DNA of 54,089 nucleotides, taken from Ruminiclostridium sp. (GTDB lineage: Bacteria; Bacillota; Clostridia; Oscillospirales; Ruminococcaceae). The DNA is taken from positions 1-54,089 of the forward strand of contig JAFPUE010000099.1 in assembly GCA_017395555.1 (NCBI GenBank). The letters run 5' to 3'. Below, in pieces: positions 1 to 54,089 of the stretch. The translations under genes were made by a program, and so were the position numbers. Under the pieces are notes generated by a model. The model was not told where the DNA came from and did not search any database. It worked only from the letters and a program-made list of their open reading frames with translations. Numbering within the stretch: the stretch's first letter is position 1; each line of letters starts with the position of its first letter.

Positions 1-140
1 ACATCTTGCTTGCATATTATTCCGTCATCTTGCACAGAAATTTCTTGACTTACGTCAGTAAGCCTGCGAAATTTCTATACAATCTGACGAAAAATCTGAC
101 TGCGCAATCTGCGCACGCTATTTATGCGGTATAGCCTATA
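1..140. mobile_element. MITE-like element, copy 1 (cut by window edge)
   Basis: This is the right part of a repeat whose fullest copy is at 32248-32550; the two share most of their sequence from base 5 onward, and the end TTTATGCGGTATAGCCTATA (121-140) is identical. It contains no ORF. The left end lies outside the window. It lies in the 3' end of a chemoreceptor gene read from the minus strand and supplies that gene's last codons and stop. Confidence 0.75.
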
Positions 141-1047
141 AGCTCGGCGATGATGACGAAGATAATGAAATCCGTCTGTATCTTGTTGCTGTCGCTCATG
201 AGAAGGCTTGTTTTGTACTTCATTGTTATTATGAAGCCGATATCGTCCATGAAGTAGTAAGCGATAGTGTCGTCGTTAGAATTTATGTATCCGGTCTTGT
301 TCTTCTCGTTTGCAAGCTCGGCTGCCTTCTTGAGCGCCTCGTCGTCTATCTCCTCCATTATTTTGCTGTTGTCGCTGTGGTAGATGTAGATATTGTTGGC
401 GGCATCGAGAACAGCGTATTCGGCATTATCGAAGGAGGACACCTTTGTCTTGGAAAGTATCTCATTCATTCCCGAGAGGAAGGGACCGCCGCCCACAAGT
501 CCTACGGGCTGCTTATTTTCGTCGTATATCGCCATACGCAGGTTGAGTATGAGCTTCTGGGAAGCGGGGGAAACGAAAGCGCCGCCGTTAAAGAAACCGT
601 CCGGCTGCGATGTCATAGTTGCCTGATACGGTGCAAGCGCGTCGCCCGATCTTGTGACCATACCTACCGCCGCAGGTGAGAAATGTGCGAGTACCTGTGT
701 GTTTCAGTTGCTCAGATAGATACCTTCCCACTGGTGAAGATTGCCGTAAAACTTCTCGGTGTAGGTCTGCGCCTGTGCTATATATTCGGGGTTTTCGGGA
801 ACCTTCAGCAGGTTGATTATCTCGTCCGCGGTTGCGTACTGCCGGAGCAGGGTCTCGGAATCAGCGACAAACTGGTCAAAAGGTTAGCCTGTCCGTCGAG
901 CGAGGTAGTCATATTGTCAAGAGCCTTTGTCTCCACTACCTTTGAAACGTTGCCGTTCAGCACGACGTAGAATATCGCCATACATATAATTGATATCAGA
1001 CCGACGCTGACAGATATAACGGTTGATATTTTAAGGTTCTTTAACAT
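122..1047 (-). pseudogene. Chemoreceptor (dCache-type sensor) pseudogene, triple lesion
   Basis: The start ATG at 1047 has AGGAGG just upstream. The protein opens with a short tail and one membrane segment, then an extracellular dCache-like domain; the stretch GGAFVSPASQKL with GLVGGGPF is typical of methyl-accepting chemotaxis proteins. Three lesions are visible. A frameshift lies in a T-run near 876-882. After it the frame runs on but meets an in-frame TGA at 704-706 (LSN*NTQVL, where relatives have Trp). The frame then ends at 122-124 inside the MITE-like element, at the second membrane segment (FIIFVIIAEL). HAMP and signalling domains are therefore missing, unless their remains lie left of the window. 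The family call is from motifs; the pseudogene call rests on the three lesions. Confidence 0.82.
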
Positions 1048-1095
1048 TTCTTTCCTCCTGCCCGGCATTACGCCTGTGTATTTTGGCTAAATATT

Positions 1096-1123
1096 ATTGT
1101 ACCATACAAGCGTATTTTGTCAA
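1096..1123 (-). promoter_or_regulatory. Promoter of the chemoreceptor pseudogene
   Basis: On the minus strand, -35 TTGACA (1118-1123) and -10 TACAAT (1096-1101) are 16 bases apart, about 50 bases ahead of the ATG at 1047. Confidence 0.55.
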
Positions 1124-1299
1124 CAGTGACAATAGCCGATAGAATTTTTTCGTGAAAAATGATAATGAAATATGTGCAATGATACAGACGGAAAGTTTAC
1201 ATCCGAAAACGTCAGGGCTGTGAAAACAGCGTTACATACGGTGTCAGCGCATCGCCAAACGCCTCGTAAGCTGCCGAAAAGTTACATTTCTGTTACATT

Positions 1300-1376
1300 T
1301 TGACAAAATGCGACAATATATCCTATACTTTTTGTTAAAAAAGAGAATTGATAAATGTTTAACCAAATGTTATAAT
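1300..1376 (+). promoter_or_regulatory. Tandem promoters for the 151-aa gene
   Basis: Two candidates lie in tandem: TTGACA 1300-1305 / TATACT 1324-1329 (spacer 18) and TTGATA 1348-1353 / TATAAT 1371-1376 (spacer 17). The second gives a leader of about 140 bases. That leader holds several small hairpins, such as CTGCCGG-type pairs near the start codon, but no riboswitch I can name. The stretch 1124-1299 shows nothing clear. Confidence 0.6.
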
Positions 1377-1522
1377 GACAACAATATATGTAGTATGAAC
1401 GCAAAGTCCATATACTAAATGCAGTACAGAAGCAACCGGAAGTATCGGGGTACGGCGGCACGGACACGCCGGTCTCCGAATGGCGATATTCGGGCAGTAT
1501 AAACTGCCGGCAAGGAGAATGT

Positions 1523-1978
1523 ATGGATCATTCCGAAATGCTTATTAACGTCGGGACAGCCTATGACAAGAACACGGCTTACGGCAGCCGGAAGGACAAC
1601 AGGCAGGAAGCCGGAGCGGTCAGCTTTGACAGCGTATTCCGTGAGTTCGCTGCGGACAGCGCGAAAAACCCGCAGGGAACCGGTGCTGCGGCTATAAGCG
1701 GCGCTTCTTTCTCCGCTGGCGGAGATATAACGAGAATGGGTCAGATGTCACGCGTAAAGGCATTTGATTTTGATGACGAGTTCGGCATATCCGACGATAT
1801 GGGTGAGCTTGACGAGATGATTGGGCTTGATGAGCTTGAGGAGCTTGACAAGATAGCGGACGAAAAGGCATCTGCGTTAATGCGCGAGAATGTGCCGGCT
1901 TCATCTGCCGCCGATGAGCTTTCGTCGCTGATGTTTGCGGACGGCGATCTGTTCGACGGTTTTGAAGGCATCATGTGA
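1523..1978 (+). CDS. Acidic hypothetical protein, 151 aa
   Basis: The ATG at 1523 follows AAGGAG with good spacing, and two promoters and a strong terminator frame it as a single-gene unit. The protein has no signal peptide or membrane segment. Residues 81-118 are very acidic (FDFDDEF, GELDEMIGLDELEELD) and likely form a charged helix; the N-terminal half is rich in Ser, Gly and Ala and looks disordered. I do not recognise a family. Its setting next to a dead chemoreceptor gives no functional clue. Confidence 0.7.
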   Translation: MDHSEMLINVGTAYDKNTAYGSRKDNRQEAGAVSFDSVFREFAADSAKNPQGTGAAAISGASFSAGGDITRMGQMSRVKAFDFDDEFGISDDMGELDEMIGLDELEELDKIADEKASALMRENVPASSAADELSSLMFADGDLFDGFEGIM

Positions 1979-2003
1979 TTGCAGATCAGAATATTTCGGA
2001 AAA

Positions 2004-2032
2004 GAGCACCTTTCGGGGTGCTTTTTGTCTGT
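2004..2032 (+). terminator. Intrinsic terminator after the 151-aa gene
   Basis: Hairpin AGCACC-TTTC-GGGGTGCT followed by a T-run. A second nearly identical hairpin with a T-run lies at 2166-2191, just before the next promoter. Confidence 0.8.
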
Positions 2033-2057
2033 CAAAAAAGGAACTTTTTTGACAGAC

Positions 2058-2112
2058 TTGTCCTACGCGGACGGCGCCAACCCCTTTAAAAAGGGGTTGG
2101 ATCCCTAAACCT
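2058..2112. repeat. Short dispersed repeat, CCCCTTTAAAAAGGGG hairpin type, copy 1
   Basis: The stretch shares CGCGGACGGCGC and the CCCCTTTAAAAA(A)GGGG palindrome with 9838-9897. The rest of the 1979-2280 gap holds two terminators and the promoter of the next operon. Confidence 0.6.
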
Positions 2113-2201
2113 GATCCCGTAATACGGAGATTTGATAGTCTGCGAATAGTTTTTTGACAAGCTGGAAGCACCTTTCGGGGTGCTTTTTTATTGTCCCGCA
2201 A

Positions 2202-2230
2202 TTGCAAAATCACAGATTTTATGCTATAAT
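2202..2230 (+). promoter_or_regulatory. Promoter of the TerB-ATPase-helicase operon
   Basis: -35 TTGCAA (2202-2207), 17-base spacer, -10 TATAAT (2225-2230). The GGGGAGG ribosome site precedes the ATG at 2281. Confidence 0.75.
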
Positions 2231-2280
2231 AAAAAAGTATGCTGAATTTGTAAGTATCAGAAAAGCGGGGAGGTGAGGGA

Positions 2281-3804
2281 ATGTCGGACGTGAACGATAT
2301 AATTACGCTGGTGCTCGACGACGAGAAGCTGAAAAACAGCAGCTCGTTCGGCGGTAAGGTTTACAGCGATGAGCCTATACTGCGCCCGGCTTCCGCACTC
2401 GCAAGACCCGCCCCGATACAGAAAAATGCCATTCCGGAGAAAATACGGGAAATGCGCGATCTGCCGTACCGCGACGGTATTTATTGGCAGTCCCGCGAGC
2501 GTATCTTCTACGAGCAGGCAAAATTAATGGAGGATTACGAGGACGACTGCCCGTACAGCGGGAATTTCACGATGTACTACCCGACATACGGCAGCATGAC
2601 CACCGAGCAGCTCCGCGGGTACTTCACATGGCGTTCCGCCGCGCGAAAGGGGGAGTTCCGCGATGCCCCGACTTCGTTTGTTTTTGTGTATATCTACGAG
2701 CTGCTGAACGGGGTAGGCACCGGAACGCCCGAGGAAGGCTATGAAAAGCTGAAAAAGATCGGGGAACACTATGGCAGCGAGACGGTGATACGGACGTATC
2801 TGAACCGCTGGATAAAGGATTATGTGATCTACAACAAGCTCCCGCAGGAGCTGCTTGAGGACAACGGGGATTTCTCATTCGACAAGGCGGTTGCACTGCT
2901 GACGGAGTGGGAGAAGCACGGCGATGACGAGCTTTTCGGCGCGATCGTCCGGCTCTCGGCGTACAATATCGAAAAATCGAAGTTTTATATTGCATACCCC
3001 GACGACTTCCGCACAGTCGCCTGCGGCACATACCGCAGACTTGCGGAGCACTGTGACAGCCACAACAAGAAAACGCTGTCCGAGAAGTATTTCGGCTGCC
3101 GGGTAAGAACATCGTACTATATGTTCCGCTCCGCCGTCTTTTATGAACGCTCCGGCAGGCGCAGCTTCGTCTATGATATCGGCGAATATCAGCGGTACGA
3201 GTGTGTGAACGGAATGTGGTACTGCGATATGATACAGGGCGGACGTAAGAACAGCAAGGAGCTCGGCGAGCTTATGAGAGCCGTAGATCATCTTATGCGC
3301 GAGCGGTACGCGTTCAAAAACCGTCTCGGCGGCTGCAAGGCAACCAAGCTCGAAACGGATATCATCGGGAAGCATATAGCAGACATCTTCGAGCAGAAAA
3401 AGCGCGAGGAAGCCGCAAAGATCGAGATAGATGTAACAAAGCTCAGCGGGATAAGGCACGCCGCCGATATCACGCGCGAAAAGCTGATAGTTGACGAGGA
3501 AGCCGACATGGCGGAAGAGGCTGTATGTGTCACCGCGGAGCCGGAGCCTGCGCAGGAGGAAAGTCCCGTCCCTGACGAGCTGCCGCTTGACGCTGCGGAA
3601 TACGGATTTCTGCACTGTCTGCTGTACGGCGGAGATATAAACGCCGCTGCTGCAAAAGCGGGGAAGCTGCCGTCTATAATCGCGGATCGGATAAACGAGA
3701 AGCTGTTCGATATTTTCGCGGACACGGTGATAGACATATCGGGCGGCGGGTTTGAGATAATAGAGGACTACACAGACGAGCTGAAAGGAATGATAAAGGA
3801 ATGA
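2281..3804 (+). CDS. TerB N- and C-terminal domain protein
   Basis: A 507-aa soluble protein. Residues about 55-270 match the TerB_N type of domain (LPYRDGIYWQSR at 61-72, YFTWRS at 114-119), and the tail from about 375 matches TerB_C (KLSGIRHAAD, LPSIIADRINEKLFD, EDYTDELK). TerB-family domains are known from tellurite-resistance and stress or phage-defence gene neighbourhoods; what they bind is not settled. It is first of an operon and its stop overlaps the ATPase start as ATGA, so the two are translationally coupled. I infer that it is the structural or adaptor partner of the ATPase and helicase. The domain call is good, the role is open. Confidence 0.85.
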   Translation: MSDVNDIITLVLDDEKLKNSSSFGGKVYSDEPILRPASALARPAPIQKNAIPEKIREMRDLPYRDGIYWQSRERIFYEQAKLMEDYEDDCPYSGNFTMYYPTYGSMTTEQLRGYFTWRSAARKGEFRDAPTSFVFVYIYELLNGVGTGTPEEGYEKLKKIGEHYGSETVIRTYLNRWIKDYVIYNKLPQELLEDNGDFSFDKAVALLTEWEKHGDDELFGAIVRLSAYNIEKSKFYIAYPDDFRTVACGTYRRLAEHCDSHNKKTLSEKYFGCRVRTSYYMFRSAVFYERSGRRSFVYDIGEYQRYECVNGMWYCDMIQGGRKNSKELGELMRAVDHLMRERYAFKNRLGGCKATKLETDIIGKHIADIFEQKKREEAAKIEIDVTKLSGIRHAADITREKLIVDEEADMAEEAVCVTAEPEPAQEESPVPDELPLDAAEYGFLHCLLYGGDINAAAAKAGKLPSIIADRINEKLFDIFADTVIDISGGGFEIIEDYTDELKGMIKE

Positions 3805-5117
3805 AGATACCGAAGCGCATAGCGTCGGCAGTCATAAATTCGCTGAAAGGCGGCGTTGTGCCGCGCATAGGTCTGCCGTATATCACGGTGGGCAGGGAAA
3901 CGGAGATAGACGCGCTTCTGCACGATGTTGAGATCATAGCCGACGGCGGCGCATCGTTCAGGTTTATCGCCGGCAAGTACGGCAGCGGCAAGAGCTTTCT
4001 GCTGCAAACGATACGAAGCCACGTCATGGACAGGAATTTCGTCACCGCTGACGCCGATCTCTCACCGGAACGAAGACTGCAAGGCACGAAAGGGCAGGGG
4101 CTCGCGACATACAAGGAGCTCATACGGAATATGTCAACCAAGACCTGTCCGGACGGCGGCGCGCTCTCGCTGATACTTGACCGCTGGATAAGCGGCGTGC
4201 AGTCCGAGACTGCGGCGGAAACGGGGCTTGACGCGGGATCGCCGGAGTTTGAAAAGGCTGTCGGGAAGAAGATATACGCGGTGATGAACTCGCTGAGCGA
4301 AATGGTACACGGCTTTGACTTTGCGAAGCTGCTCACCGTTTACTACCGTGCCTGCCTTGACGGGAACGACGAGGATAAGGCTAAAGTGGCGAAGTGGTTC
4401 CGCGGCGAGTACGCGACCAAGACCGAAGCGAAGACCGAGCTCGGGGTGAACATTATAATCACCGACGATGACTGGTACGAATACATCAAGCTGTTTGCCG
4501 CGTTCCTCAGAATGGCGGGGTACAGCGGTCTGCTGGTGCTGATAGACGAGCTTGTGAACATATACAAGATACCGAACGCCATAACCCGGCAGTACAACTA
4601 CGAAAAGATACTGACTATGTACAACGATACGCTGCAGGGCAAAGCGAAGTACCTCGGCATAATCATGGGCGGCACGCCGCAGTGCATCGAGGACACCCGC
4701 CGCGGCATTTACAGCTATGAGGCGCTGCGCTCACGGCTTGCGGAGGGACGCTTCGGGCGCGAGGGTATAAAGGATATGCTTGCTCCGGTGATACATCTCG
4801 TCCCGCTGACCTACGAGGAAATGCTGGTGCTGACGGAGAAGCTCGCGGATATCCACGCGCAGCTTTTCGCGTATGAGCAGCGCGTCACGCAGGACGATCT
4901 GATCGTATTTATCAGGACGGAGTTCGGGCGTATCGGCGCGGATTCGCACATCACGCCCCGCGAGGTGATCCGGGACTTTATCGAGCTGCTGGACATCGTT
5001 TACCAGAACCCGTCAATTGAGATCTCCGGTTTCATCTCCTCCGGCGGCATATCGTATTCCGAACCCGCAGGCAGCGATGAGTCGGAAAACGCCGAATTTG
5101 CCGAGTTCGACATTTAA
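3801..5117 (+). CDS. BrxD-like P-loop ATPase (DUF2791 type)
   Basis: A 438-aa P-loop ATPase with Walker A GKYGSGKS at 58-65 and Walker B LLVLIDEL at 244-251. The layout fits the DUF2791 / BREX ATP-binding family: an N-terminal VPRIGLPYITVGR start, then the later IIMGGTPQCIEDTRRG and SRLAEGRF stretches. BrxD of type 2 BREX (Pgl) systems is a named member. It overlaps the TerB gene by 4 bases and in function probably pairs with the helicase at 5712, from which an inserted cassette now separates it. No methyltransferase (PglX) or phosphatase (PglZ) gene is present, so this is not a full BREX locus. Confidence 0.85.
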   Translation: MKIPKRIASAVINSLKGGVVPRIGLPYITVGRETEIDALLHDVEIIADGGASFRFIAGKYGSGKSFLLQTIRSHVMDRNFVTADADLSPERRLQGTKGQGLATYKELIRNMSTKTCPDGGALSLILDRWISGVQSETAAETGLDAGSPEFEKAVGKKIYAVMNSLSEMVHGFDFAKLLTVYYRACLDGNDEDKAKVAKWFRGEYATKTEAKTELGVNIIITDDDWYEYIKLFAAFLRMAGYSGLLVLIDELVNIYKIPNAITRQYNYEKILTMYNDTLQGKAKYLGIIMGGTPQCIEDTRRGIYSYEALRSRLAEGRFGREGIKDMLAPVIHLVPLTYEEMLVLTEKLADIHAQLFAYEQRVTQDDLIVFIRTEFGRIGADSHITPREVIRDFIELLDIVYQNPSIEISGFISSGGISYSEPAGSDESENAEFAEFDI

Positions 5118-5198
5118 GTGCAGGCGGCGAACGCGCCGCGGCGTAGTCCGCAGTTATATTCTTCAAGCGGCGGGTGCAGTGGTCGTATTATGTTATTC
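5118..5198. repeat. Left arm of inverted repeat around the 95-aa gene
   Basis: Bases 5145-5174 match the reverse complement of 5619-5648 at 29 of 30 positions, and weaker similarity runs across about 80 bases on both sides, down to GTTATTC at 5192-5198 against GAATAAC at 5595-5601. The start of the arm also resembles the short repeats at 24769-25140 (GCGAACGCGCCGCGGCGTA). Confidence 0.75.
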
Positions 5199-5237
5199 GA
5201 TGCGACGATAAATCGGAATTTATAGGAGGATAGTGAT

Positions 5238-5525
5238 ATGATTGAAACATACGATGAATTATTGGGTAAAACAATTTTGGCTGGACTGACCTATTATTCT
5301 GCGAACAATGTATTCGTTGAACAAAAGCAGGTATGGGGAAAAGTCATCAAAGCAGATGAATCCGGTATCGAAATACAGCAGAACGACAGAAATATATTCG
5401 GGCTTCCGCCCGATCTTACAGCAATAGACTGTGCTGCACCGGGAGAGTACAGACTTAAATCAACGGGAGAAGTCGTGAAAAATCCTGACTACCTTGTTAC
5501 ATACAGTGTGACAATGTCGGACTGA
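5238..5525 (+). CDS. Small hypothetical protein (95 aa) in inverted-repeat cassette
   Basis: The ATG at 5238 follows a perfect AGGAGG. The protein is soluble, probably all-beta, with a pattern seen in conserved small clostridial proteins of unknown role (VWGKVIKADESGIEI, LPPDLTAID, PGEYRLKSTGEVV). The gene is visibly richer in A+T than the operon around it and lies between inverted-repeat arms at about 5118-5198 and 5595-5675. I infer it was carried in as a unit. Possible roles such as an immunity or accessory protein cannot be read from the sequence. Confidence 0.75.
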   Translation: MIETYDELLGKTILAGLTYYSANNVFVEQKQVWGKVIKADESGIEIQQNDRNIFGLPPDLTAIDCAAPGEYRLKSTGEVVKNPDYLVTYSVTMSD

Positions 5526-5555
5526 TTGCAGTAATTTCCGAATACATATATGCTC

Positions 5556-5675
5556 GCGCCGGCTTCGGCACAAATTCTGATTTATAATAGCAGAGAATAA
5601 CTTGTTACGGTCGATGCGCCCGCCGCTTGAAGAATATAACCGCGGACTGCCCGCGCCGGCTTCGGCGCCGCCGCT
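5556..5675. repeat. Right arm of inverted repeat with GCGCCGGCTTCGGC hairpins
   Basis: The right arm spans about 5595-5675. The motif GCGCCGGCTTCGGC occurs twice here (5556-5569 and 5653-5666) and again at 20800-20813, each time as a small stem-loop. Confidence 0.65.
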
Positions 5676-5711
5676 GTTCATTAACTATTGAAATAAAGGG
5701 AATATCAGACT

Positions 5712-7949
5712 ATGAACGTATTTGACAGGTATGCACCATTTGTGCAGGACTTTATATACCGCAATAACTGGGAGTCGCTGCGGGCGATACAGGCGGCCGC
5801 CGGGGACGCGATATTCAATACCGGCGATAATGTGCTGCTGTCGGCTTCCACGGCATCCGGCAAGACGGAAGCTGCGTTCTTTCCGATACTTACGCTTTTC
5901 TCGGAGGATATGCCCTCGTCGGTAGGAGCCATATACATCGGACCGCTGAAAGCTCTGATAAACGATCAGTTCATGCGGCTCAACGATCTGTGCGCCGAAG
6001 CGGAGATACCGGTCTGGCACTGGCACGGCGATGTGTCGCAATCCCACAAGGACAAGATGATGAAGCACCCGTCGGGGATACTCCAGATAACGCCGGAATC
6101 GCTCGAAGCGATGCTAATGCGGAAGCACGCGGCGATACCGAAGCTGTTCGGTGATCTGCGGTTCGTGGTGATAGACGAGGTACACTCGCTCATGCGCGGA
6201 GACAGGGGAGGGCAGACTCTCTGTCTTATCGAGAGGCTGTCGAAGCTGGCGGGAGTGAATCCGCGCCGTATCGGGCTTTCCGCTACAATAGGCGATCTTG
6301 AAGCGGCGGGAGAGTACCTTGCCGCAGGTTCCGGCAGGGGAACTGTCATTCCCCGTATCGAGTCAAAGGGAACGAAATGGCGGCTGTCAATGGAGCACTT
6401 TTATGTCTCGGACGTACAGGCAGGCGACGGAAAACCGCTCGGAGACGCGCTGCCGGTGCTCGAAGGTGCTACCGATACCGCGCCGCAGAACGCCGACCCG
6501 GGCATGGGATATATCTTCGAGCACACAAAGGGCAAAAAGTGCCTTGTTTTCGTAAATTCCCGCGAGGAGTGTGAAGCCGTGACCACGTCTCTGCGCTCAT
6601 ACTGTGAAGCGAAGCATGAGCCGGACAGGTTCCTGATACATCACGGCAACCTCTCCGCGTCCTACCGTGAGACTGCGGAAGCGGCAATGAAGGACGAGGA
6701 CGTATATATGACCACCGTGACCACTGCGACGCTTGAGCTCGGCATAGATATCGGGCGGCTCGAACGTGCGTTCCAGATAGACGCGCCGTTCACGGTGTCC
6801 TCATTCCTGCAGAGAATGGGCAGAACGGGCAGACGCGGGCTTCCCGCGGAGATGTGGTTCGTAATGCGGGAGGAAATGCCGGAGCCGCGGACAATGCTGC
6901 CGGAGACGGTGCCGTGGAAGCTGCTGCAGGGCATAGCCCTTGTACAGTGCTACACCGAGGAGCGCTGGGTGGAGCCTCCGCGTCTTGACCGACTGCCGTA
7001 CAGCCTGCTGTATCATCAGACAATGAGCACGCTCGCGTCCTGCGGCGAGCTTACCCCCGCGGAGCTCGCTTCACGCGTGCTTACGCTGCGCAGTTTTTAT
7101 CGTATCACGCAGGAGGACTACAAGGTGCTGCTGCGGCATCTTATCGAGAATGACCATATCCAGCGCACCGACGAGGGCGGGCTTATCGTCGGGCTTGCAG
7201 GAGAGCGGGTAGTGAACTCGTTCAAGTTCTACGCGGTATTTCAGGAGAACGAGGAATTTACGGTGCGCTGCGAATCGCAGGAGCTCGGCACGATAGTGAT
7301 GCCGCCGCCCGTCGGTGAAAAGATAGCGATAGCGGGTCATGTGTGGATAGTCACCGAGGTTGACCGGAAGCGTCATCTTGTGTACTGCGAGCCGGTCAAG
7401 GGCAAGGTGCCGGCGTATTTCGGGGATTGTCCCGGCGACATAAACACGAAGATACTTCTGCGTATGCGGGAGGTGCTGCGCGAGGACAAGAGCTACCCGT
7501 ACCTTATGCACAACGCCGCCGAGCGTCTCGCGCAGGCTCGTTTCAGCGCCCGCAGTGCCGGTATCACCGAGCTTTCGCTTATCAATCTCGGCGGGAAGAT
7601 GTGGGTGCTGTTCCCGTGGCTCGGAACATACGCGTTCCTTGCGCTGGAGCGCTTCCTGCGTATCAAATGCGCGGGCAGGCTCGGACTGAAAAGCCTTGAC
7701 CCCTCGCGTCCGTATTTCATACAGTTCACGATGACCTCGGACGAGCGGGAGTTCTTCGCGGTGCTTGCCGAGGAAGCGGAAAAGCCGTTTGACCCGCTCG
7801 ATCTCGTATATCCGGACGAGGTGCCGGTATTCGAGAAATACGACGAATTCGTACCGCCGGGGCTTGTCAGGAAAGGGTTTGCTTATGGCGTGCTCGGCAT
7901 TGACGAAATGAAGCGGCGCGTGCGGGAATGGGCGGAGAAATATCTGTGA
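5712..7949 (+). CDS. DEAD/DEAH-box helicase, Lhr/BrxHI-like
   Basis: A 745-aa superfamily 2 helicase. The motifs are Walker A ASTASGKT (45-52), DEVH box (154-157), SAT (189-191), the Q/R motif QRMGRTGRRG (366-375) and a long C-terminal half of the Lhr type. Such helicases unwind DNA or RNA with ATP. BrxHI of type 2 BREX is a relative that sits next to BrxD, as here. All core catalytic motifs are intact. It follows the cassette at 5118-5675 and, in the ancestral order, probably directly followed the ATPase gene. Confidence 0.88.
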   Translation: MNVFDRYAPFVQDFIYRNNWESLRAIQAAAGDAIFNTGDNVLLSASTASGKTEAAFFPILTLFSEDMPSSVGAIYIGPLKALINDQFMRLNDLCAEAEIPVWHWHGDVSQSHKDKMMKHPSGILQITPESLEAMLMRKHAAIPKLFGDLRFVVIDEVHSLMRGDRGGQTLCLIERLSKLAGVNPRRIGLSATIGDLEAAGEYLAAGSGRGTVIPRIESKGTKWRLSMEHFYVSDVQAGDGKPLGDALPVLEGATDTAPQNADPGMGYIFEHTKGKKCLVFVNSREECEAVTTSLRSYCEAKHEPDRFLIHHGNLSASYRETAEAAMKDEDVYMTTVTTATLELGIDIGRLERAFQIDAPFTVSSFLQRMGRTGRRGLPAEMWFVMREEMPEPRTMLPETVPWKLLQGIALVQCYTEERWVEPPRLDRLPYSLLYHQTMSTLASCGELTPAELASRVLTLRSFYRITQEDYKVLLRHLIENDHIQRTDEGGLIVGLAGERVVNSFKFYAVFQENEEFTVRCESQELGTIVMPPPVGEKIAIAGHVWIVTEVDRKRHLVYCEPVKGKVPAYFGDCPGDINTKILLRMREVLREDKSYPYLMHNAAERLAQARFSARSAGITELSLINLGGKMWVLFPWLGTYAFLALERFLRIKCAGRLGLKSLDPSRPYFIQFTMTSDEREFFAVLAEEAEKPFDPLDLVYPDEVPVFEKYDEFVPPGLVRKGFAYGVLGIDEMKRRVREWAEKYL

Positions 7950-7974
7950 GCATGACAATAAAAGGAGAAACGCT

Positions 7975-9057
7975 ATGAACGAAAGAATTGACGGAATACA
8001 GGCAATGATAAAGGAAGCCGCCGCAAACTGCCGCGGCAGAAAGATCGCGATATGGGGCAATAACCCTGCCGGGGAGCTTATACGCGTGCTGATGATGTAT
8101 CAGTACAAGATCAGCGCTTCGATATGCGTTGACGATGCCGGACACGGTTACAGCGAAATTTCCTGCTTTCCGCCTCACAAGCTCGACGACAATTCGTCGG
8201 AGTATTACGTTATCGTTGCTGTCGGATACCGCTCGTCGGTAAAGGAACGGCTTGAGCGGTACGGCTACGAGGCGGGTGAGGACTACACATATTTTGCGGA
8301 TTGTGTAAAGAAAAAGCGTGACGGATATTTCGAGGATGCGCACGGCAATACCGTGACCGGCGATTACAGCGATCTTGATTTCTGTTTTCTCGGCTATGAT
8401 TCAAAGATAGTCATAGGTGAAAACGTCGGTCTCGCGACTTCTCATATTTACGCGCAAAGCGGCTCGCTGATAGAGCTCGGTCCGGATTCGATGTATCTTG
8501 ATTCCTGCATTTACGCATACAACAACGCGGTGTTCCGCTCCGGCGGTTCGTCCGAGTTCAACCGCCTTTACGCGCAGGTTTACGACAACAGCATAGTGAG
8601 CATAGGCGAGGGATTTATCGGCTATTCATTCCCCGGCAAGAGCTTTATCATACATTCCCAGCCCGACACATCGGTCACGATAGGGAAGAAATGCACGTTC
8701 TCCTACGGTATCTCGATAATGAGTCAGGACGGACATTCGCTGTTCGACGTAAAAACGGGGAAGAACATCAATTCCACAAAGGAGATATCCCAGTCGCGGA
8801 GCATAGTTATCGGCGATCATGTGTGGATAGGGTTTGATGTGTCGATACTGTACAAAACGAATGTCGGAAGCGGGAGCATGATAGGTGCGAACAGCGTTGT
8901 CAAGGGAAATATACCGAACAACTGCGTAGCCGTCGGCTCGCCCGCGAAGGTGATACGCCGCGATATCGCATGGGGGCAGATAAACGCCTGCGAGGATATA
9001 GGTATCTGCGGTGCGGAATACATTGCGCTCACATCGGACGGCGAATCACGGGAGTAA
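7975..9057 (+). CDS. Left-handed beta-helix acyltransferase with N-terminal Rossmann-like domain
   Basis: A 360-aa protein. The first about 110 residues look like a nucleotide- or sugar-binding Rossmann fold (KIAIWGNNPAGELIR). The rest is built of hexapeptide-type turns (VIGENV, SIGEGF, VTIGKKC, IVIGDHVWIGF, GANSVVKG, CVAVGSPAKVIRR) typical of maltose/galactoside O-acetyltransferase relatives that use acetyl-CoA. The catalytic-type His is likely in DGHSLFD. It starts 25 bases after the helicase stop with an AAAGGAGA site, so it belongs to the same transcript. Substrate unknown; a cell-envelope or glycan acyl group is a guess. Confidence 0.82.
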   Translation: MNERIDGIQAMIKEAAANCRGRKIAIWGNNPAGELIRVLMMYQYKISASICVDDAGHGYSEISCFPPHKLDDNSSEYYVIVAVGYRSSVKERLERYGYEAGEDYTYFADCVKKKRDGYFEDAHGNTVTGDYSDLDFCFLGYDSKIVIGENVGLATSHIYAQSGSLIELGPDSMYLDSCIYAYNNAVFRSGGSSEFNRLYAQVYDNSIVSIGEGFIGYSFPGKSFIIHSQPDTSVTIGKKCTFSYGISIMSQDGHSLFDVKTGKNINSTKEISQSRSIVIGDHVWIGFDVSILYKTNVGSGSMIGANSVVKGNIPNNCVAVGSPAKVIRRDIAWGQINACEDIGICGAEYIALTSDGESRE

Positions 9058-9060
9058 TAT

Positions 9061-9807
9061 ATGAAGATACACGAATTCGGCGAGCGCGGCCGCGGCAATA
9101 TCGTGATGATACACGGCGAATGTATGCCGTGGGAGCTTTTCCGCGAGGCGGTCGATGCTCTTGCGGCGAGGTTCCGTGTTTATGCTGTCTCGGTGCCGGG
9201 ACACGACATCACATCGGACGAGGAATACACATCTGTCGAGGACGTTGCCTCGCGCATAGAGCTCACCCTTGCGCGTTACGGCGTATCGCGCATAGACCTG
9301 CTGTACGGCTTTTCTCTCGGTGGGGCGCTTGCGCTGCGTATTGCGGCAGACGGTTCGATACCCGTTACCCATGCCGTCATTGACGCGGGAACGACACCGC
9401 GCCCGAAGCAGGGCTTTCTTGACAAGCTCCTCTCACCGTCGAATCCGCTCAAACGCGCAAAATACAGCCGTCCCGCGCTTGACAAGGTATTCCCGCCGCA
9501 AAATATAAGCGCCGCATCGGCAGACAGGATATATCTGTTGATGCAGCGAATGTCCGACAACACAATGGACAGGATCTTCCGCACGATGTACGCATACGAG
9601 CTGCCGGAAGTGCTTTCGCTCCCAAACTGTACGTTCGAGTATTGGTACGGCTCCGAAGAAGCCGACTCGCTGAAAGCCGATATAGAATATGTGAGCGCCC
9701 ATATCCCCGGCATCGTCCTCCGCAGCATTGCCGGTATGTCCCACGGTCAGTACGTTCTCAGCTCCCCCTCGCAGTTCGCCGGCGATATCGGCCGAAGAAT
9801 GCTGTGA
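9061..9807 (+). CDS. Alpha/beta hydrolase
   Basis: A 248-aa enzyme of the alpha/beta hydrolase fold. It has the oxyanion motif MIHGE at 16-20, nucleophile elbow GFSLGG at 83-88 (Ser85), and a likely catalytic His in GMSHGQYV near the end. It starts three bases after the acyltransferase stop and is the last gene of the operon. Substrate unknown; pairing with an acyltransferase suggests adding and removing an acyl group, which is inference only. Confidence 0.82.
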   Translation: MKIHEFGERGRGNIVMIHGECMPWELFREAVDALAARFRVYAVSVPGHDITSDEEYTSVEDVASRIELTLARYGVSRIDLLYGFSLGGALALRIAADGSIPVTHAVIDAGTTPRPKQGFLDKLLSPSNPLKRAKYSRPALDKVFPPQNISAASADRIYLLMQRMSDNTMDRIFRTMYAYELPEVLSLPNCTFEYWYGSEEADSLKADIEYVSAHIPGIVLRSIAGMSHGQYVLSSPSQFAGDIGRRML

Positions 9808-9837
9808 AAGTCTCTGCAGATTTCCCTGCGCCTTCGC

Positions 9838-9956
9838 GCTTTGTCCTGCGCGGACGGCGCAAGCCCCCTTTAAAAAAGGGGGCTTGACACCCTACGGCAC
9901 GATGCCGTAAGGAAGTTTCCAAAAGCGCGCACGATGCGCGCATTAAAGAAACTTCC
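9838..9956. repeat. Repeat hairpins and terminator between 9.8 and 10.0 kb
   Basis: Bases 9838-9897 are copy 2 of the CCCCTTTAAAAAAGGGG repeat and can end the upstream operon. Bases 9911-9956 form a longer hairpin (GGAAGTTTC against GAAACTTCC) around GCGCGCACGATGCGCGC; that core recurs at 24852-24871. Confidence 0.6.
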
Positions 9957-9961
9957 GATAA

Positions 9962-10048
9962 ATCTAATGCAGTATTTCAGAGATAAATCTATGGGCTGCC
10001 ACAGACTGAAATGCAGTGGGGTTGGTGGAGACTTCGTTGCTGAATAAC
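9962..10048. repeat. CAACCCCACTGC repeat family, copy 1 (reverse)
   Basis: Read on the minus strand this resembles 25136-25230 (CAACCCCACTGCATTTCAGTC-like core, then CTGCCCATAG and CTCTGAAATACTGCA) and, more weakly, 20696-20798. Confidence 0.55.
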
Positions 10049-10053
10049 AAGAA

Positions 10054-10092
10054 AACAGCTTGCAATAAAAATTTACTGCAAGCTGTTATTTT
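10054..10092 (-). terminator. Bidirectional terminator before the PP2C gene end
   Basis: Arms AACAGCTTGCA (10054-10064) and TGCAAGCTGTT (10077-10087), with T-rich tracts on both outer sides, placed between convergent transcription units. Confidence 0.75.
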
Positions 10093-10105
10093 TATGAAAG
10101 TTCTA

Positions 10106-11710
10106 TCAATTAAACTTGAATCCGAGCATCGTGAGGTCATCGAACTGCGGGGCAGTGCCGACAAAGGCATCAACGGCAGACTTGACGTTGCGGAGTATCG
10201 TCTCGGGATCGGCATCGGGCTGTTTGTTCAGCGCTTCAAGCATTCTCTGGTTGCCGAACAGCTCATTGTTCGCGTCGGTAGCCTCCGGCACTCCGTCGGT
10301 GTAAACGAAGATGCTGTCGCCGTGGAACAGCTCGAAATCGTGCTCGCGGAAACGCATACCTTCCATTGTCGCCACTGCGGGAGAATGACGATATTCGATA
10401 AGCTCATACTTTCCGTCCGCACGGCGTAATGTCGGGTGCTCGTGACCCGCGTTTGCCGCCTTGCCCTTGCCGGTGGAAATTTCAATGATAGCAAGCCATA
10501 CAGTGACAAACAGCTCGGCTTCGTTGGACTCGCAAAGCTGCTCGTTCACGTCCGTAAGTATCTTCGCGGGACTGTATTCGCCGGAGAGCGCACGGTCTTT
10601 TATAAGGGTCTTCGCTATGACCATGAACAGCGCCGCGGGAACTCCCTTTCCGGAAACGTCCGCCATGACCAGCGCAATGTGATCGTCGTCGATAAGGAAG
10701 AAGTCGTAGAAGTCTCCGCCGACCTCCTTTGCGGGAGTCATTGTCGCGTAGATCTCAAATTCCTTCCTTTCCGGGAAGGGCGGGAAGATCGAAGGAAGCA
10801 TATTTGCCTGGATCTGCGTGGCGACATTCAGCTCCGCGCCGATACGCTCCTTCTCGGCAGTGATCTTTGTGATGTTGTCGATGTAGCTGATGATATCCGA
10901 CTCCATCTTTCTGAGGGAGCTTGCAAGGGTACCGAGCTCGAACTTCGCGTTGATCTTGTCGATCTCGTCGCCTTCAACATGGTTGTCGGCAAAGCGCTGC
11001 GCTTCCTTGCTGACCGCAACTATCGGAGCTATGATTCGTCTGTTGAGGTAGAGGGCATAGCCGAGAACCACGGCAACAAGCAGACCTGCCGCGATCAGGA
11101 TAACGTCTCTTACATAGGTGGTACGGGCTTCGTCAAGAACCGACATGGTTTTCTCAACAACAACTATCGCGCAGACATTGCCGGAGGAATCCCTTACCGC
11201 GAGAGCCGCAGAGGTGTGATCCTCGATGTATGTATAGAGGTAGTGATCGGGTCTGTTGCCGGTAGCCACGATGTATTTAAGGTCATCGGTATATGCCGGG
11301 TCAAGGTTGTCGCTCACCATTCCGAGCGGATAGCGGTCATATCCGAGATCCGGGTTGACCGAGTCGTAGATGTACCATATTGTCTTGCAGTCCTCGGAAA
11401 GCCTGCCGACGTAAATAAATCTGCAATCCATAGTGACGGTGAGATCGTCGAGCGCTTTCTGTATCCTGTCGAACTCCTCGTCCGTTTCGAGCGTGTCGAG
11501 ATATTGGGAGAACTTGTCGGGGTTGAGGTAAGACTTCGCGGTCTCCGCTATTTCGTATGCGTTGTTGTTGTACTGCTTTTCGAGCACCTGCGTGAACTCG
11601 TGGTAGCCAAGATAAGCGGTTATAGACGTCAGTACAACGATCACGACGGTCATACCTGCAAGCAGTACGACTGAAAGTCCCTTACCGGCTTTCGGAGATT
11701 TCTTTTCCAT
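10106..11710 (-). CDS. SpoIIE/RsbU-type PP2C phosphatase with extracytoplasmic sensor and HAMP
   Basis: I chose ATG 11710 because AAGGAGG sits 9 bases before it; the frame is open 9 codons further. The 534-aa protein has TM1 at 13-35, an outside sensor of about 165 residues (cache-like), TM2 at 203-222, HAMP, a short coiled coil, then a PP2C domain with the metal ligands DFYD (333-336), DVSGKG (351-356) and a final FDDLTML. SpoIIE/RsbU phosphatases remove phosphate from STAS-domain proteins in partner-switching systems. Its start overlaps the GH3 gene end by 29 bases. A STAS protein (16844-18082) and a HATPase domain (13375-15111) lie nearby, so I infer one pathway. Confidence 0.9.
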   Translation of the reverse strand: MEKKSPKAGKGLSVVLLAGMTVVIVVLTSITAYLGYHEFTQVLEKQYNNNAYEIAETAKSYLNPDKFSQYLDTLETDEEFDRIQKALDDLTVTMDCRFIYVGRLSEDCKTIWYIYDSVNPDLGYDRYPLGMVSDNLDPAYTDDLKYIVATGNRPDHYLYTYIEDHTSAALAVRDSSGNVCAIVVVEKTMSVLDEARTTYVRDVILIAAGLLVAVVLGYALYLNRRIIAPIVAVSKEAQRFADNHVEGDEIDKINAKFELGTLASSLRKMESDIISYIDNITKITAEKERIGAELNVATQIQANMLPSIFPPFPERKEFEIYATMTPAKEVGGDFYDFFLIDDDHIALVMADVSGKGVPAALFMVIAKTLIKDRALSGEYSPAKILTDVNEQLCESNEAELFVTVWLAIIEISTGKGKAANAGHEHPTLRRADGKYELIEYRHSPAVATMEGMRFREHDFELFHGDSIFVYTDGVPEATDANNELFGNQRMLEALNKQPDADPETILRNVKSAVDAFVGTAPQFDDLTMLGFKFN

Positions 11711-13361
11711 AATATGTTTCCTCCTTGCGTTTCTCAAAGAATTTGAGCTTTGAGCCGTCTGTCATTATTCGCAGCGGCTTTGCCTGCTCGGTGCGCAGCC
11801 CTTCCCTGATAAGCTGCTCGTCATATTTGCGGAATGTTCCGGGTTTCAGCCGCGATATCATCGGGCTCCCTATTTCCAGCAGGCTCCGTGAGCCCGCATA
11901 TCCGACGCTGTTGCTGCAAAGGCACCTGTCAAACACTGCCGGTGTTTCGTCGCTGATCTCGTCGTCGGTCTCTATGAAAAGCTCGTATCTCGGCGGGAAA
12001 TGATCGTGGTTTCCCACTACAAAGCAGCCCGTCGCGGATATACCTGTTTTTTCGGCAAAATCCTTCATTGCGCTCTCGAACTGTGCGGTATTGAGCTTCT
12101 CGTCCGCGAGATTGAGCACCATGTTCCTGCGGTAGCATATCTTCACTGCCGGTGCGTTTCCGTATTTCCCGACAACTTCCACTATGTCGCCCATATCGTA
12201 TCTGTACAGCCCGGAAACGGTAGTTATTATGATACCGTATCTTCTTCCGACCTCAATGTCGCGCATGGTAACTATGTGCTCCGGGTCGTCCTCATCCGTA
12301 AACTCAAAGAAGCAGGTATCCGGGGTAAGCACATACTCGTCGCTTTTGTCGAGGTACGGCACGGCACCCAGAACGGCTTCCGACGCGCCGTAAACGAAGC
12401 TGTGGATATGTATGCCCTCGGTGTATTTTTTCAGCTTTTCCGTGTGATCCGCAAACGTGCTTCCCGTTATGACACGGATATATTTCAGCTTTTTCCATAT
12501 TTTTTTCAGCATACCGGTCTCAAGATCGTCCGGGGATAACGTCCGCAGATACGCGGCGCGTTCAGGCGCGGGCGGAAGATGCTCCGCGAGATATTCCCGC
12601 CACTCCCGGCTTATACGGAATTTCGGGTTCACCGTTCCTTTTTCCGTGTCTTCGACAAGCTCCGCCCAATTGCTGCGGATAAACTCCAGCATAATGATCG
12701 TGCGGTGTACGAAGATGCCGTGTATGCCGGTAATGTTTTCGTTCGCGAGCGCGAACCTTATCTTGACATACATCATATTCTGCGGCACCGCGGGGAAAAG
12801 TACCTCTTTCGGAGCCGTGAATACCGAGCAGTCCAGTTTTCCTTCCTTGAACGCGAGCTGCGGGTATGCGCCGGAGCGAACGCCGTTCGGTGTGCCGTCC
12901 GGCATTTCCGTCATAAACACATCGCCCGAGTTGAAGATGCAGCCGAAGAGCTCTTCCTGACTCAGACCGGGCAGAGCCTCCGTTATAACGTCGCGGGGCA
13001 CGTCCTCGAAATACATCTTCTGCTGCGCGATATCCTCGGCGCAAAGGGGAAAGTATTTCGGAAATCCGGTGCTTCCCGAGCTTATGTTGTAGAATACCGG
13101 CGGGTCAGCGGTGAGCATATCGTGTTCGCCCTGTATGATACGCGCGATATATTCCTCGTAATCGGCGAATGAGGTGACCGGAACGCTTTTCTTATAATCG
13201 TTATAGCCGGTTATTTCGCCGAAGCCGTGCTCGCGCCCGAATTCGGTCTCGCTGTTTTTTCGTATTATGCGCTCAAGCAGCCTTTCCTGCTCCCCGTAAG
13301 CGTCGCCGCAGACGGAGCGCAGGTGCGAAAGAGCGCCGTATTTGTGGTCTGTGCTGTTCAA
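11682..13361 (-). CDS. GH3-family acyl-adenylating enzyme
   Basis: A 559-aa member of the GH3 superfamily, best known from plant enzymes that adenylate a carboxylic acid and join it to an amino acid. The three nucleotide-binding motifs are visible: SSGSTGFPK (94-102), YGASE (324-328) and YRYDMGD (386-392). It starts 13 bases after the MATE-HATPase stop and overlaps the phosphatase gene, so the three are one operon. I infer that it activates a small acid or fatty acid for conjugation; the substrate cannot be read from the sequence. No carrier-protein gene is nearby. Confidence 0.88.
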   Translation of the reverse strand: MNSTDHKYGALSHLRSVCGDAYGEQERLLERIIRKNSETEFGREHGFGEITGYNDYKKSVPVTSFADYEEYIARIIQGEHDMLTADPPVFYNISSGSTGFPKYFPLCAEDIAQQKMYFEDVPRDVITEALPGLSQEELFGCIFNSGDVFMTEMPDGTPNGVRSGAYPQLAFKEGKLDCSVFTAPKEVLFPAVPQNMMYVKIRFALANENITGIHGIFVHRTIIMLEFIRSNWAELVEDTEKGTVNPKFRISREWREYLAEHLPPAPERAAYLRTLSPDDLETGMLKKIWKKLKYIRVITGSTFADHTEKLKKYTEGIHIHSFVYGASEAVLGAVPYLDKSDEYVLTPDTCFFEFTDEDDPEHIVTMRDIEVGRRYGIIITTVSGLYRYDMGDIVEVVGKYGNAPAVKICYRRNMVLNLADEKLNTAQFESAMKDFAEKTGISATGCFVVGNHDHFPPRYELFIETDDEISDETPAVFDRCLCSNSVGYAGSRSLLEIGSPMISRLKPGTFRKYDEQLIREGLRTEQAKPLRIMTDGSKLKFFEKRKEETYYGKEISESR

Positions 13362-13374
13362 GTAATAATCTCCT

Positions 13375-15111
13375 TCAGATCAGGATTATAAGAGTATTCA
13401 GTCCCAGAACTCGTTTGTACACTGTGGACTTCACCAGCTTCTTTATTATCATGATACCCATGAATTTGTCGTCGTTTTCGTCTCCCGAAAGCGGGTCAAA
13501 GTCGATGCCGTTGTATCTTATGCGAATACCGATGATATCGTCTGTCGCAAATACTCTGATGTCAAAGTTGATTTTCGCATCCTTGTTTTCCTGCGTTATC
13601 AGCGTCAGCATCTCCTCTATGGCGAGACTTATGCGCATGGTCTGCTTGGGGTTCATACCGTTTTCGCCGCAGAAATCGGTTATACGCTCGCTCGCCGAGC
13701 ATATATCCTCCGTCTCGCCGGTCAGCGAGAAGTTGATGACCTTGCCGCTGTCCTCAAGCGAAATGTCTTCCAGCAGGAACCTGCTGGTGTTCTTCTTTTT
13801 CCGGCAGGCTATCCCGCTCACGACGAACCATACCGCCAGCGTGAGAAGCTCGGCGGTGGGCAGGAACAGCCACGGTATATGCCCCGCAAGACAGAACCCG
13901 AATATAGTCACCGCCGCGAAAACGAATGAGCGCAGCGTTATTATCATATTCGACAGCATAGGGTGAGAGGATATGCTGTAAAACGTTGAGAGGATACTGT
14001 TCACAAGCGCCGGGTAAAGGCTTACCGCAAGGCACAGCATGGGTATGAACATCGGCAGACCGATACCGTAAGCGGTGCTTATAAGATCGGCACCTGCGGT
14101 TATCACAATGCCGAACAGCGCGGAGAGAATGATGCCGCTGAGAAATTCGAGATGTATAACTATGCGCAGGCTCTTTATATCGTGCTCGCCGTGGTAAACT
14201 CCGAGCATTGCCGAGCCTGCCTGCGGCACACCCACTGTAACCGCGTCCGAAAACGTGGTGATACCGTTGAGCACGGAGAATATCGCGAGCGCGTCATTTC
14301 CGCCGTACTTTGCGAGAACATAGTTCACGAACAGCAGCTTTACCGTCTGCATAAGGTTATTTATCGCGGCGGGACTGCCGGTAGCGGCGATCTTGCTCCA
14401 CTGCTTCTTATTCGGAAGTGCGGGTTTTAGCGTAAAGGAGGAGGGCTTGCGGTGAAGGCCGTAAAACCCGAGTATGCAGGCAGCCGCAGTCGCGATAACG
14501 CTTGCGAGAGCCGCACCTAAAATGCCCATATTTAGCAGGAACATAAAGACTATATCGAGTATGACGTTCCCGATACCCATTACGGTCATCATAAGGGTTA
14601 CGGTCTTGTTTTTGCCGTCGATACGCAGGAACCAGAACGGTATGTAGATAAGTATTTTCGGCGCGGCACCGATAAGCGTAACTAACGTGTAGTCATGCAC
14701 CATAGGGCGTATTCCGTCGTCGGAGCACAGAAGCCCGGATATAGGTCCCGTAAGGAAAATGCCGACGAGCATTGCGGCAGCTGAGGATATAAGGCAGGTA
14801 GTAAGCGCGCTGCCGTAGTATTTCTGCGCTTCCTCGCTGTTGTCGCTGCCGATGGACTGCGAAGCGGGTATAGCCGTGCCGGAAACGAAGAATGAGCCGA
14901 TTATGCAGAGCACGAGATAGACCGGTATGCAGAGGTTTATTGCGGCAAGACCGTTTGCGCCGGCTTTCTGCCCGACGATAATGCCGTCTGCGATTATATT
15001 CACGCATCCGCTGAGTATTGTCAGCATACACGGGATGAGCGCGGCGTTATACGCCTTTTTCAGGAATGTTTTGTCCTGAACGAGTTTATTTGTGGTATTG
15101 ACGTTGTTCAT
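13375..15111 (-). CDS. MATE-family transporter fused to HATPase (anti-sigma-kinase-like) domain
   Basis: A 578-aa fusion. Residues about 15-445 are a MATE-type transporter with about 12 membrane segments (ADGIIVGQKAGANGLAAINL near the start). After a basic linker (CRKKKN), residues about 460-578 form a HATPase_c domain of the RsbW/SpoIIAB kind. The N-box region reads AIEEMLTLI (497-505), with Leu504 where the Mg-binding Asn is expected, and the later boxes are loose (YNGIDFDPL, KFMGIMIIKKL). ATP binding or kinase activity may thus be altered or lost. It is first gene of the operon with GH3 and PP2C. I infer that transport, or the domain's hold on a STAS partner, is set by the switch. Confidence 0.87.
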   Translation of the reverse strand: MNNVNTTNKLVQDKTFLKKAYNAALIPCMLTILSGCVNIIADGIIVGQKAGANGLAAINLCIPVYLVLCIIGSFFVSGTAIPASQSIGSDNSEEAQKYYGSALTTCLISSAAAMLVGIFLTGPISGLLCSDDGIRPMVHDYTLVTLIGAAPKILIYIPFWFLRIDGKNKTVTLMMTVMGIGNVILDIVFMFLLNMGILGAALASVIATAAACILGFYGLHRKPSSFTLKPALPNKKQWSKIAATGSPAAINNLMQTVKLLFVNYVLAKYGGNDALAIFSVLNGITTFSDAVTVGVPQAGSAMLGVYHGEHDIKSLRIVIHLEFLSGIILSALFGIVITAGADLISTAYGIGLPMFIPMLCLAVSLYPALVNSILSTFYSISSHPMLSNMIITLRSFVFAAVTIFGFCLAGHIPWLFLPTAELLTLAVWFVVSGIACRKKKNTSRFLLEDISLEDSGKVINFSLTGETEDICSASERITDFCGENGMNPKQTMRISLAIEEMLTLITQENKDAKINFDIRVFATDDIIGIRIRYNGIDFDPLSGDENDDKFMGIMIIKKLVKSTVYKRVLGLNTLIILI

Positions 15112-15135
15112 ATCAGAATTCCGATTTTATATTTT

Positions 15136-15317
15136 TATAGGCTATACCGCACAAAGATTGTGCTTGTATTGTGCAGTCGAATTTTTCGTCAGATTGGCTA
15201 AAAGACACGCAGGCTTGCCAGCGCAAGTCAAGTGGATTTGGGGCAATATGACGGAAAAGGCGCAAGCAAGACAAGTGCAAAGGCGCTGGCCGTGCTTTGT
15301 GCGGTATTGCCAATATA
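15136..15317. mobile_element. MITE-like element, copy 2
   Basis: The ends TATAGGCTATACCGCAC and GTGCGGTATTGCCAATATA form the terminal inverted repeat. Inner parts match copy 1 read in reverse (TTTTTCGTCAGATTG, GCAGGCTT, CGCAAGTCAAG, ATGACGGAA, GCAAGCAAGA). No ORF. It lies between the promoter at 15353-15381 and the MATE start, so it forms most of the mRNA leader. Confidence 0.75.
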
Positions 15318-15352
15318 ACAATTGTATCTTTATCAAAGCATACATATATTAA

Positions 15353-15381
15353 ATTTTATCATATATCTGCGCAAAAGTCAA
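15353..15381 (-). promoter_or_regulatory. Promoter of the MATE-GH3-PP2C operon
   Basis: Minus strand: -35 TTGACT (15376-15381), 17-base spacer, -10 TAAAAT (15353-15358). The leader to the ATG at 15111 is about 235 bases and includes the element at 15136-15317. Confidence 0.65.
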
Positions 15382-15393
15382 TATTCCGCCGCG

Positions 15394-15428
15394 AAAAATC
15401 CGTCATTCCCTTCCGGGAACGACGGATA
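15394..15428 (-). terminator. Terminator of the PrsW-like gene
   Basis: Hairpin TCCGTC-rTTCCC against GGGAAyGACGGA (about 15399-15426), followed on the minus strand by TTTTTCG. It ends the membrane-protein/PrsW unit just ahead of the MATE promoter. Confidence 0.75.
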
Positions 15429-15453
15429 TGATCTGTTATGCGATTGTCGGTCA

Positions 15454-16098
15454 TCAGCCGTTCTTCTTCGCTTTTCTGCGCCGGCTCAGTATTATTACGG
15501 TGACCGGGATATACACCGCTGCTGGCAGTATTAGTGCTATTGCACGGAGATTTGACTGCACGAGTACGTTGAATGTCGCGTGGAAGATGATAGCAAGGGT
15601 CAGGAGTGAGAACGTACCGCAGAAAAACAGCTTTCTGCGCTTTCTGATGTAGCTCATTCCCATTCCCACCGCCGCCGTGCAGGCACCGTGCATGAGCGCT
15701 GCACCAATGACTCTCGAAAGAGCCCAGAGCACGGACACGTTGTTGATCTGCTGTGTGAGTATGACGGCATTTTCAAGCACCGCAAATCCCACACCGAGCG
15801 AGAAGGATATCGAAAGCAGCGTATCTCTGTCGTCCGAGAACAGAACCGCGAAATACAGCACCGGTATCGCCTTCATAAGCTCCTCGCTTATGGGGGTTAT
15901 GTTTGTGGTGACATACATACCGTCGCCGCCGAAAAGCCCGAGCAGCCAGAGGTTTATGCCGCCCGCCACAAGGCATACCGTAGCGCCCACGATCATGTAG
16001 CCGAGGAACAGCCTTGATTTCTTGTCGTGCAGTATGAAAAGCATCGGTATCATAGGCAGCGCGATGCAGATATAGAGAATACCGCTCATTTGCTCCAT
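15454..16098 (-). CDS. PrsW-like intramembrane protease
   Basis: A 214-aa protein with about 7 membrane segments. The PrsW/glutamic-protease motif set is present: PISEELMKAIP with Glu72-Glu73, FAVLEN (105-110), His137 in MHGAC, and HATFN (173-177). PrsW of Bacillus cuts the anti-sigma factor RsiW within the membrane. Here no classical RsiW-like anti-sigma factor is seen, so its target is unknown; the neighbouring membrane proteins are candidates. It overlaps the upstream gene by 13 bases, indicating co-translation. Confidence 0.8.
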   Translation of the reverse strand: MEQMSGILYICIALPMIPMLFILHDKKSRLFLGYMIVGATVCLVAGGINLWLLGLFGGDGMYVTTNITPISEELMKAIPVLYFAVLFSDDRDTLLSISFSLGVGFAVLENAVILTQQINNVSVLWALSRVIGAALMHGACTAAVGMGMSYIRKRRKLFFCGTFSLLTLAIIFHATFNVLVQSNLRAIALILPAAVYIPVTVIILSRRRKAKKNG

Positions 16099-16748
16099 GA
16101 CCGCACCCCCTTATCCATTGCCGGTATAAGCGCGGCGGAAACGATACATTGCAGGATTATGGTTGTCACGATAAGAGGCTCCGAGTTGTACGCTATCGCC
16201 GTCATTTCAAGCATACACAGGATACCGTATGAGAGCGCGAGTATGTTGAAAAGCCTGAGGCAGCTGACAACGCCGTAGTCGATATCGGGTATGAAAATAT
16301 GCTTCATGTGGAAGTATGACGCTGCCGCTATGAACAGCGCGACGATGCCGTCGGTTATTTTCAGTATTTCCGACGCGCCGCTTATGGCTACGGCACCGTA
16401 CAATACAGCCGTGATGACCACTCCCGCGATCGCGATAATGCGGTATTTGAGGAACGACTTATCCCCGTCGTCCACCAGCGAGTCTATCTGACCGTAGTTC
16501 GACGAGAAGAAGAACGCGAATGCGCCTATCGTTCCGAGCGTGCCGACGTGGAATATACCCATTATCGTAAGCCCCGTGATATATCTCGCGAGAACATACG
16601 CGCGTCCGAGCATTATACAGCCCACTCCGAGCACTATCATCGAAGCGTACAGAGGCTTGTGCGGCCTTAAATACCGTACAGCACCGTAAATGAAGCTGCC
16701 TGCCGCCGAAACGGTAAGCGCTATATTCAGAATAAGAATTATGTCCAT
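16086..16748 (-). CDS. Seven-helix membrane protein of unknown function
   Basis: A 220-aa protein that is almost entirely membrane segments (about 7) with a short loop holding DSLVDDGDKSFLKY. It has its own promoter and overlaps the PrsW-like gene, so the two probably act together, perhaps as substrate or partner of the protease. I cannot place it in a family. Confidence 0.7.
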   Translation of the reverse strand: MDIILILNIALTVSAAGSFIYGAVRYLRPHKPLYASMIVLGVGCIMLGRAYVLARYITGLTIMGIFHVGTLGTIGAFAFFFSSNYGQIDSLVDDGDKSFLKYRIIAIAGVVITAVLYGAVAISGASEILKITDGIVALFIAAASYFHMKHIFIPDIDYGVVSCLRLFNILALSYGILCMLEMTAIAYNSEPLIVTTIILQCIVSAALIPAMDKGVRSWSK

Positions 16749-16802
16749 GATCTCTCCGCTTTTTCTTTGCCGGGCAGTCAGCCGCGGCTGATTTACACAT
16801 AT

Positions 16803-16831
16803 ATTATACCACAGACCGGGTAATTTTGCAA
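16803..16831 (-). promoter_or_regulatory. Promoter of the membrane protein/PrsW unit
   Basis: Minus strand: -35 TTGCAA (16826-16831), 17-base spacer, -10 TATAAT (16803-16808). Confidence 0.75.
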
Positions 16832-16843
16832 CAGCATATTTAG

Positions 16844-18082
16844 CTATCCGAGATCGTTGAACCCCGTAGTCCGCAGTATCTCAAGAACGTCGGGAGTAAG
16901 GTTGGCAGTCCTGAATTTGAAGCTGTCCTTTTCCGCCGCTTTGTAGATCATCAGCAGTGCCCGTATCCCGGCAGAGGAAATATATGTGCAGGCGGTCATG
17001 TTCAGCGTTACCGTCCGGAGCCGGTTCATGCTTCTGCATTTTTCAAATTCTTCGATAAGCTGCGGCGCAGTGACCGCGTCCAGTCTTCCGCTCACCCAAA
17101 GGGTAGCGTCGTTGTTCTTGCTTGCGGAGCTGACGTTGAACCGGCTTCCCGATGTGCTGCCGCCCGCGTCAAATTCCGGCTCCGATACGGTCATAGCGAG
17201 GAAGCAGTCTTTTTCGCAGACCCTTTTCACATTCTCCGGTATATCGAGCTCGTCGGCAAACGTCTCCATTGCAATTTTTCTGACCGTAAAGCCGCTTTGC
17301 TTAAGGAGAGCGGAAACATCGTCCCCGCCGAGCCGCATGAAGCTGTTGTTGGTTATCGTGCCGCTGTGTAAGGCGATAAGCGGCTCTGTGACGGCTTTGC
17401 ATTTCTGCGGATCATATCCGCTCGTCGCGTTCTCCGTCAGCAGCTTGTCTCTCTTCGACGTTCCGAAGTCCGCGGTCACCCAGACTCCGCTGTATTCCGC
17501 CAGCAGCTTGTATATGTTGCCGATGACGGTCTTCAGCTCGTTTTCGGTGAGGTACATCATTAAGCTCTCCGTGAGGATAAACAGCGGCTCCTTAACGTTC
17601 AGCGCCGAACGCAGCGCGTTGTAGTCTGTCACGTCCGCCGCGATGTAGCTCACGCGGTTTCTGTGCATTACGGAGCCTGTGGCTTTTATCACCGCGCTAT
17701 CCATTTTGTTTATTATGGGCGGCAGATCTATGCCTATGTATTTCTCCGTCTTTTTTTCGGTGAATGCCAGCCCCCTCGGGTCCATACCGCAGCCGAGATC
17801 GGCGAAAGCGTTCATTCTCAGTGCTTTGAAAAGGCGGTCTGCCGCCGTATGCCGCAGCCACACGGCTGCACCGATATTCTTTATTATTTTTGCAAAGATC
17901 TCCCGCTGCTCGGTATCGTGCAGTGCCGGAGCGAGATTATATGAAAACAGCGGCTCGTTCAGTGCTTTGAGCAGCCTGTCCGCGTATTTGTCACCCATTG
18001 AAGCACAGCCTGCAAGTCCGGTCTTGCTTGCGATCATTGCCGGATTTAGCTTTTTTATAATATCCTCGTACTTCTCGGCCAT
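16844..18082 (-). CDS. LCM-type methyltransferase fused to C-terminal STAS domain
   Basis: A 412-aa fusion. The N-terminal about 290 residues resemble leucine-carboxyl/O-methyltransferases (LCM, PPM1-like). The SAM loop is DLGCGMDPRG (95-104), the acidic loop is GIDLP (117-121), and ESLMMYL follows. Residues about 318-412 are a STAS domain as in SpoIIAA/RsbV; TYISSAGIR places Ser370 at the position of the phosphorylated serine. A STAS domain on a small-molecule methyltransferase suggests that the enzyme is switched by phosphorylation, with the HATPase domain at 13375 as kinase or holder and the PP2C at 10106 as phosphatase. This is inference from domain logic and proximity. The gene stands alone under its own promoter. 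Confidence 0.85.
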   Translation of the reverse strand: MAEKYEDIIKKLNPAMIASKTGLAGCASMGDKYADRLLKALNEPLFSYNLAPALHDTEQREIFAKIIKNIGAAVWLRHTAADRLFKALRMNAFADLGCGMDPRGLAFTEKKTEKYIGIDLPPIINKMDSAVIKATGSVMHRNRVSYIAADVTDYNALRSALNVKEPLFILTESLMMYLTENELKTVIGNIYKLLAEYSGVWVTADFGTSKRDKLLTENATSGYDPQKCKAVTEPLIALHSGTITNNSFMRLGGDDVSALLKQSGFTVRKIAMETFADELDIPENVKRVCEKDCFLAMTVSEPEFDAGGSTSGSRFNVSSASKNNDATLWVSGRLDAVTAPQLIEEFEKCRSMNRLRTVTLNMTACTYISSAGIRALLMIYKAAEKDSFKFRTANLTPDVLEILRTTGFNDLG

Positions 18083-18132
18083 AAGCTGCGTTCCTCCCGG
18101 TCTTTTCGGCGCGGATTTATTCCGTCAGTACA

Positions 18133-18161
18133 TATTATACCATATATCATTTCCGATATCA
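18133..18161 (-). promoter_or_regulatory. Promoter of the methyltransferase-STAS gene
   Basis: Minus strand: -35 TTGATA (18156-18161), 17-base spacer, -10 TATAAT (18133-18138). Confidence 0.78.
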
Positions 18162-18202
18162 AGTTCGAAATGGTTTTGCCCGAACTTTCTTTTCAAAAAG
18201 TC

Positions 18203-18231
18203 TTGCATTTTTTTTCATAATGGTGTATAAT
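18203..18231 (+). promoter_or_regulatory. Promoter of the thiamine operon
   Basis: -35 TTGCAT (18203-18208), 17-base spacer, -10 TATAAT (18226-18231), directly ahead of the TPP riboswitch. Confidence 0.8.
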
Positions 18232-18238
18232 GATCGTG

Positions 18239-18327
18239 TTAAGGCGGGAGCTCGTGCAACGGGCTGAGATAAGGGTGTGACCCTTGACCGTGAACCTGAT
18301 TTGGGTAATGCCAACGTAGGGACGGAC
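18239..18327 (+). ncRNA. TPP riboswitch (THI element)
   Basis: The conserved THI-box blocks are all present in order: GGGCTGAGAT, ACCCTTGA, GAACCTGATTTGGGTAATGC and CAACGTAGGGA. It binds thiamine pyrophosphate and lies between the promoter and the thi genes. The intrinsic terminator at 18346-18380 is its likely expression platform. Confidence 0.95.
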
Positions 18328-18345
18328 TGAATACAGCTTGTTCGT

Positions 18346-18380
18346 AACAGAGGCTTGCCCGAGGGGGAAGTCTCTGTTTT
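18346..18380 (+). terminator. Riboswitch-controlled terminator
   Basis: Stem AACAGAGGCTT against AAGTCTCTGTT with a TTTT tail, 20 bases after the aptamer. TPP binding would favour it and stop transcription before thiW. Confidence 0.75.
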
Positions 18381-18394
18381 GCGTAAAGGAGGTA

Positions 18395-18424
18395 ATGCCG
18401 ATATCCCGTGAGTCGGGCGGATAG
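18395..18424 (+). CDS. Possible 9-codon leader peptide in thi leader
   Basis: A perfect AAAGGAGG site stands before ATG, then nine codons in all (MPISRESGG) and TAG. A second candidate, TTG at 18437 after AAGGGGAG, could give an 18-residue Cys-containing peptide (MCLVFCDGNP...) ending at 18493. The 18381-18552 leader also forms several hairpins, including GGAATG/CATTCC at about 18505-18526. It may be a second control layer or chance; no thiamine-related codon bias is seen. Confidence 0.3.
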   Translation: MPISRESGG

Positions 18425-18552
18425 AAGGGGAGCGCCTTGTGTCTTGTATTTTGCGATGGGAACCCGTGTTTCGGGGCGAGAGGGAGAAATTGATCTCCGA
18501 CCGGCGGAATGTAATGTTTTCATTCCGAAAAAAGCGAAAGAAGGAATAACAA

Positions 18553-19278
18553 ATGAAGAACTCAAAGGTTCTGAAAATGGCTGTGCTCTCCATGCTCGTT
18601 GCTCTCGGTGTCGTCATTTCACCGATATTGCGCGTGGAGGGTATGTGCCCCATGGCACATTTCATTAACATCGTATGCTCGGTGCTGCTCGGACCGTGGT
18701 ACTCGCTGCTGTGCGCAGCGCTGATCGGCGTTATCCGCATGGCACTTATGGGAATACCGCCGCTCGCGCTTACCGGAGCGGTCTTCGGCGCGTTTCTGTC
18801 GGGCGTGTTCTACCGCCTGTCAAAGGGCAGACTGATCTTCGCCGTGCTCGGTGAGGTCATCGGTACCGGCATTGTCGGCGCGATAGTCTCATACCCCGTG
18901 ATGACGTTCCTGTGGGGAAAAGAAGGACTGAGCTGGCTGTTCTATATCCCGTCGTTCACCGCGGGAACGCTTATCGGCGGCAGCATCGCCTTCGTTTTCC
19001 TGCGAAAGCTCGCGGACAACGGTATGCTTGCGAAAATGCAGGCTTCGCTCGGCTCGCACGCATACGCCGACAAGCGCAGCGTGCTTTCTACTGCGCTTAC
19101 TATCGCCGCGTTCGGCGCGATAGCGTTTGTCGTGATAGAGATACTTATGAACATATTTATGCTTGAGGGCGATGTATGGCAGTATATAGCCTACGGCTCG
19201 CTCGGTGCGTTCGCAGCCGCGGCTGTGGTATATTTTATCGTGAAAAAAGCGGGGAGGGAAAAAGCGGTTGATAAATAA
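18553..19278 (+). CDS. thiW: ThiW, thiazole-specific ECF transporter S component
   Basis: A 241-aa membrane protein. Residues 1-160 match ThiW (SPILRVEGMCPMAHFINIVC, GPWYSLLCA, LTGAVFGAFLSGVFYR). ThiW binds the thiazole precursor of thiamine and works with a shared energy-coupling module, which is not encoded here. The C-terminal extension of about 75 residues adds two membrane segments after a charged loop and is longer than usual for the family. It is first in the operon under the TPP riboswitch, and its end overlaps thiM by 11 bases. Confidence 0.9.
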   Translation: MKNSKVLKMAVLSMLVALGVVISPILRVEGMCPMAHFINIVCSVLLGPWYSLLCAALIGVIRMALMGIPPLALTGAVFGAFLSGVFYRLSKGRLIFAVLGEVIGTGIVGAIVSYPVMTFLWGKEGLSWLFYIPSFTAGTLIGGSIAFVFLRKLADNGMLAKMQASLGSHAYADKRSVLSTALTIAAFGAIAFVVIEILMNIFMLEGDVWQYIAYGSLGAFAAAAVVYFIVKKAGREKAVDK

Positions 19279-20065
19279 GATACGCGGCTCGGTGAAGGAG
19301 CTGCACCCGCTTGTACACTGCATTACGAACCCTATATCCATAAATCAGTGCGCGAATGTCATACTTGCCGCGGGCGCACGTCCGATAATGGCGGAGCACC
19401 CCGAGGAAGCCGCAGTGGTCACGCGCACTGCCGCTGCCGTTATGCTAAATCTCGGCAACATCACCGACGTTCGCAAACAGTCTATGCTTATTTCGGCGCA
19501 GACGGCGAAGGAGCTCGGGATACCGTTTATTCTGGACGTTTGCGGCGCTGCGTGTCTCCCGACAAGGCGGGACTACGCGCTCTCGCTTATCGGTAAAGCC
19601 GTCCCGTCCGTTGTCAAGGGCAACTATTCCGAGATAAACGCGCTCTGCCATGAGCATTACAGCTCGTCCGGCGTTGATGCGGACATCACTCTCGGAACGC
19701 CGGAGCTCGATATTGCTGCGGTGCGTCTTGCCCGCGGATACGGCACAGTCGTTCTCGCGAGCGGCAAGACCGATATCGTCACCGACGGAAAGCGGCTCGT
19801 ACACATCTATAACGGCAGTCCGCAGCTCGCCTCGATAACCGGCACCGGCTGTATGCAGGGGGCATTGTGCGCGGCGTATCTCTCGTCTGCACCCGCAGCG
19901 GAAGCGGCTGTCGCGGCCTGCACAGTATTCGGGATATGCGGCAGCCTCGCCGAGACGGAGAAGGGAAGCGGCACTTTTGCCGTGAACCTCATGGACGCGC
20001 TCTCGACGGCAACAGACAGCGATATTTCAAAATACGCCGACACGGAGGAGATAGACGTTGAATAA
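19268..20065 (+). CDS. thiM: Hydroxyethylthiazole kinase
   Basis: A 265-aa ribokinase-like enzyme. It phosphorylates 4-methyl-5-hydroxyethylthiazole, salvaged through ThiW. The signature stretches are LVHCITNPISINQCAN, the GARPIMAEHP loop and the catalytic end GTGCMQGAL. TTG at 19268 is the start, with GGGAGGG upstream and an overlap with thiW. Confidence 0.95.
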   Translation: MINKIRGSVKELHPLVHCITNPISINQCANVILAAGARPIMAEHPEEAAVVTRTAAAVMLNLGNITDVRKQSMLISAQTAKELGIPFILDVCGAACLPTRRDYALSLIGKAVPSVVKGNYSEINALCHEHYSSSGVDADITLGTPELDIAAVRLARGYGTVVLASGKTDIVTDGKRLVHIYNGSPQLASITGTGCMQGALCAAYLSSAPAAEAAVAACTVFGICGSLAETEKGSGTFAVNLMDALSTATDSDISKYADTEEIDVE

Positions 20066-20693
20066 GTGCGATACCCGAATTTACTTTATAACCGACAGCA
20101 CACCATACAGCGAGGAGGAGTTCCTTTCTCGCACGGAAGCGGCACTGCGCGGCGGTGCAACGCTGATACAGCTCCGTGAAAAGGAGCGCACGACACGCGA
20201 ATATCTGACGCTTGCGCAGAAGGTGCATACTCTTGCGCAGCGGTACGGAGTCCCGCTTATCATAGATGACCGGCTTGATGTGGCAATGGCATCGGAAGCG
20301 GAGGGCGTACATCTCGGACAGAGTGATCTGCCGATAGCGACTGCGCGGCGTATATGGGGTGCGGATAAGATCATCGGCGCGACTGCAAAGACCGTTGAAC
20401 AGGCAAAGGAAGCGTATGAACAGGGCGCGGATTACCTCGGTGTGGGTGCGATATATCCCACGACAACGAAGGTAAAAACTATCCTTACATCTGTTGAGAC
20501 ACTTGCGGATATCTGCCGCACGGTACCGATACCGGTGAACGCGATAGGCGGTCTGAACAAGGATAATATTGATGTCCTCAAGGGTGTTCCGATAGCGGGA
20601 ATATGCGCGGTCTCTGCGATAATGAAAGCCGCTGACCCGGAGCTTGCCGTGCGTGAGCTTTCCGAGGCGGTGCGCACAAAACTTGGTTTCTGA
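20058..20693 (+). CDS. thiE: Thiamine phosphate synthase
   Basis: A 211-aa TIM-barrel enzyme that joins HMP-PP and thiazole phosphate. Family motifs: GGATLIQLREKE, LIIDDRLDVA, GVHLGQSDLP, IGATAKT, YLGVGAIYPTTTK and VNAIGGLN. The start is TTG at 20058, after GGAGG, overlapping thiM by 8 bases. Confidence 0.95.
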   Translation: MNKCDTRIYFITDSTPYSEEEFLSRTEAALRGGATLIQLREKERTTREYLTLAQKVHTLAQRYGVPLIIDDRLDVAMASEAEGVHLGQSDLPIATARRIWGADKIIGATAKTVEQAKEAYEQGADYLGVGAIYPTTTKVKTILTSVETLADICRTVPIPVNAIGGLNKDNIDVLKGVPIAGICAVSAIMKAADPELAVRELSEAVRTKLGF

Positions 20694-20695
20694 CG

Positions 20696-20830
20696 AGTTT
20701 AGCTATACTCTGCCATTTTCGCATTGGTGTCTTTACCAACCCCCATTCATTTCTTGCAGAGCGACCCGCTGATGTATCTTAGAAATACAGCAGTCGCACG
20801 CGCCGGCTTCGGCGCCGCGATAATTCCGTC
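20696..20830. repeat. Repeat-filled gap in the thi operon
   Basis: Bases 20696-20798 are a diverged copy of the CAACCCC repeat seen at 25136, and 20800-20815 is a GCGCCGGCTTCGGCGC stem-loop shared with 5653. The 166-base gap splits thiE from thiD; no promoter is clear in it, so the stem-loops may lower read-through. Confidence 0.5.
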
Positions 20831-20859
20831 TGAAAATAACAGAGTGAAGGTGAAAAAAG

Positions 20860-21663
20860 ATGAAAACTGCTCTTACCATTGCCGGCAGCGATTCAAGCGG
20901 CGGAGCCGGTATTCAGGCCGATATAAAGACAATGCTCGCGAACGGCGTGTATGCTATGAGCGCGGTAACGGCACTTACGGCGCAGAATACCACCGGAGTG
21001 CGCGCTATCATGGAATCCTCGCCGGAATTTCTCGCACAGCAGCTCGACGCGGTGTTCGAGGATATCTTTCCCGACGCGGTAAAAGTCGGAATGGTGTCGT
21101 CCGCCGGTCTTATCCGCGTGATCGCGGGTAAATTGCGATATCACGGTGCGCGCAATATCGTCGCGGATCCCGTTATGGTAGCAACAAGCGGTGCGTCACT
21201 CATAAAGCCCGATGCTGCCGAAGTGCTCGGAAATGAGCTGCTTACCGCGGCAGACCTTGTTACCCCGAATATCCCAGAAGCGCAGATACTTTCCGATATG
21301 ACCATTCTCGGCAGAGACGATATGCAGAAAGCCGCGGAGATCATAGGTAAAAAGTTCGGCTGCGCAGTGCTGATAAAGGGCGGTCACAGCATAAATGATG
21401 CGAGTGATCTGCTGTACGCAGACGGGGAAATGCGGTGGTTTGAGGGCAAACGCATAGACAACCCCAATACCCACGGTACCGGCTGCACGCTGTCGAGCGC
21501 GATAGCCGCTAATCTCGCGAAAGGCTTTGATATGGCGGAAGCCGTCAGCCGCGCAAAAGATTATATATCCGGCGCACTCGGAGCAATGCTCGATCTGGGA
21601 CAGGGCTCGGGACCTATGAATCACGCCTTTGATATTAATTCCCGCTTTGCGGAGGAAAAATAA
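20860..21663 (+). CDS. thiD: Hydroxymethylpyrimidine/phosphomethylpyrimidine kinase
   Basis: A 267-aa ribokinase-fold enzyme making HMP-PP by two phosphorylations. Motifs: [19 protein letters not shown] at the N-terminus, VVDPVM-like [27 protein letters not shown] and the catalytic [15 protein letters not shown]. It follows the repeat gap and precedes thiC by 20 bases. Confidence 0.96.
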
Positions 21664-21683
21664 ATCCCGAAAGGAACAACAAA

Positions 21684-22988
21684 ATGAGAGAGTACACAAC
21701 ACAAATGGACGCGGCGCGTAAAGGCATCATCACGCCCGAGATGAAGGCGGTAGCCGAAAAGGAGTACCGCACACCGGAGGAGATACGCGATCTTGTCGCG
21801 CGCGGTCAGGTGGCTATCTGCGCGAATAAGCTGCACACCTGCATTGACCCGAACGGCGTAGGCTCGATGCTCCGCACGAAGATAAACGTCAATCTCGGCG
21901 TATCGCGCGACTGCAAGGACTACGATATCGAGATGCAGAAAGTCAATGCTGCGGTGGAAATGGGCGCGGAGGCGATAATGGATCTGTCCTCGCACGGAAA
22001 CACTCAGCCGTTCAGACGCAAGCTCACATCAGAGTGCAAGGCTATGATCGGCACGGTTCCGGTGTATGACAGCGTTATCCACTATCAGCGCGATCTCGCT
22101 ACCCTTACCGCGCAGGACTTTATCGACGTTGTGCGGCTGCACGCGGAGGACGGCGTGGATTTCGTGACGCTGCACTGCGGAATTACCCGCAAGACGATCG
22201 AGCAGATAAAGAAGCACAAGCGCAAAATGAACATCGTTTCCCGCGGCGGCTCGCTCGTTTTTGCGTGGATGAGCATGACCGGCGAAGAAAACCCGTTCTA
22301 TGAGCATTTCGACGAAATACTTGATATCTGCCGCGAATATGATGTGACGATCTCTCTCGGTGACGCTTGCAGACCCGGCTGCCTTGCGGACGCGAGCGAC
22401 GTTTGCCAGATAGAGGAGCTTGTGCGGCTCGGCGAGCTTACAAAGCGCGCATGGGCAAAGGACGTGCAGGTCATGATCGAGGGTCCCGGACATATGCCGC
22501 TTGACCAGATCGAAGCGAATATGAAGATACAGCAGACTATCTGCATGGGCGCACCGTTCTATGTGCTCGGTCCGCTTGTTACGGATATAGCCCCGGGCTA
22601 CGATCACATCACGTCCGCGATAGGCGGCGCGATAGCTGCATCGGCGGGAGCGGCGTTCCTTTGCTATGTCACACCCGCAGAGCACCTTGCTCTGCCGAAC
22701 GTCGAGGACGTAAAGCAGGGAATAATCGCTTCCCGCATTGCCGCGCACGCCGCGGATATTGCCAAGAAGATACCGCACGCACGGGATATCGACGACGCAA
22801 TGGCAGACGCGAGAAGAACCTTCGACTGGGAGAAGCAGTGGGAGTGCGCAATTGACCCGGAGACCGCGAAGAGCATACGCGAAAGCCGTGCTCCGGAGCA
22901 GGAGGACAGTTGCTCTATGTGCGGAAAGTTCTGTGCCGTAAGAAGCATGAACAAGGCGCTTAACGGCGAATATATCGACATACTTTGA
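21684..22988 (+). CDS. thiC: Phosphomethylpyrimidine synthase
   Basis: A 434-aa radical SAM enzyme that rearranges aminoimidazole ribotide to HMP phosphate. It has the family core (GADAIMDLS-like [50 protein letters not shown]) and the C-terminal iron-sulfur motif CSMCGKFC. It is the short, N-terminally trimmed form common in anaerobes. No thiG, thiS or thiH is in this operon, so thiazole is presumably salvaged through ThiW/ThiM. Confidence 0.97.
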
Positions 22989-23010
22989 CGAATAAAGGGA
23001 GGACAAGAAA

Positions 23011-23865
23011 ATGCCTGTAAGAATATCCGGAAAACCCACAAGCACGATCTACCCGGAAATTTGTTCAAATCCCGAACAGCTTTCCGCAATACTGAAAAAA
23101 GCATCCGAAAACGGCACCGAGCGTATTTCGATACAGCTCGAAAAGCCCGAGATGCTGCACGATGCTCTGCGTGAAGCGTCTGGGCAGGAAATGACGGTCG
23201 AGTTCGTTGTTCCGCGCAGAGCGGGAATGCTCAGCGAGCCGGAGTTTACCCGTCTGTATGACATGATAAGAGAGCGGTTCGAGCCGCCGGAGATACTTGC
23301 GGAGCTGCACGAGGTACCGGAGTTCACCGCAGAAGCAATGCAGGCACCTGCCGCACCCCACAAGACAGGCGGATTTTTCGGCAGAGAACGCCGTTCTAAA
23401 GGGGAAACGGCTGCTCAGGCTATGCCGGCAGCCGCACCCGCGCTTGAAGACAGCAATGCCGATATAATCGAGGGTATGCGGATGTCGTCCGTACCTGCCG
23501 ATCTCGGCAAGAAGCTCGGCTACATCGACGAGAGCTTCACGCAGATGCTTCTGCGCAAGATAGACGAGCTCGGAATGTCGGATTCACAGTGCTATAAAAA
23601 GGCGAACATAGACCGCAAGCTGTTCTCGAAGATACGCGGCGATATTAACTATCACCCGAAGAAAACCACGGTCATTGCGTTCGCTCTTGCGCTGGAGCTT
23701 GATCTTGCCGAAACGCGTGAGCTGCTTAAAAAGGCGGGCTTTGCGCTCTCCCGCAGCAGCAAGTTTGATATTATCGTCGAGTATTACATAGAAAACGGCA
23801 ACTATAACGTATTTGAGATAAACGAAGCGCTTTTCGCGTTCGATCAGTCTCTTATCGGGGCATGA
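23011..23865 (+). CDS. Unknown N-terminal domain with DNA-binding-like C-terminal domain
   Basis: A 284-aa soluble protein. GGGAGG precedes the ATG, 22 bases after thiC. The C-terminal part from about 170 ([60 protein letters not shown]) matches a helical, XRE-like domain often found in clostridial proteins, frequently next to stress genes such as macro- or vWA-domain genes. The N-terminal about 110 residues are not recognised, and a linker rich in Ala and Pro joins the parts. The vWA gene downstream (24106) may be a partner. A regulator role is possible but unproven. Confidence 0.7.
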
Positions 23866-23933
23866 TTAATTAATAATTGTGGAGTCCGCTTCGCGGACGA
23901 ATTTGAATCGTGACAAAATCTGATAATAAGGAT

Positions 23934-23971
23934 AAAGACCGCACAGAACATTATCTGTGCGGTTACTTTTT
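23934..23971 (+). terminator. Terminator after the 284-aa gene
   Basis: Stem ACCGCACAGA against TCTGTGCGGT with TTTTTT soon after. It separates this gene from the vWA gene. Just upstream lies a small GTCCGCTTCGCGGAC hairpin (23884-23898). Confidence 0.8.
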
Positions 23972-24105
23972 TGCCGGAAATTTAAAGGAACCTCTAAGAG
24001 AAAAAATGTCGCCTGAAAAGAGACCTTTTTATCCCGTGAATGTGATATTATACAGTTACAGGGTAAGAAAACCCAAAACCAAAATATTCACAGGAGGAAT
24101 TTATC

Positions 24106-24798
24106 ATGAAAGAGAAAAGAATCGAAAAGGTAAAGAACGGAATCACCGAGCTCGTGTTCATACTTGACAAGAGCGGTTCAATGAGCGGGCTTGAAGCCGA
24201 TACGATAGGCGGCTTCAACTCCATGATCGAAAAGCAGAAGAAGGAGCAGGGCAAGGTGTACGTCTCCACCGTGCTTTTCAGCGACAGCAGCACCGTTATC
24301 CATGACCGCGCCGACATATCCGAGATAAAGCCGATGACGGACAGCGACTATACCCCGTGCGGCTGCACGGCACTTCTGGACGCGATAGGCGACAGCGTGA
24401 AGCATATCCGTAATATCCACAAGTATGCTCGTCCCGAGGACATACCGGAGCACACGATGTTCGTGATAACCACCGACGGAATGGAGAACGCGAGCCACCG
24501 CTTCGACTATGACAAGGTGAAGAAGCTGATAGAGAAGCGCAAGGAGAAGGACGGCTGGGAGTTTCTGTTTATCGGCGCGAACATCGACGCGGTATCGGTA
24601 GCGTCGAAAGTCGGCATAGGCGCGGAGAGGACTGCGAATTACCGTGCTGACGGAAAGGGAACAAAGAAGGTATTTGAAGCACTCGCGGCACCTATGAAAG
24701 CGATGCGCTGCGGCTGCTCGATAGACCGCGGCTGGGCAGAGGAGATCGAAGCCGACATGATGAGCCGAGCGGGGAACGCCCCGCGGCGTAATGCGTAG
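24106..24798 (+). CDS. von Willebrand factor A domain protein (TerY-like)
   Basis: A 230-aa cytosolic protein with one vWA domain. The metal site (MIDAS) is intact: DKSGSMSG (21-28), Thr88 in CGCTAL and Asp124 in TTDGMEN. AGGAGG precedes the ATG. Such proteins act as scaffolds, and TerY relatives occur in Ter-type stress systems, but no TerD or kinase gene is nearby. The last residues (RAGNAPRRNA) are encoded by a dispersed repeat starting at 24769, which also supplies the stop, so the native C-terminus may have been replaced. Confidence 0.85.
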   Translation: MKEKRIEKVKNGITELVFILDKSGSMSGLEADTIGGFNSMIEKQKKEQGKVYVSTVLFSDSSTVIHDRADISEIKPMTDSDYTPCGCTALLDAIGDSVKHIRNIHKYARPEDIPEHTMFVITTDGMENASHRFDYDKVKKLIEKRKEKDGWEFLFIGANIDAVSVASKVGIGAERTANYRADGKGTKKVFEALAAPMKAMRCGCSIDRGWAEEIEADMMSRAGNAPRRNA

Positions 24799-25140
24799 CG
24801 ACATTCTTCTATCGACAGGTGCATTGCACGAAGCAATGGTAGTTGTCGTCAAAAGCGCGCACGACGCGCGCATAAAAACGGCAACGACAGCACACTCGGT
24901 TAGTTATTCTCTTCTATATATGGGAAAAAGATACCGCACAGCTCAACACTCTGTGCGGTAATTTGTTATTAAAGAAGTGTAATCTTCGCTAAGCGGCGGA
25001 CGCCCCGGCGGGGAACGCCCCGCGGCGTTTTGCGTAGCGACACTCTTCTATTGACGGGTGCGCCACCTCGGGCGGCGGACGCGCCGCTCCGTAATGCGTA
25101 GCGACACTCTTCTATGGGCGAGTGCAGCACCTCGGTTAGC
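24769..25140. repeat. Three related short repeats, GCGTAGCGACAyTCTTCTAT core
   Basis: The copies are at 24769-24823, 25009-25071 and 25075-25140. Each has a GGCG/CGCC-rich hairpin, then GCGTAGCGACA(T/C)TCTTCTAT and GGTGC- or AGTGC-like ends; the last two are in tandem. Between copies 1 and 2 lie the hairpin core GCGCGCACGACGCGCGC (24855-24871) and a terminator-like stem ACCGCACAG/CTGTGCGGT (24932-24960). The gap 24799-25308 holds no gene I can support. Confidence 0.65.
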
Positions 25141-25300
25141 TTTACTCTGCTATTTCTGCACGAAATATCGCCAACCCCACTGCGTTTCAGTCAAAAGCTG
25201 CCCATAGCTGTACGCTCTGAAATACAGCATTTGTTTAGGGGGTCAATCCCCCTTTTCCAAAGGGGGATTGCGGGGTCACAGGGGCAGAGCCCCTTCTCTG
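25134..25300. repeat. CAACCCCACTGC repeat copy and G/C-run hairpins
   Basis: Bases 25136-25230 match the repeat at 9962-10048 (reverse). Bases 25244-25270 form a stem, CAATCCCCC against GGGGGATTG, and a GGGGCAGAGCCCC palindrome follows at 25280-25292. They lie just past the end of the oxidoreductase operon and may serve as its terminator. Confidence 0.5.
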
Positions 25301-25308
25301 AAACTCTC

Positions 25309-25659
25309 TCAAAAACTCTCTTTAGTCACGATGATATCCACGCCGGTTCCGGCGGCGTCGGTGACGGCGACATCGCCGATTTTTACCGGCAGGGTAACGA
25401 CTGCGGATTTGATATCCTTCATTACATCAAATATCTTGTCTTTTGGGACAGCACCGGCGGATTTTACCGGGACGGGCTTGCCCTTATCCGACATTACCGT
25501 TGATGTGACGGTGCGCACCGGGGCGGTTATTTCCGTCTCGGCGTATTTTTTGCCTACGCCGCAGGTGTTGCCGGTGACGGAGATCACCTTGCCGTCCTCA
25601 ACTTCCGCCGTAAGTTCGCAGCCCATAGGGCAGCCTATACAGATAAGTTCACGTGTCAT
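25309..25659 (-). CDS. DUF1667-type small protein
   Basis: A 116-aa protein with the pattern ELICIGCPMGCELTAE and GNTCGVGKKYAETE; four cysteines could bind a metal or cluster. In anaerobic Firmicutes it commonly follows the two FAD oxidoreductase genes as here and overlaps the upstream gene by 4 bases. Its exact role in electron transfer is not known to me. Confidence 0.85.
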   Translation of the reverse strand: MTRELICIGCPMGCELTAEVEDGKVISVTGNTCGVGKKYAETEITAPVRTVTSTVMSDKGKPVPVKSAGAVPKDKIFDVMKDIKSAVVTLPVKIGDVAVTDAAGTGVDIIVTKESF

Positions 25660-26927
25660 ACGCGCCCCTCCTCTATGCTTACCGTGATATCGCCGGTTAT
25701 CGCGCCGAGCTTGTCCGGCTTTATTATCACATCTTCCATTTCGCTCGGTACTGTAATGCGCTTCTTTTTCGATACTATCACACCGTCACCCGTGCTGACC
25801 GTTATCGTGCAGCCCTTGTACACGTTGCGCACACGGAATCTTATGTGCAGCTCCTCGTCCGTGTTCGCGGTATCGACGGTGCAGGGTACGGTGTATCGAA
25901 CGCCGTTTCCGGCTATTACCCTGTGTATGTCGGGTTCGTGCTCCTTTGCGCCTTCGCCGGAAATAAACCTCGCGGCATTCCTGCCGGCGCGTCCGGCTTC
26001 CTCGGAAACGAAATCGACAAGATCGTGAACGTGCAGGACGTTACCGCAGGCGAAAATGCCTTCCGCGCTCGTTGTGAGCCTGTCATCGACTTCGGGGCCG
26101 TTCGTCATTCCGTTTATCTTTATGCCCGCCGTAAGCGTCAGCTCGTTCTCCGGGATAAGTCCGCAGGAGAGCAGCAGCGTATCACACTCGTAATACTGCT
26201 CCGTGCCGGGTATCGGTGTGCTTGTCGCATCCACCTCGGCTATCGTCACGCCTTCGAGCTTTCGCTTTCCTTTTATATCAACCACGGTATGGCTTAAAAG
26301 CAGCGGTATTTTGTAATCGTCAAGGCACTGCACGATGTTGCGTTTAAGTCCGCCGGAATACGGCATGAGCTCCGCCACAGCCTTGACGTGCGCGCCTTCG
26401 AGCGTCATTCGCCTTGCCATTATCAGCCCAATATCGCCGGAGCCGAGTATCACTACTTCCTTGCCGGGGAGAAAGCCTTCGCAGTTCACAAGCTTCTGAG
26501 CTGTGCCGGCGGTGTAAATGCCCTGCGGACGGAAGCCGGGGATATTGAGCGCACCTCTTGGACGCTCGCGGCAGCCCATAGCGAGAATGACCGCGTCCGC
26601 CTGTATCACGCGCAGACCCTTTGCCTTGCTGACAACCGTTATCTCTCTGTCCGGGCTTATCGAGAGCACCATACTGCCGGTCTCGCAGCAGATACCGCGC
26701 TCCTTTACCTTTTCGATAAACCTCGCGGCGTATTCGGGTCCGGTGAGCTCCTCGCCGAAGGTGTGAAGTCCGAAGCCGTTGTGTATGCACTGGTTGAGTA
26801 TGCCGCCGAGCTCGTTATCGCGCTCGAATATAGTAATATCCGTGATACCGCAGTCATAAGCGGCAGCCGCGGCTGCAAGTCCCGCAGGACCGCCGCCGAT
26901 TATAGCGAGAGCAGTTTTTTCAGCCAT
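25656..26927 (-). CDS. FAD/NAD-dependent oxidoreductase subunit
   Basis: A 423-aa pyridine-nucleotide-disulfide-type flavoprotein. It has an FAD-binding GGGPAGLAAA start, a second nucleotide-binding GSGDIGL, and a late TSAEGIFACGN motif. It lies between the GlpA-like and DUF1667 genes, overlapping both, which is the usual three-gene set of clostridial anaerobic glycerol-3-phosphate dehydrogenases. It probably passes electrons from the dehydrogenase subunit to an unknown acceptor. Confidence 0.85.
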   Translation of the reverse strand: MAEKTALAIIGGGPAGLAAAAAAYDCGITDITIFERDNELGGILNQCIHNGFGLHTFGEELTGPEYAARFIEKVKERGICCETGSMVLSISPDREITVVSKAKGLRVIQADAVILAMGCRERPRGALNIPGFRPQGIYTAGTAQKLVNCEGFLPGKEVVILGSGDIGLIMARRMTLEGAHVKAVAELMPYSGGLKRNIVQCLDDYKIPLLLSHTVVDIKGKRKLEGVTIAEVDATSTPIPGTEQYYECDTLLLSCGLIPENELTLTAGIKINGMTNGPEVDDRLTTSAEGIFACGNVLHVHDLVDFVSEEAGRAGRNAARFISGEGAKEHEPDIHRVIAGNGVRYTVPCTVDTANTDEELHIRFRVRNVYKGCTITVSTGDGVIVSKKKRITVPSEMEDVIIKPDKLGAITGDITVSIEEGRV

Positions 26928-28317
26928 TTTTCTTCACTCCCCCATAAGAAATTCCCTGTTTTTTCGCAAGCATATCTATGACCTTCGGTGAGCAGAAGCC
27001 CGCCTGACAGCGTCCCATTCCAGCTCTTACGCGGCGCTTTACACCGTCGAGAGTTGTCGCTCCGAGCGGACGTTCGATACTGTCAAGTATCTCTCCCTCG
27101 CTTATCTGCTCGCAGCGGCAGACGATCTGACCGTAATCGGGTCTTTGGCGTATCAGCTCTGCACGTTCTTCGGCAGGCATGGACGCGAGCTTCGGTATTC
27201 CTTTTCTTATCGGGTCAAAATCCGCTTTTTCTCTGAGCGGCAGTATGCCCGAAACTATATCCTTTATATACAGCGCGATCGCAGGTGCGCTCGTAAGTCC
27301 GGGGGATTCGATCCCCGCCGCGTCTATGAAGCCTTTGATTTTTTCGTCCTCGCGGATAATGAAATCACCGGTGCTGCCTGTCGCGCGAAGCCCGGAGAAT
27401 GACGTGATGACCTGCCCGTAGGGGATATTCTTCACCGACAGAGCGCTCTTTTTCTTCACGCTGTCAAGTCCATCACGGGTAGTCGCGGTAAATTCGCGGT
27501 CATCGGTATCGTCGGCAGTCGGGCCGAGCAGCAGGTTCCCGTGTACCGTCGGGGAAACGAGGATACCCTTGCCCATTTTTGTCGGAAGCTGGAAAATCGT
27601 GCAGCCCACGGTCTTTCCCGCGTTTCTGTCGAGCAGCAGGTATTCGCCGCGTCTCGGCGTTACCGAGAACGACGGCTCGCAGACCATATCGTGTATCCTG
27701 TCGGCGTAAACGCCCGCGCAGTTAATGACTATCCCGGCTTCGACATCGTCCTTTGTCGTCTTTACCGTAAAGCCGTCAGCGGTTTTTTCTATGCCGGTCA
27801 CTTCTGCCGAAAGCATAAACTCGGCGTCGTTCATATATGCGTTTTCTGCGAACGCAAGCGTCATTTCAAACGGGCATACTATTCCCGATGTGGGCGCGTA
27901 CAGCGCGGCATACACCTCGTCCGCGAGGTTCGGTTCGAGTGCGAGAGCGTCGTCTCTGTTCAGTATTTTAAGCCCCTTAACGCCGTTCGTCTCTCCGCGT
28001 TCGAGAAGGTTTCGCAGCTTCGGCAGCTCGTCATCCCCGTAGCAGACTACCATTGCGCCGACACGCTTGAACGGTATATCGAGCTCATCGGAAAGCCTGT
28101 CCATAAGGGCATTACCCTGTACGTTCAGCTTGGCTTTGAGCGTTCCCGGCTCCGCGTCGAAGCCGGCGTGGATAATGGCGCTGTTCGCTTTGCTTGTTCC
28201 TTCGCACACATCGCTCTCCCTGTCTATGACGAGGATCTTCAGCTCGTACCGCGAGAGCTCCCGTGCGGCAGCACAGCCGACAACTCCGGCACCGATAATG
28301 ACTGCGTCGTATTTCAT
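26920..28317 (-). CDS. GlpA-like FAD dehydrogenase with BFD-type 2Fe-2S domain
   Basis: A 465-aa protein. FAD-dependent oxidase/dehydrogenase fold (DAVIIGAGVVGCAAARELSR at 4-23, SANSAIIHAG-like KANSAIIHAGFD) with a C-terminal BFD-like domain holding CRCE and GRCQAGFC for a 2Fe-2S cluster. The family oxidises glycerol-3-phosphate or 2-hydroxyacids such as L-2-hydroxyglutarate. No glpK or glpF is beside it, so the substrate is inferred only. It is first in the three-gene operon; AGGAAG precedes its ATG. Confidence 0.85.
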   Translation of the reverse strand: MKYDAVIIGAGVVGCAAARELSRYELKILVIDRESDVCEGTSKANSAIIHAGFDAEPGTLKAKLNVQGNALMDRLSDELDIPFKRVGAMVVCYGDDELPKLRNLLERGETNGVKGLKILNRDDALALEPNLADEVYAALYAPTSGIVCPFEMTLAFAENAYMNDAEFMLSAEVTGIEKTADGFTVKTTKDDVEAGIVINCAGVYADRIHDMVCEPSFSVTPRRGEYLLLDRNAGKTVGCTIFQLPTKMGKGILVSPTVHGNLLLGPTADDTDDREFTATTRDGLDSVKKKSALSVKNIPYGQVITSFSGLRATGSTGDFIIREDEKIKGFIDAAGIESPGLTSAPAIALYIKDIVSGILPLREKADFDPIRKGIPKLASMPAEERAELIRQRPDYGQIVCRCEQISEGEILDSIERPLGATTLDGVKRRVRAGMGRCQAGFCSPKVIDMLAKKQGISYGGVKKNG

Positions 28318-28352
28318 TGCAGGATCACTTCCTTGAGTAATATTGTACCTAA

Positions 28353-28382
28353 ATTATATCACAATCCAGCAGTGTATGTCAA
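28353..28382 (-). promoter_or_regulatory. Promoter of the FAD oxidoreductase operon
   Basis: Minus strand: -35 TTGACA (28377-28382), 18-base spacer, -10 TATAAT (28353-28358). Confidence 0.78.
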
Positions 28383-28476
28383 TAAAATAGTTCGAGGTAT
28401 CATTTACTTTATGTTTCATTTCGCCCGCGGATAGTTATGTTTTCCTTTTGTCATTCCCTGCCGGCGGTGCGAGTCA

Positions 28477-28670
28477 CTTTCTGCCTCCAGCGGCAGAAAG
28501 TAACCAAAGAACGCCGCTCCCGCCCGCCTCTCTTCGAGTCACCGGTTACATCCTTCTATTGGATAGCGCAGATTGGTGCCCTCAGAGTAGTCGGGCGGGA
28601 GGACTGCACGGAGAGGTTTCTGCTCCGCCGGTTCACGGCGGGTCCGGAATTTTGCTGACTGATAAAGTAA
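28477..28670. repeat. Non-coding stretch with a CTTTCTGC...GCAGAAAG hairpin
   Basis: CTTTCTGC (28477-28484) pairs with GCAGAAAG (28493-28500), followed by TAACCAAAGAACGCC and later short GGGCGGGAGG and GCGGGTCCGG blocks. I see no gene in 28383-28829 apart from the element at 28671 and the promoter at 28749. Confidence 0.45.
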
Positions 28671-28720
28671 AGACTATACCGCACAAAGATTGTGTTTGTA
28701 TTGTGCAGTATTGCCTAAAT
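28671..28720. mobile_element. MITE-like element, deleted form, copy 3
   Basis: The first about 40 bases (ACTATACCGCACAAAGATTG, then TTGTATTGTGCAGT) are nearly identical to the left end of copy 2 at 15142-15176, and the end (GTATTGCC) matches its right end. The middle is missing. It lies about 30 bases ahead of the -35 box of the EAL gene. Confidence 0.65.
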
Positions 28721-28748
28721 ACTTTTGAAATGTGCAAACAAAAAACTG

Positions 28749-28777
28749 TTGCATTTGTAGAGTAAATGTGATATAAT
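28749..28777 (+). promoter_or_regulatory. Promoter of the EAL-domain gene
   Basis: -35 TTGCAT (28749-28754), 17-base spacer, -10 TATAAT (28772-28777). The inferred RNA start near 28783 rules out an upstream start codon at 28782. Confidence 0.78.
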
Positions 28778-28829
28778 CAAAATGGTATATTGTAACCAAT
28801 GTGTTATCCGTCGGGATATAGGAGCATTT

Positions 28830-31800
28830 ATGAGCAAAAAAAGAAAACGTATCGCAATATTCGTCGGTCAGGCGGACGAAAGCTATCAGAGCAGATTCAT
28901 AAGCGGATTTCTCGGAAAGGCGTTCGTCTATGATCTTGATGTGTGCATTTTTTCCATGTACCGCAAATATCAGGATACCGCCGAGCGCGAAAAGGGCGAG
29001 TCAAATATATTTTCATTGATGATACCGGATATGTACGATGCCGCGGTGATAATCGAGGACAGCATACAGACTGCCGGTGCGGCAAAGGCGCTTGAGGACA
29101 GACTGCACGCGACATTCAAAAAGCCGGTGCTTGTTATAGAGAAGGAAAGCGAGTATTTCCCGAGTATCTTCACCGACTGCTACGGTGCTGTTGTCGAGCT
29201 TGTTTCGCACCTTATTGAAGTTCACGGCTTCAAGGATATAGCGTACCTGTCGGGAAAAAGATGGCATGAGCACGCGCAGCTGCGTCTCAAAGCGTACCGC
29301 GACGCAATGGAGAAGCACGAACTGCCGGTAGATGAGGACAGGATAGTTTACGGAGATTTCTGGTACCAGAGCGGCGAGGTCTGCGCGGATCACCTTACGG
29401 CAGACGGTAGGAAGCTGCCGGAAGCGGTCGTCTGCGCGAACGACGCTATGGCAGTCGGTCTCGGAAAAGCGTTCGCGGCGCGCGGTATAAGAATACCGGA
29501 AGATGTCGCCGTGGTCAGCTACGACTCGACGGACGAGGGACAGACCTCCCCCGTTACCCTCACTTCCTCGCTCATTCCCGCAAAGGAGTTCGGAAGCTAC
29601 GCCGCGGAGCATATATTCAACAGCATCAACGGCAAAGAGACCGAGCCGTTCACGATAGACCCGCCCCTGCTTATCGGCGAGAGCTGCGGCTGCACTGAGA
29701 TGAATATGCCGTCCCTTACGATAAGAAGACAGGAATGGGGTACCGATATCTCCGACGAGGGCTTTGACTCGGTAAACAACACAATGGCGGATAATATCAT
29801 GTCGCAGAACGATCTTCGGGAATATCTCGGCATGGTGTTCTCCTATGCCTATCAGATAAAGGGCGCGCACAGCTTCCACCTCTGTCTCGCAGCACCGTGG
29901 AAGTATATGAACAGCGACAGCGGTATCAGCGTAAACAACGACAGCTATCCCGATAAAATGATATACGCGTTGAGATATAACAGCGAGCACAAGGACGGTC
30001 ATGTCGGGCTCGATATGATGTTTGACACGAATGAGCTGCTGCCCGCGATAGACGAGGACAGGGACGAGCCAGCCGCATACTTCTTCACGCCGGTTTACTC
30101 CGAGCGGCAGTGCTTCGGCTATGCCTGTGTCAGCTACGGAAACGACGCGAGATCCTACGACGACGTTTACCGCCGCTGGATAGGGCTTGTTTCGCGCGGT
30201 TTCGAGAACATCAGGCGCAGCCTTGCGATACAGAGTATGCAGGAACAGCTCGACAAAATGCGCAAGAACAAATTCGCAGCCGCGGGAGCCGTTTACGAAA
30301 GCCTTACGGCGGAGGAGAAGGAGGACTACGATCTTGTCGGGAAGATACTCGACGAGAACCTGCTCACCTATCATTTCCAACCGATAGTGAATACTGTTGA
30401 CGGCGCGATATACTCGTATGAGGCGCTTATGCGCTCAAAGACCGAAAAGCGCGTTTCGCCGCTGGCGATAATCAAATACGCGGATATGCAGGGCAGGCTT
30501 GCCGACGTTGAGCGAGCAACGTTTTTGAACGTACTTTCCATAGTTGACACCTGCAAGCCGGACTTCGGCAGCGCGAAAGTGTTCATAAACAGCATACCGG
30601 GTGTACGGGTGAGCGACAGCGATTTTGCCAAGATGGAGGAATACCTGAAAAAGCATGCCGATACCGCGGTAGTCGAGTTCACCGAGGAAGCGCAGCTAAG
30701 CGACGAAGAGCTTGATGAGCGCAAGGAGTTTTTCAGAAAGCTCGATATCAAGATCGCGGTAGATGACTACGGTACCGGCTATTCCAACGTAAGCAACCTG
30801 CTGCGTTATATGCCCAACTATGTCAAAATAGACCGCTCGCTGCTCAGCGATATACATAACAAGCCGCAGAAGCAGCACTTCGTAAGGGAAGTCATCAACT
30901 TCTGCCGCGACAACAACATCATGGCTCTTGCGGAGGGAGTTGAGACATCGGAAGAACTGCGCACGGTGATAAATCTCGGCGCGGATCTCATACAGGGTTA
31001 CTATACCGCAAAGCCGTCGCCGGATCTCATACCGCAGATCGACGAGAAGATACGCGAGGAAATAAGGCTCTGGCACCGCGAATATGTGGAGGGAAGCGCC
31101 GGGCAGGTATATATTGCCGGCAAGACCAATCGTGTTTCGCTGCCGTCGCTCGTCAAGGACGGCTGCACGGAGATCGTCGTGGGGCAGGGAACAATGGTCT
31201 ATAAGGATATCTCCGTTATAGGCACGCCCGGTCAGAAAACGAATATCCACATACGCATAGAGCCGGGATATAACGGGCGTATTACCCTTGAAAACGTAAA
31301 CCTTTCAAATACAAACGGCCGCTCGTGCGTGGAGCTCGGCGAGGATTCGGACGTAACTCTCGTTATTGCGGGTGAGAACTGTCTGCACAATTCCGGCATT
31401 TATGTACCGGAGAGCGCACATTTCACTCTTGAAGGCGACGGAAATCTGAAGATCAATCTGAATATGTCCGAGTTTTACGGTATCGGCGCAGCGAGCGGAG
31501 AGAAGAACGGAGAGCTTGTATTCCAGCAGTCCGGCGCATTGACGATACATACGAGAGGTATAGCAGGCACCTGCATAGGCTCCGATCTCGGCGGAACGAT
31601 ACGCATAAAAGCGGGAATGTATTCCATAGAGTCCGACTGCAACGCCGGTGTGGGTATAGGCGCTTTCTCGGGCGATGCGGACGTTGATATCGTAGGCTGC
31701 AGCATGGAGATATGGGTAGCCGCGGTACACGGAGTATGCGTCGGTTCAATGGAAGGCAAGGCTAACGTAAAGATAGATCACTGCTCATTCAAGGCATCCT

Positions 31801-32174
31801 GTGACGGAAGCGACGGCGTTGGCATAGGAACTGTCAGGGGTCCGTCGGCTTCGGTGGCGGTATCGGAGACGGGAATGACCGTCGAGGTGAACGCGGCAAA
31901 CGGTACAGCTATCGGCGCTATGGACGGAAGAACGGAATTCACAGTCTTTTCCGCGTCGCTCAAGGCGAACAGCGCGGGCGATAATGTGCTTGCGTTCGGA
32001 GGATACGGCACGGATACGAAGATAGATATGGAGAAAGCGGATATAAAGATCAGCGTAAAGAACAAGCTGAACATAGATACATACGCGAGCGAAGAAAACA
32101 TATCTATCAGAGACGGCAGCGCCCGTTTCACTGTCAACGGCAGTACGGTTGAAAGAAAAGTCGATAATGACTGA
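28830..32174 (+). CDS. Sensor-EAL-beta-helix protein: c-di-GMP phosphodiesterase fusion
   Basis: I chose ATG 28830 (GGAG five bases before it, consistent with the promoter). The 1114-aa protein has four parts. Residues 1-290 resemble a LacI-type periplasmic-binding sensor without its HTH (KRIAIFVGQ, AYLSGKRWH, VVSYDSTDEGQ). Residues about 300-490 are GAF-like. Residues about 510-755 are an EAL domain with all expected catalytic residues (EAL at 531-533, FINS, DDYGTGYS from 645, KIDRSLL, AEGVET, QGYY). Residues about 757-1114 are a repetitive beta-helix-like region (GIGAASGEKNG, VGIGAFSGDA, VCVGSMEGKA, VGIGTVRG). It has no signal peptide. It likely cleaves c-di-GMP in response to an intracellular ligand; what the beta-helix does is open. 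Confidence 0.85.
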   Translation: MSKKRKRIAIFVGQADESYQSRFISGFLGKAFVYDLDVCIFSMYRKYQDTAEREKGESNIFSLMIPDMYDAAVIIEDSIQTAGAAKALEDRLHATFKKPVLVIEKESEYFPSIFTDCYGAVVELVSHLIEVHGFKDIAYLSGKRWHEHAQLRLKAYRDAMEKHELPVDEDRIVYGDFWYQSGEVCADHLTADGRKLPEAVVCANDAMAVGLGKAFAARGIRIPEDVAVVSYDSTDEGQTSPVTLTSSLIPAKEFGSYAAEHIFNSINGKETEPFTIDPPLLIGESCGCTEMNMPSLTIRRQEWGTDISDEGFDSVNNTMADNIMSQNDLREYLGMVFSYAYQIKGAHSFHLCLAAPWKYMNSDSGISVNNDSYPDKMIYALRYNSEHKDGHVGLDMMFDTNELLPAIDEDRDEPAAYFFTPVYSERQCFGYACVSYGNDARSYDDVYRRWIGLVSRGFENIRRSLAIQSMQEQLDKMRKNKFAAAGAVYESLTAEEKEDYDLVGKILDENLLTYHFQPIVNTVDGAIYSYEALMRSKTEKRVSPLAIIKYADMQGRLADVERATFLNVLSIVDTCKPDFGSAKVFINSIPGVRVSDSDFAKMEEYLKKHADTAVVEFTEEAQLSDEELDERKEFFRKLDIKIAVDDYGTGYSNVSNLLRYMPNYVKIDRSLLSDIHNKPQKQHFVREVINFCRDNNIMALAEGVETSEELRTVINLGADLIQGYYTAKPSPDLIPQIDEKIREEIRLWHREYVEGSAGQVYIAGKTNRVSLPSLVKDGCTEIVVGQGTMVYKDISVIGTPGQKTNIHIRIEPGYNGRITLENVNLSNTNGRSCVELGEDSDVTLVIAGENCLHNSGIYVPESAHFTLEGDGNLKINLNMSEFYGIGAASGEKNGELVFQQSGALTIHTRGIAGTCIGSDLGGTIRIKAGMYSIESDCNAGVGIGAFSGDADVDIVGCSMEIWVAAVHGVCVGSMEGKANVKIDHCSFKASCDGSDGVGIGTVRGPSASVAVSETGMTVEVNAANGTAIGAMDGRTEFTVFSASLKANSAGDNVLAFGGYGTDTKIDMEKADIKISVKNKLNIDTYASEENISIRDGSARFTVNGSTVERKVDND

Positions 32175-32180
32175 TGATAC

Positions 32181-32215
32181 AGCCCGGTACATCGTAAGAT
32201 GTGCCGGGTTTTTCT
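32181..32215 (+). terminator. Terminator of the EAL gene
   Basis: CCCGG-TACATC against GATGTGCCGGG, followed by TTTTTC. Confidence 0.82.
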
Positions 32216-32247
32216 GCGAAAATGATAAGGTTATACGCTAAATATTG

Positions 32248-32550
32248 TATAGGCAATACCGCACAAATAGGCGCACACTATCTTTTCGCCGCTGCTTTTG
32301 TTGCCGCATCGTGCGGCAGTTTGGCAGCGACTGTAAGAGCATCATGCTCTTGCTTGTATATTATTCCGTTATCTTGCACAGAAATTTCTTGACTTACGTC
32401 AGTAAGCCTGCGAAATATCTATACAATCTGACGCACAAGCAGGAGGCTTGTGTATGCAGCCCGAACGCGGCACGATGCCGCGACACAAAGCTGCATAAAA
32501 AAATACTGACTGCGCAATCTGCGCACGCTATTTATGCGGTATAGCCTATA
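32248..32550. mobile_element. MITE-like element, copy 4 (complete, about 303 bases)
   Basis: The ends TATAGGCAATACCGCACAAA and its mate at 32529-32550 make a terminal inverted repeat of 22 bases with 2 mismatches. The inside has small palindromes (AGAGCATCATGCTCT, GCCGCATCGTGCGGC) and no ORF. It touches the promoter of the next gene, whose -35 box starts at 32555. Confidence 0.8.
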
Positions 32551-32554
32551 ATTA

Positions 32555-32583
32555 TTGACTTATCGGGATAAATGTGGTATAAT
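32555..32583 (+). promoter_or_regulatory. Promoter of the surface-protein gene
   Basis: -35 TTGACT (32555-32560), 17-base spacer, -10 TATAAT (32578-32583); it starts right after the MITE-like element. Confidence 0.78.
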
Positions 32584-32650
32584 GTTTATGTAAGTGCGAT
32601 ACTTACATACATCAATCAGGGGAATATTTTATTAAGGAAGGAAAAATACC

Positions 32651-34291
32651 ATGAAAAAGAAAATTATCGCAACAGCCGCTGCAGCAATAATAGCGGTATC
32701 GTCGCTTTCATCAGTCGCTTACGCCGAGGAAGACACCTCGCTCATTATGAACATGGACAACCCGTTCGCAGGCTGCTATGAAAAGCTGGAAGACGGCACA
32801 TGGAAGATCACCGACAGATGCCTGAAGCTCGTGAATATGGCTCTTGCAGATGATGAGGCGGAATTCTATATCCACTTCACCTTCTCGGAGAAGCTCGATT
32901 CCGCAATGATAAACTTCAAGTTCTTTGAGGGCAAGAATGAGTACGGCTACGTCGAGGATATGATGAAGCTGGACGGCAGAAGAGACATCTATCTCTCCGT
33001 ATCGCATATCGTTGCCTGCACAATAGAGAACAGCGGCAAGGCAGACCTCGATTTCAGCAAGATCGAATACGGTATTATGGATCTCGGCGTTTACTCCGAT
33101 AAGCTGACAGATGTTGAGATAACCGCAAAGGACGGCACAGAGGACACCGAATACAGTATGTTCCAGAGCGGCGTCTGGGCAGTATATAACACCGACAAGG
33201 ACGGCAATTACAAACCCGAAGATTTCTGGGGCTACTACATATTCAATGACGAGACCAGCGGAAGAACAGTCATCGAAAAGAGCGGCTTACCGTTCGGATG
33301 CGAGCAGAAGGGCAGGAATATAACGTTCCATATGGGCGGCGCCGACGATACTACCGAAGCCGTCTTCGACCAGAGAGAAGACGGCAGCCTCTACGGCACT
33401 ATCGACTACGACGGAGAGCAGAGAACATACAGATTTATTAAGGTTCGCTTTGCCGACCCCGAAACATTCGATCCCGACGCTCCCTTGTTCAGAGGTGTCT
33501 GGGGATTGTATTTCGACGAAGGTGCCGAAGTGTACGGTGACGGAGCTCTGGGTTATCTGATCGTGCATGATAAGGACAATGCAGTTCTTGCCACGAGCGA
33601 TCATATCAAGGTCACCGATGCTGAGCTGGATCAGACTTTTTCGATGTTCAATATGTCCTATACCGGTACGGATGAAAACGACAAATTCAGCCTGAAATAC
33701 GATGCCGACGGTGATTTCATATTCGAACAGGAAGGAATGGAGCTGCGCTTCTCATATGACGCGGGACTTGACCCCGATACATTCGAGTTAGCGGACGAGT
33801 CCGAATTATACCGTGAATGGATGCTTCCCGACCCTGCCGCTCAGCTTATGGACGCATCGGGAACGGCGGGCGGCAATGTCGGTCTGACTATAAACTATGT
33901 GTTCCCGCTGGATAAAGGATTTGACGTTTCGTTCAAATTCAAGACAAGCGACGGCAAGAAGAAAACATACCGTATAAACAGCGACAAAGCTCTCAATACA
34001 GACACTATTTACATAAGAGTGCGCGATCTTCTTGAAGCTGCGGGAGTTAATGCCGATGATGTCACCGAGTTAACGATCCGTAACAATATGGATACCGATA
34101 TAGTCTGGATAGATTTTACCACAGGCTCACATGAGTACGCCGAGATCGTTCCGAAGGGTGTTGTCCATCCCGCAGAGGTTTCCGGCGAGACCGAGAGCAA
34201 CCCGGCTACCGGCTCGGAGGGCTTCGCGGCTCTCGCTGCGGTATCGGGCGTATCCGCTCTTGCTGCATTTGCGTTCAGAAAGAGAAAGTAA
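32651..34291 (+). CDS. Secreted, sortase-anchored-type surface protein
   Basis: A 546-aa protein. It has a signal peptide (MKKKIIATAAAAIIAVSS, cleavage likely after AYA at 25-27) and a C-terminal sorting signal: NPATG (517-521), a hydrophobic stretch, then RKRK. The body is acidic, soluble and repeat-like; paired W-containing units (FQSGVWAVYNTDKDG, FRGVWGLYFDEG) suggest two related beta domains. It is presumably displayed on the cell surface through a sortase that accepts NPATG, which is not encoded here. Function not recognised. Confidence 0.82.
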   Translation: MKKKIIATAAAAIIAVSSLSSVAYAEEDTSLIMNMDNPFAGCYEKLEDGTWKITDRCLKLVNMALADDEAEFYIHFTFSEKLDSAMINFKFFEGKNEYGYVEDMMKLDGRRDIYLSVSHIVACTIENSGKADLDFSKIEYGIMDLGVYSDKLTDVEITAKDGTEDTEYSMFQSGVWAVYNTDKDGNYKPEDFWGYYIFNDETSGRTVIEKSGLPFGCEQKGRNITFHMGGADDTTEAVFDQREDGSLYGTIDYDGEQRTYRFIKVRFADPETFDPDAPLFRGVWGLYFDEGAEVYGDGALGYLIVHDKDNAVLATSDHIKVTDAELDQTFSMFNMSYTGTDENDKFSLKYDADGDFIFEQEGMELRFSYDAGLDPDTFELADESELYREWMLPDPAAQLMDASGTAGGNVGLTINYVFPLDKGFDVSFKFKTSDGKKKTYRINSDKALNTDTIYIRVRDLLEAAGVNADDVTELTIRNNMDTDIVWIDFTTGSHEYAEIVPKGVVHPAEVSGETESNPATGSEGFAALAAVSGVSALAAFAFRKRK

Positions 34292-34302
34292 TGACTTGAT
34301 CC

Positions 34303-34345
34303 AAAACACTGTCCGGGTAAATACAGCCCGGACGGTGTTGTTCTT
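34303..34345 (+). terminator. Terminator of the surface-protein gene
   Basis: Stem AACACTGTCCGGG against CCCGGACGGTGTT (34305-34339) with a T-rich tail. Confidence 0.8.
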
Positions 34346-34420
34346 TGCAGCCGGTATTGCTTCCGTATAAGACTAAAAATGAGTATGTGACAAAAAAGTT
34401 GCGAAAATTTCAAAAAGCTA

Positions 34421-34449
34421 TTGACAAAATCGTAATTGTGTAGTATAAT
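34421..34449 (+). promoter_or_regulatory. tRNA-Pro promoter
   Basis: -35 TTGACA (34421-34426), 17-base spacer, -10 TATAAT (34444-34449), 29 bases before the tRNA. Confidence 0.85.
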
Positions 34450-34477
34450 ATTAGAGCAGTTGGAAATGACTGCATCG

Positions 34478-34554
34478 TCTGGGTGTGGCGCAGTTGGTAG
34501 CGCGCTACCTTGGGGTGGTAGAGGCCGTGGGTTCAAGTCCCGTCACTCAGACCA
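34478..34554 (+). tRNA. tRNA-Pro (anticodon GGG)
   Basis: A 77-base cloverleaf. Acceptor stem TCTGGGT/ACTCAGA (one G-T pair), anticodon stem CTACC/GGTAG around loop TTGGGGT, T-loop GTTCAAG and an encoded CCA end. The anticodon at positions 34-36 reads GGG. Its 3' part is repeated at 35285, marking an attachment site. Confidence 0.93.
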
Positions 34555-34578
34555 TAGATTATGCCTTGTGTTTGGCTT
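34531..34578 (+). repeat. attL-like direct repeat at tRNA-Pro 3' end
   Basis: A 48-base repeat identical to 35285-35332 at 45 positions. It covers the tRNA T-arm, acceptor end and 24 bases beyond. Confidence 0.85.
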
Positions 34579-35284
34579 AACAGAGCCATTCGCAAGGCTT
34601 TTCTATTTACCGAGCCGTCAAAATGGGGTTTGTTTTGGGGTTTACGAAGCATTCAAGCGGTTTGGGGTGGCTGTTCAACAACTTTACATGTTTGTGAACA
34701 GTTTGTGCTTTCTATGCCCAAAGCAGCGGATATTTTGTCTGTTATGATAGAACTGTTCCTTGCTTCATACTCTTTTATCTCATGCAGGTAGGTTGATTGT
34801 GTTGTGGCAATGGAACTATGACCTGATGCAGAAGATACTCTTATAATATCTATACCGCCAAGAATGAGTTTTGAAGCAAAGTAGTGTCTGATACTGTGAA
34901 TATCGCAGAATCGAATACCGTGTTTTGTCGTTGTTCTATCAAGCCAAGTGTAAGGTGTGCTTGTTCCCATATATATCCCAACATTCTAACCAGCAGGCTT
35001 ACGAATGTTTTGTTTTTAGAAAGATTTTACCGTTCAGGTCACAAGCGTGGTATTTTTCGAAACATAAGTCGGAAATATAAATGATAAATGTTACTTAACA
35101 TAAATAATAGAGATATGCCACTTAATTTAGTTAGACGAATTTTGTATCTTGCTACTTATTTGTTATTTATTGATGAAAAAACACACGAAAATAGGCTAAA
35201 ACCAAGTTTTGGCAAAATGTCGTAAGTTGGCTTAACCAAGGCGTTTGTGACAATTTGGACAAAGACGGAAAAGTGCTTCGAGCC
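34579..35284. mobile_element. Remnant of an integrated element between att-like repeats
   Basis: About 750 bases are left between the repeats at 34531 and 35285. Only the integrase fragment is recognisable. The rest is A+T-rich and has no convincing gene; a 68-codon frame at 35156-35362 runs through the right repeat and looks random. Confidence 0.7.
34653..34970 (-). pseudogene. Tyrosine recombinase (integrase) C-terminal fragment
   Basis: The 105-residue frame holds the second half of a tyrosine-recombinase active site: HSIRHYFASKLI (for HxLRHxxAT), SGHSSIATTQSTYLHE with His and the nucleophile-type Tyr. The N-terminal two thirds and the first catalytic Arg are missing; upstream the frame meets a stop. 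The fragment lies between the two 48-base repeats and points at the tRNA, as in tRNA-targeting islands. Confidence 0.75.
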
Positions 35285-35332
35285 GTTCAAGTCCCGTCGC
35301 TCAGACCATAGATTAAGCTTTGTGTTTGGCTT
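35285..35332 (+). repeat. attR-like direct repeat
   Basis: Second copy of the tRNA-Pro 3' end (GTTCAAGTCCCGTCGCTCAG...), with 3 mismatches to 34531-34578. It lies about 90 bases before the end of the exopolysaccharide locus. Confidence 0.82.
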
Positions 35333-35422
35333 GTCATTTTCAAACTTCGTTAGCGAATTCAACGTGGAAGCAGCATTGGCCTCCTCCGGTGATTCATTCC
35401 GGCTTCGGACAGGATATTCGTA

Positions 35423-36283
35423 TTATGAAAAATTCTTTTTTTCCAAATGATAATGATCGCACAGATCATGGAATATCTGATCGTTTTTTCCGCCTGCAAC
35501 ATTGATAGTCGTGAGTTCTTCATGTTGATCCAGATTGATCGTAGTTGGCATTATCATTGTGTTTTTTGCCCAGACTACCTTGACGCCGCTCAGTACTGCC
35601 ATGACTTTGAGCCATATATCATCTGCGGTTTTTGCCTTTTCCATGAACATTTCTGCATTGAGTGTTTCTTCACAAAGGCATCCCGGGGGAAACAGCGTTC
35701 CGGGCCCTGTTGTGACAAATAAGCTATGCGACGGCTCTTTAGCTTTCACTTCACCCTGCCAGCGGATATACGGCAAGACAGCCCCCTGCTCGTCCCAGGT
35801 GATTCTGTGCACACGTCTCGCGCTGATACATTCAGGATGCTGTAAATAGGATTGATACAGCGACTCAAGCCAGTCCGGGGGATAAATGAGATCGTCGTCA
35901 GCCGCCACAACGATGTCATGGGGGAAATCTCTCATGGCATAATAGTATTTTTTATGAGAGAAATAGTTTTGCTCGGCGTCCCGGAGCACTTCCACTCCGT
36001 ATGGAGCATATTTAATTCTCACCTCGTCCGCGTCGGCAGGGCTTGCGTCATTTCCAAGCCATAGTACGATCCTGTCAGCTTTCATTCTCTGATTGACAAG
36101 GGATTTTATGCACAGGTCCAGTTCGGGAAAACGTTTGGGATAGCTTGTCAAAGAGATCATGACATTCGGATTCCTTTTTTCTTTTGTAACGCCAAACTGC
36201 CACTTCGCGTTTTTTACCCTGATTCTTAATGCTTCGTGCTTGATCTTCATGATCACACGATAAATCAACCGTTTCAGTGCCAT
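35423..36283 (-). CDS. Glycosyltransferase, GT-A-like fold
   Basis: A 286-aa protein with a short basic N-terminus and the pattern PNVMISLTSYPKRFPELDLCI, then VVAADDDLIYP with the metal-binding DDD, and a late WLKVMAVLSGVKV region. This matches a glycosyltransferase group common in capsule clusters. AAGGAGG precedes its ATG. It is the last gene of the locus; sugar and linkage unknown. Confidence 0.78.
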   Translation of the reverse strand: MALKRLIYRVIMKIKHEALRIRVKNAKWQFGVTKEKRNPNVMISLTSYPKRFPELDLCIKSLVNQRMKADRIVLWLGNDASPADADEVRIKYAPYGVEVLRDAEQNYFSHKKYYYAMRDFPHDIVVAADDDLIYPPDWLESLYQSYLQHPECISARRVHRITWDEQGAVLPYIRWQGEVKAKEPSHSLFVTTGPGTLFPPGCLCEETLNAEMFMEKAKTADDIWLKVMAVLSGVKVVWAKNTMIMPTTINLDQHEELTTINVAGGKNDQIFHDLCDHYHLEKKNFS

Positions 36284-36374
36284 TCTTTCTTCCTCCTTGA
36301 TTCAGCCGAAAAAGCGCGGCTGTGCTGCTTCTTTCCTGTAACAGTAAAAGATTCAGACCAGGAAAACGGACCGC

Positions 36375-37355
36375 TTAGTCTTCGTCGGTCAGTTTTCTGA
36401 TAATGCGCATCAGATAATAATACGCTCTTGTGCTGATGGCCGCAACACGCGCAAGAGAATTGTATCGCCATGAATGCGTGCTGGTAGAGAAAAAATCGCT
36501 TTTATATTTTTTCAAATATTCTTTCAGCATAGCGAGCAGTTCGGGCTGATTGGTTTTATTCCAATAATAGGGGTAGATATACTTCATGCTGCGTTCGAAC
36601 ATCTGCCCGTATTCCACGCGCTCCAGTTCCGGGCAGGGGCTTTCCTTTGCCAGCTGCGCAATTTTCTCATAAGCGGTGAACGCGCACAGTTTTCTCGGCG
36701 TGATCGGAGACGTAAACGACGAAACGCCAGAGGATATATTATAATGATACAGCGGCTTTGGGTCAAATGCAATCCGGTTGCAATGCTGGAAATACTGAAA
36801 GCAGAAATGCAGATCCTGCAAGCTCGTAAGTTCTTCGTCGAACAAAAGTCCGGTCTCCCGGATCGTTTTCATGGAGAACAGCTTATTCCAGGCATATCCG
36901 GAATAACAGGAAGTAAGCACCAGACAGTGCAGAGCGGTCTTCATGTCATAAACCGTTTTGGGCGGAAGGTCAAACGCCTTTTCTTTTTTCTGATCGAACC
37001 GGTAAAATCCGCAAATGCTCAGATCAGCGTTTTCCTCTTCCAATAATGTAATCAGATGTTCCAGATAGTCCGGTTCCACCCAATCGTCCGGATCGGGGAA
37101 GATGATATACTCGCCCTTCGCATGATCGATTCCGCAATTGCGTGCAGACGACAGCCCGCCGTTTGTCTTATGTATCACGTGAATCTTCCCGGATTTTTCT
37201 GCCTCCTGATCACAGCACTCAGAGCTTCCGTCCACAGATCCGTCGTCCACCAAAATGATCTCATAGCTTTGAAACGTCTGTCTCAGAAGCGAATCTACGC
37301 ATTTGGAAAGGTACTGAACCATATTGTAAACCGGCACTACGACTGTGATTTTCAT
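36375..37355 (-). CDS. Family 2 glycosyltransferase
   Basis: A 326-aa GT2 enzyme: VVVPVYNMVQYLSKCVDSLL at the start, LVDDGSVDGS, and the DPDD metal site in IIFPDPDDWVEPDYL. It transfers a sugar from a nucleotide sugar to the growing repeat unit on the cytoplasmic face. AAGGAGAAAG precedes the start. Confidence 0.9.
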   Translation of the reverse strand: MKITVVVPVYNMVQYLSKCVDSLLRQTFQSYEIILVDDGSVDGSSECCDQEAEKSGKIHVIHKTNGGLSSARNCGIDHAKGEYIIFPDPDDWVEPDYLEHLITLLEEENADLSICGFYRFDQKKEKAFDLPPKTVYDMKTALHCLVLTSCYSGYAWNKLFSMKTIRETGLLFDEELTSLQDLHFCFQYFQHCNRIAFDPKPLYHYNISSGVSSFTSPITPRKLCAFTAYEKIAQLAKESPCPELERVEYGQMFERSMKYIYPYYWNKTNQPELLAMLKEYLKKYKSDFFSTSTHSWRYNSLARVAAISTRAYYYLMRIIRKLTDED

Positions 37356-37499
37356 AACTTTCTCCTTTGCTGATCAAACCATCGTGAATGAGCTTGACCC
37401 GTTCATGATGGCTTTTGAGTATCTTACGCACGCGAAAGAGCGGTCGCCCGGCTTGATACAGCCCGATATTCATGGGTGCTCAAGCGATACGGGGAAGGA

Positions 37500-38963
37500 T
37501 CAGCGCTTAAGCTTAATCCCGACTTTTCTCAGGATCTTCAGTATCAATTCATCTCCAAGGCGGTAATAATACACGGTTACCAGGATCGTAAAAAACAATG
37601 CACCGGATACGATCTGCGCGACGAGTGTATACCATTTGAAGCCCAGTCCGCCGCCAACGAACCTGCATAGCGCGAACATGGCCGTTCCAAAGAGGACAAG
37701 CGGCAGCAAGTCTTTGATATACTTCCTGAAAGGAAGCTCTTTTCTGACACGCAGGCTTTCGTAAACCGCAGCACCGGCCTGAGCTCCCACGGTGCCGATC
37801 ACAGCGCCGACTGCGCCAAGACGAGGAATGAAAAGATAGTTCAGGATCAGATTGCAGATCGCCGCCACAATCGTGCCTTGCACATAAAACTTGTCCTTTG
37901 AGTTAGGAAGCAGGAACTGCGTTTTCAAAATGTTTTCCCAGGAGTAGAACAGCAAAGCGGCGGAAACAATTGCAATCATGATTCCACAGGCCGCGAATTC
38001 ATCGCCAAAATAGATCACCGAAAACTCTCTGGCGATACCCGCCATCCCGAAGGCAATTGCGATTGCGACGGTCATGATGTAGCGTATGGATTTGGACAGC
38101 ACTGTCATGGCGTATCCTTTTTCCGAATTTGACAGCAGATAGGTCATCCGTGGCAGCATGACCGTTCCGACCGCACCGATGATACCCGCGCACATATTGA
38201 ATATCTTTGACGTATTCTCATAAAATCCTACCTGTTCGCGCGTGCTGAGCCATTCGATCATAATTCTGTCCATCAGCACATAGACGCTGACTGCCACCAC
38301 AGACACCATCAGAATCAGGTTGGGTCGCAGTTGCTTTCTGATCTCGTGCCATTCCGGCTTGCAGAAACGGACCTGTTTAAGCATGAACGGCCAAAGAACG
38401 ATCTGCCCGGCGAACAGGCTCAGGGTATTGATCAGAATATATATCCAGACATCTTCCTCCGTTTTTACGAACAGAAACACAGCCGCGGCTGTAGAGATCT
38501 TGATGATGCTGTTTTTGATGACCATTATACGGAACTGCTCAGTCCCGGAAAAGAACCAGCTGACTTCAAAAATCGTGGCAAGCAGATAAGGTATCTGGCA
38601 AATGATCGTGATGCCAAACTGATCGTAGCCGAAAAGAAAAATGTACGCGAAAAACAGAACGTTCGAAAGCAAAGAAGAAATCAGGTGAAAATAAAACAGA
38701 TTTGAAAACTCTCTGGACATCTTCTGCGGGTCATCGCGGACTGCGGCAATCTTTCTGTTTCCGTAATTGGCCATGCCGAGCATGCCGAACATCCAGAAAT
38801 ACTTGGTGACGGCAGTTGTCACGGAAAAAGTGCCTACGCCTTCGGGGTGAAGTACTCTGGATACATAAGGCGCCGTGATAAACGGAACAATAAGGATCAG
38901 AATATTATATCCGACATTATACACAATATTGCTGATCGTCCTGCTTTGCTTCATTTCTGTCAT
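37500..38963 (-). CDS. Oligosaccharide flippase (Wzx type)
   Basis: A 487-aa protein with about 12-14 membrane segments of the polysaccharide-transport (RfbX/Wzx) family; the N-terminus (FITAPYVSRVLHPEGVGTFS) is typical. It moves the lipid-linked repeat unit across the membrane for Wzy polymerisation. Its start overlaps the upstream stop as ATGA. A second ATG at 38954 is possible. Confidence 0.9.
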   Translation of the reverse strand: MTEMKQSRTISNIVYNVGYNILILIVPFITAPYVSRVLHPEGVGTFSVTTAVTKYFWMFGMLGMANYGNRKIAAVRDDPQKMSREFSNLFYFHLISSLLSNVLFFAYIFLFGYDQFGITIICQIPYLLATIFEVSWFFSGTEQFRIMVIKNSIIKISTAAAVFLFVKTEEDVWIYILINTLSLFAGQIVLWPFMLKQVRFCKPEWHEIRKQLRPNLILMVSVVAVSVYVLMDRIMIEWLSTREQVGFYENTSKIFNMCAGIIGAVGTVMLPRMTYLLSNSEKGYAMTVLSKSIRYIMTVAIAIAFGMAGIAREFSVIYFGDEFAACGIMIAIVSAALLFYSWENILKTQFLLPNSKDKFYVQGTIVAAICNLILNYLFIPRLGAVGAVIGTVGAQAGAAVYESLRVRKELPFRKYIKDLLPLVLFGTAMFALCRFVGGGLGFKWYTLVAQIVSGALFFTILVTVYYYRLGDELILKILRKVGIKLKR

Positions 38964-40129
38964 CTTCCTTTATTCATCAGCGTCTGATCCAATCTTTGCT
39001 GATACAGTTCAACAAAGCGCGGCGCCAATACGTCCCAGGTATAGCGCTGAGCGACCGATTCCGATGCCCGGCCGGCAACTCCGACCATGAGCTGGGTATC
39101 ATGCAGTATCGCGCTGATTTTTTCCGCCCATTGATCCTCGGCCATCGTATTGAGGATAAAACCGTTCTCTCCGTCCCGGATAAGGGTGGCCGAACCGCCG
39201 TTATAGGTGGTCAGAACAGGCATGCGGAAATACATGGCTTCCAGCAAAACCATACCGAATATTTCATATCTTGTAGGCAGCAGGAACAGATCACAGCACT
39301 GATAGATTTCGTGAATATACTTCTGCTCAATCTGCTGGCAGTAGAAGATTTTATCCTTCAGATTCAGGGCATCCACCTTTGCCCGGCACTGATCCGTATA
39401 TTCCTTGTCCCCTTTGCCGATCAGAACCAGCCGGATGCTTTCATCTTTCTCCACCACACGGTGGAATACGTCGAGCAGGAACAGAATATTCCGGCGAGGC
39501 TCCAGCCGTCCGATATACAGCAGATATTTAAGCGACTGCTTCCGGCTTTTCACTTCCCGGATGAACGGCGGAGGATCCGTCCGGGAAGGCGGCGTGAGAT
39601 TGTCGATGTCGATTCCAACGCCCAGGGTGGTCACGTTTTTAATGCCCTTTTCCTGGAGATAACGGGTCGCCAGGATGCTCTTTGTTCCCACCAGCATTGT
39701 GGAACGACGGGAAAAAGGCAGGAGCAGATGATCCATCACGAAAGCCCTCAGAATGTCTTTTTTATTGTACGGACAATAATAGGGTCCCTGATAGTTGACC
39801 GTTTTCTGCTGATGTTTCGCGTTCAGCCACACGGAATTGAAGCCCACATAATCAGAGACCTGAATGATATCGTAATCGCCGACGATCTTTTTCAGCGACG
39901 GATAAATGGCTTCGTATAAAAAATTATATCCATGCGTCCATAGGATCGTGATGGTTTTGTCGCCATCGAAGGTGATCGTTTCCCGACGGTCTGTTTTCTG
40001 ATCCGTATAATAGAGAATGTCGCAGCGATGCCCCAGCCTTGTCAGCGCTTTCGCCAGCCCGACTTCCTGCAGATTATACGTGTTGAGCCGAAGCACATTT
40101 GCCATCGTGCGCAGAATCAGTATTCTCAT
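38960..40129 (-). CDS. Family 4 glycosyltransferase
   Basis: ATG at 40129 is chosen because GGGAG lies just before it and the frame upstream runs into the radical SAM gene. The 389-aa protein has a GT-B fold: an N-terminal Rossmann half, then YIGRLEPRRNILFLLD and the EX7E-type nucleotide-sugar site EIFGMVLLEAMYFRMPVLTT. A GT4 enzyme of the repeat-unit assembly line. Confidence 0.88.
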   Translation of the reverse strand: MRILILRTMANVLRLNTYNLQEVGLAKALTRLGHRCDILYYTDQKTDRRETITFDGDKTITILWTHGYNFLYEAIYPSLKKIVGDYDIIQVSDYVGFNSVWLNAKHQQKTVNYQGPYYCPYNKKDILRAFVMDHLLLPFSRRSTMLVGTKSILATRYLQEKGIKNVTTLGVGIDIDNLTPPSRTDPPPFIREVKSRKQSLKYLLYIGRLEPRRNILFLLDVFHRVVEKDESIRLVLIGKGDKEYTDQCRAKVDALNLKDKIFYCQQIEQKYIHEIYQCCDLFLLPTRYEIFGMVLLEAMYFRMPVLTTYNGGSATLIRDGENGFILNTMAEDQWAEKISAILHDTQLMVGVAGRASESVAQRYTWDVLAPRFVELYQQRLDQTLMNKGR

Positions 40130-40161
40130 ATGCTCATCTCCCGCTGTGCTTTGTGATACCG

Positions 40162-41277
40162 TTACATATTGATGGCGGAGAAGATTCTTCCGTCCTCCGC
40201 TTCCGTAAGCATATCGCAGGTAGAGCACTGATCACACATTTCTTTGGTCAGCTTCCCGTCCCGATAGTCCCGGCAGCATTGTAATTCGTACATGGAATAC
40301 TTCTTTTTCTTCCAGAATTTAAGTTTGTGAGCAACGACCCAGAGGGCCGGCTTTAATATGTATTTGTGCATGGCAGGAGAAACAGAACCGATCATCCAGC
40401 AGTTCCGGTCACAGTGGCGTACAAACTCCCGCACCTTATCCGCCTGTCCGGAGTTCCAGAGCTCATCCCAGCTCTGCGTATTCAGATTACCCATGACCTT
40501 CTTCTCCTTGGTGCCGTTGCAGGGCATCACATCGCCGTAAGGGTCAATAAAGAAGGTGTCAAATGCCATGTCACAGGGAAGCAGCCGATTCTGCCCGTAA
40601 ATATAATTGATGAGGCCATGGTTGAAATACGCACGGAACCATTTTTTGGGACTGCCGGAATTCAGTAGCTCGTTGACAAGACCCTCGAATTGTTCTGCGA
40701 CCATTGGTCGGTCGTGGATCACGTTTTTGTTTTCCACGAAGTAGAAGCTGTTGTGCAGGGACGCCGTGGCAAATTCCATGTCCAACTCGTCGGACAGCCG
40801 GTACAGGGGCACAAGGTCCGGGGCATTCCTGTCCTGAACTGTCATGCCGAAGCCAACGTCTTTCATGCCTCTCGCCCGGAGCTGCTTCAGGGTTTCATAC
40901 CCTCGGCGATAGCCGTCCGGCAGACCGCGTATCTCATTGTTGGTTTCCTCAAGTCCCTCGATAGAAATTCGTATTCCCACCTTCGGAAATCGTTCGGTCA
41001 GCTTCAGTATGCGATCTGTGAAAAATCCGTTTGTGCTGATGACTATCCGGTCCGACAGCTTGCTGAGCTCCTCCACGATCTCTTCCAGATCATCACGAAT
41101 AAAAGGCTCCCCACCCGTAATATTTGTAAAATACATGGGCGGAAGCTTTCTGATGGTTTCGATGCTGATCTCCTCCTCCGGTCTGGAGGGTGCCTTATAC
41201 CGGTTGCACATCGTACAGTGAGCGTTACAGCGATATGTGACGATTACTGTGCCGTTTAGTTTTTTTTCGTTACTCAT
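40162..41277 (-). CDS. Radical SAM/SPASM-type protein
   Basis: ATG 41277 is preceded by AGAAGG. The 371-aa protein has the radical SAM motif CNAHCTMC (Cys17, 21, 24), then GGEPFIRDDLEEI, and many later cysteines (MPCNGT, HCDRNCW, CCRDY, CDQCSTCDM) fitting extra iron-sulfur clusters. It lies inside the exopolysaccharide operon and overlaps the upstream glycosyltransferase by 8 bases. Family members modify peptides or small molecules; no precursor peptide is seen, so a sugar or lipid substrate is possible. This is unusual in such loci. Confidence 0.85.
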   Translation of the reverse strand: MSNEKKLNGTVIVTYRCNAHCTMCNRYKAPSRPEEEISIETIRKLPPMYFTNITGGEPFIRDDLEEIVEELSKLSDRIVISTNGFFTDRILKLTERFPKVGIRISIEGLEETNNEIRGLPDGYRRGYETLKQLRARGMKDVGFGMTVQDRNAPDLVPLYRLSDELDMEFATASLHNSFYFVENKNVIHDRPMVAEQFEGLVNELLNSGSPKKWFRAYFNHGLINYIYGQNRLLPCDMAFDTFFIDPYGDVMPCNGTKEKKVMGNLNTQSWDELWNSGQADKVREFVRHCDRNCWMIGSVSPAMHKYILKPALWVVAHKLKFWKKKKYSMYELQCCRDYRDGKLTKEMCDQCSTCDMLTEAEDGRIFSAINM

Positions 41278-42535
41278 GATCCTTCTCACCGATTTCAGAA
41301 ATATTATGACTGTAAAGCTTCGTCAGCTTCTGTGTATATGTCTCGACAGTATCAAATTCCACTGCTTTGCAGTTTTCACGATATGTATCCAACTTTTGCG
41401 GCTGTTCCCAAAGGTCTTTTATGGCTCTTATCAGGTCCTCCGCATCTCCGCTGCAGAAGAGCTCGCCGGTTTTCCCGTCCCGGATAAGTTCGGGAATTCC
41501 TCCGATCTTCGCACCCAGAACCGGCGTGCAAAGCATCAGGCTCTCGATGACGGAATACGGGCAATTCTCATACCATTCGGACGGTATCACGCTGAAAGCC
41601 GCATGATTAATCACGGCGTTGAGTACACCGCCGGACAGGAAGCCCACATAGGTAACATTCGGTATGCTTTTCACCTGATCCAGCAAAGGACCGTTTCCGG
41701 CTAAAACAAAGGGAATATCCGGCAATGCACGCATCGCCCTGATAAGGGTGCCGATACCCTTTTCTGTTGAGAAGCGCCCGAAATAGAGGACGTACCGCTC
41801 AGGCAGTTTACTTACCACGGATGTATCTGTCACGTCGTTTGACGCGGTCTGCTGAAAATTGCGAAGAAAAACGGTTTTTGCGGCGAGTACCGGATTACTG
41901 TCCAGCTTTTCCTTCATGAATTGTGAAGGACAGATCACCGTATTGAGATGACCGTAGATCTTCCGGGCATTCCAATAAAACGCCTCACAAAAGCCGAGCA
42001 GGCTCCTTACGCCGGATGCGTGGATGCACTTCTTTTTTATACAGTTGACAAACCGCATATTCCCGCCGTTCAGGCAACGTTCGCAGATCGTTCCTTCCGT
42101 CGGATTAAACAACTGATGATTAGGACAGATCAGCTGGAAATCGTGTGCGGTATAGACGAGCCTGCATTGATGACCTGTTTTCTTTTTCCATTTTATCGCT
42201 TCCACGATCATGGAAGGTGTGAGCTGATAATTGAAATTATTGAGATGAATTACATCTGGCTGAAGATCGTCCAGCACGAGGCGCAGCTTCTTTCTCGCCT
42301 CCACGGAATAGATCGTCCGGAACGCATAGCTGATTTTCGCAAGTCCGTTGCTCGTGTGAAAATCCATCATGGACGTGTAGGCTTCAACCGCGTTGCCAAC
42401 ACATCGGTCAGGATGCTCCATGCCGAAATACTGGACAGTGTGTCCGTGCTTCTCCAGACTTTCCCCAAGCCGGAACATATAGGTTTCCGATCCGCCGTTC
42501 GGGTATAGAAATTTGTTGACCAGCAGTATTTTCAT
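41270..42535 (-). CDS. Family 4 glycosyltransferase
   Basis: ATG 42535 follows GAGGAGAGG. The 421-aa GT-B enzyme has VNKFLYPNGGSETYMFRLG, LYFGRFSTEKGIGTLI and ENCPYSVIESLMLCTPVLGA (EX7E). A Cys-rich insert (CPNHQLFNPTEGTICERCLNGG, with later CIKKKC) may bind zinc and is seen in some GT4 enzymes. No clear promoter lies between 42536 and the terminator at 42642, so transcription may enter by read-through. Confidence 0.88.
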   Translation of the reverse strand: MKILLVNKFLYPNGGSETYMFRLGESLEKHGHTVQYFGMEHPDRCVGNAVEAYTSMMDFHTSNGLAKISYAFRTIYSVEARKKLRLVLDDLQPDVIHLNNFNYQLTPSMIVEAIKWKKKTGHQCRLVYTAHDFQLICPNHQLFNPTEGTICERCLNGGNMRFVNCIKKKCIHASGVRSLLGFCEAFYWNARKIYGHLNTVICPSQFMKEKLDSNPVLAAKTVFLRNFQQTASNDVTDTSVVSKLPERYVLYFGRFSTEKGIGTLIRAMRALPDIPFVLAGNGPLLDQVKSIPNVTYVGFLSGGVLNAVINHAAFSVIPSEWYENCPYSVIESLMLCTPVLGAKIGGIPELIRDGKTGELFCSGDAEDLIRAIKDLWEQPQKLDTYRENCKAVEFDTVETYTQKLTKLYSHNISEIGEKDHE

Positions 42536-42641
42536 ATTGCCTCTCCTCACCAGTCATTTCTTCACGGGTACCTCAAAAACTTTCCCCATTTCGTCTGCAG
42601 GAAATCCCTGATGTTTATCGCAGGTAACACCGCATACATAA

Positions 42642-42672
42642 AAAGGGCAGCATATTCATTACTGCCCTTTCA
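42642..42672 (-). terminator. Internal terminator of the polysaccharide locus
   Basis: AAAGGGCAG against CTGCCCTTT with TTTTTAT on the minus strand, after the metallophosphoesterase gene. It would reduce expression of the downstream genes at 35.4-42.5 kb. Confidence 0.75.
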
Positions 42673-42745
42673 GTTCCTATAAGGTACTCATGTCGCACCC
42701 GGCGTTGCATTATCATCCCTATCGGTAAAGCAGTTTTTCCTTTGT

Positions 42746-43852
42746 TTAGTACCAGCTTACATCAACAACCACGATTTCCGGGCGATTGTTGATTCTTGGG
42801 ATACTCGTATCGCCACCCAGACCGCGGCTTACGACCACAATGCTGCCTCCGTCCATTTTCTGCATTCCTTCACAGAGTTTCGGGAAGAAGCCCTGGTCCG
42901 ATGCATAAAGGCCGCCCACGAACGGAATCCGTATTATGCCTCCGTGGGTATGTCCGCACATAGAGAGATCGATCGAGTAATCATTGAGCGTTCCTAAAAA
43001 GTACTCGGGATAGTGTACAAGAAGCAGCCTGAACCCGTCGGCATCCATGAAGTTCTTCATAAACTCAGGACCATTGTATTGGGAATAATTGCTGACCTCA
43101 TTGACCAGACCGCCGATCACAATCTTGTTTTCGTTCAGCACGATTTCCTCGTAGCTGTTCTCAAGTATGGTCACTCCGGTAGCCGCAATGTCTGCCTTTA
43201 TGCTGGTATGACGGTTGATATGATCCGCCCATTCATGGTTTCCCATCACGTAATAAACTTTGGCGATCTGAGTCAGCTGTGTGCAAAGCTCCGTTACAAC
43301 ATGGGTATCATCATTATTATGATTGTTCATATCGCCGGTGATGGTAATGATATCGGGATTCAGACGCCGCACCCATTCAACAAGATCTTTGTTATGTTCG
43401 CCGAACTCGTGAAGGTGCAGATCGCTCAGCTGCACAACGCGGAAAGGCGCATCAACATTGTCTGACTGCAAATGATAAAAGGTAACTTCCAGCGCGTTCG
43501 CTTCATAATTTATGTAAATTATGAAGCCTGCACAGATAACAAGTACAGCGCATAGGATCACAGCGATTCGCGTGATGAACTTTTTCCTGCCGGAACGATT
43601 ATGATCGGGTCCGTACGCCGCATTTTTCTCGTCTTTCCCATGCATTGCAGCTTCGCGCCGTTTATCCGATGTGGATTCTGACCTTTCATACTCCGCGCTG
43701 ATCTCATCATTATCATTGTCAATCTCTTCCGGCAGCGTTTCAGGTGCGGACTGTTCTATACCATACTCTGCGCGCTTCTCCTCTTCGTCAAAAACAGAAG
43801 CTTCCGGCTGAGTTTCCGGTGTAGATTCCATATTGAAGTTATTCGTATTCAC
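42746..43852 (-). CDS. Membrane-anchored metallophosphoesterase with long acidic tail
   Basis: A 368-aa protein. Residues 1-87 are acidic and low-complexity, with three loose repeats of the EYGI/EYER/AYGP kind. A membrane segment lies at about 92-112, followed by a calcineurin-like phosphoesterase with all metal motifs: SDLHLHE, GDMNNH, GNHEW, GHTHGG. The catalytic part should face outside, so it may cut a phosphate ester such as a lipid-linked or secreted product. It overlaps the Wzz-GGDEF gene by 4 bases and ends the first polysaccharide transcript. Confidence 0.85.
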   Translation of the reverse strand: MNTNNFNMESTPETQPEASVFDEEEKRAEYGIEQSAPETLPEEIDNDNDEISAEYERSESTSDKRREAAMHGKDEKNAAYGPDHNRSGRKKFITRIAVILCAVLVICAGFIIYINYEANALEVTFYHLQSDNVDAPFRVVQLSDLHLHEFGEHNKDLVEWVRRLNPDIITITGDMNNHNNDDTHVVTELCTQLTQIAKVYYVMGNHEWADHINRHTSIKADIAATGVTILENSYEEIVLNENKIVIGGLVNEVSNYSQYNGPEFMKNFMDADGFRLLLVHYPEYFLGTLNDYSIDLSMCGHTHGGIIRIPFVGGLYASDQGFFPKLCEGMQKMDGGSIVVVSRGLGGDTSIPRINNRPEIVVVDVSWY

Positions 43853-45699
43853 GTTGTACCTCTGCTTTTATCGTTGTTCTTAGCCTTATAAACAATAATC
43901 TCTTCCTGCTTGAAGGTATAACTGATAAGATTATTGATCTGGTAACATGCCAGCCGGTCGGATGCTCCGATCTTTGCTGAAATGCTGGGCTTAAAATGAT
44001 ATTTTGCCAATGTCAGCTCATTTCCGATAAAATCAAGCATATCCTTTGCCTTTTCATACGGACAATGATCCAGCAGACATAAAAACTGATTACTGTTGTT
44101 ATAGCCTATAAATCCATACTGCTTTGCCGTTACCTCCAGGATCTGTCCCAGCTCTGCAAGCATCTGATTTCCGACTTCACGGCCGTAGCGCGCATTGATC
44201 TCTCCAAGATTCGTCACAGACAGACAAACGCAGCTGAAGGTAGTAAGCGCACCGGCTTTTGCGATCTGCTCGATCTTTTCGTCACAGGAAAGACGGCTGG
44301 GAAGACCGGTGATCTTATCCGTGTAAAGAACAAAATCCATAAGATCTCCCGCACGACCCAGAACAATTGCGCCGACACAGCCAAGACCCAGGAACAGGAT
44401 GGCACCTAAGATCATATAAAGCTCGATGTTCACGCCCATCGTAGATATAGCGCTTGATTTTACGCGGACGTTATTGGCAATTTCCGACTGGTTGTACTCC
44501 GTACCGACAATGTTTACCTGCTCATAGATGCTGTTCACACGGCCTATGATATCCAGGATATCTTCATGAATATTTTCCTGACTGTTCACGTCGGCTGCCG
44601 CAGAGACACCTGAAAAATAACTCAGAATGTATTTGTCTCTCGTGATTGCTTTATCCGTCGCGTAGATCTTTGAATAATAATCCGCGTAGGTATCCATCAG
44701 TACTTCATAGCTATTCTGCGAATAGATAGGATTTTCTTCACTGTCATAGATCTCAAACACATTATTCAGGATAGTACCGCTCGATCTTTCAGCCTCAGTC
44801 ATCTCGGTATCATCCGAACCGTCACGCGGGCTTGTAGAAGACTGTGCTTCCAGCATCCGCTGCTCATATACATCCAGAAGCTTTTTCATTTCTTCCGCTT
44901 CACGCAGCAGTTTTTGCCGTGCTAAATTCTGGTTTGCAATATCTGAGTTATAATAATCACGCAGAAGCTCCGGATCCTGTGTGATACCGGCTTTGAGGGT
45001 TTTCACATAAACATCCTCAAGTCTGGTATCCCTCAGCTGTTCGAGCTGCGTCTGCAGATCATAAAAGCTAAAGCCTGTCTGTGCGGAACGGAAGGATTCT
45101 CCACAGATGTAAATATAATTCAGGATATTGTCAATTCCTTCTGAGATCTGATCCAGGGCAATGATATAATCGTATTTATCCAGAAGCGTATTATCAAGTG
45201 CACCCGGCTTACTTCTGGAAATAACATACTGGTTGCCATACCAGATCATATACTGGTTGACTATCGCCGTCATGATGTTTTGTGCGGTTTCCTCCGAATA
45301 GGAGGAATCAAGTGTTAATTGCACACGATAGTTCGTGGGGGTAATATTGTATTCCTCACCCTTTTCCAGAATTGCCTTTTTCCTGCCTTCTTCATCCTCG
45401 GTCAGGATGCTCTGAACGGTGAGTGAATCTCGTATATAGTCCACATTACAATCCAGACCGATGTTTTCCAATGCGGAATTCACTATGATCGCTGAACGGA
45501 TTTCTTCGGGATCAAGCTTTTCTCCCGTTGGCGTCAGCCCTTCGGAAGCACCGTCGTTCAGGTATTGGATATCCATCGTTACAGTATAGGTCTGCTGATG
45601 GGAAAGATAAAAATAGAGCGCGACCATTCCAAGGAGCATTACTATGATTATCAGGTATTTCCATTTCTTGATATACCTTAAAATCTGAAAGTCTTTCAC
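43849..45699 (-). CDS. Wzz-like chain-length protein fused to degenerate GGDEF domain
   Basis: A 616-aa fusion. Membrane segments at about 14-32 and 428-452 enclose an outside, coiled-coil-rich Wzz-type domain. Residues 460-616 are a GGDEF-like domain (TDKITGLPSRL at its start), but the active-site loop reads YNNSNQF (533-539) and the first metal Asp is lost (LSVTNLGEIN). It should not make c-di-GMP and may instead bind it or another nucleotide. Overlaps of 4 bases on both sides tie it to the second Wzz and the phosphoesterase. I infer nucleotide-sensing control of chain length or export. Confidence 0.85.
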   Translation of the reverse strand: MKDFQILRYIKKWKYLIIIVMLLGMVALYFYLSHQQTYTVTMDIQYLNDGASEGLTPTGEKLDPEEIRSAIIVNSALENIGLDCNVDYIRDSLTVQSILTEDEEGRKKAILEKGEEYNITPTNYRVQLTLDSSYSEETAQNIMTAIVNQYMIWYGNQYVISRSKPGALDNTLLDKYDYIIALDQISEGIDNILNYIYICGESFRSAQTGFSFYDLQTQLEQLRDTRLEDVYVKTLKAGITQDPELLRDYYNSDIANQNLARQKLLREAEEMKKLLDVYEQRMLEAQSSTSPRDGSDDTEMTEAERSSGTILNNVFEIYDSEENPIYSQNSYEVLMDTYADYYSKIYATDKAITRDKYILSYFSGVSAAADVNSQENIHEDILDIIGRVNSIYEQVNIVGTEYNQSEIANNVRVKSSAISTMGVNIELYMILGAILFLGLGCVGAIVLGRAGDLMDFVLYTDKITGLPSRLSCDEKIEQIAKAGALTTFSCVCLSVTNLGEINARYGREVGNQMLAELGQILEVTAKQYGFIGYNNSNQFLCLLDHCPYEKAKDMLDFIGNELTLAKYHFKPSISAKIGASDRLACYQINNLISYTFKQEEIIVYKAKNNDKSRGTT

Positions 45700-46976
45700 T
45701 TCTCCACCTCTTCCGACGCCTTCTTTTCACGTTTGAGAAACGCCAGGACGGTCACAAGGACAGCATCCAGGATCACCGTGAACAAAATAGCATATTTCAG
45801 CCCGATCCGTTCCGTAACATCGGGAACCACAGGTGTCATTGTAACATAATTATGGTTTTTATATTTGCTGTATTCCTTCTCAACGATCCGGATCTCGTTC
45901 ATCGTTGCATCGATCTGTTCTTTCAGGATCGCGAGGGAATTGTCCACTCTCTGAGTATTGACCGCCGCCATAGACGTGTTGACCGGATCCTCGATCGTAC
46001 TTATATTCAGACTTGTCTTATCGATCTGACGCCTGATCTCCTCTGCGACTTCCTCGTAATTCGTTACTTTCATGGAATAATTGTCAATTCCGACCTTCGT
46101 TTTGGACATGTAGAACTCTCTCTTTGAATCCAGGGCCGGAACAAATACAACACTTGTCAGCTCCGATTCATAATCCTTCAGGATATTATTATAAAGCTCC
46201 TGCATATTACGGTTGAGAGTATAGTTGTTCGATTTATCCCATAATTCGTAGTTCAACCTTGCTATATAAGCGTTCCGGTCATGTGTGACCCCGCGCTCGG
46301 TTATGATAGCCTCGATCTCCTTCAGGCTCGTGAGCCGGTATCGGTCAAGAATGTTGATCAGCTCCTGGAAAGTTGTTCCGTCCGAGCTGACGAAGTCCTT
46401 ATTGTTATCCTGCTGCGAGCGAAGGTATTTTTTCAGCTGATTCAAGGCTGAGTCATAATACCTCACATAATCGATGTATTCCATTTTTTCTTCATCCATA
46501 ATATTCAGATTAAGAACAAGCTGATCGTTGCTGTAAGTATTGTGAAAATGATCAATATAGGCATAAACTATCGAATGAAGCAGTCCCTCAGCGCTGACCG
46601 CACCAAGCTGATCGTCATATTCTGCATTGTAGGTGACAACAAACTGCGTGGTAAGCAAGGATGCGTTACTGCGGGGAAGTATGCTGATCTCATCGGCGAT
46701 CTTCCCTGTATTGACCATTCCTTCCAGACCGGCATTACGGATGCCGTTTTCTATGATATCATCGGTAAAAATATCGTATGCATTAAAATAGGATCCGTTC
46801 GGAAAAAGTCCCTCTGATGCATTCGGATATGTAAAGGTCAGCACCACCGAAGATGAGCGCGGGCTTGCCATATACGACCAGAGGCAAAATACCAGTAAAA
46901 AAACGATCGAGAATATCAGGATCCGCAAAAAATACTTCCGTAACACGAATAATACACGGGTAGCCAGATTTTTCAT
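45696..46976 (-). CDS. Second Wzz-like polysaccharide chain-length protein
   Basis: A 426-aa protein with the same layout as the Wzz part of the next gene: one membrane segment near 15-35, a long outside coiled-coil-rich domain, and a second membrane segment near 390-412 (YAILFTVILDAVLVTVLAFL). The shared opening ASEGLFPNG / ASEGLTPTG shows that the two are paralogues. It likely sets polymer length with Wzy. No tyrosine-kinase partner (Wze/CpsD) follows. Confidence 0.82.
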   Translation of the reverse strand: MKNLATRVLFVLRKYFLRILIFSIVFLLVFCLWSYMASPRSSSVVLTFTYPNASEGLFPNGSYFNAYDIFTDDIIENGIRNAGLEGMVNTGKIADEISILPRSNASLLTTQFVVTYNAEYDDQLGAVSAEGLLHSIVYAYIDHFHNTYSNDQLVLNLNIMDEEKMEYIDYVRYYDSALNQLKKYLRSQQDNNKDFVSSDGTTFQELINILDRYRLTSLKEIEAIITERGVTHDRNAYIARLNYELWDKSNNYTLNRNMQELYNNILKDYESELTSVVFVPALDSKREFYMSKTKVGIDNYSMKVTNYEEVAEEIRRQIDKTSLNISTIEDPVNTSMAAVNTQRVDNSLAILKEQIDATMNEIRIVEKEYSKYKNHNYVTMTPVVPDVTERIGLKYAILFTVILDAVLVTVLAFLKREKKASEEVEK

Positions 46977-47000
46977 GCTGTTTTATTCTCTCCTTTCACT

Positions 47001-48326
47001 TCATTCATTACGGCGTAACCATCTGATGCCGATATTTTGTTCATATACTTCCGCCTTCCTGCTTGAAAGCACAGCTGCGCCGCCGGTGACGAAGCCTACA
47101 TAATTTATGGAGTAATAGAAATAAGTATTATCGGTTAAATAAGTAATAAAGCAGTACACAACGACCATCATCGTAAACGTCATAGCTTCCCAGCCGTATC
47201 GCCTGCGGATGCCGTTGAGTTTGATCCAGCTGTTGCTCCACAGCCAGAAGATGAAGCCAAAGAAGCCAAGTTCGATAAAATAGGTGATGTATTCATTGTG
47301 TGCATTCTGAACAGCGATCACGACATTTTTCGATGCTTCGATCACATCGGTCGTTTCATTGGAATGGGTGAAAATGAATCTCAACCCTCGGCCAAAGTAA
47401 TCGGGCGATAATTCAAAAAAGTCAGCATAATACGTATAGATGGCATCGCGGCTCATCGTGTTGATACCAAGCGAATTCATCACTGTTTCGTAATATCCCT
47501 GCTTTATGAGGAGCAGATAAGCATATGCCCCCAGGAACAAAGCCACTTCAAAAGCGATCAATAAAATCCATCTTTTTTTAAATGAGAGCTTATGGAAACA
47601 CAATCCTATCAGAAGTCCTATGATGATCGATATTACTACAATTCGCTTCAGGCTGAATGAAAAGCACAGAAGCGCTGCCGCAAAAAGAAGGATACTGCGC
47701 GAGTCTTTTTTCAGCGTCCACGTATAATACATCAGGAAGATACCGAGTCCCTGCGCAAGGTCGTGCAATTCCATGTATCTCATTGCCGGACCGGTTTTTC
47801 CTGTAAAGGAAATCAGAAGTGTCAGGTATTGCTGGCCAAACTCTGCGGCCCCATAATCCAGGATCGCCTGTAAGGCAACCATTGCAACGGCTATCAGTGC
47901 GCCGTAGAAGGTATAATCAACCACTTTTTTGCCGAATGTCCATATTGCACATGCTACAGCCAGCGCAGTCAATTCGGCACTGCCGACAGTAACCAATCCT
48001 CGCAGGATATAGTTCAGATCCGTCTGATTGAAGATCCAGATCATGAGAGAGATCATCGCAATGCCGATATAAGGAATCGACCACAGCCACGCCAGATCAA
48101 GCGCTACACGAATACGCTTCTTTATGACGGTGACAAGAAAATATAAAACTGAAAGAACGATCACTCCGGCGTCGCAAAAATGCCGGACTATCGTGGGGAG
48201 GAACGGTATGATCGCCTTTCGTTCTGTGGAAGACAAAAATGCAAATGCTACCAGGAGAATGTAGGCTATGACGATCAGATAATAGAAAAGCCCTTTTTTC
48301 GGTTCCACGTATTGTGTGTCGCTCAT
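47001..48326 (-). CDS. O-antigen/EPS polymerase (Wzy type)
   Basis: A 441-aa protein with about 11-12 membrane segments and a large outside loop containing GRGLRFIFTHSNETTD and NAHNEYITYFIELGFFGF, the O-antigen ligase/polymerase pattern with the NxHNxY motif. It joins repeat units after flipping. Its start overlaps the small 66-aa gene by 4 bases. Confidence 0.88.
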   Translation of the reverse strand: MSDTQYVEPKKGLFYYLIVIAYILLVAFAFLSSTERKAIIPFLPTIVRHFCDAGVIVLSVLYFLVTVIKKRIRVALDLAWLWSIPYIGIAMISLMIWIFNQTDLNYILRGLVTVGSAELTALAVACAIWTFGKKVVDYTFYGALIAVAMVALQAILDYGAAEFGQQYLTLLISFTGKTGPAMRYMELHDLAQGLGIFLMYYTWTLKKDSRSILLFAAALLCFSFSLKRIVVISIIIGLLIGLCFHKLSFKKRWILLIAFEVALFLGAYAYLLLIKQGYYETVMNSLGINTMSRDAIYTYYADFFELSPDYFGRGLRFIFTHSNETTDVIEASKNVVIAVQNAHNEYITYFIELGFFGFIFWLWSNSWIKLNGIRRRYGWEAMTFTMMVVVYCFITYLTDNTYFYYSINYVGFVTGGAAVLSSRKAEVYEQNIGIRWLRRNE

Positions 48327-48523
48327 CTGTAACTTCCCCCGAAAGTGCCACTCCGTATCCGTTCCGTCTCACACTCCACAGCCGTTCCGGACGCCGCACG
48401 CTGTGGTTGATCGGATCTTACTTCGACATCATACAACTGACGGTCTGTAATTGCGGCAGAGAATGCTTCGCCTTTTATTCTGCCCATAAGACCGTCTGAA
48501 TTTTCAAATATTACCAGATTCAT
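48323..48523 (-). CDS. Small hypothetical protein (66 aa), first gene of the polysaccharide operon
   Basis: ATG 48523 follows GAGG; a longer frame starts above the inferred RNA start and is unlikely. The stop overlaps the Wzy start as ATGA, which supports real translation. The sequence (MNLVIFENSDGLMGRIKGEA...) is not recognised; it is soluble and ends in Arg-, Ser- and Gly-rich residues. Confidence 0.5.
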   Translation of the reverse strand: MNLVIFENSDGLMGRIKGEAFSAAITDRQLYDVEVRSDQPQRAASGTAVECETERIRSGTFGGSYR

Positions 48524-48559
48524 TTCAGCGCCTCGTATTTGCGTGATATTAACTACTTT

Positions 48560-48588
48560 ATTATAATGCATTTTGTCTTGAAATGCAA
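48560..48588 (-). promoter_or_regulatory. Main promoter of the polysaccharide operon
   Basis: Minus strand: -35 TTGCAT (48583-48588), 17-base spacer, -10 TATAAT (48560-48565), reading into the small gene, wzy and both wzz genes. Confidence 0.78.
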
Positions 48589-48740
48589 GTGCTTTTTACA
48601 CGGAATTCTCATTTTTGTTGTTTTTTTTGTTGTTTTTCACGAATCGGAGTTCTGTTTTGGGAACGCAGCGGCCTGTTTTTGGAAATTCCTTCCTCCGTCC
48701 GTTCAGAATTTTCCATATTTTTCAAACTTCTGATACACGC

Positions 48741-49877
48741 TTATCCGGTTTCGTGATATGCGTGTATTGTTCTTTCTACAACATCGTTCCAGTTATATTT
48801 TTCGCAGACAAATTCCGATGCCGTATCCCGAAGCCTTTCAACCTCATCCGGATGATCGATCAGATCCTGCAGTTTCTCTTTCAGATCACTGATATTTCCT
48901 TTTTCAAAAACAACGGCATGATTGCCAGTTACCTGCGTACACTCTTCTATGCCTGATACCAGACAGCAATTACCATAACTCATCGCTTCCATAAGGCTGA
49001 GCGGCATACCCTCAAGATCGCTTGGCAGAACATACACATAAGCGTTGCTGTACAGTTCCTCCAGCACCCTCCCTTGCTGAAAGCCGGTAAAAATAACATC
49101 GTCGCCGGCCATTTCCTTAAGAGTGCTCATATACTCATTTGTGTCAGAGCTGCCGCCCGTGATCACAAGCTTCTTTTCTGTCGTAATGCTTTTCCATGCC
49201 TCCAGCAGATAATGAACTCCTTTTTCCGGCACGAGCCGTCCTAAAAACAATACATAGCCGTCTTTGTGAAGTCCCCAGCTTTTTTCAATTTCAGACACGT
49301 CCCTTTTTTCCGGTTTATTCACACCATTGGGAATATAAACAGTATCACGGCCGTAGGTTTTCAAAAAATACTCCTGCGTTTCCTTACTCAGCACTATGAT
49401 CCGATCTGCATACCTTACCGCATTTTTTTCGCCCATTCTGATGTACCAGGACGCAAATTTTCCCCATTTTTTTCTTGCCCAGTCAAGACCGTGCACCGTG
49501 ACAACTATCCGTTTTCCGAAAAGCTTCGGCAGCCAGCACATAAAAGCCGGTCCTTCGGCGTGGATATGAACGACATCATACTTGCCGAAAGCAGTACGGA
49601 AAGCCGCTGCGAATGACGATGTCGCAGCCGCCAATCCCTTTTTATCGATGGTCCACACAGTTCTGAGCCGCACTCCCTTGTATTCATCCGCTCTTTTTTC
49701 ATCATGTTTACGACCGCTCACATGATGCCCGGAACGGTTAAAGCAGGTGACGCTGTGTCCCAGAGCGACCATCCGCGAGGACAATTCAGCCACTACGATC
49801 TCAACTCCGCCTTCCCGCGACGGAATTCTTTTATGACCGAACATTGCAATGTTCAAGCTTTTTCCGGAATCATTCAT
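48741..49877 (-). CDS. Family 4 glycosyltransferase
   Basis: ATG 49877 follows AAAGGTG. The 378-aa GT-B enzyme (IPSREGGVEIVVAELSSRM, HAEGPAFMCWLPKLF, FLGRLVPEKGVHYLL, SDLEGMPLSLMEAMSYG) resembles rhamnosyl- or galactosyl-transferases that act early in repeat-unit assembly. It is a single gene upstream of the main operon under its own promoter. Confidence 0.9.
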   Translation of the reverse strand: MNDSGKSLNIAMFGHKRIPSREGGVEIVVAELSSRMVALGHSVTCFNRSGHHVSGRKHDEKRADEYKGVRLRTVWTIDKKGLAAATSSFAAAFRTAFGKYDVVHIHAEGPAFMCWLPKLFGKRIVVTVHGLDWARKKWGKFASWYIRMGEKNAVRYADRIIVLSKETQEYFLKTYGRDTVYIPNGVNKPEKRDVSEIEKSWGLHKDGYVLFLGRLVPEKGVHYLLEAWKSITTEKKLVITGGSSDTNEYMSTLKEMAGDDVIFTGFQQGRVLEELYSNAYVYVLPSDLEGMPLSLMEAMSYGNCCLVSGIEECTQVTGNHAVVFEKGNISDLKEKLQDLIDHPDEVERLRDTASEFVCEKYNWNDVVERTIHAYHETG

Positions 49878-49921
49878 CGTTCTTTCACCTTTACTGAACC
49901 CACACAAATTAGTATATGGTT

Positions 49922-49950
49922 ATTTTAACACACTTCGGGCAATTTGTCCA
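49922..49950 (-). promoter_or_regulatory. Promoter of the GT4 gene at 48741
   Basis: Minus strand: -35 TGGACA (49945-49950), 17-base spacer, -10 TAAAAT (49922-49927). A small hairpin AGCGGCT/AGCCGCT (about 49996-50023) lies between this and the divergent promoter at 50053. Confidence 0.6.
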
Positions 49951-50052
49951 CCGTTTTGAAAGAAAACCCACCAAAAACTTCATTATAAAAGCGAAAGCGG
50001 CTGACAGGAAAGTGTAAGCCGCTAAAAAGTAACATATCCGTTCCGAAAGGGC

Positions 50053-50081
50053 TTGACATTTTACATCATTTTTTGTATACT
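50053..50081 (+). promoter_or_regulatory. Promoter of the priming sugar transferase
   Basis: -35 TTGACA (50053-50058), 17-base spacer, -10 TATACT (50076-50081). Confidence 0.78.
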
Positions 50082-50140
50082 GAATTCAAAAAGGTGGAGT
50101 GTATCCATCCATAAAAAGAAATGAAGGGGAGGTAGTATTA

Positions 50141-50794
50141 TTGAGTGTCGTCAAAGAAGCTGAACATCAGACGGATGCGAACGTCACAGGATTCAAGCGC
50201 AAACCTGTGTATGATTTCATCAAGCGGCTGCTTGACATCATTTTCTCCCTATTGGCTTTGATCGTACTATCACCTGTATTTCTGATCACGATGATCGCAA
50301 TATACATAGAAGACCCGGAGCCTGTGATTTTCAAGCAAGTCAGGATCGGTCTGAACGGACGCAAGTTCGTGATCTTTAAGTTCCGGACAATGTATACCCA
50401 CGCAGAAAAATTGAAAGAACATATCAGGTCGCATAATCATAGTCAAGGCGCAAACTTCAAGGTCAAGGAAGATCCCAGGATCACACGCGTAGGCAGTTTT
50501 CTGAGAAAATCCTCCATAGATGAGCTTCCGCAGCTTATCAACATTCTGAAGGGTGAAATGTCGATCATCGGACCACGCCCGTTCATTGAGTGTGAGCAGG
50601 AGCTCCTGCCGGGTGATCGTCTCTTGGTCAAGCCGGGGCTTTCCTGCTACTGGCAGATCGGCGGGAAGAACAGTCTCAGCATGCAGGAACAGATCGAACT
50701 TGACAGAAAATATATCAGGGAGAGATCTTTATTGGTCGATATAAAAATCGTACTTTTAACATTGAAGTTCATCATCCATAATCTGAATGATTGA
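50141..50794 (+). CDS. Priming undecaprenyl-phosphate sugar phosphotransferase
   Basis: I chose TTG 50141 because GGGGAGG stands 8 bases before it; a frame from 50099 lacks a ribosome site. The 217-aa protein is a polyisoprenyl-phosphate hexose-1-phosphate transferase (WbaP/PglC-like). It has one membrane segment (DIIFSLLALIVLSPVFLITM), then FKFRTM, the basic stretch DPRITRVGSFLRKSSIDELPQL (split by the catalytic Asp-Glu), and GPRPF. It loads the first sugar onto the lipid carrier. It is read opposite to the rest of the locus under its own promoter. Confidence 0.9.
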   Translation: MSVVKEAEHQTDANVTGFKRKPVYDFIKRLLDIIFSLLALIVLSPVFLITMIAIYIEDPEPVIFKQVRIGLNGRKFVIFKFRTMYTHAEKLKEHIRSHNHSQGANFKVKEDPRITRVGSFLRKSSIDELPQLINILKGEMSIIGPRPFIECEQELLPGDRLLVKPGLSCYWQIGGKNSLSMQEQIELDRKYIRERSLLVDIKIVLLTLKFIIHNLND

Positions 50795-50854
50795 AGAAAC
50801 CGGACTGACAGCTTGCCCGGATCCGTACCGCTTCATTATCTGGAGCAAAACGCT

Positions 50855-50940
50855 GCGCAACCCCCACACGCTATGTATTCAACCGGCATATTTTATCTAT
50901 GCCATATTGAAACTTCGCAAGTGGGGGTTGCGCTGTTTTA
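50855..50940 (+). terminator. Long hairpin between convergent genes
   Basis: A perfect 13-base stem GCGCAACCCCCAC (50855-50867) / GTGGGGGTTGCGC (50921-50933), with an inner GGCATA/TATGCC stem and a T-rich tail. It probably ends both convergent transcripts; the loop of about 50 bases is unusually large. Confidence 0.65.
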
Positions 50941-51005
50941 TGTCTGATCATCAACCGGAAAAGGTTTCAGGCAATAACTGCCAGAGAGCAGTTGTTGAGG
51001 ACACG

Positions 51006-52076
51006 TTATTTTTTGTAGTATTCAGCATACCATTGAGCGAATTTTCTCAGTCCATCACGGATGCCGGTTTTCGGACGGAAGCCGTAATCGTCTTCAAGTC
51101 CCCCGGTGTCCGCATAGGTAACCGGAACATCACCGGGCTGCATACCAACAAGTTCACGATGACCTTCAAAATCATAGTCGGCAGGGAGAACACCGGCGTT
51201 CACAAGTTCTTCCTGCAGGGTACTGATATAATCAAGCAGGTTTTCGGGAGCGCCGCCGCCTATATTGTACACAGCATAAGGCGGAATCGGAAGCCCGTCC
51301 TCTCCGTTCGCTTTCTCCGGCGCACCCTGCATAACTCTGAAGACTCCCTCAACTATGTCGTCAATGTAGGTGAAGTCACGCTTGCAGTTACCGTAGTTGA
51401 ATATCCTGATAGTACCGGAATGAGCCAGTATTTCGGTCGCAGAGAAGTAAAACATATCCGGTCTTCCGGCAGGACCGTAAACCGTAAAAAAGCGCAGGCC
51501 TGTGGACGGAATATTGTAGAGCTTGGAGTAAGAATGAGCGAGAAGCTCGTTGCTTTTTTTAGTAGCTGCGTAAAGAGATACGGGATTATCCGCCTTGTCC
51601 TCTGTGCTGAACGGGACCTTCTTGTTTCCACCGTAGACGGAAGAGGATGACGCATACACGAGATGTTCCACCGGATTGTTCCGGCAGGCTTCAAGGATGT
51701 TATAGAATCCGATTATGTTTGACTCGATGTACACATCCGGGTGGTCGATAGAATATCGGACACCCACCTGTGCCGCAAGGTTGACTACAATGTCGAAGCG
51801 GTATTCTGCGAACAGTTTATCGATCAGCGCCCTGTCAGCAATAGAGCCCTTTACAAAGATATGCTCAACGGGTGAGGTTTCGGCGCTTTTTTCTATAAGC
51901 GAAAGGCGGTACTCCTTCAGTTTCGGATCGTAGTAGTCGTTCATGTTGTCGAGAGATACGACTGTACCGCTGTTCATCTCCTTTAACAGCCTCAGCACCA
52001 GATTTGCACCGATAAATCCGGGCGATCCGGTGACAAGAATACTTTTGCCGTTCAGGTCGATTTTCACTTTGCTCAT
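51006..52076 (-). CDS. UDP-glucuronate 4-epimerase-type SDR enzyme
   Basis: A 356-aa extended short-chain dehydrogenase. NAD-binding GSPGFIGANL (17-26), the DNMNDYYDPKLKEYRL stretch typical of UDP-glucuronate epimerases, the catalytic YAATK and an ASSSSVYG motif. It should make UDP-galacturonate from UDP-glucuronate. It starts 5 bases after the UDP-glucose dehydrogenase gene, giving a two-step pathway. Confidence 0.87.
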   Translation of the reverse strand: MSKVKIDLNGKSILVTGSPGFIGANLVLRLLKEMNSGTVVSLDNMNDYYDPKLKEYRLSLIEKSAETSPVEHIFVKGSIADRALIDKLFAEYRFDIVVNLAAQVGVRYSIDHPDVYIESNIIGFYNILEACRNNPVEHLVYASSSSVYGGNKKVPFSTEDKADNPVSLYAATKKSNELLAHSYSKLYNIPSTGLRFFTVYGPAGRPDMFYFSATEILAHSGTIRIFNYGNCKRDFTYIDDIVEGVFRVMQGAPEKANGEDGLPIPPYAVYNIGGGAPENLLDYISTLQEELVNAGVLPADYDFEGHRELVGMQPGDVPVTYADTGGLEDDYGFRPKTGIRDGLRKFAQWYAEYYKK

Positions 52077-52081
52077 GTCTT

Positions 52082-53575
52082 TTAATCCCTCCGGAACAGG
52101 TCTCTTGTATATACCTTGTCTGCCACATCGTCAAGGACAGGATCGTAGCGGTTTGCAAAGATGCATCCGCTCTTCTTCTTGAACTTCTTCAGATCGTTCA
52201 CGACGAGCGAACCAAAGAAAGTGCTGCCGTTTTCAAGCGTCGGCTCATAAATGATTAGGGTCGCGCCCTTTGCCTTAATGCGCTTCATAACGCCCTGTAT
52301 GGAGGATTGACGGAAGTTGTCGCTGTTGCTCTTCATTGTCAGGCGGTACACGCCCACAATGATCTCCTTCTGTTTGCTTTCCTGCTCTGCAGAATAAGAA
52401 GCACTGTTGCCGTATGCGCCTGCGATCTCAAGGATCCTGTCTGCAATGAAGTCCTTTCTGGTGCGGTTGGACTCAACGATAGCAGACATGATGTTCTGCG
52501 GAACGTTCTCATAATTCGCGATAAGCTGCTTTGTATCCTTCGGCAGACAGTAGCCGCCATAACCGAATGACGGGTTGTTGTAGTAGTCTCCCACACGGGG
52601 ATCAAGGCAGATACCGCGAATGATGTCCGCTGTATCCAGCCCCTTTACCTCTGCATAGGTGTCCAGCTCGTTGAAGAAAGAAACACGGAGTGCGAGATAT
52701 GTGTTGGCGAAAAGCTTTACAGCTTCGGCTTCAGTTGTGGACATGAAAAGAACAGGTATATTTGTCTTGATCGTACCATTCTGCAGCAATTCGGCAAAAG
52801 TCTCTGCCGCCGTCATATTCTTCTCATCAGAGCCCATTATGATACGGCTTGGGTAGAGATTATCATAGAGCGCCCGTGATTCTCTCAGGAATTCCGGGCT
52901 GAAAATTATGTTATCCATGCCGGTCTTTTCACGGATCTTCGCTGTGTAGCCGACCGGAATCGTGGACTTGATAACGATCATAGGCTGCTTCTTCTTATGC
53001 TTTGTGGTCGCCTTGATAAGCTTCAGAACAGTTTCAACAGCAGAGCAGTCAAAGAAGTTTGTCTTGGGGTCATAATTGGTAGGCACGGCAATGATGATAT
53101 AATCCGCATCCCTGTATGCACTTTCACCGTCCGTGGTAGCTTTGAGTGAAAGCTGACGCTCATCATGCTCTGTGAGGTACTGCTCGATGAAGTCGTCCTG
53201 AATTGGCGACTGCCAGTTGTTCAGCTTTTCAACCTTTTCGGGTACGATATCCACAGCAGTCACGTCATTGTGCTGTGAGAGCAGTACGGCGAGGGAAAGT
53301 CCGACATATCCCGTTCCTGCAACGGCAATCTTCTTGCGCTCTACGCTTTTCAATTCAACAGTGTCATCAGCAAGCGTATCTCTGTAGTCGAATTCCAGGA
53401 CCTCCGAGAGCGCCAGAAGCTGATCCACAGAGGGGGTGTAATCGAGAGATTCCAGTCTGGACAGCAATGAACGGTTGATACCGGTCTTTTTTGCAAGACT
53501 GCTCTGCGAGAGCTTCAGTGCCTTTCTCTTACTGACCACTGTCCTTGACAGTTTTTCCAATGAAAGATGCTTCAT
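52082..53575 (-). CDS. UDP-glucose 6-dehydrogenase with N-terminal XRE-type HTH
   Basis: A 497-aa fusion. Residues 8-62 are a lambda-repressor-like HTH ([20 protein letters not shown]). Residues about 80-497 are a nucleotide-sugar dehydrogenase: NAD loop [21 protein letters not shown], and the catalytic Cys in [14 protein letters not shown]. It makes UDP-glucuronate. The fused HTH suggests that the enzyme also binds DNA, perhaps its own leader, where a 13-base palindrome lies at 53614-53626. Confidence 0.9.
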
Positions 53576-53613
53576 ACAAATCTACCTCCGTCTATATTGT
53601 TGCTGACAGAAAC

Positions 53614-53626
53614 ACAAATTATTTGT
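53614..53626. promoter_or_regulatory. Candidate operator palindrome
   Basis: ACAAATTATTTGT is a perfect 13-base palindrome just past the inferred RNA start of the dehydrogenase gene. It is a plausible self-regulation site for the HTH; not tested. Confidence 0.4.
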
Positions 53627-53639
53627 TTGTTGTGATTTT

Positions 53640-53668
53640 ATTATAGCAGATGCAGCTATGAATGTCAA
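53640..53668 (-). promoter_or_regulatory. Promoter of the UDP-sugar operon
   Basis: Minus strand: -35 TTGACA (53663-53668), 17-base spacer, -10 TATAAT (53640-53645), a consensus match in both boxes. Confidence 0.85.
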
Positions 53669-53671
53669 TAG

Positions 53672-53842
53672 AAACGTAATGGCTTTCACGGAAATCAATT
53701 TTTAAAAACATATAGTTACGCGTCTGCAAGGATTATCTTTGATAAGATCCATTCTGATAGCGTAAATGAATACGGAAGAGATAAAGCTGAGATGATGCAC
53801 CAACGTTTTGCGGGAAAGAGGCTTTCGTCATATTTCATCTAA
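53672..53842 (+). other. Open 56-codon stretch without a start, possible gene remnant
   Basis: The frame reads KTYSYASARIIFDKIHSDSV and ends RFAGKRLSSYFI before TAA. It has no ATG with a ribosome site and could be the tail of a lost gene. Otherwise 53646-53848 holds nothing I can support. Confidence 0.2.
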
Positions 53843-53848
53843 TTTTCC

Positions 53849-53877
53849 TTGAAAAATACGCCGATTTGTGCTATAAT
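53849..53877 (+). promoter_or_regulatory. Promoter of the TetR-type gene
   Basis: -35 TTGAAA (53849-53854), 17-base spacer, -10 TATAAT (53872-53877). Confidence 0.75.
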
Positions 53878-53912
53878 AAGCTATGATTATAAGATATTGG
53901 GAGAAATAGCTT

Positions 53913-54089
53913 ATGATACGCAGAACCACAAAAGATATATTAGCCGAATCCTTTCAGGAGCTTGCTCAGAAAAAGCGTATTGACAAGATCACGATAACCG
54001 GGATCACGAATAACTGCGGTATGTCACAGCCGACATTCTACAACCACTTCAAAGACAAATACGATCTGATCGTGTGGATATATACAAAC
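53913..54089 (+). CDS. TetR-family regulator, N-terminal part (runs off the window)
   Basis: ATG 53913 follows GGGAGA. The first 59 residues are a TetR-type HTH: TTKDILAESFQELAQKKRID, then ITITGITNNCGMSQPTFYNH and FKDKYDLIVW. The ligand domain lies outside the window, so neither ligand nor target can be given. Confidence 0.88.
   Translation, partial: MIRRTTKDILAESFQELAQKKRIDKITITGITNNCGMSQPTFYNHFKDKYDLIVWIYTN

Follow-up and report, generated by a model that had tools for sequence, protein, structure and literature searches.

Most known partner-switching systems serve to release sigma factors, and a small number control enzymes. The SpoIIA/Rsb systems (SpoIIAB, RsbW, SpoIIAA, RsbV) combine a PP2C phosphatase, an RsbW-like HATPase and a STAS protein with an acceptor serine, and all three kinds of part occur at the locus described here; the locus differs in that its contig lacks a sigma factor and in that its HATPase is fused to a transporter and has lost catalytic residues. 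A partner-switching domain on a transporter is also familiar from the multi-domain SulP sulfate transporters, where the fused domain is STAS; at our locus its counterpart, an RsbW-like domain, takes that place.

A non-sigma output is found in SiaABCD of Pseudomonas aeruginosa, for which the excerpts consulted describe a small switch protein that, when unphosphorylated, binds and activates the output (PMC8457831; PMC7647112). That system shares a PP2C phosphatase (SiaA, 6k4e, aligns to the enzyme studied here) and a kinase with our locus, but its switch protein, SiaC, belongs to DUF1987 rather than to STAS, its output is a diguanylate cyclase rather than a transporter, and the excerpt of PMC8457831 describes no HATPase relic on that output. 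Among our six genes Pfam finds neither the SiaC (DUF1987) nor the SiaD (diguanylate cyclase) family, and the PP2C has SiaA as its best NCBIfam match at 73 bits, far below the cut-off of 700. In Vibrio fischeri the STAS protein SypA likewise acts downstream of a kinase/phosphatase protein, SypE, with no transporter fusion described in the portion of that source consulted (PMC10120452), and the target of SypA is described as unknown in an excerpt of another (PMC3999984). OlsH, as excerpted, is a bacterial GH3 enzyme for which acyl-AMP and then amide formation are expected, as for the GH3 protein here, from which it differs in operon and probably in substrate (PMC12493201); identity with this lyso-ornithine lipid synthetase was rejected at 61.6 bits against an NCBIfam equivalog cut-off of 620. 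Neither HATPase-fused transporters nor STAS-fused methyltransferases were a topic among the matches listed (titles and abstract starts) in the open-licence PMC literature, which is weak evidence.

The gene block

The window, that is, the whole stretch of DNA analysed, comprises positions 1 to 54,089 (54,089 nucleotides) of contig JAFPUE010000099.1 of the rumen bacterium Ruminiclostridium sp. (GCA_017395555.1), and the block lies at 10106..18082. An ORF check and Pfam bear out the initial annotation in that six minus-strand reading frames, with partner-switching parts fused to a transporter and to an enzyme, are real and correctly placed, the transporter tail being confirmed by profile-profile alignment. 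The absence of a sigma factor also stands: none of the sigma-70 region-2 matches falls on the contig of the window, and 13 lie elsewhere in the genome. The features are as follows.

10054..10087, minus strand: terminator-like stem-loop 3' of the PP2C gene (consensus match)
10106..11737, minus strand: sensor PP2C phosphatase with an N-terminal membrane/sensor part, a HAMP-like linker and a SpoIIE-type PP2C domain (residues 350-542)
11682..13361, minus strand: GH3-type acyl-adenylating/amide-forming enzyme (Pfam GH3 N, M and C over cut-off)
13375..15111, minus strand: MATE-family exporter with a C-terminal degenerate RsbW-like HATPase (Pfam, NCBIfam, profile alignments)
13378..13779, minus strand: the degenerate HATPase (pseudokinase) tail, N-box Asn to Leu and G1 Asp to Tyr
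15112..15453, no strand: dispersed repeat of 342 bp between the PrsW and MATE genes, with partial copies elsewhere in the window and genome
15381-15353, minus strand: promoter-like site inside the dispersed repeat (consensus match)
15454..16098, minus strand: PrsW-like intramembrane protease (Pfam PrsW 1e-16, 61.5 bits against a cut-off of 23.5)
16086..16748, minus strand: membrane protein of 220 aa, paired with PrsW (no Pfam family over cut-off)
16844..18082, minus strand: LCM-type methyltransferase with a C-terminal STAS domain, of a separate multi-copy family
16973..16975, minus strand: codon of Ser370, predicted STAS phospho-acceptor (within an SSAG/DSAG motif; alignment to 4hyl and 1sbo)

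A degenerate kinase domain on the exporter

The exporter belongs to the MATE family by Pfam (MatE 6.6e-20, 71.9 bits against a cut-off of 24.9); the NCBIfam model TIGR00797 gives 119.3 bits, under its cut-off of 147.4. The Pfam call of HATPase_c_2 on its tail is weak (6.8e-4, 20.1 bits against 27.4) but stands, since hhalign matched a profile of eight GH3-linked MATE tails to a profile of six solo RsbW-like HATPases with a probability of 97.1 (E 6e-11), whereas two unrelated profiles taken as controls reached 0.1. When a profile of 22 MATE tails was searched against the PDB the matches were weak, with the HATPase of the VraS sensor kinase first (4gt8, E 0.0051) and RsbW (6m36, 0.023) and SpoIIAB (0.03-0.036) next.

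Neither the N-box Asn nor the G1 Asp survives in any of the eight GH3-linked tails examined. Across the fetched loci these two residues and the G1 Gly are all intact in 41 of 43 kinase-type HATPases (solo, PP2C-fused and STAS-APH-fused) against 3 of 73 transporter-fused ones, counted as distinct sequences from the first gene caller; eight further long proteins (seven intact), which look like ordinary histidine kinases on the one checked, were excluded and would change the former count to 48 of 51. The initial annotation had cast the pump HATPase as the switch kinase, a role that we reject for the GH3-linked set: with both residues gone from every copy the fused domain is probably not a kinase, and a separate solo HATPase, where present, is the likelier one. 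Residue loss is milder in the other MATE tails, of which 15 of 39 retain both Asn and Asp, most of these differing solely at the G1 Gly, and some may therefore still bind ATP.

Degenerate RsbW-like domains occur on three unrelated transporter types, namely MATE exporters, SDF symporters and amino-acid ABC importers. At L168, L169 and L117 such a domain, on an SDF or ABC transporter, is accompanied by an intact HATPase, PP2C and STAS, and most of the 14 SDF and ABC fusions are without the full switch set within the stretch fetched. L209 was assigned to SDF, and L167 and L208-L212 to ABC, by in-house profiles rather than by Pfam; iterative training of the profiles on the loci under study makes their E-values optimistic, and the profile-profile comparisons with controls are the cleaner test.

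Genes beside the tailed pumps

Of 44 HATPase-tailed MATE genes, 33 have a PP2C, a STAS protein or a further HATPase within 6 kb, against 0 of 18 plain MATE genes (six-frame search, p 1.9e-8), related sequences being treated as independent here as in the residue counts. The first gene caller, which keeps the longer ORF where two overlap and which missed some genes, gave 32 of 44 for the tailed genes, and the recount used all ORFs of at least 60 aa. These counts exclude the window, the duplicate L116, L087 and L088 (both reached via GH3), and L044. The last is a plain MATE gene, reached via its PP2C, with both PP2C and STAS in the 6-kb range; including it would bring the control to 1 of 19. The 30 loci fetched for tailed-MATE-like matches (L136-L165) yielded one in 24 cases by the first caller; the six-frame check found a whole tailed MATE gene in L136, L160 and L161 and a split one in L164 and L165, and it showed L163 to encode a PP2C-HATPase protein; these six were not included in the MATE counts. 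By the first caller alone L060 has no tailed MATE gene, and 2 of the 20 control loci (L183, L191) have no MATE call.

Biosynthetic genes are found beside several pumps. Twelve genes adjoining tailed MATE genes were scanned, of which four had no family and eight did, including two NRPS genes (L056, L155), two formyltransferase-like genes, one GNAT and one ATP-grasp, and the earlier suggestion of small-molecule export gains support from them. L056 has no switch gene within 6 kb, and its tail is one of the three intact transporter-fused domains.

The module in relatives

The tailed MATE pump, the GH3 enzyme and the sensor PP2C form a set kept in relatives, where they recur across several genera and families; the STAS-methyltransferase was not found beside them there. 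The three core genes stand directly together in L039, L049, L050, L087 and L088, with GH3 in two pieces in L051, one intervening gene in L205 and a split across contig ends in G024, while L089 and L090 are GH3 modules without a pump. The operon order in L049 and L050 is STAS, tailed MATE, GH3, PP2C, HATPase, and L088 has this order minus STAS, led by an ATP-grasp gene; intact and degenerate HATPases share an operon in these three loci. Where the upstream side of a GH3 module is readable, a solo STAS gene is present in five of nine (L049, L050, L052, L089, L090). Where the downstream side is readable, five of ten have an intact HATPase, which stands alone in L049, L050 and L088 and is PP2C-fused in L089 and L090. 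In the window and L039 neither a solo STAS nor an intact kinase adjoins the module. Distances among pump, GH3 and PP2C are correlated across the seven modules in which all three genes are whole (Mantel test; MATE-GH3 r 0.956, reached in 6 of 5040 permutations), the split L051 and G024 and the pumpless L089 and L090 being excluded.

The window GH3 protein has all three domains (Pfam N 7.8e-61, M 4.9e-21, C 1.7e-14) and the ATP/AMP motifs SSGSTGFPK, YGASE and LYRYDMGD of an acyl-acid amido synthetase, and matches the plant GH3.6 structure 7vka over nearly its full length (1.8e-46); strict motif patterns miss at least one motif in several relatives. Such genes are rare, occurring in 5 of 41 genomes, and in all five a copy lies in the module (in G024 by inference across contig ends). 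No single GH3 clade for the module was found, the module being carried by two GH3 groups. The phosphatase is of SpoIIE type (Pfam 1.2e-43; HAMP 0.0022, under cut-off) and, aligned to RssB (3es2) and SiaA, retains the Asp motifs GDF, DVSG, TDG and DD. Between the window and L039 identity is 91% in the PP2C domain, 64% in its sensor and 54.5% in GH3.

The methyltransferase matches Pfam STAS (4.7e-13) and LCM (4.8e-10, 40.1 bits against 22.3), with 29.7 bits against 93.55 for TIGR00027. It provides the block with a STAS domain carrying an acceptor serine: we take the Ser of the SSAG/DSAG motif, Ser370 in the window, to be the phospho-acceptor, and it is invariant in all 15 aligned proteins of this kind (15 of 16 called; L128 was left out). 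The closest relative, G412, has a homologue (40%) on a different contig. A six-frame search detected no copy in nine other module loci (L039, L049, L050, L052, L087, L088, L089, L090, L205), with an upstream flank of about 2 kb in L087 and nearly nil in L205, and the protein was rejected as a core member; given one full-length match in the genome, we still regard it as possibly recruited locally. Elsewhere STAS-tagged enzymes (methyltransferase, APH-like kinase) are linked to one another (L110, L111, L124) and to tailed MATE genes (L061, L064, L138, L140, L142, L159).

Proposed mechanism and alternatives

What is observed directly is which genes are present, that they are conserved, that pump, GH3 and phosphatase diverge in a correlated way, and that the kinase residues are lost. 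With modest conviction, we lean towards regarding the window core as a partner-switching module without a sigma factor, acting post-translationally on an exporter through STAS docking on a pseudokinase tail. The membrane PP2C would sense an outside cue and dephosphorylate a STAS protein, and a separate RsbW-like kinase, which roughly half of the relatives encode within the module and the window genome probably encodes elsewhere, would rephosphorylate it. The pump tail, presumably keeping an RsbW-like fold but probably unable to phosphorylate STAS, would bind the unphosphorylated form, and this binding would switch export, the cargo being perhaps a small amide-type molecule made by the adjacent GH3 enzyme. 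In the window genome the methyltransferase-fused STAS upstream may serve as an extra recruited partner; joint synthesis of a single product by methyltransferase and GH3, as the initial annotation had it, is conjectural.

Information might instead flow in reverse, with the transporter as sensor and its tail binding or releasing STAS according to transport state, so that flux is reported to a circuit with its output elsewhere, for example in transcription. Transporters that act as co-sensors are known in other systems, degenerate tails on exporters, symporters and importers alike would fit a general flux-reporting role, and the source genome holds many further STAS and HATPase matches; we nevertheless think it unlikely, given that the PP2C of the same operon already has a sensor part, that the contig carries no sigma factor and that the biosynthetic enzymes adjoining several pumps make the pump look like an output. 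Docking of STAS-tagged enzymes on HATPase-tagged pumps, giving a synthesis-export complex assembled under phosphorylation control, could be read from the linkage of such enzymes to each other and to tailed MATE genes and from the position of the methyltransferase upstream of the pump, but seems distinctly improbable when GH3 itself carries no STAS, any STAS in a GH3 module outside the window (five of nine) is a solo one, and examination of the other module loci turned up no STAS-methyltransferase.

There is little reason to think that the pump HATPase phosphorylates the methyltransferase's STAS domain, as originally envisaged: the tail is related to RsbW, both fusions belong to a single block and gene calling gave no further HATPase next to the window module, and yet the missing residues, the intact HATPase in five other modules and the lack of a conserved methyltransferase beside the module leave that form very improbable. 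We give equally slight credence to a relic tail without a signalling role and a gene order due to chance; 11 of 44 tailed loci do lack a switch gene within 6 kb, but the tail is conserved like the pump core between the window and L039 (76.9% and 75.9% identity), switch genes are strongly enriched, and similar domains sit on three transporter types.

The favoured reading, post-translational control of the pump through its pseudokinase tail, extends to a broader and more tentative proposal, towards which our doubts slightly outweigh our confidence: that in Clostridia transporters of the MATE, SDF and ABC types an RsbW-like domain lost kinase activity and became a STAS receptor, such that partner switching would gate transport directly, bypassing sigma factors and transcription. 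The window's GH3 module would be one case, coupled to acyl-amide export. The recurrence of the pump tails suggests a little-noticed direct on/off control of transport. If this is true, uptake and export in rumen and gut bacteria would be gated post-translationally by a degenerate anti-sigma-like domain, HATPase-tagged pumps would flag biosynthetic loci not yet characterised (GH3, NRPS, ATP-grasp, formyltransferase-like), and in many cases the adjacent PP2C would hold the sensor for the inducing cue.

Transcription units and the PrsW pair

The single minus-strand block of the initial annotation holds as far as strand is concerned, all six genes being on the minus strand, but it may comprise three transcription units, split by the dispersed repeat. 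Consensus matching of positions 9700-18600 gave 15 promoter-like sites against 9.0 expected and 21 terminator-like sites against 9.7 expected; minus-strand promoter-like matches lie at 18162 before the methyltransferase, 16831 before the membrane protein and 15381 before the MATE gene. One transcription unit is weakened by these sites and by the inserted repeat, and L039 counts the other way in that its membrane protein, PrsW, MATE, GH3 and PP2C genes form one run. In L039 the PrsW and MATE genes overlap, in place of the 342-bp gap. PrsW is 86% identical to its counterpart in L039 and 70% to that in L120, and was rejected as the site-1 protease equivalog (NCBIfam 24.4 bits against a cut-off of 225). 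A Pfam search gave no convincing family for the 220-aa membrane protein, whose pairing with PrsW is retained in L039, L120 and L219.

A conserved gene module

All six genes that an initial annotation had placed on the minus strand of the window are present there, and its statement that no sigma factor is present agrees with the absence of one from the contig.

18082-16844, minus strand, LCM-type methyltransferase with a C-terminal STAS domain (MTase-STAS)
16748-16086, minus strand, membrane protein
16098-15454, minus strand, PrsW-like protease
15111-13375, minus strand, MATE pump with a C-terminal HATPase-like tail (MATE::HATPase)
13361-11682, minus strand, GH3
11737-10106, minus strand, sensor PP2C

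The single weak domain call in the block is the HATPase on the MATE tail (20.1 bits against a cut-off of 27.4). Uncultured Ruminococcus RUG12593 (locus L039) is the closest relative with a name; compared with it, GH3 shows the lowest identity among five shared genes (54.5%) and PP2C is 64% identical in the sensor and 91% in the phosphatase domain.

The MATE::HATPase, GH3 and PP2C set recurs in a gene-neighborhood search (L049, L050, L087, L088). GH3 is present in 5/41 genomes (G000, G002, G007, G011, G024) and directly adjoins MATE::HATPase in the first four, in two pieces in G007; in G024 the MATE gene and the GH3–PP2C pair each sit at the end of a contig (L052, L066). The most complete arrangement is STAS–MATE::HATPase–GH3–PP2C–HATPase (L049, L050), with ATP-grasp–MATE–GH3–PP2C–HATPase in L088, MATE–GH3–PP2C in L087, and STAS–GH3–PP2C::HATPase without a pump in L089 and L090 (the STAS of L090 being detected by a six-frame check alone). 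Locus L205, which belongs to a different family within the same class, reads MATE–751-aa gene–GH3–PP2C. Where the upstream side can be read, a solo STAS is present in five of nine modules; where the downstream side can be read, five of ten have an intact HATPase. The window, L039 and L087 modules have neither, L088 lacks the STAS, and L051 and L205, unreadable upstream for STAS, lack the kinase. In an order-wide sample GH3 occurs in 13/394 genomes, with strong matches (E < 1e-30) in eight, of which five lie inside switch modules (G000, G119, G171, G239, G394) and three outside (G118, G231, G399).

Across seven modules, distances correlate for MATE–GH3 (r 0.956), MATE–PP2C (0.834) and GH3–PP2C (0.821); respectively 6, 21 and 2 of 5040 permutations gave values at least as high. 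L087 comes from a different family, yet its pump (50% versus 34%) and GH3 (40% versus 29%) resemble those of the window more than do their counterparts in L050, a locus of the window's own genus; this is a hint of transfer, but PP2C does not follow the pattern (52% versus 55%).

The PrsW and membrane protein genes overlap each other, and since PrsW also overlaps MATE in L039, the three form one run there. Between PrsW and MATE the window carries a dispersed repeat (15112-15453). PrsW matches occur in 3/41 genomes, all with GH3, and the pair stands apart from the GH3 module in G011 and G002 (L120, L219). Partial copies of the repeat lie at 4-141, 28668-28709 and 32499-32551 in the window, and in L044, L045/L130 (the same place) and L068.

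A degenerate HATPase on the pump

The HATPase assignment of the MATE tail is upheld by profile–profile comparison with solo RsbW-like HATPases (97.1% probability, E 6e-11; unrelated control profiles, 0.1%). In a PDB search with 22 tails the best match was VraS (E 0.0051), followed by RsbW and SpoIIAB (0.023-0.036). These profile matches place the tail among HATPase domains, with a weak preference for sensor kinase and anti-sigma types.

The proposal that it acts as the switch kinase is not supported for the GH3-linked set: the N-box Asn has become Leu/Val and the G1-box Asp Tyr/Cys in 8/8 GH3-linked tails. Both are retained in all six aligned solo HATPases. These residues, together with a Gly, bind Mg-ATP in SpoIIAB and RsbW; the tails were aligned with RsbW structure 6m36. 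Among loci fetched, all three are intact in 41/43 kinase-type HATPases versus 3/73 transporter-fused ones (p = 2.7e-25, overstated because the sequences are related). MATE tails outside the GH3 set are less degraded, 15/39 keeping Asn and Asp, most of these with Cys or Ala instead of Gly, and these may still be active. At the sequence level the GH3-linked tail looks like a pseudokinase.

Similar HATPase domains are also carried by SDF symporters at the N-terminus (L117, L169 and L170 by Pfam; L209 by custom profile) and by ABC ATPases at the C-terminus (L061 by NCBIfam; L166, L168 and L171 by Pfam; L167 and L208-L212 by custom profile). In profile comparison with solo RsbW-like HATPases, eight ABC tails score 97.2% and four SDF heads 91.7%. 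Switch genes accompany some: PP2C, HATPase::SDF, STAS and HATPase are consecutive in L169; L168 has STAS, PP2C, HATPase, a binding-protein/permease fusion and ABC::HATPase; L117 has PP2C and HATPase, then further along STAS and HATPase::SDF. Within the stretches fetched, the remaining ABC and SDF loci lack the full set. In L166 (4763-8227) one protein of 1154 aa unites amino-acid binding domains with a permease, an ABC ATPase and, as its tail, a degenerate HATPase.

By six-frame recount, a PP2C, STAS or another HATPase lies within 6 kb of 33/44 MATE::HATPase genes (32/44 by the first gene caller) versus 0/18 plain MATE genes (1/19 if L044, fetched via its PP2C, is included).

Enzymes beside the pumps

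The suggestion that the pump exports a small molecule gains support, because biosynthetic-type genes adjoin MATE::HATPase: GH3, NRPS (3007 aa with a reductase-like domain, L056; 2720 aa, L155), ATP-grasp (L088, L099), formyltransferase-like (L055, L149) and GNAT (L156). Other neighbors are an FGGY kinase (L098), a tyrosine phosphatase (L063) and STAS-APH-HATPase (L140, L142); those in L053, L054, L148 and L151 have no family assignment. STAS and HATPase lie upstream of the pump in L155, and L056 has an intact tail and no switch gene within 6 kb. Gene neighborhood therefore supports pumps that would export small molecules made next door and, less firmly, switch control of that export. Since the window GH3 matches plant amido synthetases across nearly its full length, its product class is likely an acyl amide.

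MTase-STAS belongs to a multi-copy family in which Ser369 and Ser370 are invariant across 15 aligned members. Members neighbor solo STAS (L118, L119, L120), PP2C and HATPase (L117, L119) and STAS-APH kinases (L110, L111, L124). It is a real STAS-tagged enzyme, as the initial annotation had it, but its claimed place in the set is local at best: a six-frame search found no copy in other GH3 modules, and the closest relative (G412) has a 40% homologue on a different contig. In L118 (9306-13897, G002) a solo STAS, MTase-STAS and an NRPS-like protein (AMP-binding, carrier, condensation) are consecutive. STAS-APH fusions form a further family (L041, L049, L061, L064, L110, L116, L130, L133 and others), some adjoining MTase-STAS or MATE::HATPase and some with an extra intact HATPase at the C-terminus (L138, L140, L142, L145); the one tested was TIGR02172-like at 93 bits, under the 228 cut-off.

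A possible switch mechanism

Partner switching with a non-sigma output has been published (PMC8457831), and such systems are stated to be able to control other targets, enzymes included (PMC3999984). Among the titles and abstract openings listed from the open-licence literature, none had RsbW-like domains on transporters as its topic. By analogy with SiaABCD, whose switch protein activates an enzyme when unphosphorylated (PMC8457831), we propose that the sensor PP2C would dephosphorylate STAS, which would then dock on the pseudokinase tail and alter export; the target here would be an exporter tail, whereas in the SiaABCD account it is an enzyme. The kinase step would fall to the solo or PP2C-fused HATPase where a module has one, and in the window would probably be supplied in trans. 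Intact HATPases are present in the window's genome, for example on contig C37; a HATPase on C8 beside a sigma-70 match probably marks an ordinary spoIIA-type locus.

Other features

36375-48326, minus strand, window, polysaccharide-type cluster

This cluster encodes glycosyltransferases, Polysacc_synt/MurJ-like, Wzy_C, radical SAM-SPASM, metallophosphoesterase and GGDEF proteins. A 1130-aa protein (28782-32174) combines an EAL domain with a periplasmic-binding-like domain of LacI type. In L065 (G024:C191) a solo STAS precedes an 867-aa glycosyltransferase-GH3 fusion and an AMP-binding enzyme. Genes divergent from MTase-STAS (18553-21663) resemble a thiamine-precursor transport/salvage run; in L039 the first of them corresponds to ThiW, and the remainder we take to serve the same transport and salvage.
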